Shown here piece after piece: positions 1 to 40,566 of a DNA stretch of 40,566 nt (position 1 is the first letter of the stretch; the number at the start of each line of letters is the position of its first letter). The DNA is from a virus. The stretch covers positions 1-40,566 of IMG/VR virus record IMGVR_UViG_3300025096_000049; one strand, given 5' to 3'. The notes under the pieces are model-generated. The model saw nothing but the letters and a program-made list of their open reading frames with translations. It was not told the DNA's origin and ran no database searches. Both the position numbers and the translations under genes were made by a program.

Positions 1-3000
1 TGGTTAATCGGTGTAGATGGTTCAGCGACAAACGACCCACTTAAATTTTATGACTATGCTTCGTCATCAAATGTATTAGTATTAAATAATGGCAATGTCG
101 GCATCGGGACAACGGCTCCAGATGTAAACTTTGTAGTTTCGAGTGATTCTGGGGCTGATGTTAAGTTTAGTTCTCATCATAATACTGATACAAATAGTTC
201 AAGACTGTTTTTCTTTAAATCTGGTGGTACAGCCGCATCTCCAACAATAGTATCTGATGATGAAATGATAGGTGCAATCTTTGCTTATGGTCATGATGGT
301 GTTAACTACGAATCAGCGGCAGCGATAATATTTGATGTAGACGATACTGTAAGTAGTAATGTTATGCCTGGTCGTATTGAATTTCATACTAATGAAGGTA
401 GTCAGGCTTTAACTGAACAAATGAGAATTGACTCGTCAGGCAACGTCGGCATCGGGACAAATAATCCATTAACTGCTTTACACATGCATGGTGCTACGGG
501 TAATCCAGCTACTTCTGGTACTACACCCACCGCAATAGCAAGATTTGGAACTGCAGGTTTAAATTCAGTTCTTGATATAGGTCAACACGCAAGTCCTTAT
601 GCAATGTGGATACAGGCACACGATAGAAGTAATCTTGCTCAATATTACAATTTATCTTTGCAACCCGATGGTGGCAATGTCGGCATCGGGACAGCGAGTC
701 CATCTCATATGCTTGTATCAAAAGGTGTAGCTGGGACTTCTCCTGTTATTGAGATGATAAATTCAGATACAGAAGATAATGATACTGGTCGTGAAACTAC
801 ATTAAGATATTCAGGTTTTCGTTCAGGTGGTGAAGCTGTAATAAATGCACAAATTTCTGGTCACCACGATGGTTCAGCGGATGATGACGATGGGCAGTTA
901 TTATTCTGGACAAATAATGGTAGTGGTGTACAGCAAGCATTAAAACTTGACTCTTCTCAAAACGCCATATTTGCTGGGGATGTCGGTGTAGGAGTCACTC
1001 CAGAAACTGATTGGAAAAGTAATGTTGTAGGTTTGCAAGTAGGAGCAGGAGGTTCAATATTTGCAAGAAGTGATAGCGGTGAAACTAAAATTTTTATTGC
1101 TGAAAATGTTAAATGGAATAGCACAGGGTATCAGCGTATTAATAATGGTTATTCAGCAATGCACTATATGGATGGAGGTGCTCATACTTTTGCAGTGGGA
1201 GGAACTGACAATGCTGATACTACTATTAGTTTTACAAATGCATTGATTATTAATAGTAGTGGCAACTCCACATTTGCTGGGACTATAACAGGTAAAACTA
1301 ATGCATCTAATACTAGTACAACAATAGGCGGTGATTTTAGTGGATGTGCATTTTATACAGATGGTGGTGATATAGGAACTGGTAGAATATTTTTTAGAGG
1401 GGGTTCAGGTGCAGGAGATGAACTTGTAGGGATTAATAATGAAGGTTCGTCAAATGACCGATTAGTTATTCATAATTATACCCAAAGCTATACTATGGCA
1501 CAATTCCACTATGATGGCAGTCTAACAATGAAAGAAGGAGCCACATTTGGTGGAGTAGTTTCATTCCCCGATGGTTCTGCAAGCGCACCATCAATTACTA
1601 ATACTGGAGATACTGATACAGGGTTTTATTTTGGAGCAGATAATGAAATAAATATGACTTTAGGTGGTACTCAGATATGGAGATGGAGTGGTCAACAACT
1701 TGGGGCGCAATTAGGTGCAAATCCTGGTTATCCTGCTTATTCATTTGGTACTGATTGGAATACTGGTATGTATCTTGAAGGTGCTGACATCTTAGCATTT
1801 AGTACAGGTGGAGTAAAAAGATTTGACCTAAATGCATCAGGCAACGCCACATTTGCTGGGGATGTTACTATTTCTGGCACATTAACTACAAGTTCTACAG
1901 TTTCTGGTCAGACTTATTCTAGCGATGTTAATATGGGCGGTAATTACATAGTAAATGATAGAGGTGTCCAAAACCATGTAGCCAATACCATGCCCCAGCC
2001 GTATTATCGGTTTAAAGGGAGTGTTGATTATATACAATTAGGACAGTCTGCACATTTGTCTCCAGCAAAAAATATTTCAATTAGTATGTGGATTAATATG
2101 GAGGCACTTACTTCATATAGATATTTTATTTCATCAGCATCATCATCATCTGCTCTAGATGGTTATATGCTATGGTGGACAAGTGATATTTTATCTTTTT
2201 CAATTAATCATTGGAGTACAAATAGGGCGCAAATTGCTATGCCAGCGGCAACATATCAAAACAAATGGGTACATATAGTAGGGACTTATGATGCTATTGC
2301 AGGCGAAGTTAAAGTATATCTAAACACAGTTAAAGGCACGGATGATTCTTATAGTACGGATATTGATTATCCTGGTGCATATATGCCTGTTATTGGGGCA
2401 TTAGATGTTCCTGTATCTTATACGCCTCAGGGTGCTATTGCGGATGTTAAAATATTCAATAATACTCTTACAGCCGCAGAAATAAAACAACTCTACTCTG
2501 GTGCATCAGTGCCTTTCAAGTATAAAGGGGCGAATCAGACGGCAATTAATACAACAACCGTAGAAAATGGAACTGGTGGAGGTACACGAGAGTTTAGTAC
2601 AAGTTTTACTGCCACAAGTGCAACTGCTGGTACTGGTACTGACGCCGATAGCCCGGGATTGATGTATTTCCCCGTTACATTGGAGGTTGGGAAAAAATAT
2701 AGAGTAACATTTGATGTAACTGATTCAAACGGTGAAGTAGACATGTTTGGATTTAGCAGTAGTAAGAACTGGTATGGGTCAGGTGGTTCTGGATGGTCAG
2801 GTGGTGACGCTTATATAGATTACTGTACAGCTGTTTCATATGGTGGTGGTGGTGAAACATGGACTAAATCTGGTACAACTCATACTGGTGAGATTCTATG
2901 TACTACAACTGCATCATATGTTGGGTTGAATTGTACACGGGATTCTGGTACAATTAGTTGTGCAGTAACAAATATGAATGTAGTCCCAATCGGTGCAGTC

Positions 3001-5553
3001 GCAGAATATGATGGTAGTGGAATGACATCTGGAACTTGGTATGACAAGAGTGGCAACAATCTTAATGGTACTGTAACTGGGGCTACGTTAGAAAATAAAT
3101 TAAGTGCTTTAGAGGTTGCTGGTGATGCATCTACATATCTGAAAATTAGAGGCGGTGGTACTGGTACCAATGCAACTCTTCAATTTTATGAACAAAGTAC
3201 CCAGATGTGGAACATTAATGCTGATGGGGGTGATAGCGATAAACTAGTAATTAGCGATACTGCTTTTAATTATAATATGACATTATTACAGGGTGGTAAA
3301 GTCGGCATCGGAACAGGGAGTCCAGATGCAAGATTTCATGTAAAAGGTAGTGATGCTGAAGAATATATTATTGTAGAAAGTACTGATTCTGGAGATGGAA
3401 TAGCGACTTTACAGTTATCAACAGATGGAGGTGCTTGGTTATTTCAAAATAAGGGGACTCAAAGCGATAATTTAGTTTTTAGAAGAAGTGGTGTTGGCGA
3501 TTTTATGGTAATTGAAACTGGTGGTAATGTCGGCATCGGGACAACAAGTCCAGATGAAATACTCCATTTGGAATCCACAACTACTGCCAAACCAATACTA
3601 AGACTTGAGCAGAATACAAACGATGCAACATCAGCACAAATTCAATTTGATAACGCTCAAGCTGGTGGTAATGCTGGAGCCGCTGGACACGATTTAGGAC
3701 GTATTACATTTCAGGGGAATATGTCTAACGGCAGTGAACTAAAATATGCAGAAATATATAGTGAAATTGTAGACCCTCATGCCGTCACAGGTAAAGATGG
3801 TAAAATTGGATTTAAGGTAAATTGTTTAAACACAGATACAGAAGTTATGACCATAAAAGCGTCTGGTGATGATGCATCTGGCAATGTCGGCATCGGGGTA
3901 ACGAGTCCTGAGACACCGCTTCATGTTGTTAATGGAACGGCTGTATCTCAGGCACCTTGGTCACATTCTAATGTAGTAATAGAAGACCAATCTCATGCAT
4001 CTTTAGAACTTATTACAAATGATGCATCAAATAACGAAGCACATCTCGTTTTTTCAGCACCAAGTAAATCATATCGGGGAGTTATTAATTATAATTTCAA
4101 TAGTGATACGATGAATTTAACCACAGGAGGTACATTCAATTTTACTGGAGGCAACGCCACATTTGCTGGGAATGTTACAGTTGGACAAGGGAAATATTTA
4201 ATAGGGTTGAATGATGATGATAGTGCCCGAATCAATTTAATAGGTGAGAATGGTGGTGATGATATTGCCATTGGGGAATATAATGGTAATAAATTAGATA
4301 ATATTCGGTTTCATACTAAAAATTCCGAGGATACACTTATTCTTGATGATTCAGGCAACGCCACGTTTGCTGGCAATGTTAGCAATACAGGTCAAATTAA
4401 CATTAAACAAGCGGCAATATATCAGGGTGTTAAAGCAACTGCGCATGATTCCGCTTATTTTGGTTATTTTGGAATGGGCGATTCTGGATATACTACACTT
4501 CTAGCTGGTACTGATAGAGGCATGGATTTTAGGGTTGATTCTCAAATAAGATTTTTCACAAAGGAAAATTCCACTGCTGTACAAAGAATGGTTATTAGGA
4601 CAGATGGCGAGGTTGGCATCGGGATAGCGAGTCCGACTGCACAATTTCAAGTAAACGCATTAGGGCAAAATCATGCAACTGGTACTGGTAGAGATATAAT
4701 AATAGCCGCAGAAAGTGCTATAGCAAGTGGTACAAATAGTGGTGGTAGTATAACATTAGAGGCTGGTGCTAAGTATGGTGGTGGAGGAGCATTTGGACAT
4801 ATAATATTTAGAACGGGTGATGCTAGTAATTCTCGTTCAGAAGTAATGAGAATTACAGGACTTGATGGTGGCGGTAGAGTCGGTATCGGGACAACAGACC
4901 CAGCGAAAACTTTACACATCTACAGGGAAGATGCAAACGGAAGAAATATTATTTTAGATGCAGATGGTGTCAATCCCAGTATGGCATTCTATAATGATGG
5001 AGTTGAAAAAGCGTTAATATATTTAAACGTGAGTACTGATGAATTACATTTTTCAATTGCTGGTTCTTCTGTTCTTACTCTAGATACATCGGGTTCGTTA
5101 GAAATTGAACCCGCTGATGATACAAGGGCATTAAAATTAACATATACTGAGGACAGCGGTGCTGGTGATATTGCAACGTTTTTCTATAAAGATACTGTTG
5201 CATCAGATGTTGGTGCTATTGAAGTAACTGCATCTAATACAACTTATGCAAAAGCATCTGATTACCGTCTTAAAGAAAATATTGCTGATATAACGGATGG
5301 GGTTGACCGTATTAAACAATTACAACCCAAAAAGTTTTCATTCAAGCGTGATGCTAATTCTGTTATTGTGGATGGGTTTCTAGCGCATGAAGTAATGGAT
5401 ATAGTACCACAAGCTGTTTCTGGTTTGAAGGATGGAATAGATGCTGATGGCAATCCAAAATATCAAAGAATAGACGAGAGTAACCTCGTGCCACTCTTAG
5501 TCCAAGCTGTAAAAGAACTGAGCGCACGAATTGAGGAACTGGAATCAAAATGA
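1..5553 (+). CDS. Tail fibre/tailspike with LamG-like domain and C-terminal S74 chaperone (5' partial)
   Basis: The frame is open from base 1, so the gene begins before the window; 1850 codons are visible. It should be a receptor-binding fibre of the virion. Much of it is built from short beta-rich units punctuated by two recurring motifs, NVGIGT-x-SP (eight copies) and GNATFAG (five copies). A LamG/concanavalin-like segment lies at about bases 2005-2520 (YYRFKGSVDYI to AEIKQLYSG), followed by a beta-rich, carbohydrate-binding-like stretch to about base 3060. The C-terminus, from about base 5250, is a peptidase S74 intramolecular chaperone: ASDYRLKENI with the Ser at 5257-5259 and the following Lys, then GFLAHEV, then a terminal coiled coil ending EELESK. 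In this family the chaperone drives trimerisation and then cleaves itself off before that Ser. An ATG four bases before the stop starts the next gene. Confidence 0.93.
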   Translation, partial: WLIGVDGSATNDPLKFYDYASSSNVLVLNNGNVGIGTTAPDVNFVVSSDSGADVKFSSHHNTDTNSSRLFFFKSGGTAASPTIVSDDEMIGAIFAYGHDGVNYESAAAIIFDVDDTVSSNVMPGRIEFHTNEGSQALTEQMRIDSSGNVGIGTNNPLTALHMHGATGNPATSGTTPTAIARFGTAGLNSVLDIGQHASPYAMWIQAHDRSNLAQYYNLSLQPDGGNVGIGTASPSHMLVSKGVAGTSPVIEMINSDTEDNDTGRETTLRYSGFRSGGEAVINAQISGHHDGSADDDDGQLLFWTNNGSGVQQALKLDSSQNAIFAGDVGVGVTPETDWKSNVVGLQVGAGGSIFARSDSGETKIFIAENVKWNSTGYQRINNGYSAMHYMDGGAHTFAVGGTDNADTTISFTNALIINSSGNSTFAGTITGKTNASNTSTTIGGDFSGCAFYTDGGDIGTGRIFFRGGSGAGDELVGINNEGSSNDRLVIHNYTQSYTMAQFHYDGSLTMKEGATFGGVVSFPDGSASAPSITNTGDTDTGFYFGADNEINMTLGGTQIWRWSGQQLGAQLGANPGYPAYSFGTDWNTGMYLEGADILAFSTGGVKRFDLNASGNATFAGDVTISGTLTTSSTVSGQTYSSDVNMGGNYIVNDRGVQNHVANTMPQPYYRFKGSVDYIQLGQSAHLSPAKNISISMWINMEALTSYRYFISSASSSSALDGYMLWWTSDILSFSINHWSTNRAQIAMPAATYQNKWVHIVGTYDAIAGEVKVYLNTVKGTDDSYSTDIDYPGAYMPVIGALDVPVSYTPQGAIADVKIFNNTLTAAEIKQLYSGASVPFKYKGANQTAINTTTVENGTGGGTREFSTSFTATSATAGTGTDADSPGLMYFPVTLEVGKKYRVTFDVTDSNGEVDMFGFSSSKNWYGSGGSGWSGGDAYIDYCTAVSYGGGGETWTKSGTTHTGEILCTTTASYVGLNCTRDSGTISCAVTNMNVVPIGAVAEYDGSGMTSGTWYDKSGNNLNGTVTGATLENKLSALEVAGDASTYLKIRGGGTGTNATLQFYEQSTQMWNINADGGDSDKLVISDTAFNYNMTLLQGGKVGIGTGSPDARFHVKGSDAEEYIIVESTDSGDGIATLQLSTDGGAWLFQNKGTQSDNLVFRRSGVGDFMVIETGGNVGIGTTSPDEILHLESTTTAKPILRLEQNTNDATSAQIQFDNAQAGGNAGAAGHDLGRITFQGNMSNGSELKYAEIYSEIVDPHAVTGKDGKIGFKVNCLNTDTEVMTIKASGDDASGNVGIGVTSPETPLHVVNGTAVSQAPWSHSNVVIEDQSHASLELITNDASNNEAHLVFSAPSKSYRGVINYNFNSDTMNLTTGGTFNFTGGNATFAGNVTVGQGKYLIGLNDDDSARINLIGENGGDDIAIGEYNGNKLDNIRFHTKNSEDTLILDDSGNATFAGNVSNTGQINIKQAAIYQGVKATAHDSAYFGYFGMGDSGYTTLLAGTDRGMDFRVDSQIRFFTKENSTAVQRMVIRTDGEVGIGIASPTAQFQVNALGQNHATGTGRDIIIAAESAIASGTNSGGSITLEAGAKYGGGGAFGHIIFRTGDASNSRSEVMRITGLDGGGRVGIGTTDPAKTLHIYREDANGRNIILDADGVNPSMAFYNDGVEKALIYLNVSTDELHFSIAGSSVLTLDTSGSLEIEPADDTRALKLTYTEDSGAGDIATFFYKDTVASDVGAIEVTASNTTYAKASDYRLKENIADITDGVDRIKQLQPKKFSFKRDANSVIVDGFLAHEVMDIVPQAVSGLKDGIDADGNPKYQRIDESNLVPLLVQAVKELSARIEELESK
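91..4896 (+). repeat. Dispersed tail-fibre repeat A (core GTCGGCATCGGGACA)
   Basis: A nearly identical DNA segment, encoding N-V-G-I-G-T, recurs in frame at about 91-111, 439-460, 673-693, 3298-3318, 3523-3543, 3880-3900, 4608-4628 and 4876-4896. The bases are better conserved than coding for a glycine-rich turn would require, and the core is GC-rich in an AT-rich gene. That suggests recent duplication or homogenisation by recombination. The copies mark borders of repeated fibre modules. Confidence 0.85.
961..4377 (+). repeat. Dispersed tail-fibre repeat B (core GCAACGCCACATTTGCTGG)
   Basis: A second in-frame family, encoding G-N-A-T-F-A-G, occurs at about 961-980, 1261-1281, 1840-1863, 4150-4172 and 4354-4377. 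As with repeat A, the DNA is conserved beyond the protein need. A and B copies are interspersed, which would allow modules to be shuffled or deleted by homologous recombination. Confidence 0.8.
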
Positions 5554-5873
5554 AAGACTACGCAGAACGGAAGAAAAACAAGAAGTGGTCTGCAAAGAAA
5601 GTTGTAACAGTAGTCTCCCCAGCGGTAACGGAAGTCAAGGACGAAAATGATGTTGTTGTCCGTGCCAAAAGGGATGAGGTTACTAAGGAAGAACTTTCTT
5701 TATCCAAGAAACGCTATGATGCCGAAACTGGCAAAGCGTTGGATGACAATGTTCAGACATATACTATTGAGAACATTGATTCGCAGATTGCTAGTTGCGA
5801 CAGTCGGATAGCAGATGCCGAAGCCGATAAGGCTGGTTGGGAACTGTTTAAGACTGATTTGCAAGCACTTTAA
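5550..5873 (+). CDS. Small tail-fibre-adjacent protein, hypothetical
   Basis: 107 aa with a very basic N-terminus (KDYAERKKNKKWSAKK) and a helical C-terminal half rich in Asp, Ala and Lys. There are no Cys residues or membrane segments. The start overlaps the fibre stop as ATGA, so translation is coupled to the fibre gene. A role in fibre assembly or as an attached virion protein is inferred from position only. Confidence 0.75.
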   Translation: MKDYAERKKNKKWSAKKVVTVVSPAVTEVKDENDVVVRAKRDEVTKEELSLSKKRYDAETGKALDDNVQTYTIENIDSQIASCDSRIADAEADKAGWELFKTDLQAL

Positions 5874-5898
5874 TAACACATAACAAAAGGAGAACGAA

Positions 5899-6141
5899 GT
5901 GGCTAAAAAGAAAAAGGAAGAGCCTCTGAGAATGACCCTAAACGGTGAGGAACATATTATTGACGAAATGACTGATGAACAGAAAATGATGGTGAATCAT
6001 ATAGCTGACCTTCAGAATAAGATGGACCAAATGCGTTTTAATCTAGACCAAGTTGGTATGGGTCATCAGGCTTTTATTAGCAAACTTGAAGAAAGTCTTG
6101 CTGATGAGTCTGTAGAGGCGGAGATTGTTGAAGCGGCTTAA
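5899..6141 (+). CDS. Small helical phage protein (DUF6447-like)
   Basis: 80 aa from a GTG start preceded by AAAGGAG. The pattern 'L-N-G-E-E-H-I-I-D-E-M-T-D-E-Q-K' followed by a coiled helix resembles a common short phage protein group that begins with a 'DGKEY...LS-E-A' motif. The function of that group is unknown to me. It stands at the head of the lysis-type cassette; the acidic C-terminus overlaps the next gene. Confidence 0.75.
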   Translation: MAKKKKEEPLRMTLNGEEHIIDEMTDEQKMMVNHIADLQNKMDQMRFNLDQVGMGHQAFISKLEESLADESVEAEIVEAA

Positions 6142-6259
6142 AACAGAGTTGCTTGTATGGCTCGGTTATATCGGGTTTTTACTGACTGTGCTTGCTGTCG
6201 TGACTTGGTTTTCAGGTTGCGATAGCGGGTGGAGTATAGCTGGCTGGGAGATTAAGTGA
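6128..6259 (+). CDS. Small single-span membrane or lipoprotein-like protein (43 aa)
   Basis: A TTG start with GGAG just upstream opens a 43-aa frame overlapping the end of the preceding gene. It has a short basic N-terminus (KRLKTE), a hydrophobic span (about residues 8-29, LLVWLGYIGFLLTVLAVVTW) and then F-S-G-C, which resembles a degenerate lipobox. Only 12 residues follow the Cys. Its stop overlaps the next start as GTGA. It could be a small lipoprotein or holin/antiholin-type peptide of the lysis cassette. The assignment is an inference from topology and location. Confidence 0.5.
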   Translation: MKRLKTELLVWLGYIGFLLTVLAVVTWFSGCDSGWSIAGWEIK

Positions 6260-6576
6260 GTGGTAAACCACCTACAGCCAGAAGCTATAGGGGAACTCTC
6301 GTGGATGATAACATGGTTTTCTCCTTCAACATTAAATGGTTGGGACAGATTTTGGTTCTGTGTGGGATGCTGGTTTATGGTTATTGGAATATTCTCTCAC
6401 GTATCGAAGCCCTTGAGGACGGGATGGTTACTTCGACTGCCCAAATCGGTGAATTGGTTGATAGACATATAGAGGATGAACAGCAAAGATATGCAAAAAT
6501 GGAAGAGGAATTACAGTGGTACCAAAAAGAATTAAATCTAAATCCACTAAGTTGGCGAAAGAAAAAAAAGAAGTAA
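6256..6576 (+). CDS. Membrane-anchored coiled-coil protein, holin/spanin-like
   Basis: 106 aa from GTG. A hydrophobic segment at about residues 24-46 (FNIKWLGQILVLCGMLVYGY) is followed by a long charged helix and a very basic tail (WRKKKKK). One membrane span plus a coiled coil beside an endolysin fits an inner-membrane spanin or holin-accessory protein. No family is recognised with certainty. Confidence 0.7.
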   Translation: MSGKPPTARSYRGTLVDDNMVFSFNIKWLGQILVLCGMLVYGYWNILSRIEALEDGMVTSTAQIGELVDRHIEDEQQRYAKMEEELQWYQKELNLNPLSWRKKKKK

Positions 6577-6653
6577 GGGCTATGTCTTTTAGTGAGATAT
6601 TAGCCAAGATTAATCATTATGTGAGTATACATGGTAAATTACCAGGGAACTAA
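6516..6653 (+). CDS. Possible small basic protein nested over the preceding gene (45 aa)
   Basis: A second frame starts at GTG 6516 behind GAGG and runs out of frame through the end of the preceding gene, giving a 45-aa product with a Lys-rich N-terminus. The stop TAA shares a base with the ATG of the next gene (TAATG), the same coupling seen elsewhere in this unit. A shorter version could start at ATG 6582 (23 aa). Without it the 76 bases between the flanking genes would be the largest unexplained gap in the cassette. The evidence is only frame, ribosome site and coupling. Confidence 0.35.
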   Translation: MVPKRIKSKSTKLAKEKKEVRAMSFSEILAKINHYVSIHGKLPGN

Positions 6654-6976
6654 TGGTAGATTTTCTAACAATTTACAGCGAAGCTGGCATGATAGGCGTC
6701 GTTGGCGTGATGTTTGTATACCTTGTATATACAATGTCATCACGGGCGAGTCAACAGGCTGAGGCTCTTGAGAATCTTAAAGTAGAGAACGAAGAACAGT
6801 CTGTAAGAATATCGAATATTGAGTCTATAGTGCTTAAATTCTTAGACAGATGGAACCGCTCTGATGAGACTAGAGATAGGCGACATGAAGATTTAGTTAA
6901 AGAAGTCAATGACATGTCTGATGTCTTGATGGAAATAAAAGGAAGCGTAAGCAGAATAAATGGAAGAGGCGGATAA
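6653..6976 (+). CDS. Membrane-anchored coiled-coil protein, spanin/holin-like
   Basis: 107 aa. The N-terminus carries a span at about residues 11-28 (AGMIGVVGVMFVYLVYTM), followed by a long heptad-like helix (SRASQQAEALENLKVENEEQ onward). It has the same architecture as the protein two genes upstream but a different sequence. It is probably a component of the lysis cassette or a virion membrane protein; the sequence alone does not decide. Confidence 0.7.
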   Translation: MVDFLTIYSEAGMIGVVGVMFVYLVYTMSSRASQQAEALENLKVENEEQSVRISNIESIVLKFLDRWNRSDETRDRRHEDLVKEVNDMSDVLMEIKGSVSRINGRGG

Positions 6977-6978
6977 CC

Positions 6979-7125
6979 GTGGATAGTATAAAAGTTTCTA
7001 GTACAAGCTTTGCATCGATGGGTGTAATGATGTGGGATGCAATCCCATGGGTCTTAATGGTAATAATTGGTATACTACAAATAGTATATCTTTCTTACAA
7101 AATAAAGAAAATAAAGGAGTCATAA
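6979..7125 (+). CDS. Putative small holin (48 aa)
   Basis: A GTG start gives a 48-aa protein with one central hydrophobic span (PWVLMVIIGILQIVYLSY) and a basic tail (KIKKIKES). The arrangement 'M-W-D-A-I-P-W-V...G-I-L-Q-I-V-Y' is typical of short class-II/T7-type holins. It lies two genes before the endolysin, and its stop shares a base with the next ATG (TAATG). It would form the inner-membrane lesion that releases or activates the endolysin. Holin sequences diverge fast, so the call rests on size, topology and location. Confidence 0.6.
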   Translation: MDSIKVSSTSFASMGVMMWDAIPWVLMVIIGILQIVYLSYKIKKIKES

Positions 7126-7352
7126 TGGACTTTAAAAAGTTGTTGCTTGATATGGCTGAAGCTCAGGCAGATAAAATGCAGGATGAAGCCATGGGCTTTA
7201 TAGCATCTGATGAATTTGGCGATATGATAGCTAGTAAGATAAATGAAAAAATAGACATTCCGTTTGTTTCAGAAGATAAAGAACAGATTTTCTTTGAGCG
7301 TGTTGTTGATATCGTCACTGACGTGCTCGAAGGTGTCTTTAAAGGAAAGTAA
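7125..7352 (+). CDS. Small acidic protein preceding endolysin, hypothetical
   Basis: 75 aa from the ATG at 7125, which has AAAGGAG upstream and TAATG coupling to the holin candidate. A longer in-frame extension upstream overlaps that gene and lacks a ribosome site. The product is helical and acidic (DMAEAQADKMQDEAM) and has no membrane segment. Function is unknown. Confidence 0.75.
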   Translation: MDFKKLLLDMAEAQADKMQDEAMGFIASDEFGDMIASKINEKIDIPFVSEDKEQIFFERVVDIVTDVLEGVFKGK

Positions 7353-7353
7353 A

Positions 7354-7830
7354 TTGAAGTTTGGTGATGCTATCAAAGTAATTTTGAAGCACGAGGGCGG
7401 CTATGTAAATGATAGTGATGACCCCGGTGGCGAAACTAATATGGGGATAAGCAAGCGAGCTTATCCTGAAATAGATATAAAGAGACTTACTGAAGCTGAA
7501 GCAACTGCAATTTATTATGATGATTACTGGAGACCAGCTAGGGTGGAAGATGTCCCAGAAAATTTACGCCTTATTTATTTTGATATGGTTGTGAATATGG
7601 GGAAAAGACGAGCAACTAAGATTCTACAAGAGTCAATATCTGCAAAAGGAATAAAGACGTCTGTTGATGGTCTAATAGGACCTAATACAATAGCAAATGC
7701 TAAAAAATCTGGACTAGAGCCAGGAAGGTTGCGTAGTTATAGGGTAAAATACTACGCAGACTTAGTAAATAGAAAACCCAATTTAGAGAAATTTTGGTAC
7801 GGATGGTACAGGAGAGCAAAACAGGTTTAG
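7354..7830 (+). CDS. Endolysin, glycoside hydrolase family 108 N-acetylmuramidase
   Basis: 158 aa from TTG. The N-terminal catalytic domain has the family signature H-E-G-G-Y with the catalytic Glu, then N-D-x3-D-P-G-G-E-T-N-x-G-I. The C-terminal part carries V-D-G-x-I-G-P-x-T, the usual PG_binding_3 motif of this family. Length is normal for GH108 phage lysozymes. It cleaves the glycan backbone of peptidoglycan to release progeny. The frame stays open upstream to a TTG at 7264, where the extra residues would look signal-like. That stretch lies over the preceding gene and has no ribosome site, so the short form is preferred. Confidence 0.9.
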   Translation: MKFGDAIKVILKHEGGYVNDSDDPGGETNMGISKRAYPEIDIKRLTEAEATAIYYDDYWRPARVEDVPENLRLIYFDMVVNMGKRRATKILQESISAKGIKTSVDGLIGPNTIANAKKSGLEPGRLRSYRVKYYADLVNRKPNLEKFWYGWYRRAKQV

Positions 7831-8099
7831 AGCTTTTTGAAGACTTAGACTTCAAGGGTACTAAAAAGTGGAAAGAAGAACCACCTGGTACTTGCCCTTA
7901 TTGCCTATTTGAGGGGTCGATAAGTGGTATAGAGATACTTGGTGCCTATGATGGAACTCTATTCTGGGAATGTAAAAAATGCGGAGAAAGAATGTTGAGG
8001 TTCACTAAAGAAACTACTGTTAAACATTTATCTAAGACCGCAAATCTATTCATTGATTTAGAGGGACTAGATACTATATGGGAACAAATACCAAATTAG
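7803..8099 (+). CDS. Zinc-ribbon protein, hypothetical
   Basis: 98 aa from ATG 7803; a TTG nine bases earlier is possible. It has two Cys pairs, C-P-Y-C at about residue 33 and C-K-K-C at about 62, which form a likely zinc ribbon. It overlaps the endolysin end by 28 bases and the phosphoesterase start by 22. Function is unknown; the pairing with the phosphoesterase may be functional. Confidence 0.7.
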   Translation: MVQESKTGLELFEDLDFKGTKKWKEEPPGTCPYCLFEGSISGIEILGAYDGTLFWECKKCGERMLRFTKETTVKHLSKTANLFIDLEGLDTIWEQIPN

Positions 8100-8872
8100 A
8101 TAAGGGTGTTATTAAACGTGGAATCATCACACCAGACAAACACTTTCCGCTCCACTGTAGAAAAGCCATCGACATTGTATGCCAAGCTATACGTATCATT
8201 AAACCTGATTTCTATGTCGATTTGGGTGACGTTGGTGAATTTGAAAGCGTATCACACTGGCAATGGAAAAAGAAAAAACGTCCTCCTTTGGAGTATCAAC
8301 TCCCACGACTATATGCAGACCTCGGTAGTATTAATGCTGGTATGGATACCATTGATGAGGCTCTTGATAAGGCTAATGTGCCTAAACGATATTTCTGTGA
8401 AGGGAATCATGAAGAGTGGCTCAATGGTTTTTCAGAAGAGAACCCGTACTTACAGGGACTTAGGGTCAGAGATGCTTTACTACTTGAACAAAGAGGATAT
8501 AACTATTACCCAAGTGGAGAGTACTTAAAAATAGGTCATTTATGGTTTTATCATGGACATCATTTTGCTGGTATACATCATACACGGAACCACTTATTAA
8601 GATTGGGTGTTAATATTATGTATGGACATCACCACGATATGCAACAAACGAGCGTCACTCAGATGGACGGACCCAAGTCTGCTTGGTCTATTGGCTGTTT
8701 AAAAGATATGTCAAGTGAGAGTAATTCATTTCTTGGTAGGAGAAAGACGAACTGGGCGCACGGGTTTGCTGTTGTTGATTATTATGATGATAACAGATTT
8801 ACTGTACACCCTATTAATATTATAGATGGTGTTACATCTTTATGGGGCAGGAGGCTTAGTTCCAATGCCTAA
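8078..8872 (+). CDS. Calcineurin-like metallophosphoesterase
   Basis: 264 aa. All metal-binding blocks of the family are visible in order: D-x-H (PDKH), G-D-V-x-E (DLGDVGE), G-N-H-E, H-G-H and G-H-H-H-D. The enzyme should hydrolyse phosphoester bonds with two metal ions; the substrate (DNA ends, RNA, cyclic nucleotide or protein) cannot be told. The location among lysis and tail genes is common for such enzymes in environmental phages. A packaged or host-defence-countering role is speculation. Confidence 0.88.
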   Translation: MGTNTKLDKGVIKRGIITPDKHFPLHCRKAIDIVCQAIRIIKPDFYVDLGDVGEFESVSHWQWKKKKRPPLEYQLPRLYADLGSINAGMDTIDEALDKANVPKRYFCEGNHEEWLNGFSEENPYLQGLRVRDALLLEQRGYNYYPSGEYLKIGHLWFYHGHHFAGIHHTRNHLLRLGVNIMYGHHHDMQQTSVTQMDGPKSAWSIGCLKDMSSESNSFLGRRKTNWAHGFAVVDYYDDNRFTVHPINIIDGVTSLWGRRLSSNA

Positions 8873-9170
8873 GAGCAATTTTGAAATAGAAACATTTTCT
8901 GTTGGAGTTGTCTCTAATCCTAGTGATGAGCGTGACATTCCTAAGAATGCGGCTACTTATTCTTTGAATCTAGACCCCCTAGATGCGTCTGAATTGTCTG
9001 GGATACCTAGTGATTACTTTTTAAAGCCTGGTGGGTTCAATTCTAGTTACTGGGGTTTTACTTATCATGCTGGTGATAGTTCTACTCCTGGTAGCAATGA
9101 GAGTCCCGTAGGTACATCAGCAACATTTTCTCAAATAGGTGGCACCGTTGAAGATGAGAGTTCTGAATGA
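8865..9170 (+). CDS. Small structural protein, possibly split N-terminal module of the next tail gene
   Basis: 101 aa from ATG 8865, preceded by AGGAGG. The segment 'S-N-P-S-D-E-R-D-I-P-K-N-A-A-T-Y-S-L-N-L-D-P-L' looks like the N-terminus of phage tail or adaptor beta-propeller proteins. The stop overlaps the start of the 1264-aa tail protein as ATGA, with a -1 frame relation. It may be a separate subunit or the detached N-terminal part of that protein. Confidence 0.7.
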   Translation: MPKSNFEIETFSVGVVSNPSDERDIPKNAATYSLNLDPLDASELSGIPSDYFLKPGGFNSSYWGFTYHAGDSSTPGSNESPVGTSATFSQIGGTVEDESSE

Positions 9171-12100
9171 TAGTTTCAACTAGTACTGATTTTAGCGGCA
9201 CAGAAGGGACTATTTTCAGGGTAGAGATGCTTAATGATGCTGGTACATCATGGAAGTGGTCTAAAAAAGTTCTTATTGGTGGATGGGATGCTTATACAAC
9301 TGTAACTGATTATGATTTAGATACTCCTATAGAGCTTGCTCTTGGAGTAAAAGTTGAATTTGTTGAATCAGCTAAATCTGATTATAATGATGGTGATTAT
9401 TGGTTATGGATAATGACTGTAGATATGAAATTAGATGAAGATGAAGCTGGTGGCTATACCAATTTAAAGGTTATAGAAAATGGTGATAAGAAGAATCTGA
9501 TTATACTTAATAAAAATTCTGGTGATGTAGTAGAGATAAAAGACTTTGAATCAACAACCCCATCTATAAATGAGAATATAGTAAATATAGGGTCTTCAAA
9601 TAGTATAGATATTTGTAACAAGAATAAAGAAATTTATATTGCTCGTGGTATAAATAGTAACCCTAAGTGGGTTGGGTATACTAAGAATAGTAATTTTGAC
9701 CCTCCTAGTGAGATTGCTAATATTTTTTCAGATGATGCGTATCGTATTATAGATGTTGAATCAACATTTACTAAGATACTTGATGATTTTGTTACTCTAA
9801 GGGGGGCAAAAGAAGCAGATGATGTACTGAAACAGAAAAATTCTAAGATAGTAGCTGGTATAAAGTATGGCGAAAATAGGCTTTATGTTTGCGAGATAGC
9901 AGACCTTGATGAAAGCACACCAACAGGTACGGTTTATAGTTATAAACTTAATCGTATGCCTATAAGAGTACGATTAGATTATTCCACATTTAATGCTACT
10001 GGACAAAAGCATGTTATTGGAGTAGCTGTAATGACAGAACCTGCTGTTGGTGTTAGTGGTGATGATACTTACAGAAACTCTATAGAATTCTGGAAAATAC
10101 CCCCGAGTTCGAAACCGGGAGCTATTGCTACAAGACAAAAGATTATTCATTTAGTGAAACCAGCTAATTTCGATATAGAAGAACCAGATAATAAGGGTTT
10201 TTCAGATTTTTTAATAGTTCCAACTTATATTGACCATACAGATGCTAGTTGCGAATTTCATGCTATTTTTTCGTATGAGTTATCCCAGGAAGAAACTTCT
10301 TCTGGCTTAAAAGGACAGAGGTGTCTATATCGTGTAGATGGTATAGATACTTTATCTGATGGCGCTGTAATAACATCGGAAGTAAAAGAAGGCAGTAATA
10401 TAGCAGACGGTTTTTATATTGGTATGACTCCTAAACTTGATTTCCAAGGTGATGCGGCTAGTCCTCTTGCCAATACGGTAAATCAGTTTGTAGATATGTA
10501 TAGAGATTCAGATAATGCGCATGTACGAATAGGGTCCTTAGTAAAAATATTAACAACAACCAATATTAATTTAGCTATAGGTGGCTATGATGCAGATGGT
10601 GAAAACCCACGGATACATTTTACTGCAAATTTAAAACCTCCTGTACAAGGGAGTTCTGGACTTTCTATGGGGAATACAAGTGCTAGTGTTGAAACATTTG
10701 GACCAGTTTGGAGAGATAATGCAGAAAACTTAGATGGTGAAAAGACTTTATGGGTTGTATGCACTGTTACATTTGTTTCGCCTATTGATACAATTTCAGA
10801 TACACAGAAAACTCCGTTTTTAATACATTTTAGGCATACTGGTCTTTCTAACCCAAATGTTGGGTGGAATATAGTTAAGAATTTTGGTGGGGAAACAACT
10901 ATAAATCCGAATAATTTAGATTGGCTTAAGTCATCTTTGGGTAATGCTGATATGCCTCCAGCTACTTATCCTCTTTTTGCATCTGGCGATGGAAGAAAAT
11001 ATAATGTTTATGGTGATATTGGGAACCATAATGGAGCAAGAAGGGCTTTGAGTTATTATAATATAACAAACAAACAAATTTGTACATTTGAAGTACCTTT
11101 TCAAACTGGTGGTCAGGACGAATGGGATTCAGCTAATAAAATATGGATTTTTCCCAATCCTAATCTTGCTATTTATACTAAGTTTTCTGATGCGTCTGAG
11201 GATTCAGATTGGGGGCAGACCAGAGGTAGAACATCATTTTATACTTTAGACGCTACTAATGAATGGGCTGATAAAAAGAGATACAGACTTGGTGATAATG
11301 ATTTAGCGGTAAAATTCAGAGACGAAAGTGTGACATCTCCACCAGAAGCTGTAGATAAAGGTCAAATAGGGTTGCCATGGGAAGCCGAAGCATCTCAAAT
11401 CATTATGGCTCCTATTACTGGTGATAGTAATACAATGGTAGAGCACTGGTATAATGCTACAATGAATGCTGGGGGAGAAGAAGATACTGATAATCTTGCT
11501 ACTGAAACACATACAGGGGCAGGAGCTGTAGATGAAATTAATGGTGCAGATACTTATCTCAGTTTTACAAGCCCTGCAACTGATAATAGTATCACCTGGA
11601 AAGGTGGAAGTAGCCTAAAGGTTTTTTATAAAATATCATTAATATATGACGGCTATCAGGAAAGTAGTTTATTGAGTCCTACTGCTGTTTATTCTGCTGG
11701 TAGTGCATGGACGGATGGGCTGGGATTTAATATAAGGATACTTACTAATTGGGATATTCCTCAGCGTGTTAATGCCATTGCTTTGTATCGTGGTGATAGC
11801 ACAGCACAAAATAGTGACAATCCAGATGGGTTATATAGATTTATAAAAGAAATACCTCTTACTGATTTTGCATCTGATGAGACTAACGGAAGATATGATT
11901 ATGCTGTTGTTGATGATGGCGACACAGAGGGGTCTTATTCTGCTATAAATGGTATACCGGAAACAATGAAAAACCTTTCTATAAACTATACTTATTGTAC
12001 AGAACAGAATGGTTATATGTTTATTGGAAAATGTCGACACTTTGAGTTTGGGGATGCTCATAATGTAGTATTCAGGTCTCAGCCTGGGAAGTATTCTATT

Positions 12101-12961
12101 TTTAATTGGAGTACAGATTTTGTACAAGTGCCTTTCTCTATTACTGCTATGATAGGGTTTATGGGTAAGATTTATGTGTTTGGCTCTAATGAGATACTTA
12201 TAATAAATCCTGAGACGCTAGTTATTGAGGACACAATAACTGGGATAGGTTGTGTTGGACCAAAGGCTATCTATACCACATCTACTGGGTTATACTGGTT
12301 TGATGAAAACAACATTTATAGTGCATCTCCAAGGATAATGAAAATAGGACAGTCTATACTCTCAGTAGATACTTATGGCTGGTACAATTTATCATCAGAT
12401 GTAAAAAAGGGCGCTGTTGGTGGTTTTGATGTTAATAGACAGGCTTATTTGGTTTTCTTTACTACTGGTTCAGATAAAAGGTGCTGGGCTTATTCAACAA
12501 TGATGAATCGTTGGGATTTGTGGGAAACGGCTGGTACGGTTATGGATACTGAGCAATCTTCTGATGGATATTGCATCCTCTTATTAAAAGATGGTCGTAT
12601 TTGCAAATATCTTGCTGGTACTAATAGGAGAAGTTGGGAATGGGAGTCTAAAAAGATAACATTTGGCAGTGATACGATTTTCAAGAAGGTTCGTGTTGCT
12701 AAGATAGATGCGTCTAATAGAGCAAACACATCTATTAAGTATCAAACTGATATATCTACAGAGGCTAGTGGATGGCAAGCTGGAACTAATAATAGTAATA
12801 ACTATGGTAGTACATGGCTTGGTAATTCTATAAAGATAGATAGCGCTCATTCTAAGGCTAGGTGGGCTAAGTTTCAACTTAAGGGAACTAATGATAGCGC
12901 TGGGAGCGATTACAAGGGATACTCTCTTGGTGTAATATTTAAACCGAAGAGGCCAAAATAG
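9167..12961 (+). CDS. Large tail structural protein, beta-propeller/nozzle-like
   Basis: 1264 aa, beta-rich, almost free of Cys. The last third has the signature F-S-I-T-A-M-I-G-F, then K-I-Y-V-F-G, I-L-I-I-N-P-E-T, G-I-G-C-V-G-P-K-A and G-L-Y-W-F-D-E-N-N-I-Y. This set recurs in large phage tail-tube, nozzle or adaptor beta-propeller proteins. The N-terminal half contains repeated Gly-Asp turns but no recognised domain. It is followed at once by a small structural gene and the internal-virion block, which suits a short-tailed phage tail. The exact position in the tail is inferred. Confidence 0.75.
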   Translation: MIVSTSTDFSGTEGTIFRVEMLNDAGTSWKWSKKVLIGGWDAYTTVTDYDLDTPIELALGVKVEFVESAKSDYNDGDYWLWIMTVDMKLDEDEAGGYTNLKVIENGDKKNLIILNKNSGDVVEIKDFESTTPSINENIVNIGSSNSIDICNKNKEIYIARGINSNPKWVGYTKNSNFDPPSEIANIFSDDAYRIIDVESTFTKILDDFVTLRGAKEADDVLKQKNSKIVAGIKYGENRLYVCEIADLDESTPTGTVYSYKLNRMPIRVRLDYSTFNATGQKHVIGVAVMTEPAVGVSGDDTYRNSIEFWKIPPSSKPGAIATRQKIIHLVKPANFDIEEPDNKGFSDFLIVPTYIDHTDASCEFHAIFSYELSQEETSSGLKGQRCLYRVDGIDTLSDGAVITSEVKEGSNIADGFYIGMTPKLDFQGDAASPLANTVNQFVDMYRDSDNAHVRIGSLVKILTTTNINLAIGGYDADGENPRIHFTANLKPPVQGSSGLSMGNTSASVETFGPVWRDNAENLDGEKTLWVVCTVTFVSPIDTISDTQKTPFLIHFRHTGLSNPNVGWNIVKNFGGETTINPNNLDWLKSSLGNADMPPATYPLFASGDGRKYNVYGDIGNHNGARRALSYYNITNKQICTFEVPFQTGGQDEWDSANKIWIFPNPNLAIYTKFSDASEDSDWGQTRGRTSFYTLDATNEWADKKRYRLGDNDLAVKFRDESVTSPPEAVDKGQIGLPWEAEASQIIMAPITGDSNTMVEHWYNATMNAGGEEDTDNLATETHTGAGAVDEINGADTYLSFTSPATDNSITWKGGSSLKVFYKISLIYDGYQESSLLSPTAVYSAGSAWTDGLGFNIRILTNWDIPQRVNAIALYRGDSTAQNSDNPDGLYRFIKEIPLTDFASDETNGRYDYAVVDDGDTEGSYSAINGIPETMKNLSINYTYCTEQNGYMFIGKCRHFEFGDAHNVVFRSQPGKYSIFNWSTDFVQVPFSITAMIGFMGKIYVFGSNEILIINPETLVIEDTITGIGCVGPKAIYTTSTGLYWFDENNIYSASPRIMKIGQSILSVDTYGWYNLSSDVKKGAVGGFDVNRQAYLVFFTTGSDKRCWAYSTMMNRWDLWETAGTVMDTEQSSDGYCILLLKDGRICKYLAGTNRRSWEWESKKITFGSDTIFKKVRVAKIDASNRANTSIKYQTDISTEASGWQAGTNNSNNYGSTWLGNSIKIDSAHSKARWAKFQLKGTNDSAGSDYKGYSLGVIFKPKRPK

Positions 12962-13260
12962 TGGGATTTAGAAAAAAGATTATTAATAAAGCTAGTAGGG
13001 CTGTAGGAGGAAGAGTTAATCATTATTCAGGTGATAATGACAATCAAAGAGAAAATTCTGAGTTTCAGAAAACAATCGAAACTATTTCAGATAAGGTGGA
13101 TGTTTCAACTGCTAGTGCTGAAATGTCTGATGACACTGGTACTCCTGGGTCTTTACGTGTTATTAAAGATGGTAAGGACTGGTACTTAGAGTTTAACACG
13201 AAGGATGGCTGGATAAGAAGTAATAATACTTCAGTTAGCGGTTTTTCATTAAGAAATTAG
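12961..13260 (+). CDS. Small structural-type protein, hypothetical
   Basis: 99 aa from a GTG sharing its G with the preceding TAG stop. Residues 1-20 are basic. The C-terminal half, with G-T-P-G-S-L-R-V-I-K-D-G-K-D-W-Y-L-E and D-G-W-I-R-S, is a beta-sheet motif seen in short phage tail-associated proteins. It contains no enzyme motif. Role inferred from location. Confidence 0.7.
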   Translation: MGFRKKIINKASRAVGGRVNHYSGDNDNQRENSEFQKTIETISDKVDVSTASAEMSDDTGTPGSLRVIKDGKDWYLEFNTKDGWIRSNNTSVSGFSLRN

Positions 13261-13293
13261 GAACTATATTTAAGAAGGTAAAAAGGTGAATTT

Positions 13294-13986
13294 ATGGGCT
13301 GGATAAACGATAAATGGGATGAACTTACTGGGCGTAACCAGAAAGTTGACGAAAGTGTAATAAGGGGTGAATATCAAGATGCTTACGGTGGGGCTAGAGA
13401 TACTTATAGCTGGCTAGAACAGCAGGGCAAGGAGATGATGGACCCCAATTCTCCTATGAACCGGATGGCTAAAGAGAGGATGGACAAAGATTCTGCTGAT
13501 ACTGCGGCTGAAATGTCTAGACTTTCTGGAAGAAATGCGGCTCAATCTGGCGGTGCTCCTGCTGGTGCTATTGCGGCTCAAACTACTGATACAATGAATA
13601 AAGCTACGGCTGGTTCTTTGGATGCTTTTAATAAGCACTTACAGGGGACATATGCTGGTGGAGTAGGCATGGTAAGCGGTGCGGCTGGTAATCTTGCTCA
13701 GATGGAAAACCAACAGATGCAAGCAATACAACAGCAACGACAAGCTAATAATATGATAGATAGAGAAGCTACAATGATGGGTGCTGGCTTAATTGGTGGA
13801 GCTGGACAAATGATGTTTGGCATGCCTCCAACAGGAGGATACCTTTCACAAAGAGGTGGTTATGTAGGCGGCTACCAAGATGGCGGATATATCTATGGTC
13901 AACGTGGGGGTATGCTTAGTACGGTCATGGGACCCAAAGGTCCTATGGGTATAAAGACCCGACTAGGGGGGCAGTTAATTGGCTAA
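13294..13986 (+). CDS. Internal virion/ejection protein, gp14-like position
   Basis: 230 aa. It starts GWINDKWDEL and has a long helical, Met-, Gln- and Ala-rich centre. Small-residue runs (GAAGNLAQ, GAGLIGGAGQMMFGM) could insert in membrane. The C-terminus is a Gly/Tyr repeat tract (GGYVGGYQDGG then YIYGQRGG). Size, composition and place at the head of the internal-virion block recall T7 gp14-type ejected proteins. That comparison is by pattern, not detected homology. Confidence 0.6.
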   Translation: MGWINDKWDELTGRNQKVDESVIRGEYQDAYGGARDTYSWLEQQGKEMMDPNSPMNRMAKERMDKDSADTAAEMSRLSGRNAAQSGGAPAGAIAAQTTDTMNKATAGSLDAFNKHLQGTYAGGVGMVSGAAGNLAQMENQQMQAIQQQRQANNMIDREATMMGAGLIGGAGQMMFGMPPTGGYLSQRGGYVGGYQDGGYIYGQRGGMLSTVMGPKGPMGIKTRLGGQLIG

Positions 13987-15937
13987 TAAGTATAGTCCCT
14001 ATCCCGGTGATATTGTTGATGCTAAACTCGAACCGGGTGAATACGTTCTTAACAGGAATGCTGTTAAAGCCATAGGTAAGGAGAATCTTAATATGTTAAA
14101 CCATGAAATGGCTCCACGCTTTGCTGAGGGTGGTTCTGTTGATAAAGAAAGAGAAGCCTGGGAAAAAGAACACTATAAAAAACTTTCTAGGACTCAAAGA
14201 AGCATGTGGAATGATAAGAATTATAGAGACATGAAATGGTTTAACTATAATGCTAGGAAATTAAAAGCCAATACAAAGCAAACCGTAACTCCTATAGATT
14301 TACAGAAGATTGAGATTCATGATATACCAGGTGATGAATTTAATGTTGATGATTTTAATAAGATGGTTGGGAACTTCTCTACTATTTCTAAAAGCGGATA
14401 TAATGAAGCAAATAAAATGAGAATGGAAGATGCATCAATAGTTGCTCAGGGTAAACAGATGTATGAAGATGACCTTGCTAGGAATAAGGCAAGTGCTGAG
14501 TTTGATGATGGGATTCTTCCTGGTATAGATTTAAAAAACTGGAAAGGACCCCAAAGTCCTTTTAAGGCTACAGAAGCAGAGCAATATGCTTACCAACTAC
14601 AAAAAGACCCCAGGATGCTTGGTTTTGATTTAAACAAGAAGCAGAGGAGTAGGATTGAGAAGGCTAACCCTTATTTAAAAGCCGAGCGTTTGAAGGGGGC
14701 TGAACAGCTTAGAAGGCAGTATGGTTCTGACGCATCTCAGATGAAAGCTGAGGATGAGCTTGCTATGGACAAGATTAGGGCTAAGATAAAGGGAGATTTA
14801 GATAGTAAACAGCTTTTAGAGGAACAAAATAAAGCCATTGCAATGATGAATCCATCTGGAGCACCATCTAAGCCACAGATGTTGCCCGGTATTCCGTATG
14901 AGACTATGGAGAACTATATAGCAAGAATGGAAGCTCTTGATAAAAAACCTAAGAAACAACTTGCTATGAAGGACATTAAATCTGAGTTAGATAAGATGAA
15001 AGTTTCTAAAGTGGCATCTACTCCTGAGCCTGAGGCTGGTAAAACCCATAGGAAAAGTTTAAGAAGCGGACTTGGAGATGCTTTAAGAAACTTTAGAGGC
15101 GGTTATGAAAAGGGACGCTCTAGGGATTATACGATTAATCCTGAGCTTTATGCTCAAGGGGGGACCTATGTTCATGGTGATTATGACGAAGAAATGGCTG
15201 GATTAGAGCAAGAGATTTCGGGCCTACCTCAAGATGCGGTTCCTGCTGTTGATAATAGACCACCCGCTGGTACTATCGCTAAACGATGGTCCCTTAAGGA
15301 TTTTCATGAACAGGCTCCTCAATCTGCCTTTTCTCTTAATAATCCAAAGCGAGATATTCAAAAACCGATTCCAGGCGCATATGGCAATATGTTTAGCGAT
15401 GATATGGTAGAACAATATCTTGGAGAAGGCGATTGGATGACGAACAAAGAATGGGAGGCTGATGAGGCTTCTGATTACCATAGGTTTGATAAAGGCGTTC
15501 TTGATGAAGCAAGTAAAACAGGAATGGGCAAACTTGGACACTGGTTTGGCGGTAAAGGGGCTACTCTTGCAGATTTGAAATATAAAGCTGATACATTACA
15601 ATCTAAAAGCGATGCTATAACCTATGATGACTTAAAAAATTATGCCCATAAAGGAGAGGCTGAAAACTACGAAGATGTTCTTAGGGGGAAGGAAAAAGGG
15701 TCATTGTGGCAAAGAGGCGGTAAAGGACTCGGTATGCTTAGTAGCTTATTGACCTATGCTAGCGGTTCTGGACAGCATAATCTAGGAGAGTATGGCAGGT
15801 ATAAGCCACTTAAACTAACAAAAAGACATGGTGGTTTTATATCTGATATAGGGCATTACCAAGATGGTGGGCATGTATCAATGAATAATTCGAGAAGGCT
15901 GTTCGATATGGCAAGGAGAAATTATGGGCGAAGTTAG
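13979..15937 (+). CDS. Internal virion or tape-measure-like protein
   Basis: 652 aa from TTG 13979, overlapping the preceding stop by 8 bases. The N-terminus has 'L-E-P-G-E-Y-V-L-N-R-N-A-V-K-A-I-G...L-N', a motif shared by tape-measure and internal virion proteins, followed by a F-A-E-G-G turn. The body is charged and helical. G-G-containing tracts recur (YAQGGTYVHGD, then GHYQDGGHVS near the C-terminus) and match the YQDGG motif in the preceding gene. It is probably ejected with DNA. No catalytic motif is visible. Confidence 0.65.
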   Translation: MANKYSPYPGDIVDAKLEPGEYVLNRNAVKAIGKENLNMLNHEMAPRFAEGGSVDKEREAWEKEHYKKLSRTQRSMWNDKNYRDMKWFNYNARKLKANTKQTVTPIDLQKIEIHDIPGDEFNVDDFNKMVGNFSTISKSGYNEANKMRMEDASIVAQGKQMYEDDLARNKASAEFDDGILPGIDLKNWKGPQSPFKATEAEQYAYQLQKDPRMLGFDLNKKQRSRIEKANPYLKAERLKGAEQLRRQYGSDASQMKAEDELAMDKIRAKIKGDLDSKQLLEEQNKAIAMMNPSGAPSKPQMLPGIPYETMENYIARMEALDKKPKKQLAMKDIKSELDKMKVSKVASTPEPEAGKTHRKSLRSGLGDALRNFRGGYEKGRSRDYTINPELYAQGGTYVHGDYDEEMAGLEQEISGLPQDAVPAVDNRPPAGTIAKRWSLKDFHEQAPQSAFSLNNPKRDIQKPIPGAYGNMFSDDMVEQYLGEGDWMTNKEWEADEASDYHRFDKGVLDEASKTGMGKLGHWFGGKGATLADLKYKADTLQSKSDAITYDDLKNYAHKGEAENYEDVLRGKEKGSLWQRGGKGLGMLSSLLTYASGSGQHNLGEYGRYKPLKLTKRHGGFISDIGHYQDGGHVSMNNSRRLFDMARRNYGRS

Positions 15938-17471
15938 AGCATTAAATCTTGGTGGTCAGCAATATGACCCACTAAGGGGGATATCTAGACCAGAGTCTAA
16001 TGTCTCTTGGGCAGAAAAACAGAGACGTAGTTCTGAGGCGGCTATGAATATGGCTGTTGCTAAATATAAGATTAAGGGGCTAGAGCGAGCTGAGAAAGAC
16101 TATATTCTAAATAAGAAAGCAGAAAACTATATTTTCAGTAACTATCCTAGTGGTAAGAAAGCTACTATTTTTAATATGGATAGTCTTGATTTTCTAAATG
16201 AGGATTCTCGTTCTAAAAAACTGAAAGATTGGAAAGACAATGTGGGTGGCAACCTACAGGCATTTGAACAGTATTATCAGGCTGGTAAAAAGGCTGAACT
16301 TAATGGCGTAAAGCGTAGCTTAATAAGAGACCGTAAGAAGTTTAGTGAGGATGGTTGGAGTCGACATGTAACTGAATATTTAAATAGTCTTGACACAACT
16401 ACTCGTTCCTCTTTTATGTCTCAACTTGATGATGAAACTCTTAGTTTTGTTAATCAGTTTAATACCCCTGAAACATGGCGTAGCTTGTCAGATGTGGGAG
16501 AATCTTTTGAAAGGTTTAAGTATGGCAGTCCAAAGCTAACTGGCATTGGTAGCGCAATATATGATGCGGCTCCTTGGGTAGCTGGTGCTGGAGGTGCATA
16601 TTATGGCTATAGAAAACTGAAGAAAGGTGATATTAGTTCTTTAGGGGGACTTAAAGATAAAGGGTTGAAGCTCTTTGGAATGGGAAGCAAGAAGGCTGGT
16701 GCAAAGGAAACGGTTCTAAGTGCTGAGGAGCTTTTAAAGTACACGAGTCGTGGTGCTGGGAAAAAAGGTATTAAGGGTACACTTCCAGGTAGTAATCTAA
16801 AGGCGAAACGCACTAAAGCTGTTAATGTTATTGATGATATAATTAATCCCAATCAGGTGGGCTCTATACAAAAAGGAATAAATTCTGCTGTAAAGGATGG
16901 GAAGTTTACCCAAAAAATGGGAGACCAGTTAAAGTCAGCTATAAATAAGATTATGAATAGCGGTAAAGACTTTACAACTAGAAACTTACATAATGAGTTA
17001 ATTAAGCTTGGTAGTAAGGGTGAGGGTTTAAGAACTGCTATTAATACTAAGAAAATAGATTTAGGACCTATAAAGGGGCTTGGTATGATGAAAACGCTTG
17101 GTATATCAGCTTTAGCTGGAGCGGCATTTAATCCGATTGGTTCTGGAGCGGCTAGTGTTTTAGGCGCTAGTGAGCACAATCAAGATGTATATGGAGACTT
17201 TGCTGGTACTGCCGCTGGTACTGCCGCTTTTTTTGGTGCTGAACCTGTTTATAAAAAATTACAACGCATTATTCAAAAAAGAGGCGCTCCTGCTGTAATG
17301 TCACAGGTTGCTAAAAAAGGTGGAGTTAAACTAGCTAGTAAGATAGCTGGCAAGAGTTTACTCTCACTTATTGCTGGTATCCCAACTATGGGCTGGGGTA
17401 CAGCGGCAACTGCTGGATTAGTAGCTTATGATGTATATGCTTTATATGATTTACTTAGTGAATTAGAATAA
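15924..17471 (+). CDS. Internal virion protein with membrane-active segments
   Basis: 515 aa. The N-terminal half is charged and helical. Three or four Gly/Ala-rich hydrophobic stretches follow at about residues 210-235, 390-420 and 480-508 (AGIPTMGWGTAATAGLVAY). This suits an ejected protein that lines a conduit through the host envelope. A short overlap with the preceding gene and AGGAGG before the next fix its place in one unit. No enzymatic domain is recognised. Confidence 0.65.
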   Translation: MGEVRALNLGGQQYDPLRGISRPESNVSWAEKQRRSSEAAMNMAVAKYKIKGLERAEKDYILNKKAENYIFSNYPSGKKATIFNMDSLDFLNEDSRSKKLKDWKDNVGGNLQAFEQYYQAGKKAELNGVKRSLIRDRKKFSEDGWSRHVTEYLNSLDTTTRSSFMSQLDDETLSFVNQFNTPETWRSLSDVGESFERFKYGSPKLTGIGSAIYDAAPWVAGAGGAYYGYRKLKKGDISSLGGLKDKGLKLFGMGSKKAGAKETVLSAEELLKYTSRGAGKKGIKGTLPGSNLKAKRTKAVNVIDDIINPNQVGSIQKGINSAVKDGKFTQKMGDQLKSAINKIMNSGKDFTTRNLHNELIKLGSKGEGLRTAINTKKIDLGPIKGLGMMKTLGISALAGAAFNPIGSGAASVLGASEHNQDVYGDFAGTAAGTAAFFGAEPVYKKLQRIIQKRGAPAVMSQVAKKGGVKLASKIAGKSLLSLIAGIPTMGWGTAATAGLVAYDVYALYDLLSELE

Positions 17472-17483
17472 TAGGAGGACAAA

Positions 17484-20400
17484 TTGGCTGAACCTGCCGA
17501 ATTTAAGCCTCGGTTTAGTGAAGAAGAAATCTCTAAGCTGGTTTCTCAATATCAACTTTTCCCAGAAGCCTTTGACGATAGGGAAGAAGATATTGATGCC
17601 TTAGAGCAACATGCTTATTATTATAAAAAGCCCTTTGCAAGGTCAGAGGACCACCAAGATTCACTCATAACAAAAACTCTCAAGAATTTCGGTAGGGGTT
17701 GGATTGAGGGTTATACTACTTTACCACCAGAGTGGGTTGATAAAAAACTTGGTACAGACATAGGAGAGGCTCCTGATAGTACTGGACAAGCTATAGCTCG
17801 AAATTTGGGTCATCTTGCTGGTTTTGTGGGTTACTTACCTGGTGCTCGTGTACTTGGTAGTAAGGTTATTGGTGCTTATAAAATAGCTGGCGCTGTTCAG
17901 GGATTGCGTGGAAAAAGCATTCCTATGAGAGCGGCTAATCTTGCTCAAAAGAAGGTTGCTGAAAAAGTTGCGCCTATTCTTGATGATTTACCAAAATTCA
18001 TGCAGAATAATGAGCTTTTTAAAGATATGGCATCTGGTGCGTTCCATCTTGGTGTAGCAAGTGGTGTATCAAGCTGGACACATGGTGTAGATGAAATATT
18101 TCATGGTGCTGGTTTTGGTGCTGTTGCTGGTGGGGCTTTTAGAGGGATAGGAAACTTAAAGGGATTTGGTGAAAGACTTCAGCCACACCAGTTAAAGCCT
18201 AATGGCAGTCCCAGATTAAAAGATTTACAGCCAGGTCAACATGCTGATTTAGTAGCTAGAACTATGGCAGGTGCGGCTTTTCAGGGTTTACCAGCAACAA
18301 TGCAACAAGCAACAACAGAAGAGCAAGTATATGCTTATGCTATGGGTGCTTTTTTCGGGTTCAAGGAGACCCCGTATCAAACAAGAGTGAGTCGTGAGTA
18401 TATAAATGATTCAATAAATAAAGACCACGGTCCTGACCCCGAACTTAATCCTAAGTGGGACACTATTACCTCTGAAATGCAGAAGATAGTAAAGAAGGAC
18501 TTTAATGACTTTTTTGGACCAGAGGAAACTCGACATATTGTTTTTGACCTTATAAAGGACCGCAATATAAGTCTTGAAGATATTCATAAACTTTCTGCTG
18601 ATTATAGAAAGGGGATGGAGATAGACGAGGTTACTGGTGAGGTTTCTTATCCTTTAAGTAAGACAGAGATTAAAGAGTATAAGGATACGTATAAAGATGA
18701 CCCTCGCTTTGAAGACCCTCATGACTTAGACATGCATATAGCCAGAATAGCTGACCTGCCCGGTAAGGTTGCGGGTAAGGGTGGTTTTGTTGAAACAGAA
18801 ATGGAGGATGTTTGGAAAAATGCATCTAAGAAAAGCGGCGCTGGTCACGATGTAGAAAGGATAAAGATTGCGGATGATATATATAAAGAATGGACTAAGC
18901 ATCATGATAGAGATGGAAGACCTGGTCATATGGCAGAGCAAGAGATTTATAAATATCTAGCAGATACTTATGGGGTGAATCTTAATACTGAACAAAAAGG
19001 ATGGTGGAGACGGTGGGCTGAGAACACAAGAAAGAAGAGGTGGGTTGACCAGATAGAGGTGATACGCAAGGTTAATCCGGAGACTAAAAAGCAAGAGACT
19101 ACCGTTGGGATTTTAACAGGAAAAACTAATACTGTTGGTAATAAGAAAGACTTATCCCAAGAGCCAACTATAATGGAGGAGATATATACAGAAATTTATA
19201 AGGGTTATCATAATAAACCTCCCGAAAGACAAGAAGGATTTTTTAGAGTATTAGACCATATGGTTTTTAATGGCAAGGAATATGATTTAACTCGTGTACT
19301 AAAGGCACGAGAGGATTGGCATCGTTCAACTATGAGCTTTAGTAAGAAAAAATATGGAGAAGAAAGTAAGTGGGCTGATTATGATGCTGAAGAAATAAAG
19401 CTTCAGGCAGAATATCTAGCTAAGAAAGAAGTTTCTGAGGCTATTGATATGGTTCATAATAAAATGTGGAAACAGGGATATTATTATATGGGTGGTAAGG
19501 GTGATAATAAGAAGATGTATTTTGTTCGTAAGCACCCTATGCTTCAAAAGAATATAAAGAAGAGAAATGAGTTTTTTAATGCAATGCAGAGGACATTTAT
19601 TAAAGATGGGAAAAGACGATGGACTAGAGAAAGAAAAAGGTTTCAGCGTGGAGAGATTACTAAAGAAGAATATAATGCTATAAAATCCAATCTTATAAAA
19701 AGCAAGGCAGACTTTAAAAGACTTTATAAGTCTGGTTTAAAAAGGTGGAAGGAGAAGCATCCTAATATAAAAGAGGGTTCAGCTACTAAATATAAGGAGA
19801 TGTATATTAATAATGCTCTTTATGATGTCCTTAATAATGGTTATTCAATAAGAAAGGATAACGTATTAATAGATTTTGAAGCTGGATTATCGAAGGCTGT
19901 TGGTGATGGTATGATTAATACTCCAAAGGGGTATAATAAAAGAGCACAGATATGGTTTAATACTGGATTATCAGCTAATCCAGCCCATGTTTTTAGGCAT
20001 ATGAGTGATGCTGGGGTAAAAAGCAATGGAGAGCATTTCCAAGTAGGATTTTTTAAAGATGCGGATAAACGTATAAAAAAGACTCTTGATAGCCCTGCTG
20101 AAGATTACCAAGAGATTACAGATGGTGCTATATACGCCCGAGAAGGGGTCGTAGACGCATTAAATCTTGATAAAGGGCTTCCTACCAAGGGAAAGGTGAA
20201 TAAGTCCTTTATAGTGGCTCCAAATGATGAACATGGTGCTGTGCTTGGTAAATATATGATACATACTGCATCTCCTCGACTTGAAAAATATATGAAAGAC
20301 AATGACTTACATATGCTTATACCAGAAACAGCCGCTAAGCAGGTTGGCACCAGGGATATTGGTGAACTTATTGAGGCTGACAGTGGAATAGAGTTTAGCG

Positions 20401-23400
20401 GTTCTAAATATCCCTTAAAAATAGAGAGCTTTAGGACTATTATGTCTGAGATTACAAGCGAAAAGTATATAAAAAATCAGAGACTCCCTAAGCAGATGTT
20501 TACCACCCTTAGTATCTATGGATATAAGGATATAAAGCCTGAAACTATTAGGGAGATGTATGAAGAACTTTCTAATAGGGGTTTTAATGGTACTGAAAAA
20601 GGCAAAGAAGTTTCTTCTCGTTTTATAAAGACTCCAACTAATGACGATAATATAAAAGAGCTTGTTGATAACATTGAGGAAATACCAGTACAGAAGCTTT
20701 TAGAGATTATGCGTAATCCGAAATATGAGAAGTTCACTGTTAAAGCCTATGAGCAGATACTTAGGCTTAATAGAGAAATTACTGAGTCTCTTGCTGAAGA
20801 GTCTGAAATATCAAGGGTTGAGTTACAGAGGACTGCTGATATAGCAAGTGAATTTGAAACAATAATTGATAGGCTTGTAAAGCTCTATCCAGAGGGTTCA
20901 ATGGGTGCTTATCTTCATAAGTTTTCAAGAGATTATCGTATGACTGCTATGCGTAATTTTGTTATAACTCAATTAACAAGACCAAAGATTGAGAATAGCG
21001 CTACTGCCAGAATGAGACCGTGGGAAATCGGGTTGCGCCATGAAACAGAGGAATTAAAAAATAGAGACGATATTTTCTATCTTGATGATAGTTTTAAGTC
21101 TTTAAGGATAAATGACCCTATACTTATTAAGGGGAGAAACAGATTAGTTGATGTATGGAAGGACTTTGAGGATGGGGTATATAAGGGAGAGAGCAAGGAA
21201 ATTGTAAAAGAGATACTTAATGCAACTGTTATGAGAGTCCCTATGGACTCTATGAGCGGGGCAAATGTATTAGAGTTTAGGGGATTTACTGGTGTGCGTG
21301 GATACGGTTCTTTATTACACCCCAGGACAATGTCACAGCTTGGTGGTGCTGATTTAGACGGTGATAAAGCTTTTATATTTTTTGGTGGTGAAAGTGTTGG
21401 TTTTAGGAAGAGCTGGAAAGATATGTATAAAGCCCAGAGGAATGAATTTGTTGATTGGGGCGGTACAAAGATTAAAACACAAATATCTAAAACAAGTGGA
21501 GTAGATGTAATGAGGGGGTCTAAGTATGGTAATCCGTTTGTTCTTCCTACGGTTTATGATAAAAACCCAGCCTATTACAAGAAAAAAGGACACATAAGAA
21601 CTAGTAATAGAGAGGAGGCTATAGAGAGATATGATGCTTGGTTGCGTGGTACTGGTGATAAAGAGTATATGCCCAAGAAGAGAGAAGCGATATTAGAAGA
21701 TATTAAGTCTGGGAAATTAGTTGGTAAAACTTTAAAATATTTTAAGCCAAACGTATCTGATAGCCATGCAGTTAGGTTAGGTAAGTTAATTGATGAAATG
21801 GCTCCAGCGCCATTAAGGAGCAAGGGGTTTGAAAAGCCTAATAAAGATGCAAAAGACCCCCATGGTTTAGGTACATATAGGGAACAGCTTGCTGTTGATA
21901 ATGCTGAAATACAAACAGATGGAAGGAATACTGCTTCTCAATATAGTCCATATTGGAGAGAATTTATGTCTGAGGGTGCATCTAGTGGTAGAGATATGCT
22001 TGGGTTTGCGGTTACAAATAGAGCGGCTGTTATAGGCGCATATAATGCTTTGCGTAATTATAGTGGCGAAGAAAGAGCTTTGAATGAAATAGTATTAACT
22101 CGCCATGGTGAGATAGTTAAAGACAGTGATGGTAATCCACGAAAGGGAACAATTTACATTAATAAGGGAGAATATAGGGTTCCAGTAATTATAGGTGATA
22201 AGAACCAAGAGTATGATGTTGTTTTTAAAATAAAGACGAATGAAATGGATTTACAAAGATTTAGGGAAATGGCTAGGGCGTCTATTGCTCTGGGTTCAGA
22301 CCCAATGGATGAAGCTGGCCTACAAAAGATTGAGATATTTTCAAGGAAGGTTTTAGATACATTGTTTAATTATGAGATTCAAAAAAACGGGAAAATCGTT
22401 GAAAAACTTACAGAATTTCATGATGATTATGAGGGCATGGATTATCGTGGGAGGGGATTACATTCTCTTTTTAATCAAGTAAATAAAGTTTTATATAGTA
22501 AAAATTATGTAGAGGGCAGGGCTCATACATTTTCTGAAATTCAGGAGGGGGTTGAAGCTCTTGATGTATTACCAAAGGAAATAAGGAATACCTTAATGCC
22601 TATGGTAGCAGAGAGCTTGAAGAATGTTAATTGGAGCGATAATATATATAGACATGTTGACCATAAAAAATTGAATGCTTTATTTGCCCAACATAGAGTC
22701 TTTGTAGATGAGAATGAGGGTTTATTAGAAACACTTGGCAGGTCATCACTTGAAACCCCATATGGAAAAAATATAGATAGAATCTTTACTAATAGATTAT
22801 ATACCAGAGAGGGTATTGAGGCTATGGCTAAGGATAAGGAAAGATTCAAAGACCTTATATATGAACAGTTTCCCGATAATGATAGATATGTAATGGGTGA
22901 ACTTCCTTGGGGTCTAAAAATGGGAATAGACAGTTATAGTTATAGAAAGAACCATTTATATAAATTACTTTTAAAGGGAGAAGATTTTCTTGTAAATGAT
23001 ATTAGTGATATGGCATCTTTGAAAACTATAACCGATATTATCAAAAAGGGGGACTTTTCAAACGAATTTATAGTTGAAACACAGAAATTTGCAGAGGTCA
23101 TTAAGGATATGTCAGTACAAATGGCTAAAAGAAGACAAGATAAGGACGATTTAGTCAAGGACCACTCCTTTGACGAAACAAGTGAAAATAGAAAATTAAG
23201 AGAATTGGGGCGTGATAATTTCGGTATAGAAGATAAGGGCACTGCTAAGATTGACCAGGTAAGAATAGACCAGAAAATAAGAGGATGGAAAAGCAAAAAA
23301 ACTACATTAGAGAAAGACTTACTTGATACATTCCTACTAAGTACGTTTCAGCGTGGACACCTAGATTCTATAGCCAAGCTTAAACAAAGAGGTGGACTGA

Positions 23401-26400
23401 GGGACAAAGAATTATTAGAAAAGCTAGAAAAGCAAGCTAAGAACACATCATTAATGAGAGTTGCAATGAACTCTAAAGCGGTATCTGATAAAAATATAAA
23501 AAGGTTTTTCGACGACTATGATTCCCTTCTTAGTAAAACTAAGACTGATTTATCCGATGCTGAAAAAGAAATTGTTAGGAAGGAACAATCAGGTAAAGAC
23601 AAGGTCACTAGTTTTAGAGATGAAAACGGGAATCTTATAAAAGGAGAGATGATTGAGACATCTGACCTTTCAGAAACAGACAGAACCTACCTCGAACAAA
23701 TTGCCCCATTTGAAGGTATCAATAGAGGTGAGGTTTCCGACCCTCAGCTTAAAGAAGTTTACTTTTCCATCAAGGACCACCTCGAGCATTACCACAATCT
23801 TGATGCTCGTAATCTTAACGGGTTGTTTCGTGGTCTTTTAGGTAAGAATATTAACCAGGCTCACAAACAGGACTTGCTCACCCTTGATAGATATCTTAAA
23901 GAAATGCGTAATGGCACTTGGTTTAGAAAAGCGATGGATTGGATGCTTGGTAAGGAAAAACATCCAGATTTGAAACATTCTTATTATTGGACATTCCCTG
24001 AGAATGTAGATAGAAGCTTAATGCAGTCTCCAGCTATGACAGACTGGGTAAAAGATGTTGGTCCATATAAAGATAAGCGTGGTAATACTATTATGGGTGA
24101 GATAAAAAGACCGTCCAGTATGATGGGGAATCTCCAGCAATGGGCGGTTAATGCTCAAGAATATTCCATGCAGAGACATGAACAAGAAAAGGACAAGTTC
24201 AAAAAGATGTTACGACCATTTACTTCTGCTGTTGAGGACGGTGATGTTTTGTATGATATTGCAGTAGCTACGAGAGAAAGGCAGATGATAAAAGAGGTTC
24301 TTCGTCCAAAATATAAAGATAATAACCATCAGCTTACCCATTATGAGATGGATTATGAGAATAATTGGCAGAGTGTTAAGGGTAAATATAATGAATTAAA
24401 GGACAAGGTTTATCGAATCCCTATGGAGGAGGGCACGGTAATAATGACGGGAGATGAGGTTATAAAAAAGATAAATAAAGGGCTTACTAAGCAGAATGCA
24501 AAGACACATAAATGGCTTGTAGGAGATAAAACATTTATAGATGGCTGGTTGAGCAAGGGTGTTGATTCATTTGGGAATGTTACTCGAGGGAGCCTCCAGA
24601 AACTTCGTAAGGAATTTATGGAATACCTCACAGAAACCAATAGAAAACATGAGCAGATTCCTATTGAAAAGTTTGGTATAGATGGATTTAGACAGATTAC
24701 TAAGAGGGTTATATTAAGCCTTACTCCAGAAGGAACGCTTAAAAAGGGGGAATGGGAAAAAGCTTTGGAACAGTTAGAGATTACGCCTTTTGATGTTACT
24801 GGTGAATTGCCATTTCATGCTTATTATCCTCATATATCGTTTGATAGAAAGATTGCTAGCAATAGATTAAATAAGGCTATTGAGCATATCTTTGAAGACC
24901 CAAATATCACTAAGAAAGAAAAAGAGGCTGAATTACGCAAGCTTGTCTATCAATATAAACAGCTTACTGGTGATTTTATGGGCAAGGATGAAATGACTGA
25001 AAATTTTGATGTTATGCAAGATGCTCTAAAGGCTCATGCTGATGGGAAGAAACAAAAAGCTAAAAATATATTAATGCACGATTTAAAGCGTGTCGGCAAT
25101 CAGTTTAGTCGTAATGCTCATATAGGTGGATGGTCAAGAGAGCCAGAAGCTTATGAGCAGTATATGAAGAATATTATAGATACATTTAATAAGCAGGTTG
25201 GTCAGCTAGCTAGCAGGGTTGAAATGCAGAACTTTTATGAGAAGTTTCTTAAAAGTAGTAAAGATGCTGGTGTAAAGGACTATAAAGAGCTTACAGACCG
25301 TTGGATGCATTTCTTCAAATTATATACTCAGTCTATGATGGGTTATCCAGCACATATACCAGAGCATATTATGAATGACCCTAAGATGAAGATAAAGGCA
25401 ACACCTTATAAGTGGTTCGCAGATTCACAGGCTAAGAAACGCATAGATTATATTAAGAAACGCCTTGGTCTTGGTAGGAAAGAATTAGAAAAATGGAACT
25501 TAGATGAAACTACTGTTGATGAACTAAGTGGTGTTGAATATAGCCAGCTCCAAGCCTGGGGTGCTTTAGAGGCTAAGTGGCAGTTAGCATCATTATTGGC
25601 TCATCCTAAAAGCTCTATAGCTAACCTATATGGCGGTACTGTACATACCTGGATTAGTGCTGGTTCAAAAAACTTCTGGAATGGCAGGAATTTTGAGTAT
25701 TTACAAACCAATGTCAATCCTAAGTGGAAGAGTATGAAGGATGTGGAACAATGGATTAATGAGCTGGGCATTATAGAGGAATTTCTAATATATGAGGCAG
25801 GTCTAAATCCTAAGATTAAGACAAAAAGATTTGAGAACTTTGTTCAAGATGCTATAAAGAAAATAAAGAGAGACCCAGAAATGTCTGATACGAGTCTAAA
25901 CCAGCTTAGAAAAAAGTATGGAGTGACTGATACAGCCTGGAATTTTGCGGCATCGTTTATGCGTTTGCCTGAACGTATGCTTAGAAGAGATGCTTTTATG
26001 TCTCATTACTTAATGGCAAAAGAAAGATTTGGTGGAGCGATTAAAGATTATGATAATCCGTTCCTGATAAAAATGGCTAAACAGGGAGTAAAGGGTACAC
26101 AATTTCTATATAGTGCTCCCTATAGACCTATTTGGACTAATAGCACACTGGGTAGGGTGTTTTCTAGGTTCCAGTTATGGAGCTGGAATTCAGTGCGTTT
26201 TCGTAACGATACAATCAGACAAGCTCATATTCATGGTTTTCAAGAAGGAACTCCACAATATGAAAAGTTTGTACGTATGGCACAGGCAGATGCGTTCATG
26301 CTTGCTATGTCTTCTTTGTTTATGTACAGCTTGTTCGAAAACGCACTTCCAGCTCCGTGGAACTGGTTCCAAGATACAGCAGACTTATTAATGGGTGATG

Positions 26401-26714
26401 ATAAGGAAAAAGAGAGAGCCTTTTATGGCTCACCACTTGGTCCATTACAAGCTGTGGTTCCTCCAGCTTTGAGACTGTTGCCTCCATTATTCAAGGGAAT
26501 GATGACAGATAATTATAGTAAATTAACAGACTATTATTTATGGACTATACCGCCATTTGGAAGATTGGCTAGAGATATAATCGGACCAGGCGGTGCTATA
26601 GATAATCCATATTATGCAATAACGAAGTTTACGGGTATGCCAGTAATGCAAATAGCTGACTTAGTAAAGACAGAACGAGGGGAACGCCTCGGTGGAAAGT
26701 TTATTTATGGTTAA
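17484..26714 (+). CDS. Giant internal virion protein with RNA-polymerase-like (DLDGD) core and DUF4326-like insert
   Basis: 3076 aa from TTG with GGAGG upstream. Residues 80-300 are Gly/Ala-rich and hydrophobic in parts. About 880-910 reads T-D-G-A-I-Y-A then K-G-K-V-N-K-S. About 1260-1300 reads R-V-P-M-D, then L-H-P-R-T-M, then G-G-A-D-L-D-G-D-K-A-F with Asp 1290, 1292 and 1294. The arrangement (a conserved Lys region in a first barrel, D-x-D-G-D in a second) is that of double-psi-barrel RNA polymerases, including RNAi-type enzymes and crAss-like phage virion polymerases. A DUF4326-like segment follows at about 1340-1440. The C-terminal 230 residues, rich in Trp, Phe and Pro with a hydrophobic span (FMLAMSSLFMYSLF), resemble the tail of other giant phage polyvalent proteins. 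Its place after internal virion proteins suggests injection with the genome for early transcription. Activity is inferred. Confidence 0.7.
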   Translation: MAEPAEFKPRFSEEEISKLVSQYQLFPEAFDDREEDIDALEQHAYYYKKPFARSEDHQDSLITKTLKNFGRGWIEGYTTLPPEWVDKKLGTDIGEAPDSTGQAIARNLGHLAGFVGYLPGARVLGSKVIGAYKIAGAVQGLRGKSIPMRAANLAQKKVAEKVAPILDDLPKFMQNNELFKDMASGAFHLGVASGVSSWTHGVDEIFHGAGFGAVAGGAFRGIGNLKGFGERLQPHQLKPNGSPRLKDLQPGQHADLVARTMAGAAFQGLPATMQQATTEEQVYAYAMGAFFGFKETPYQTRVSREYINDSINKDHGPDPELNPKWDTITSEMQKIVKKDFNDFFGPEETRHIVFDLIKDRNISLEDIHKLSADYRKGMEIDEVTGEVSYPLSKTEIKEYKDTYKDDPRFEDPHDLDMHIARIADLPGKVAGKGGFVETEMEDVWKNASKKSGAGHDVERIKIADDIYKEWTKHHDRDGRPGHMAEQEIYKYLADTYGVNLNTEQKGWWRRWAENTRKKRWVDQIEVIRKVNPETKKQETTVGILTGKTNTVGNKKDLSQEPTIMEEIYTEIYKGYHNKPPERQEGFFRVLDHMVFNGKEYDLTRVLKAREDWHRSTMSFSKKKYGEESKWADYDAEEIKLQAEYLAKKEVSEAIDMVHNKMWKQGYYYMGGKGDNKKMYFVRKHPMLQKNIKKRNEFFNAMQRTFIKDGKRRWTRERKRFQRGEITKEEYNAIKSNLIKSKADFKRLYKSGLKRWKEKHPNIKEGSATKYKEMYINNALYDVLNNGYSIRKDNVLIDFEAGLSKAVGDGMINTPKGYNKRAQIWFNTGLSANPAHVFRHMSDAGVKSNGEHFQVGFFKDADKRIKKTLDSPAEDYQEITDGAIYAREGVVDALNLDKGLPTKGKVNKSFIVAPNDEHGAVLGKYMIHTASPRLEKYMKDNDLHMLIPETAAKQVGTRDIGELIEADSGIEFSGSKYPLKIESFRTIMSEITSEKYIKNQRLPKQMFTTLSIYGYKDIKPETIREMYEELSNRGFNGTEKGKEVSSRFIKTPTNDDNIKELVDNIEEIPVQKLLEIMRNPKYEKFTVKAYEQILRLNREITESLAEESEISRVELQRTADIASEFETIIDRLVKLYPEGSMGAYLHKFSRDYRMTAMRNFVITQLTRPKIENSATARMRPWEIGLRHETEELKNRDDIFYLDDSFKSLRINDPILIKGRNRLVDVWKDFEDGVYKGESKEIVKEILNATVMRVPMDSMSGANVLEFRGFTGVRGYGSLLHPRTMSQLGGADLDGDKAFIFFGGESVGFRKSWKDMYKAQRNEFVDWGGTKIKTQISKTSGVDVMRGSKYGNPFVLPTVYDKNPAYYKKKGHIRTSNREEAIERYDAWLRGTGDKEYMPKKREAILEDIKSGKLVGKTLKYFKPNVSDSHAVRLGKLIDEMAPAPLRSKGFEKPNKDAKDPHGLGTYREQLAVDNAEIQTDGRNTASQYSPYWREFMSEGASSGRDMLGFAVTNRAAVIGAYNALRNYSGEERALNEIVLTRHGEIVKDSDGNPRKGTIYINKGEYRVPVIIGDKNQEYDVVFKIKTNEMDLQRFREMARASIALGSDPMDEAGLQKIEIFSRKVLDTLFNYEIQKNGKIVEKLTEFHDDYEGMDYRGRGLHSLFNQVNKVLYSKNYVEGRAHTFSEIQEGVEALDVLPKEIRNTLMPMVAESLKNVNWSDNIYRHVDHKKLNALFAQHRVFVDENEGLLETLGRSSLETPYGKNIDRIFTNRLYTREGIEAMAKDKERFKDLIYEQFPDNDRYVMGELPWGLKMGIDSYSYRKNHLYKLLLKGEDFLVNDISDMASLKTITDIIKKGDFSNEFIVETQKFAEVIKDMSVQMAKRRQDKDDLVKDHSFDETSENRKLRELGRDNFGIEDKGTAKIDQVRIDQKIRGWKSKKTTLEKDLLDTFLLSTFQRGHLDSIAKLKQRGGLRDKELLEKLEKQAKNTSLMRVAMNSKAVSDKNIKRFFDDYDSLLSKTKTDLSDAEKEIVRKEQSGKDKVTSFRDENGNLIKGEMIETSDLSETDRTYLEQIAPFEGINRGEVSDPQLKEVYFSIKDHLEHYHNLDARNLNGLFRGLLGKNINQAHKQDLLTLDRYLKEMRNGTWFRKAMDWMLGKEKHPDLKHSYYWTFPENVDRSLMQSPAMTDWVKDVGPYKDKRGNTIMGEIKRPSSMMGNLQQWAVNAQEYSMQRHEQEKDKFKKMLRPFTSAVEDGDVLYDIAVATRERQMIKEVLRPKYKDNNHQLTHYEMDYENNWQSVKGKYNELKDKVYRIPMEEGTVIMTGDEVIKKINKGLTKQNAKTHKWLVGDKTFIDGWLSKGVDSFGNVTRGSLQKLRKEFMEYLTETNRKHEQIPIEKFGIDGFRQITKRVILSLTPEGTLKKGEWEKALEQLEITPFDVTGELPFHAYYPHISFDRKIASNRLNKAIEHIFEDPNITKKEKEAELRKLVYQYKQLTGDFMGKDEMTENFDVMQDALKAHADGKKQKAKNILMHDLKRVGNQFSRNAHIGGWSREPEAYEQYMKNIIDTFNKQVGQLASRVEMQNFYEKFLKSSKDAGVKDYKELTDRWMHFFKLYTQSMMGYPAHIPEHIMNDPKMKIKATPYKWFADSQAKKRIDYIKKRLGLGRKELEKWNLDETTVDELSGVEYSQLQAWGALEAKWQLASLLAHPKSSIANLYGGTVHTWISAGSKNFWNGRNFEYLQTNVNPKWKSMKDVEQWINELGIIEEFLIYEAGLNPKIKTKRFENFVQDAIKKIKRDPEMSDTSLNQLRKKYGVTDTAWNFAASFMRLPERMLRRDAFMSHYLMAKERFGGAIKDYDNPFLIKMAKQGVKGTQFLYSAPYRPIWTNSTLGRVFSRFQLWSWNSVRFRNDTIRQAHIHGFQEGTPQYEKFVRMAQADAFMLAMSSLFMYSLFENALPAPWNWFQDTADLLMGDDKEKERAFYGSPLGPLQAVVPPALRLLPPLFKGMMTDNYSKLTDYYLWTIPPFGRLARDIIGPGGAIDNPYYAITKFTGMPVMQIADLVKTERGERLGGKFIYG
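21501..21803 (+). other. DUF4326-like domain inserted in the giant protein
   Basis: This covers residues 1340-1440 of the 3076-aa protein. R-G-S-K-Y-G-N-P-F (from R1344), then R-E-E-A-I-E-R-Y-D-A-W-L, then G-K-L-V-G-K-T-L and S-H-A-V-R-L (H1428) follow the DUF4326 order. The usual C-W-C and C-H cysteines are replaced (K-Y-F...S-H), so any Cys-dependent metal site is lost. It lies about 50 residues after the D-L-D-G-D motif. DUF4326 has no established function that I can state. Confidence 0.65.
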
Positions 26715-26881
26715 TGCCTATACCTTTTCATTGTCACGAGTGTGATTGCCCTACTATGAATGAAGATGGTATATGTGATTGCTGTGTTAAGAGAAAAGAG
26801 AACATGGTCACATCTAATAAGATAGGTGGAACTATGGTAACTAGTATAGAAGAAGAGAATGAACCCGAAGAGTCTGATTAA
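26714..26881 (+). CDS. Small Cys-rich zinc-binding-type protein (55 aa)
   Basis: The start shares its A with the stop of the giant gene (TAATG). The N-terminal half has H-C-H-E-C-D-C and then C-D-C-C, a dense Cys/His cluster likely to bind zinc. The C-terminal half is acidic (SIEEENEPEES). The frame runs 23 bases into the next gene. It fills the 144-base gap between two large genes. Function is unknown. Confidence 0.6.
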   Translation: MPIPFHCHECDCPTMNEDGICDCCVKRKENMVTSNKIGGTMVTSIEEENEPEESD

Positions 26882-28334
26882 ATTAGCTGAAAAGCTTAAT
26901 ATTAAACCAAGTATGGGAGACCTGGGTTCTTTAGGTCTTTTAGGCGTACTTGGTTCTCAAACCGAAAAGGGAGAGGCTGTTACCGAAACAGTTAAAGAGT
27001 CTTCTGATGAGATAGCTCTCGGAGCATTGGCTCTTGGTGGATTATTAGTAGCTCCTAAAGCAGTATCTACTGCAGTTAGAAAGTTACAAGGAAAAGGTTC
27101 AAGGGCATATAGAAGCAGTAGTGTTTCAGAAATAGATAACTTCGTTAATAATGAACTTGGTAGTTTCTATGGTGGCGGACTTCAAAAGTACACTAGTACT
27201 GTTGGAGAGTTAGTACCCGCTACTGCTAGAATATTAAATAGATTTGTAAGTCCCAGAGTTTCTCATGCGACTAAAAAAAGTGGTATGTCTCAGCAAACAT
27301 ATAATACTATTGTAAAGGTTGGGAATGAGGAAAAAAAGGCTATCAAAAAGATGGAGGAAATTTATAGTAAGTACGAAGGTGACAAGCTAACGCCTAAGCA
27401 GATTAAAGCACTAAAAGGAGAGATAAAGGAGGGCACTAGAGATTTTAGAAGGGCTCAAAAACAGTTACATCATAAGGTAATAAGTGATGTTTCTAATCAG
27501 AGATTTCTATTTGGGGATAAAGCTACCAAAAAGGGGTTTTTGGATGAGTATTTTACTAAGTATGTAAAAGCGGCTGATGAAAAAGAATTGGCTGAATTAC
27601 TTGGAAAAGAAGCTTTTGAAAATTCTGTCAAAGCTCAGGGCATCCAGTTAGGTAAGGGAACTCAATACTTACAAATAACAAGTCATCCCGTTCAAGATGT
27701 AATGCGTGGTATGCAATTTGACAGTAGGGCTTTTAACTTATTTAAACTATTAGAGGGAAAAACTAAATTCACAGCAGAAGATGTACTTAAACATGCTAGT
27801 TCTAGTAGAGTTGGATTAAAGGCAACAAAGCTAGCAAATGGTAAGGTTCAGGTACAGTTTTCACCTAAGATAAAATCGAATTACGATTGGGGTGGTTATA
27901 ATGGCAACTTAATATTTGACCCTAAAAAGCCAGGTAAGGTTACTTATTTTGCTACTGATAAGCGTGACCTGTTTGGTGTTTCACTTGGTAGAGACACTAT
28001 AAACGTAAGCCAGGTTACTGAAAAAAGTATTCCTGAGTTGACAGGTAGACTTAGAGACGTAGATTTAACAAAGGTCCAGCGCTATACTCCTGAAAATGTT
28101 ATACCTAGGGGAAAGGCAAAGAAAATAGATTTTGATACATCTGGAAAAAAGAAACCTAGAGGCGCAGTTGCAACGAGAGATTGGGAGATTTTAAAAAAGA
28201 ATGCAGATGTATGGGAAAAGTCCCTTGGTGAGAAGATACCGCTTAATGAAAAAATTGAATTTGGGGCTACTAGACTAGCATCGGCTATTGCTGTAGGTGG
28301 TCCCGTTTACTATGCAATACAAAGTGACGAATAG
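26859..28334 (+). CDS. Probable internal virion protein, hypothetical (491 aa)
   Basis: The N-terminus has G-L-L-G-V-L-G-S and a hydrophobic stretch at about residues 50-70 (EIALGALALGGLLVAPKAVS). A Lys-rich helical middle follows (about 140-230), then a mixed alpha/beta part. A second small-residue stretch sits at the extreme C-terminus (TRLASAIAVGGPVYYAI). It is the last gene of the late unit, ending 31 bases before the terminator. The pattern resembles the other membrane-interacting virion proteins here. No named family is recognised. Confidence 0.65.
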   Translation: MNPKSLIKLAEKLNIKPSMGDLGSLGLLGVLGSQTEKGEAVTETVKESSDEIALGALALGGLLVAPKAVSTAVRKLQGKGSRAYRSSSVSEIDNFVNNELGSFYGGGLQKYTSTVGELVPATARILNRFVSPRVSHATKKSGMSQQTYNTIVKVGNEEKKAIKKMEEIYSKYEGDKLTPKQIKALKGEIKEGTRDFRRAQKQLHHKVISDVSNQRFLFGDKATKKGFLDEYFTKYVKAADEKELAELLGKEAFENSVKAQGIQLGKGTQYLQITSHPVQDVMRGMQFDSRAFNLFKLLEGKTKFTAEDVLKHASSSRVGLKATKLANGKVQVQFSPKIKSNYDWGGYNGNLIFDPKKPGKVTYFATDKRDLFGVSLGRDTINVSQVTEKSIPELTGRLRDVDLTKVQRYTPENVIPRGKAKKIDFDTSGKKKPRGAVATRDWEILKKNADVWEKSLGEKIPLNEKIEFGATRLASAIAVGGPVYYAIQSDE

Positions 28335-28365
28335 AAATGTCGATTTCTTTCACTAAGTATTAAAA

Positions 28366-28389
28366 AAAAGGGGGCCTTAGCCCCCTTTT
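28366..28389. terminator. Bidirectional rho-independent terminator between convergent units
   Basis: AAAAGGGGGC, loop CTTA, GCCCCCTTTT: a perfect 10-bp stem with T-runs on both strands. It sits between the last plus-strand stop (28334) and the last minus-strand stop (28416), so it can end transcription from both sides. Confidence 0.93.
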
Positions 28390-28415
28390 CTTCCCGACAA
28401 GTAGGCTACGGCATG

Positions 28416-28637
28416 CTAGAGTCCTGGTGCGACTATGTAGTTAAAGTAATCACACCCCTTGTCTATAGTACATTTTCCGTTTGCCTTTTCTTTATCAACC
28501 CACTGATATAGTCTAGTCCTAATTACATTAGGGCTACTTTTATATTTTTCCGTTCTAAGCATCACCCCTAAACACCTATCATTGCTGAAGTTAGCGCAGT
28601 TGTTTCGAGCAACACTTTTAATTGCTGATTTACTCAT
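28416..28637 (-). CDS. Small Cys-containing protein, hypothetical
   Basis: 73 aa from the ATG at 28637, which has AAAGGAG six bases upstream; an ATG at 28664 is in frame but lacks a ribosome site. Four Cys residues are spread as C-A-N...C-L-G...C-T-I...G-C-D-Y-F, a layout seen in small phage proteins of unknown role. It is the last gene of the minus unit and overlaps the upstream gene by 8 bases. Confidence 0.7.
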   Translation of the reverse strand: MSKSAIKSVARNNCANFSNDRCLGVMLRTEKYKSSPNVIRTRLYQWVDKEKANGKCTIDKGCDYFNYIVAPGL

Positions 28638-28845
28638 TTTCTCTCCTTTTATCTTGGAGTTCATGTTCTACTATAAGTGAATCGATGTAAGTGCCTAATA
28701 TATCGATATATGCATCTGATATTTCTGTTGCTATGTCGAACCATACTGCGTCATAATTTAGTTGCTTACCACTATATTTTTCAAGAGTACTGTATATTAT
28801 GTTGACAACGCTTGTCTTCCTTAATGGGTCTATCATTTTTTCCAC
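28630..28845 (-). CDS. Small helical protein, hypothetical
   Basis: 71 aa, acidic in the middle and basic at the end (QDKRRENE). It has no Cys, membrane segment or recognised motif. It overlaps the upstream gene by 13 bases and the downstream one by 8, as is usual in this unit. Confidence 0.65.
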   Translation of the reverse strand: MEKMIDPLRKTSVVNIIYSTLEKYSGKQLNYDAVWFDIATEISDAYIDILGTYIDSLIVEHELQDKRRENE

Positions 28846-29048
28846 CTATTATGTCTAGTTAATAAATACTTTAATCTCGTGTGAGCTGGTCCGCCTTCTT
28901 GTATCTGTTCAGTTTTCAGCAATCCTTGGTAAAATTCTATTAAGTCAGCTGGAGTCATCCGTGCTGTACCAGGATTATGAACCCACACTCCACCATCTAT
29001 TTTATTGGCATTCTCAATCTTTCTTTGATTCTCTCTCTTTTGCTCCAT
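28833..29048 (-). CDS. Small protein, hypothetical
   Basis: 71 aa from ATG 29048; the codon before it is GTG and could also start. The N-terminus is highly charged (EQKRENQRKIENANK). The rest includes G-G-V-W-V-H-N-P-G-T and a helical, basic end. No family is recognised. It overlaps the upstream gene by 35 bases. Confidence 0.65.
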   Translation of the reverse strand: MEQKRENQRKIENANKIDGGVWVHNPGTARMTPADLIEFYQGLLKTEQIQEGGPAHTRLKYLLTRHNRWKK

Positions 29049-29217
29049 CACTTTTACCTCTTTTTGTATTATATCCGCTTATGTTAGCCATTGAATATGG
29101 CGGTCCAAAGTCATTTGAATCTTCATCCTCTTCTAAACAGCTGTAACATGTTCTTTCATCTGTGTCCATTAAGGTGTGGTGAAATTTAAATTCGCATTTT
29201 ATGCAGGTAAACTCCAT
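29014..29217 (-). CDS. Zinc-ribbon protein (67 aa)
   Basis: It begins M-E-F-T-C-I-K-C and has a second pair C-Y-S-C about 16 residues on, so a four-Cys zinc ribbon is likely at residues 5-27. The C-terminal half is charged and probably unstructured. The GGGAG ribosome site lies in the end of the upstream gene. Confidence 0.68.
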   Translation of the reverse strand: MEFTCIKCEFKFHHTLMDTDERTCYSCLEEDEDSNDFGPPYSMANISGYNTKRGKSDGAKERESKKD

Positions 29218-29220
29218 AGT

Positions 29221-29493
29221 TTAACTCCCTTTACCATATGGGTGAGCTGATATTGCTTCTGCTATTTTATCTAAAGAACGTGAAACAGCAAACAAAGCAT
29301 CTGGAATGGTGTCATCAAAGCCATTAGCTCTTGAACCATCCCATAAACTAAATGCTATTTCGTCTAACGCATTTACTATATTAGTAGAGGCGATACGTTT
29401 GTTTGTGTGTTCTCCTTGAAATTGTTCTGCTAAGTATGCAATAGAATCAGCAACTTCGTTTGTTTTTACTGTATTTTCTTTCTTCTTTTCCAT
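29221..29493 (-). CDS. Small helical protein, hypothetical (90 aa)
   Basis: The start at 29493 is chosen for its GGAG site. The frame is open to a GTG at 29574 that would add a plausible 27 residues (MYVVRDKATNEMVWHI...), so a longer form is possible. The protein is mainly helical (NALDEIAFSLWD, ALFAVSRSLDKIAEAI). No family is recognised. Confidence 0.65.
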   Translation of the reverse strand: MEKKKENTVKTNEVADSIAYLAEQFQGEHTNKRIASTNIVNALDEIAFSLWDGSRANGFDDTIPDALFAVSRSLDKIAEAISAHPYGKGS

Positions 29494-29619
29494 TATATTT
29501 CTCCAATTTATAGGAGAGATGTTGGTGATATGCCATACCATTTCATTTGTCGCCTTATCTCTGACCACATACACGGTTCAAAGAAAATACGATTTATGAA
29601 ACCCCCATCTCTCCTATTA

Positions 29620-29841
29620 TTATAGTATCAGTCCTTTTTCATCATTGTCATTCCAACCAGAACCTTGTTTAAGTTCGTCTATTAGAGCCATAATTTCCCT
29701 TGTAAGGGGCATATTATTTTCTCTATAAGCTTCGGAATGCAATTTATGAAGTCCAGACAATACTAGAGTTAATTCCCTTGGAAAGAGTGTTTTTCTGAAA
29801 CGCTCTTCTTCTGGCTTTTTACTGCCTATTTCGTTCTCCAT
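29620..29841 (-). CDS. Small helical protein, hypothetical (73 aa)
   Basis: It has a charged N-terminus (ENEIGSKKPEEERF) followed by two helices (ELTLVLSGLHKLHSEAY and EIMALIDELKQ). It overlaps the upstream gene by 16 bases. The roughly 125 bases after it, to the next chosen start, hold only the possible N-terminal extension of that gene. Confidence 0.65.
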   Translation of the reverse strand: MENEIGSKKPEEERFRKTLFPRELTLVLSGLHKLHSEAYRENNMPLTREIMALIDELKQGSGWNDNDEKGLIL

Positions 29842-30083
29842 ACTCTTGTACCGTATCTTCCGTTTTCAACACGAGTTCTAGATGTGAACTTCCTATTAGT
29901 TTTCCCTGCTATACGATTACAAGCTTGACTTACTAAGCCCTTCTTGAACTTGTCTTCAGGAATGAAAACTGATTGGTTGAGGTTAAGCTCTGCCAGAAAA
30001 CCATACTTAGATTTTCTTCGCTTATGCCATGTTGTGTCTACTTCAGGTATAGGGATATTATCCTCAAAAGTCCAATTACTCAT
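29826..30083 (-). CDS. Small conserved phage protein, hypothetical (85 aa)
   Basis: The order 'N-I-P-I-P-E', a short beta segment, 'S-V-F-I-P', a basic helix, then 'K-F-T-S-R...Y-G-T-R-V-W-R' matches a frequent short phage protein type that ends in R-V-W-R. Its function is not known. The start shares a base with the HNH gene stop (TAATG). Confidence 0.7.
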   Translation of the reverse strand: MSNWTFEDNIPIPEVDTTWHKRRKSKYGFLAELNLNQSVFIPEDKFKKGLVSQACNRIAGKTNRKFTSRTRVENGRYGTRVWRTK

Positions 30084-30523
30084 TAGTAACGTCCTCCCTT
30101 AGCGAGCTTCTTCATTACGTATACTCTTATTTCAGCAGGAAGCTCTTGTACTAGCTGAATGAGCATATTAAAGTCCTCTTCATCTAGAGGACCCTTTCTT
30201 GTATTACAAGTTTTGCAAATTAATTGGAGATTCTTTACAGAAGTTTCTCCTTTTTTAGATAGTGGGATTATATGGTCACATGCTATGGTTTTATAAGTGA
30301 GCCTTTTCTCACAATATTTACAATCATCACCATAAGAGCCATAGAACATTTTTCTTATTTCGTCTCTTTCTATTGAAAAAGCTACATCATATTCTTCACT
30401 TCTTCTCTTTAGACTGCTGTATAGTACACTCATCTTTGCAGAAAGTTTTTTATATGCTTTCTCCCAAAAGTGTTTATGTATGGGTTCAAGCACATCTTTA
30501 AATTGTTTTTTATCTAGCTTCAT
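30083..30523 (-). CDS. HNH endonuclease
   Basis: 146 aa. C-K-Y-C, then C-D-H-I-I-P-L-S with the catalytic His, then N-L-Q-L-I-C-K-T-C-N: a complete zinc-stabilised HNH fold at about residues 78-122. It cleaves DNA with a single metal ion. It has no obvious second domain, so it could be free-standing and homing-like or a DNA-processing enzyme of the phage. The start lacks a clear ribosome site and follows a hairpin. Confidence 0.88.
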   Translation of the reverse strand: MKLDKKQFKDVLEPIHKHFWEKAYKKLSAKMSVLYSSLKRRSEEYDVAFSIERDEIRKMFYGSYGDDCKYCEKRLTYKTIACDHIIPLSKKGETSVKNLQLICKTCNTRKGPLDEEDFNMLIQLVQELPAEIRVYVMKKLAKGGRY

Positions 30524-30538
30524 ACTTTATAATAAGGT

Positions 30539-30581
30539 GGGGCAGGATATAGAATATGGATAGTCTCCAAAAACCTGCCCC
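30539..30581 (-). promoter_or_regulatory. Intergenic hairpin upstream of the HNH gene
   Basis: GGGGCAGG pairs with CCTGCCCC over eight bases. The 27-base loop holds a small inner hairpin (TGGA, TAGTC, TCCA). It fills the gap between the HTH gene and the HNH start. No T-run follows, so it is more likely an RNA-processing, stability or translation-control element than a terminator. Confidence 0.5.
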
Positions 30582-30589
30582 CCTTTGGG

Positions 30590-30811
30590 CTATGCTGTAG
30601 GCATAAGCTCATATTCAGCATAAAGATTGCCTGTATAGCTTTTCACCTTGTTCATCTTAATGTTATAACCTCGTTTATGTCTGAGGTCATATATGATAGC
30701 GGCAAGTCTAAAACAACCACACCGATTGAGTGCCATTTGAGGATTTACCTTTAAACCCTGTTGTAGCAACTCCAGTATTATGTCTGTTTGTGTTTTACGA
30801 TTTCTAGGCAT
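30590..30811 (-). CDS. Helix-turn-helix protein (HTH_39-like)
   Basis: 73 aa. 'T-D-I-I-L-E-L-L-Q-Q-G...N-P-Q-M-A-L-N-R-C-G-C-F-R-L-A-A-I-I-Y-D-L-R' followed by a short wing ending Y-A-E-Y-E-L matches the small winged HTH type common in phages. It probably binds DNA; its target is unknown. Confidence 0.75.
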   Translation of the reverse strand: MPRNRKTQTDIILELLQQGLKVNPQMALNRCGCFRLAAIIYDLRHKRGYNIKMNKVKSYTGNLYAEYELMPTA

Positions 30812-30975
30812 CTATTCCTCTCCTCGTATACTAAGTGTAGATGTATTCCAGCTCTCCAAATAGAGAATGAAAAATCTACAAAGTTGTTGTCAAATAGTAT
30901 TGCAAATTGCAAGAATCTGAATATAGTTATAATCATTCCTGTTTGAGGGAATGCTATATCTAGTATTCGTCCCAT
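30778..30975 (-). CDS. Small hydrophobic protein, hypothetical (65 aa)
   Basis: It starts at ATG with a strong AAGGAGG, and TAATG overlaps the upstream stop. The N-terminal half is hydrophobic and aromatic (TGMIITIFRFLQFAILF, near residues 12-28), possibly membrane-associated. It overlaps the HTH gene by 34 bases. No family is recognised. Confidence 0.6.
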   Translation of the reverse strand: MGRILDIAFPQTGMIITIFRFLQFAILFDNNFVDFSFSIWRAGIHLHLVYEERNRCLEIVKHKQT

Positions 30976-31499
30976 TAAGACCTCCTTACTCGCTTTACCT
31001 TCTGAATAAAGAAACCTGGTATATCTACACCAGAAGTAAGGTCTTTACGAGCCTTTTTCTTATCTAAAGACTCTACCATCTCTACTTTCTTGTATTCATC
31101 TGGAACAGCATCTTCATCAGATACTATTACTGGTCCGAAAGTTTCAAATAACTTGTATCTAGCTGTATTCGTTTCATAGACACCGTTTCTTCCAACTTCT
31201 TCTATAACCATAGGTATAAGAGTTTCATTAAAGTATTTCTTTAATGACGCTGTAGCTTTTCTCCTTACCTTTAGTCTCTTTATTTCATCGCTCAAAGCTA
31301 GAATCTCAGCATCTATCATATGGGTCTTTCTTTCAATACCCACCATAAATACATCTATGTTATCGACTTTGCGTTTAATCTGACCACTAACACCTACCAA
31401 GGCATCCTCTATTGGTCCCTTATCCTCCAATTCCTGTTCTAATTGAACCTGAAGGTCTATGTACTCGCCTATGAGTTCTTTAGTTGTCAATTTCTGCAT
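30975..31499 (-). CDS. Siphovirus Gp157-like protein
   Basis: 174 aa. A long helical N-terminal half is followed by a beta part and the family-type end 'V-P-D-E-Y-K-K-V-E...L-D-K-K-K-A-R-K-D-L-x-x-G-V-D-I-P-G-F'. Members of this family sit in phage replication/recombination operons next to single-strand annealing or RecA-like genes, as here. Biochemical role is unclear. Confidence 0.72.
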   Translation of the reverse strand: MQKLTTKELIGEYIDLQVQLEQELEDKGPIEDALVGVSGQIKRKVDNIDVFMVGIERKTHMIDAEILALSDEIKRLKVRRKATASLKKYFNETLIPMVIEEVGRNGVYETNTARYKLFETFGPVIVSDEDAVPDEYKKVEMVESLDKKKARKDLTSGVDIPGFFIQKVKRVRRS

Positions 31500-31767
31500 C
31501 GTCTTCTTTCTCTTTCAGTAAAGCTTCTACCTTAGGAATATCCCATCCTTTACTTCTTAATGCTTGTTTTAAACTAGTCGACAAAGGTCCTTTCCATGCT
31601 TTTGGTTTACTACCAGAAATACTTTCGACCATAATTTGCGATTTAATAAACTGTTCAATTATATATTCCAGTTGTTTTCGCATACTACGTTTTTCTTTTT
31701 GAGCAATATTCATTAGTGCCATCTTTGTATCTAAAGAAACCTCTGTTTTTACAACATGCTTTTTCAT
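31480..31767 (-). CDS. Ribbon-helix-helix-like protein
   Basis: 95 aa from ATG 31767, preceded by AAGGAG and overlapping the primase-helicase stop as ATGA. Residues 1-40 (KKHVVKTEVSLDTKMALMNI and on) fit an Arc/MetJ-type ribbon-helix-helix DNA-binding fold. The rest is basic and then acidic. It is a possible operon regulator or replication accessory. Confidence 0.65.
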   Translation of the reverse strand: MKKHVVKTEVSLDTKMALMNIAQKEKRSMRKQLEYIIEQFIKSQIMVESISGSKPKAWKGPLSTSLKQALRSKGWDIPKVEALLKEKEDDAEIDN

Positions 31768-33554
31768 GTTTCTATTCTCCTTACTGGTAATCTGAATGAA
31801 GGTGTCCATTCAAGGTCTACATCAAATAAGTCGCCATCACTATTCTTAAATAGAGATACTTGCTTTGTTGGATTATCTTGGGTACCGTTAATTCCTATTA
31901 CCTTTCTTGATGCGTTCTCTATAGCACCGCTACCTTTACCAGCATAAATATCAAGGATTTGATTCCTTGAATACTCTCTTGAAACCTGAGATATCTGTAT
32001 AATAATGATATCAAGATTTACTGCTAGATTAGATAGAAAGTGACTTATGTTTCGAACTTGTTCATATTCTCCTCTGTAAGATTTTCCAGCATCTATTAAG
32101 TCAATATAATCTATGACCATAAGATTAGGCTGTAGTTCTCTTACCTGTTTCAAAATCATTTCAGTTGTTGGTGAGATTGTTTGAATATTAACATGCTCTA
32201 AATAGCTATTATACTTTTTAGAGACATACTTATTATTCCCTGTTACCTCTTCCTTTGAAAGACCGCTAACAATTTGTTGATTTCTACGATGCATATACCA
32301 GCCACTAAGTTCTAGTGAAAGATATAATGTTGGCATGTGCCAATCTGTATTGATTGTATCATTGTGGAAATCATATCCAAGGACAATATTTTGAGCCAAT
32401 GTTGTCTTATTTGCTCCAGTAGGACCAAATATTGTTACTAGCTCACCAGGATATATATCACAGTCCTTATCATAAAGACCAAACATCTGTGCCAGGTTAA
32501 TCATTCTACCTGTGAAATCAGATGTAAGTCTCTCTTCTAAGTCTTTCTGTAAATCCCGTGTTGTTTTGATATCTACTAAGTAACTCTTGTTCTTATAGTA
32601 AATACACTTAGGGTTGCAAACTGATTTTAAAATCTCATCATGGCATCCATATTGATATCCGTAGTTATATGTGGATTCGACCTTTTCCATAACTATCTCT
32701 GGTTCGAGTTGGTTATCATTCCAAGCAAGCAAGGATGCTTTAGTGGCATCACTTGGTATGCCATGTCTTTTAAAATGAGATGCTATTCTTAATAATACAT
32801 TATTCCTAGTGCCTTGTTGTGGACCATTATTATATAAGGTCTGTATGCAAGGTACTACATTATTAGGCTCTGAAACATGTTTCATTGTCCTAATATCAGG
32901 TACATCAGTGTCTATTAAGTGTTCAAGACTACCATCTCCCCATAGGTCATGTTGACCAAATGACAGTCTTCTATCCTTAGCTAATTCAAGGATAGTATTA
33001 ACATCTCCAAAAAGCTCATCTATTGTAAGAGGAACTTTATACAGTTTTGATTTTTTGTTTAATGTATGTGGAAGGCGTATGATAGAAGTCCTACTATAGA
33101 CACTACCATCTATTCTGAAATTGGGTAAAACATTATTTACCATTGTCTGCTTAACCATAAAAGGAAGGGTAGCTCCTGGTCTAAAGCCAAAACATTCATT
33201 ACTTATTTCAATGTGGTATCCCGTACCACTAAAGAATATTGCAAAATTTCCATCTTTCAATCCTAATTCAGATTGTAGATGATATAAAATGGTTTGTGCT
33301 TGAGACAGGGTATATTCATTTGAATTTTGACCCTTATCAATATCAATAGGTATTGAATTAATATGTCTAGTTCCAACAAACTTTTTAAGCGTACCCTTCT
33401 TATTTATATAGTTTACAGCTTCTTCATCATATTGATATACAGATGTGTAAACAGCATCTTTCTCTCCACTTTCAAATACGATATCCCATACATCATTTAT
33501 AGAAACGAGAGTCCCCCGTTTAGAGGGACTCCCGATTGCTACTTCAACATACAT
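31764..33554 (-). CDS. AEP-type primase / DnaB-RecA-fold helicase
   Basis: 596 aa. The N-terminal third shows the archaeo-eukaryotic primase motifs: I-D-I-D (D71, D73), S-G-T-G-Y-H (H114), and R-I-D-G-S...R-L-P-H-T-L-N. A Cys cluster at C304, C313 and C317 may bind metal. The C-terminal part is a RecA/DnaB-like ATPase with G-P-T-G-A-N-K-T (K383) as Walker A and L-M-V-I-D-Y as Walker B, then Q-I-S-Q. The Walker A has Asn where Gly is usual before the Lys. It should prime and unwind DNA at the phage fork. Genes on both sides overlap it by ATGA. Confidence 0.85.
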   Translation of the reverse strand: MYVEVAIGSPSKRGTLVSINDVWDIVFESGEKDAVYTSVYQYDEEAVNYINKKGTLKKFVGTRHINSIPIDIDKGQNSNEYTLSQAQTILYHLQSELGLKDGNFAIFFSGTGYHIEISNECFGFRPGATLPFMVKQTMVNNVLPNFRIDGSVYSRTSIIRLPHTLNKKSKLYKVPLTIDELFGDVNTILELAKDRRLSFGQHDLWGDGSLEHLIDTDVPDIRTMKHVSEPNNVVPCIQTLYNNGPQQGTRNNVLLRIASHFKRHGIPSDATKASLLAWNDNQLEPEIVMEKVESTYNYGYQYGCHDEILKSVCNPKCIYYKNKSYLVDIKTTRDLQKDLEERLTSDFTGRMINLAQMFGLYDKDCDIYPGELVTIFGPTGANKTTLAQNIVLGYDFHNDTINTDWHMPTLYLSLELSGWYMHRRNQQIVSGLSKEEVTGNNKYVSKKYNSYLEHVNIQTISPTTEMILKQVRELQPNLMVIDYIDLIDAGKSYRGEYEQVRNISHFLSNLAVNLDIIIIQISQVSREYSRNQILDIYAGKGSGAIENASRKVIGINGTQDNPTKQVSLFKNSDGDLFDVDLEWTPSFRLPVRRIET

Positions 33555-34165
33555 TAGAAACTAGTAGTTCCCTCTGTAGATGCTGTGTTGACTCCATTAG
33601 TAGGAGTCGGCTGTTCTATGACCTCCTTAATAAGGTTCTTAGACTTCATAAAGGCTATGTAACCCTCGATGTCTTTTAAACCTTTAGGAGTGTTTGGAAC
33701 CAACTTAGGAAATACAGCATTATACAATTTAGACGGGTCTTTATAACCCTTCTCTTTGTAAATGTATGCTATATACTCCAATTTAGGGTCCAATGGATTA
33801 GTAACATGGTTTTGATTAAGATGATTAACGAGATTTAACTCCTCACCATCTGCATCTACCATAGTACCACCAATATCAGGACCGCCGTCAAAGCCTATAG
33901 TATCAAAAAGCCAATAAAGTCTTTTCAATAGTGTACAGGTTTTAATGTTGCCATTTGTTTCTCTATCATAAGAACCCGCAAGTTTCATCTCTATCGGATA
34001 CTGCGAATCTTCTTGTTTAAGAGTAGCAACTAGGTAGACGTCAGCCCAATCAAATTGGTCTGCTCGGTCTTCCCAATCGACAATCCCTACTTTTTGAAAA
34101 CCTATCCAGCTTTTACCGTTACCGGATAACTGTAGGTCATCAGGGCGAAAACGAGTATTACTCAC
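33554..34165 (-). CDS. Putative ssDNA-binding protein
   Basis: 203 aa, beta-rich N-terminal half (WADVYLVATLKQ, IEMKLAGSYD), a helical middle, and a low-complexity tail (PTPTNGVNTASTEGTTSF) ending in Phe. It lies between a Sak4/RecA-like gene and the primase-helicase with ATGA overlaps on both sides. In phages that slot is often taken by a single-strand binding protein. Identity is from context and general shape only. Confidence 0.5.
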   Translation of the reverse strand: MSNTRFRPDDLQLSGNGKSWIGFQKVGIVDWEDRADQFDWADVYLVATLKQEDSQYPIEMKLAGSYDRETNGNIKTCTLLKRLYWLFDTIGFDGGPDIGGTMVDADGEELNLVNHLNQNHVTNPLDPKLEYIAYIYKEKGYKDPSKLYNAVFPKLVPNTPKGLKDIEGYIAFMKSKNLIKEVIEQPTPTNGVNTASTEGTTSF

Positions 34166-35022
34166 TTTTCCTCCTTGTAGTTAAGGATTTCAGATGATAT
34201 TACTTCATAATCAAATAATAAAACCTTTTGAGAAAGAGGCTTTAAGCGACTGCCTACAACCCTTTCATCATAAGCTTCAAATGATATATAGTATTTACCA
34301 TCTTCCTTTGATGCTGTAGTATACCCGATTATATCAGCTTTAGCCGCTAATGAATAACCGAGTCCTCTTGGAAGTTCAGGTGCTAGTTGCACCTTCCCAT
34401 CTTGTAATTGTGAAGTCTTTGAATGACTTACTAAAACAAGATTTCCACCCTTCTTCTTGATGAGAGTCTGAAACCGTTTGACAATATCTAGATTTCTACG
34501 TCTAGCTTTACCCCAATCGGCTCCCCATTGACCCTCTCCCATAGCTGTGATACCTAGTTCATGAACAACAGAATGTTCAATCCATTCGTTAATCTGACCA
34601 ACAGTATCTATTACTATAGTATCATATGGAAGTTTATCCCACTCTGTATTTAGCCATCCATAGACTTCTGCCATTGAATAAGCTGGCAACGGGGTCCCTT
34701 TATCAGCACCGGAGCGATGATTGAAACCCCGTTCTTCGGGTGGAATAATTTCAGTTTTAGGTATACCTTTATCTGTTACCTGCTTGCCTTTATGCATTAC
34801 AGGTCTCATTGGCGGATTTAAACCACTAATAGCTATAGTATTAGCCCCATCAACAAAATCAGAGCCAAGGTCAGCATCAAGTAATATGACACCATCTTGA
34901 CCCTTTGTACTCCACCTTGAAGCGGCTGTGGTTTTCCCAGTTTTAGGCTGACCTATTATAAGATATGTCAGACCGGAAGGCATTGCTTTCCAATCCGTTG
35001 ATACTTTGCGTACCTGTATCAT
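34162..35022 (-). CDS. Sak4/RecA-like recombination ATPase
   Basis: 286 aa. Walker A G-Q-P-K-T-G-K-T-T (G24-T32), Walker B Y-D-T-I-V-I-D, and L-V-L-V-S-H-S-K fit the phage RecA-core ATPases (AAA_24/Sak4) that aid single-strand annealing and replication-linked recombination. The start has a strong AAGGAGG site placed inside the E1-like gene, giving an 80-base overlap. That physically links the ubiquitin-like module to recombination. Confidence 0.85.
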   Translation of the reverse strand: MIQVRKVSTDWKAMPSGLTYLIIGQPKTGKTTAASRWSTKGQDGVILLDADLGSDFVDGANTIAISGLNPPMRPVMHKGKQVTDKGIPKTEIIPPEERGFNHRSGADKGTPLPAYSMAEVYGWLNTEWDKLPYDTIVIDTVGQINEWIEHSVVHELGITAMGEGQWGADWGKARRRNLDIVKRFQTLIKKKGGNLVLVSHSKTSQLQDGKVQLAPELPRGLGYSLAAKADIIGYTTASKEDGKYYISFEAYDERVVGSRLKPLSQKVLLFDYEVISSEILNYKEEK

Positions 35023-35710
35023 GTGATACCTCCTTATTTAGATTTGGAGTTATTAGAGTACCAAATTCGACAATATTTGGGCTCAGGCTAGTCCAAATAT
35101 AGTCATAATGTGCTAAATTAGCAACAAGATTATACATTTGAGACAGTCCTAAGGAAACAATATGCATTGTTGCAAATACAGTATGTTTCTGTGAACATGG
35201 TGCTGGCGGTACAGTATGAGTCGGAACCCATGTATCCATATAATTATCATTATCCTTTGTTACAGTAACGATTTCCACGCTTGTAGCACCCATTCTAAGG
35301 TCTATAAGGAACTCTCTTCCTTCAAACATTTTCCAATTATTATAAACCATCCTTCTTGATTCCATATCATCAGTACAGACAATCACCTTAGTAGTTAATT
35401 CTGAAAATTGAGCACCTCCAATAAAATGCTCATGTGGATGAAACTCCTGGGTATCATCAGAATAGCTATCAAATAATGAATGAGCCGCTACTCTCTTCAT
35501 TACAATATTTTCTGTATTAAGTGGGTAACAGGTTGTACTAAAATTATGATTCTCTACATCATCGCTATCATATCCGTGTACATCTTTCCATCCCATCATG
35601 GCTAATCCCTGTACTAAGAATGAACCAATCCCGCCTAACCCTATAATACTTATTACATCTAAGCATTCTTGAGGTATTAGGTCTTTGTTTCTTAAGAATC
35701 TACTGTCCAT
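34943..35710 (-). CDS. E1-like (ThiF/MoeB superfamily) adenylating enzyme
   Basis: 255 aa. Rossmann motif G-L-G-G-I-G at 24-29, acidic end of strand 2 (Y-D-S-D-D-V-E, D48), N56, K72 and C-T-D-D (112-115) fit an E1/ThiF adenylation domain. C172 in A-P-C-S-Q-K-H-T-V-F lies where the thioester-forming Cys loop of E1-like proteins is expected. The usual R-Q after the Asn is replaced (N-F-S-T-T-C), so one catalytic Arg seems absent. It would activate the C-terminus of the beta-grasp protein encoded three kilobases upstream. It has AAAGGAAA before its ATG. Confidence 0.82.
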   Translation of the reverse strand: MDSRFLRNKDLIPQECLDVISIIGLGGIGSFLVQGLAMMGWKDVHGYDSDDVENHNFSTTCYPLNTENIVMKRVAAHSLFDSYSDDTQEFHPHEHFIGGAQFSELTTKVIVCTDDMESRRMVYNNWKMFEGREFLIDLRMGATSVEIVTVTKDNDNYMDTWVPTHTVPPAPCSQKHTVFATMHIVSLGLSQMYNLVANLAHYDYIWTSLSPNIVEFGTLITPNLNKEVSHDTGTQSINGLESNAFRSDISYNRSA

Positions 35711-35762
35711 CAGTATGTTTCCTTTATTTTATAAGTTTTTCAAACTCAGAATTAAACTAATT

Positions 35763-35781
35763 AAACTAATTTTATTAGTTT
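35763..35781. repeat. AAACTAAT inverted and direct repeats before the E1-like gene
   Basis: AAACTAAT, TTT, ATTAGTTT form a perfect 8-bp palindrome. TTAAACTAA is also tandemly repeated at about 35753-35770, and another AAACTAAT lies at 35886-35893 at the end of the JAB gene. The copies therefore flank the structured RNA element. It could be an operator or a recombination scar. Confidence 0.55.
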
Positions 35782-35790
35782 CTCAAAGGT

Positions 35791-35878
35791 AAAGGGGGCA
35801 ATCCTGGGCTATTTCCAATCCCCACATTGATAATAGCCAGGGCAACAAGCGGAGTGTGTGCATGCTTATGCCCCCTTT
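35791..35878 (-). ncRNA. Structured three-way-junction RNA between JAB and E1-like genes
   Basis: Outer stem: AAAGGGGGCA (35791-35800) pairs perfectly with TGCCCCCTTT (35869-35878). Arm 1: CCTGGGCTATT (803-813 of 35 kb) pairs with AATAGCCAGG (832-841) with one bulged G; the apex is CAAT/ATTG around CCCCAC. Arm 2: AAGC (847-850) pairs with GCTT (864-867). The three stems meet in a compact junction of about 88 bases with no gene of its own. It lies in the longest intergenic gap of the minus unit (35711-35883). It may be a cis-regulatory element or a stable small RNA; its class is not recognised. On the minus strand a short A/T tract follows, so an attenuator role is possible. Confidence 0.6.
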
Positions 35879-35883
35879 GTAGT

Positions 35884-36714
35884 TTAAACTAATCCAATAG
35901 TTTGTTGATGAGGATTATCCACCCAGAGGTGTATATCCATATTAGGACATTTCTTCTTAGCCTCTTCAAGTAACTCATGATAAGTAATCTTATTCATTTC
36001 ATAACTTTCAATTAGCTCTTCCATTATATCCCAATCTGCCTTGGTACCTCCACTGTATTTACTCACCCCATAGTTATAATTACCATATCCTCCAACTGAA
36101 TTAAGGTGACCAAAACCATTGTAATAGGTTGTAGTGGGTTTCTTTACATCTTGTTTCTTCTTCATTTTCTGAATGTAATTAGCCTCAGCTTGCCAACTCT
36201 TATCTATTTCAACATTGATAAGTGGCTCTGTTGCCCCTTTGATTAGTCTGTCAAAACCAAACTGGTCTTTATATGTCAGACATGTCTCAAAGCGTTCATT
36301 CTTACTTGCTACTATTGTAGAAAAGAAGATTCCGTCCTTTGATGCTTGTTCTAGTGCTGTATCTTTATCTGTCTTACTGATAAATGCACCCATAGTATGA
36401 TGACTATGAATCAATCCAAGATAATAATCCTTTAATTCAGGTATTTTCTTATAGATTTTGGGTAAAAGCTTACCCATCTTGTCACCATCTATTTCGGTTT
36501 CAGCACCACTCCCTAAATGAATTGCCTTGAAAAACCTCAAGACAACATTCTTAGGAAAGCCTGTTTTTGTTGTTTCAACTATCTCGTACCAGGCTGGTCC
36601 ACTCCACTCTTCACTATTGAAGCGACCTAATAGATAATTGATTTTATGCAACATTCGTTCTGGGATTCCCAGGTTGAACAACCTCTTCTTCCCATCTGTA
36701 GTGTTCTTTTGCAT
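35884..36714 (-). CDS. JAB/JAMM (MPN) metalloprotease, Ubl-deconjugating or processing
   Basis: 276 aa. The JAMM motif is complete: E35/E36 in S-E-E-W-S-G, then H-S-H-x7-S-x2-D (H103, H105, S113, D116). Such enzymes cut isopeptide or peptide bonds after ubiquitin-like tails using zinc. The JAB domain fills about residues 10-170. A Gly/Tyr-rich linker (YNGFGHLNSVGGYGNYNYG) and a helical C-terminal part follow. The last residues are T-I-G-L-V, close to the T-S-G-L-V end of the Ubl. The start lies 71 bases inside the E2-like gene, behind GGGAG. Confidence 0.88.
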   Translation of the reverse strand: MQKNTTDGKKRLFNLGIPERMLHKINYLLGRFNSEEWSGPAWYEIVETTKTGFPKNVVLRFFKAIHLGSGAETEIDGDKMGKLLPKIYKKIPELKDYYLGLIHSHHTMGAFISKTDKDTALEQASKDGIFFSTIVASKNERFETCLTYKDQFGFDRLIKGATEPLINVEIDKSWQAEANYIQKMKKKQDVKKPTTTYYNGFGHLNSVGGYGNYNYGVSKYSGGTKADWDIMEELIESYEMNKITYHELLEEAKKKCPNMDIHLWVDNPHQQTIGLV

Positions 36715-38314
36715 TTTTCATTCTCCCGTTTAACTGTTTCATACAGATTTTTGTGTATCTTTCTATACCAAGACATACAAAATGATATATTATTCTATTC
36801 CTCGATTCTTCATCATCAATTACATTATGGAAAAGAGTAAACATATTATCAAAGGGTGCTGTATCATCTAACATATTTCTATCACTAAGATAGTCATCTT
36901 CAGATATTTCAATCCCAACTTTTATCAATTCATTTGCATCCCAGACTTTTTCATTATATGCAAATGTCAACATGTTCTCAAGTATATGAAATGTATTCTG
37001 TGTAGATGAACGAGTTCCCGTATGCCATCTTGGTCTATAGCCTATGTAATCTAACAAAACCACATAGTAATCTTCTTCAGAAAGAAAGCCTCTATTAATG
37101 ATGCTTTTCCCTCTATTTGCATTACGCATGGTTTCAAATACTTCTCCAATATCAATCATTTCAACACGAGCTTGTTGTGGTCTCAATTCCCTTGCTCTTG
37201 AATTTAAGGTTTCACTCATTCTTTGTATTAAAGTAGAGAGATTCCAACCAGGGGGATAATTCCCATCGCTATCTTGAACTAAATGTATATGCTTTACTGT
37301 ACCATAATCCAATTTATCAAGACCATAGAGCATAGCATCACCAACCAATCGTTTAGAAACCCAATATGCACATCCAATTTCTTCTGTTAATATATCAGTA
37401 ATCCCTGTTATCATTCGGTCTAACATGTGAATAGTAGAATTAAGTTTCTTTAACTTCCCTGATTCAGTATCCGCAGTATTCTTACTACTTATTACAGTAG
37501 CTAAATAATAATCATAAATCTTCCATTTGTAATCATCACCATTTTCATGGCATAATTGTTGAATGATTTCATAATTACTTGCTAACCAACTCCAAGTAAG
37601 CTTAGGACTCCATCTGTATGATGATTCAATATTCCTAGCTAACCTTTGCCAAAGAAATGCATGTTGAAGGCATTTTTGGAAAGGAAAGAACTCACTTAAG
37701 CCACGTTGTGGATAGTTAAATATGTTATCCCAATCTCTGTACTGTCTATTTATGTCCCAATATGAATCAGCCCTTGTCCATGTATTAAGAAAACTCTTAG
37801 CTACATTTATTAAGGATGGGATATCTCCAGATGAAATTGCATAAGACCATGCATTACTCCAGCCACCTAAACATGGCTGTCCATCTGGATTAATATGCGG
37901 ATGCATACTAGTTGTACCCCAATTTAATAAAGGATAAAGTCCTGTATTAGTGAAAGAACTTTGTATAGTAGACCACCATTCAGGCATGTCATTTCCTGTG
38001 TTTAATATTTTTACATTACTCGGTTGAGCACTATTAAACTGTAATGAATGTTCGGGTAAAGTATAATTAGTAGTCCCACGAAACCTAGGATGACCAATAT
38101 ATACTTTAAAGACTTTCTCTGTATTGTGTTCAAAATCATCCTGAATGTCATAGACATAAACTTTATTAAGAAAAGCATTTGCTGTATTCTCAGCAGTTGT
38201 CCTATCCATTCTATCGCCTTGATAGTGAGCATTACTTAGTATCCAGCTTTTTACAGCATTCTGTAGCTTATACCATTCTGACTCACTATTCGTCGTCGTT
38301 GCTTGATTCTCCAT
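36644..38314 (-). CDS. E2-like (UBC-fold) conjugating protein with long C-terminal extension
   Basis: 556 aa with a GAGGAGG-type site. Residues about 60-200 hold the UBC-like block of prokaryotic E2 relatives: strands around V-F-K-V-Y-I-G-H-P-R-F, then H138-P-H140...G-Q-P-C148-L-G, then helices (S-L-I-N-V-A-K-S-F-L). C148 is the candidate thioester Cys, and H-P-H takes the place of the eukaryotic H-P-N. The remaining 350 residues are helical and match nothing I recognise; they could select targets. In the order of the operon it lies between the Ubl and the JAB gene. Confidence 0.8.
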   Translation of the reverse strand: MENQATTTNSESEWYKLQNAVKSWILSNAHYQGDRMDRTTAENTANAFLNKVYVYDIQDDFEHNTEKVFKVYIGHPRFRGTTNYTLPEHSLQFNSAQPSNVKILNTGNDMPEWWSTIQSSFTNTGLYPLLNWGTTSMHPHINPDGQPCLGGWSNAWSYAISSGDIPSLINVAKSFLNTWTRADSYWDINRQYRDWDNIFNYPQRGLSEFFPFQKCLQHAFLWQRLARNIESSYRWSPKLTWSWLASNYEIIQQLCHENGDDYKWKIYDYYLATVISSKNTADTESGKLKKLNSTIHMLDRMITGITDILTEEIGCAYWVSKRLVGDAMLYGLDKLDYGTVKHIHLVQDSDGNYPPGWNLSTLIQRMSETLNSRARELRPQQARVEMIDIGEVFETMRNANRGKSIINRGFLSEEDYYVVLLDYIGYRPRWHTGTRSSTQNTFHILENMLTFAYNEKVWDANELIKVGIEISEDDYLSDRNMLDDTAPFDNMFTLFHNVIDDEESRNRIIYHFVCLGIERYTKICMKQLNGRMKNAKEHYRWEEEVVQPGNPRTNVA

Positions 38315-38456
38315 TCTCTTCCTCCTCTTCAGTTTCTTCTTCTAAACTTGTGAGAAAACTATCAACTGGGTTTGCAACCCAATTAGGAATATCGGAAATG
38401 TATTCCTCTGTACCGTCTTCCCACCCTATTTTAATTGTCCAATGTATTATTTTCAT
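38286..38456 (-). CDS. Small acidic protein between Ubl and E2 genes (56 aa)
   Basis: ATG 38456 opens M-K-I-I-H-W-T-I-K-I-G-W-E-D-G-T-E-E-Y, a short beta-hairpin-like start, followed by P-N-W-V and a strongly acidic tail (EEETEEEEENGESSNDDE). It overlaps the E2 start by 29 bases, so the two are translationally linked. It could be a small partner of the conjugation enzymes. No family is recognised. Confidence 0.65.
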   Translation of the reverse strand: MKIIHWTIKIGWEDGTEEYISDIPNWVANPVDSFLTSLEEETEEEEENGESSNDDE

Positions 38457-38467
38457 TTTATAGTCAT

Positions 38468-38500
38468 CGGCTGGGGGATATAAATACCCCCCATAGACCG
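38468..38500 (-). promoter_or_regulatory. Hairpin between Ubl and the downstream E2 operon part
   Basis: TGGGGG (38472-38477) pairs with CCCCCA (38488-38493), with an outer CGG/CCG pairing across a small internal loop. It lies just after the Ubl stop and before the 56-aa gene. There is no T-run on the minus strand, so it may stabilise the Ubl mRNA end or attenuate, letting Ubl be made in excess over the enzymes. Confidence 0.5.
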
Positions 38501-38516
38501 AATCTTTTCGTCTAGA

Positions 38517-38723
38517 CTATACTAAGCCAGAAGTCACTTTATCAGTTACGAATGCGACAAAATCATCATCTCGTAAAGATGTAGTGGCTTCAGCCTTTTT
38601 AGAATTGACGTTAATTGTGGTATTATCCAACGATTGTCCCAAAGACTCTGCTATATCAGCAGGAGTGTTTGCTTCCATCGATTTAACAACACCACCAAAG
38701 GTTTGAACTAGTACTTTAGCCAT
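38517..38723 (-). CDS. Ubiquitin-like beta-grasp protein (Ubl)
   Basis: 68 aa with an AAAGGGG ribosome site. The pattern is that of ThiS/MoaD-type and phage Ubl beta-grasp domains: strand K-V-L-V-Q-T-F-G-G, strand V-K-S-M-E-A, helix T-P-A-D-I-A-E-S-L-G, strand T-T-I-N-V-N, S-L-R-D-D-D-F-V-A-F-V. It ends D-K-V-T-S-G-L-V, with no terminal Gly-Gly. Trimming of L67-V68 by the JAB protease would expose Gly66, which is a proposal. It should be the protein that the E1-like and E2-like enzymes act on. Fold call from pattern and operon context. Confidence 0.75.
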   Translation of the reverse strand: MAKVLVQTFGGVVKSMEANTPADIAESLGQSLDNTTINVNSKKAEATTSLRDDDFVAFVTDKVTSGLV

Positions 38724-38753
38724 ATGGTCCCCTTTGATACGTCTGCGTGGTTC

Positions 38754-38972
38754 CTAGGTTTTCTTTCTGGGGCGTCCACGCTTCGGCTTAAGCTTTCCAA
38801 TCTTTGCCGATAACGCCTCCAGTTCGAATGTTGAAAATTTATGACTACCATCAATTTTACTATTAAGTAGAGCCATACTCTTTTCAAGTTGACGGACTTT
38901 GTACCATAAGGTACGCTGTCCCTTCTTCCATGGTTTAAAGATGTTGGAAAACATCCTGTAGAGATATCTCAT
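38754..38972 (-). CDS. Basic protein with C-terminal AT-hook motif
   Basis: 72 aa. The N-terminus is basic and aromatic (RYLYRMFSNIFKPWKKGQR), the middle helical, and the end K-P-K-R-G-R-P-R-K-K-T is a classical AT-hook (G-R-P core). It probably binds AT-rich DNA. It lies directly upstream of the Ubl gene, and its ATG abuts the stop of the gene before it. Confidence 0.65.
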   Translation of the reverse strand: MRYLYRMFSNIFKPWKKGQRTLWYKVRQLEKSMALLNSKIDGSHKFSTFELEALSAKIGKLKPKRGRPRKKT

Positions 38973-39290
38973 CTACGTCTCCTTTACGGGTTTACATCTA
39001 TTACAAATAGTCCGCTCTAAGCCTATTGTTGGCATGTTTCTATATTTTATACAGTTCGTTTTATAACGGTTCTGACCATTAGTAATCCGTTGCCATACAA
39101 AATTGCACTTAGGACATACCATTAGTTTTTGAAATCTTACCCAGTTCCTGCGACCTTTAGTTTCCTGTATCGACCTATTTTTAGTCTGTTTCTGTGCATT
39201 AAAAGCATCTATAATCCAGGCCGTAGTCATATCATTCAAACTTTCAAGTCTTGGAGAAAGTTTTCTCCTCTTCTTCTTAATCAATGCCAT
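38973..39290 (-). CDS. Basic Cys-cluster (zinc-binding) protein
   Basis: 105 aa from ATG 39290, which has GGAG at good distance; an ATG 12 bases earlier is possible. The N-terminus is basic (KKKRRK). C-P-K-C is followed about 20 residues later by a single Cys and then C-N-R-C, which suggests a zinc site. It may bind nucleic acid. No family is recognised. Confidence 0.65.
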   Translation of the reverse strand: MALIKKKRRKLSPRLESLNDMTTAWIIDAFNAQKQTKNRSIQETKGRRNWVRFQKLMVCPKCNFVWQRITNGQNRYKTNCIKYRNMPTIGLERTICNRCKPVKET

Positions 39291-39516
39291 TTTCGTCTCC
39301 ATTTTCTAAAATATAACAAGGCTCGAAGCGATGACCTAACTCATCAGGTGTTACAGCGTGATTACAGTCTTGGCATAAAATACCTAAATCGGATTCATCA
39401 GGAGCGTACTCGCTGATGTATTCTTCGATTATCGTGTTATCTGAATCACATTCTGGACAGTCTATATGAGCTGGGTCACCGCCGATTGGAACCGAGCGTT
39501 TTGGGTGGAGCGTCAA
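39277..39516 (-). CDS. Zinc-ribbon protein (79 aa)
   Basis: It starts at TTG overlapping the preceding stop (TTGA). C-P-E-C at residues 20-23 and C-Q-D-C near 48-51 form a likely zinc ribbon, with an acidic body. It could be an adaptor for nucleic acid or protein; function is unknown. It overlaps the next gene by 14 bases. Confidence 0.65.
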   Translation of the reverse strand: MTLHPKRSVPIGGDPAHIDCPECDSDNTIIEEYISEYAPDESDLGILCQDCNHAVTPDELGHRFEPCYILENGDENGID

Positions 39517-39713
39517 CGTCTTAGCACTTTCTTAGAAAAATTCATTCTATTGAGTGCCTCTTGTCTCCACCAATCCAAGTCGCTTTCTAGCTTGCTAATT
39601 TTCTGATTTAAAGCCTGTATTACCTTTATAAGCATTACCATAGTAGCTAAAAGGCTTACATAACCCACTACAAGGAGGACATCAAGAAACCAACCATCTA
39701 TGATTGTTATCAT
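39513..39713 (-). CDS. Small single-span membrane protein with coiled coil
   Basis: 66 aa. A hydrophobic span at about residues 9-31 (FLDVLLVVGYVSLLATMVML) is followed by a short coiled coil (ALNQKISKLESDLDWW) and a basic end. ATGA overlaps the upstream stop. Role unknown. Confidence 0.65.
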   Translation of the reverse strand: MITIIDGWFLDVLLVVGYVSLLATMVMLIKVIQALNQKISKLESDLDWWRQEALNRMNFSKKVLRR

Positions 39714-39907
39714 AACTTCAACCCCCTTTTTGAGAATTCAAAATAAATACAATCTTGATACCATTCTTTCAAATGTAGCATCAAAGAATCTTCAGTTATT
39801 AATAATTCGTTTTCCCAGGATTTTAAAATGTTCTTCCAGGCTCTACAAATATCTTCATCAGATGTATCTTTTATGAAATCTTCAGCATTGCTGTAATCAT
39901 AATTCAT
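39710..39907 (-). CDS. Small acidic helical protein, hypothetical
   Basis: 65 aa. D-E-D-I-C-R-A-W-K-N-I-L-K-S-W-E and L-K-E-W-Y-Q-D-C suggest amphipathic helices with Trp. It has no known motif. ATGA overlaps join it to the neighbours on both sides. Confidence 0.65.
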   Translation of the reverse strand: MNYDYSNAEDFIKDTSDEDICRAWKNILKSWENELLITEDSLMLHLKEWYQDCIYFEFSKRGLKL

Positions 39908-40152
39908 GCTCTTTCTCCTTCTGCATTTACAATAAATATATGACCATCTTCGTCTACATCGACGCCCCAGTCATATTCTTTTAACGCATCATCGATTTTC
40001 TCTTCGATACGTTCTTCTTCCTGCTGAATACGCTCTTCCATTCCTTTCAACATCTGTTCAAGGGTTGCTATTGAAAGTGTACATGCGTATTCCTGAGAGA
40101 TGCCCAGGGTATTACATACGTAATCCAAATAGGCATCTTTCATTCTTCCCAT
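39904..40152 (-). CDS. Small coiled-coil protein, hypothetical
   Basis: 82 aa with a strongly charged central helix (MEERIQQEEERIEEKIDDAL) and an acidic end. It is coupled to the upstream gene through TGATG. A second ATG at 40143 is in frame. No family is recognised. Confidence 0.65.
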   Translation of the reverse strand: MGRMKDAYLDYVCNTLGISQEYACTLSIATLEQMLKGMEERIQQEEERIEEKIDDALKEYDWGVDVDEDGHIFIVNAEGERA

Positions 40153-40304
40153 CAGTCAACTACTACAATCTTCTGCATTGGGTTATTAACCCTTCCGCCA
40201 CCATCATGCTCCAATAAACGTCTTACACGCCTACTTGCCTGCACTACGTTGCTTGCTCTAACAGTAAGTAGAGCACCATTGATGATAAAATGCCAATTAG
40301 ACAT
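40152..40304 (-). CDS. Small protein, hypothetical (50 aa)
   Basis: ATG 40304 has GGAGG six bases upstream. The product begins M-S-N-W-H-F-I-I-N-G-A-L-L-T-V, has a basic helix (ASRRVRRLLEH) and ends Q-K-I-V-V-V-D. The stop TGA shares its A with the next ATG. It is the first protein-coding gene seen in the minus unit, lying downstream of the tRNA-like elements. Confidence 0.6.
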   Translation of the reverse strand: MSNWHFIINGALLTVRASNVVQASRRVRRLLEHDGGGRVNNPMQKIVVVD

Positions 40305-40337
40305 AACATCCTCCGCTGTTAGTTAATAAAATATTGT

Positions 40338-40412
40338 TGCGGGACAAGGGATTCGAACCCAAGTGTCTCCAGGTTATGAGCCTGGTGTGTAATCCATTTC
40401 ACTCTCCCGCAA
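40338..40412 (-). tRNA. tRNA with CAU anticodon (Met or Ile2 type), atypical T-stem
   Basis: On the minus strand, acceptor TGCGGGA pairs with TCCCGCA. The anticodon arm CCAGG, CTCATAA, CCTGG is perfect, the D-arm is GTG/CAC with GG in its loop, and the T-loop is TTCGAAT. The T-stem has two T-T oppositions (TTGGG/CCCTT), and the T-arm is one base out of register with the acceptor. CCA is not encoded. It is probably a phage tRNA for Met or, after C34 modification, Ile AUA. AUA codons are frequent in this window. Confidence 0.65.
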
Positions 40413-40419
40413 ATGTTTG

Positions 40420-40493
40420 TGGCTCTCCGGCAGTAGTGTTCTACCGGAGATTACAGGGTATGAACCTGCGTGATGCACTAGTTCGCCACAGTT
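40420..40493 (-). tRNA. Degenerate tRNA-like element with CAU in anticodon-like loop
   Basis: On the minus strand TGTGGC pairs with GCCACA as an acceptor-like stem. GCAGG, TTCATAC, CCTGT forms an anticodon-like arm with CAT in the right place. A six-base stem CTCCGG/CCGGAG takes the T-arm position but carries a 13-base loop without TTCRA, and the D-arm is reduced to GTG/CAC. It may be a decayed tRNA or a tRNA mimic. Confidence 0.4.
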
Positions 40494-40566
40494 ATAAATC
40501 TTTAGGCAGGATTACTTTGAACCCTCAAAATGATACGGTAACGAATCGCACGTACTCACAGGTGTC

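What the first reader, a model, noticed from the sequence alone, without database searches (positions are those of the whole stretch)
34943..38723. Complete ubiquitin-like conjugation module (Ubl, E2, JAB, E1) in a phage replication operon
Seen: a 68-aa beta-grasp-type protein, an E2-like protein with H-P-H...P-C-L-G, a JAB protein with H-S-H-x7-S-x2-D, and a ThiF/E1-like protein with G-L-G-G-I-G lie in order on one strand, with overlapping or closely spaced genes. Known: prokaryotic E1-E2-JAB-Ubl clusters exist (for example Bil/ISG15-like anti-phage systems and other ThiF-JAB operons) and conjugate Ubl to targets. Inferred: here the phage itself carries the system, fused by gene overlap to Sak4, SSB-like and primase-helicase genes. 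That points to modification of replication or host-defence proteins during infection rather than host immunity.
Basis: partly seen in the sequence, partly recalled or inferred. Interest (0 to 1): 0.95.

Follow-up and report, generated by a model that had tools for sequence, protein, structure and literature searches.

The report
Phage-encoded ubiquitin-like protein tagging system
A marine phage, and a large set of relatives that includes the crAss-like phages of the human gut, carries a four-gene ubiquitin-style protein-tagging machine (tag, E1, E2 and tag-removing protease) beside its DNA-replication genes; we found no published description of it.

Summary
On the minus strand, 38723-34943, lie Ubl, E2-like, JAB and E1 genes, all under purifying selection. 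The Ubl model matches ubiquitin, SUMO and TtuB (Foldseek probability 1.00). E1 and JAB match ThiF and Prok-JAB, with catalytic residues conserved. The E2 has no significant family hit, but HPH...Cys is retained in 49/49 divergent homologs, UBE2W (an HPH E2) is its top PDB sequence match, and the model follows UBC topology. All 36 marine viral loci with enough flank hold all four genes. The Ubls end in an invariant Ser-Gly followed by a variable 0-8 residue tail, which looks like a precursor trimmed by the JAB. The same gene order occurs in crAss-like phages (crAss001 gp79-76; 82/82 loci, 11 with split genes), annotated there as hypothetical, metalloprotease or thiamine biosynthesis. In some of these, group I introns interrupt JAB and E2 exactly at the His-Ser-His active-site codons. 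No relative was found in about 85,000 cellular genomes, and no paper describing it was found. Best reading: a virus-specific Ubl-conjugation cascade within the replication module. Conjugation itself, the targets and essentiality are untested.

The parts
38517..38723 (-). Ubl: 68-aa ubiquitin-like beta-grasp protein; Gly66 at 38526-38528, followed by a 2-residue tail (Leu-Val)
   Evidence: AF2 pLDDT 88, topology b-b-a-b-b-b; Foldseek PDB hits TtuB, ubiquitin, SUMO, prob 1.00; weak TGS 3.6e-4 / ThiS 5e-3; invariant SG then variable tail in 24 diverse members
38286..38456 (-). small acidic ORF (56 aa) between Ubl and E2; may be a gene, seen only in the window's own clade
   Evidence: no family match
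36644..38314 (-). E2-like protein (556 aa): N-terminal UBC-like domain plus a large, fast-diverging helical C-terminal domain
   Evidence: 49/49 motif retention; AF2 model; UBE2W top PDB profile hit; regional divergence
37745..38203 (-). UBC-like region of the E2 (residues about 38-190)
   Evidence: helix 38-49, strands 54-59, 67-74, 89-94, 102-105, HPH138-140, C148, helices 150-162 and 165-176
37871..37903 (-). E2 active-site motif H138-P-H140-I-N-P-D-G-Q-P-C148
   Evidence: M1, H138, P139, H140, C148, G150 are the only invariant columns among 24 divergent E2s
36644..36714 (-). 71-bp overlap of the E2 3' end with the JAB 5' end
   Evidence: overlap of 14-188 bp in all 48 marine-type loci listed; also in crAss001 and other crAss-type records
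35884..36714 (-). JAB/JAMM metalloprotease (276 aa)
   Evidence: Prok-JAB 3.8e-4 for the window protein; all 29 relatives match, best 9.8e-7
36367..36408 (-). JAMM motif H103-S-H105-x7-S113-x2-D116 (with E36)
   Evidence: E36, H103, S104, H105, S113, D116 invariant across marine and crAss JABs
34943..35710 (-). E1/ThiF-like adenylating enzyme (255 aa); GLGGIG loop (residues 24-29), C172 at 35195-35197
   Evidence: PF00899 7.9e-8, above cut-off; PDB profile hits incl. NEDD8-E1, UBA5, UBA6, MccB; marine vs crAss E1 3e-27
34162..35022 (-). Sak4-like ssDNA-annealing ATPase, 5' end overlaps E1 by 80 bp (context)
   Evidence: phrog_124 3.6e-24
   Evidence: conserved in relatives; no Pfam or PHROG match
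31764..33554 (-). primase-helicase (context)
   Evidence: DnaB_C 6e-13, PriCT_1 1.5e-5; phrog_19 1.3e-27

Best explanation
A virus-encoded ubiquitin-like conjugation cascade that is a core part of the replication module. Proposed steps: (1) the JAB protease trims the Ubl after the invariant Ser-Gly (inferred); (2) the E1 adenylates the Gly C-terminus and takes it as a thioester on C172 (inferred from ThiF/E1 homology and the conserved Cys); (3) the Ubl passes to E2 C148, with the HPH histidine acting as in Ube2w-type E2s (inferred); (4) the E2's large, fast-evolving C-terminal domain picks the target without a separate E3 (inferred; no E3 was found among the neighbours tested); (5) the JAB can remove the tag again. 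The most likely targets are phage replication/recombination proteins or host proteins met at the replication site. The gene set, folds (E2 fold provisional), motifs, order and conservation are shown; the chemistry and the targets are not.
For: Ubl fold. E1 homology above cut-off. JAB with full JAMM motif. E2 active-site motif as the only strictly conserved feature among proteins 11-25% identical to the window's, aligned by profile with the UBE2W catalytic Cys and following Trp; the Ube2w family has HPH in place of HPN (PMC4630614). 36/36 marine loci with all four genes and 82/82 crAss-type loci with all four in order, 71 unsplit. Ser-Gly-then-variable-tail pattern of the Ubl, shared with the crAss Ubl (KxxSG). 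Purifying selection. Group I introns at the HSH codons of JAB and E2. No homolog in the cellular genome collection.
Against: No biochemical data. E2 has no significant match to any E2 family or structure: Pfam none for the window protein and UQ_con only 0.17 in one relative, Foldseek PDB not significant with TSG101 UEV prob 0.16, UBE2W E 0.08-0.4. The Ubl ends in SG, not the GG of most conjugated Ubls. E1 is minimal, without a UFD-like domain. Seven of 71 crAss-type E2 ORFs lack the motif as searched, some probably split or mis-delimited genes.
Confidence: 0.74

Rival explanations
1. A sulfur-carrier pathway: E1 thiocarboxylates the Ubl Gly and the Ubl donates sulfur to tRNA or nucleotides (TtuB/ThiS/MoaD-like), with the JAB freeing the carrier's C-terminus; the E2-like protein is the sulfur-accepting enzyme.
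For: Best Foldseek hit of the Ubl is TtuB; TGS/ThiS are its weak Pfam hits; a minimal ThiF-like E1.
Against: No sulfurtransferase, rhodanese, cysteine desulfurase or TtuA-like gene among the module neighbours tested. A conserved HPH..C E2-type site with the E2 spacing argues for transfer of the Ubl itself; TtuB is itself known to be both a sulfur carrier and conjugated (recalled).
Confidence: 0.12
2. A counter-defence device: the phage uses its own Ubl cascade or JAB to block or reverse host antiviral Ubl systems (CBASS Cap2/Cap3, Bil), or to tag and inactivate other host defence proteins.
For: E2 C-terminal domain diverges fast (median identity 16-22% against 66% around the active site), as expected of a part facing varied partners; host Ubl systems do act against phages (Nature 2023, PMC10097602, found).
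Against: Present in every relative with enough flank (36/36 and 82/82), next to replication genes rather than in an accessory locus; accessory anti-defence genes are usually patchy.
Confidence: 0.2
3. The middle protein is not an E2 but an unrelated Cys/His enzyme, and the module is only Ubl-E1-JAB plus a partner.
For: No significant profile or fold match to E2s; crAss-type proteins space HSH and Cys differently and variably; hhalign between the two groups is weak (E about 0.005).
Against: Marine proteins keep the E2 spacing (His to Cys 10 residues) and a downstream Trp; UBE2W is the top PDB hit of 177,635 sequences with A2; the model has the UBC order of elements; the operon content matches known Ubl-E2-JAB-E1 sets.
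Confidence: 0.1

Closest known systems
Bacterial Ubl-JAB-E1-E2 operons, class 6d of Iyer et al. 2006 (PMC1779556); PRTRC-type clusters are a possible relative
   Same: Same four components; an extra helical protein also occurs in 6d, and a 145-aa protein sits between JAB and E1 in most marine relatives here
   Different: 6d E2s lack the classical His; here HPH is invariant. The system is viral. PRTRC NCBIfam models are far below cut-off: ThiF 0.025, PRTRC_A 0.12
Bil (BilABCD, ISG15-like) antiviral systems
   Same: Ubl, E1, E2 and JAB as separate genes; conjugation probable
   Different: Bil is a host defence; here the virus owns the genes, in replication context and in another order (Bil order recalled); no PADLOC Bil/ISG15 match
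CBASS type II Cap2/Cap3 (E1-E2 fusion, JAB)
   Same: E1, E2 and JAB chemistry; weak PADLOC E1-E2 and JAB hits
   Different: E1 and E2 are separate genes; a dedicated Ubl is present; no CD-NTase hit among the proteins scanned
Lambda TAPI (Ubl) / TAPK (JAB) tail-assembly genes
   Same: Phage-encoded Ubl with conserved C-terminal Gly and a JAB protease (PMC1779556)
   Different: No E1 or E2 there; those are tail genes, these are replication-operon genes
Ube2w family E2s
   Same: HPH in place of HPN; identical His-to-Cys spacing; downstream Trp (PMC4630614)
   Different: No overall sequence similarity; the phage E2 has a long extra C-terminal domain and an insertion before the active site

Membership tests
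Ubiquitin-like (beta-grasp) protein | beta-grasp fold | tested here: met
   AF2 pLDDT 88 and Foldseek prob 1.00 to ubiquitin/SUMO/TtuB
Ubiquitin-like (beta-grasp) protein | C-terminal Gly available for activation | tested here: met
   SG invariant, at the very C-terminus in some members, followed by 1-8 variable residues in others; trimming not shown; a GG end is not present
E1/ThiF superfamily | ThiF domain with GxGGxG and a Cys in the crossover region | tested here: met
   PF00899 above cut-off; PDB E1 hits; motif 58/58 and Cys 57/58
E2 (UBC) superfamily | HPN/HPH-Cys active site with E2 spacing | tested here: met
   49/49 marine homologs keep HPH..CxG; alignment to UBE2W
E2 (UBC) superfamily | UBC fold | tested here: inconclusive
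   Element order fits but Foldseek PDB has no significant hit
JAB/JAMM protease | E..HxH(x7)SxxD motif and Prok-JAB profile | tested here: met
   the window protein alone is just below the gathering score (20.7 vs 25)
Bil antiviral system | match to Bil component models | tested here: not met
   PADLOC-DB 2023: no Bil/ISG15 hit
PRTRC system | PRTRC NCBIfam models above cut-off | tested here: not met
   PRTRC_ThiF E 0.025 (13.9 vs 144.75 bits), PRTRC_A E 0.12
CBASS type II | CD-NTase plus fused E1-E2 (Cap2) | tested here: not met
   E1 and E2 are separate genes; no CD-NTase hit among the proteins scanned
Functional Ubl conjugation system | covalent Ubl-target adducts | not testable with these tools
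   needs biochemistry
Crassvirales (the window virus itself) | similar hallmark structural/transcription genes | tested here: inconclusive
   GADLDGD motif in a 3076-aa protein, but tblastn of that region finds no phage record; only the Ubl module links them here

The most novel reading that the evidence does not exclude
A complete ubiquitin-like conjugation cascade (Ubl, E1, E2, JAB) is an ancient, core and probably essential part of the replication module of a broad group of tailed phages, including gut crAss-like phages and marine phages; it tags replisome or host proteins during infection and uses a Ser-Gly-ending Ubl and an HPH/HSH E2. It would be a viral branch of ubiquitin-type systems, separate from bacterial defence operons.
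Probability: 0.5. Interest if true: 0.97.

Novelty: new variant of a known kind. Interest (0 to 1): 0.92.

Why it matters
Prokaryotic ubiquitin-like conjugation is best known as a bacterial defence against phages. Here phages carry the whole cascade as a fixed part of their genome next to replication genes, in lineages that include cultured crAss-like gut phages (crAss001, DAC15) and Flavobacterium phages, so it can be tested directly. It offers annotations for four genes that are conserved in these phages but labelled hypothetical, metalloprotease or thiamine biosynthesis, raises the question of what a phage tags, and adds a viral branch to the history of ubiquitin-type systems.

Tried and rejected
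Full-length E2 Foldseek against PDB gave no significant hit; against BFVD only two unnamed viral proteins, E 6e-4 and 7.7e-3. Pfam, NCBIfam, PHROGs and PADLOC do not recognise the E2. JAB profile against PDB: none. Cellular genomes: no relatives of E1 or JAB. Plasmid E1 hits are weak, one beside RiPP-type genes. hhalign E2 marine vs crAss stays weak however built. Profiles of the marine Sak4, SSB-like and primase-helicase genes do not find counterparts in crAss records, so a shared replication operon by descent is not shown. tblastn of the DxDGD region of the 3076-aa protein: no phage record. Ten literature searches and direct look-ups in the crAss genome papers PMC7886860 and PMC6235969 found no mention of ubiquitin or ThiF in crAss-like phages; the library holds open-licence papers only. 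Rejected: chance ORFs (conservation and dN/dS), host genes binned into a viral contig (phage neighbours, isolate phages), prophage decay (intact genes everywhere).

Full report
WHAT IS THERE. The window is an IMG/VR virus record of 40,566 bases. On its minus strand lie, in transcription order, Ubl 38517-38723, E2-like 36644-38314, JAB 35884-36714 and E1 34943-35710, followed by Sak4 34162-35022, a 203-aa protein 33554-34165 and a primase-helicase 31764-33554. A possible 56-aa acidic ORF sits between Ubl and E2.

EACH PART TESTED. E1: PF00899 at 7.9e-8, above the curated cut-off; its profile finds PDB E1 enzymes (NEDD8-E1, UBA5, UBA6, MccB). JAB: Prok-JAB 3.8e-4, slightly under the gathering score for this one protein, but all 29 relatives scanned match, best 9.8e-7, and E36, H103, S104, H105, S113 and D116 are invariant. 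Ubl: weak TGS/ThiS hits, but a confident AF2 model (pLDDT 88) whose best solved matches are TtuB, ubiquitin, SUMO and Caldiarchaeum ubiquitin at Foldseek probability 1.00. E2: no family hit for the window protein. Its evidence is the motif: among 24 representatives, the others 11-25% identical to the window protein, the only invariant columns are M1, H138, P139, H140, C148 and G150; 49/49 complete marine homologs keep HPH..CxG. His138 to Cys148 is 10 residues, the same as in the UBE2W segment printed (HPHVYSNGHIC); that profile search puts UBE2W first of 177,635 PDB sequences (E 0.4, not significant alone) and aligns the catalytic Cys and the conserved Trp. Ube2w-family E2s are the ones with HPH instead of HPN (PMC4630614). 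The AF2 model (pLDDT 75) has helix, four strands, HPH, Cys, two helices, the order of a UBC domain, then a long helical domain. Foldseek on the whole chain is not significant; its highest-probability entry is the TSG101 UEV domain at 0.16. I therefore call it an E2 with good but not final confidence.

CONSERVATION. Searches with E1, Ubl and JAB found 36, 27 and 211 viral loci or matches. In the 36 non-redundant loci with enough sequence on both sides, all four genes are present, in the order Ubl, E2, JAB, (145-aa protein in most), E1, Sak4, SSB-like, primase-helicase. The E2 and JAB reading frames overlap by 14-188 bp in every locus listed. dN/dS is 0.06-0.31 for E2, JAB and E1. Median pairwise identity is 83% for Ubl, 76% for E1, 57% for JAB; within E2 it is 66% around the active site but only 16-22% in the C-terminal domain.

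THE UBL C-TERMINUS. In 24 diverse Ubls the alignment is fixed at Ser-Gly and becomes variable at once after it: nothing in some members, L-V in the window, up to eight residues elsewhere. That is the pattern expected of a precursor whose tail is cut off by a protease, and a JAB is next to it. The trimming is inferred.

CRASS-LIKE PHAGES. tblastn of the JAB against phage records hit crAss-like phages and Flavobacterium phages. In DAC15, crAss001, Kolpuevirus, several other Steigviridae, bajarodcaudo virus 1, Dulem virus 41 and FpV4, four adjacent genes follow the same order: a beta-grasp-like N-terminus ending KxxSG with a long extension, a protein with HSH...CxG, a JAB, and an E1. In crAss001 these are gp79, gp78, gp77 ('metalloprotease') and gp76 ('thiamine biosynthesis protein'). 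E1s of the two groups match at 3e-27, JABs at 1e-17 to 1e-27, Ubls at 2e-5 with the SG ends aligned; the E2s only at about 5e-3, with HxH and CLG aligned. In 82 crAss-type loci with enough upstream sequence, 71 have the plain order and the other 11 have all four with one gene split. Rfam finds group I introns in three of the split loci: in JAB of L137 and L154 exon 1 stops at ...LIH and the downstream reading frame continues the protein at or just after the HSH motif (SHNN in L154, STFFSGTD in L137), and in E2 of L168 exon 1 stops at ...DYMH and the downstream frame continues with SHIC. The introns thus sit on or next to the His-Ser-His active-site codons of both enzymes; group I introns typically occupy conserved sites of important genes (established knowledge), so this is independent support that both motifs matter. 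Exact splice junctions were not determined.

HOW IT MOST LIKELY WORKS. JAB exposes Gly66; E1 adenylates it and binds it as a thioester on C172; E2 receives it on C148; the divergent C-terminal domain of E2 selects the target; JAB can reverse the tag. Shown: genes, folds (E2 fold provisional), motifs, order, conservation, absence from the cellular genome collection. Inferred: all chemistry and all targets. Placement beside replication genes in two distant phage groups favours replisome or host proteins met there; the fast-evolving E2 domain would fit either.

AGAINST KNOWN SYSTEMS. Bacterial Ubl/E1/E2/JAB operons were predicted by Iyer et al. 2006 (PMC1779556), where the phage case was the lambda Ubl/JAB tail genes. 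The present system is not Bil, PRTRC or CBASS by the model tests made. No paper found describes it; the literature held is open-licence only, and the E1 of one related virus is already labelled 'E1 enzyme family protein', so prior notice elsewhere cannot be excluded.

Noticed in passing
L137:3585-3844, L154:4271-4483, L168:2243-2474: Group I introns (Rfam RF00028) interrupt JAB (L137, L154) and E2 (L168) of crAss-type relatives at the HSH active-site codons; L155 and L162 have split JAB genes without a gathering-level intron hit, L187 was not scanned.
   Followed up: partly
L130:2767-3970 (phage cr106_1): The Ubl gene is split in two by an HNH endonuclease gene (3047-3562).
   Followed up: partly
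L012:9561-10001 and equivalents: A conserved protein of about 145 aa (MMTVPQKKYFC...) lies between JAB and E1 in most marine relatives but is missing from the window's clade; no Pfam match. Candidate accessory factor.
   Followed up: partly
window 17484-26714: A 3076-aa protein with GADLDGD, the kind of motif found in crAss-type virion RNA polymerases (recalled); no phage tblastn hit for that region.
   Followed up: partly
crAss-type Ubl tails (alignment A6): One member matches the ribosomal L7/L12 C-terminal domain at 5.1e-12 (by reading probably L131), a fusion in the extension after the Ubl domain.
   Followed up: no
L124:7738-8550 (crAss001 gp75) and equivalents: A conserved gene directly after E1 in crAss-type phages, no Pfam match; could be an E3-like or target protein.
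   Followed up: partly
window 30975-31499 and 30083-30523: Mu Gam-like end-protection protein (phrog_253 1.4e-16) and an HNH endonuclease in the same operon direction.
   Followed up: no
window 265-5553 and 8078-8872: Tail-fibre protein and a metallo-phosphoesterase on the plus strand.
   Followed up: no
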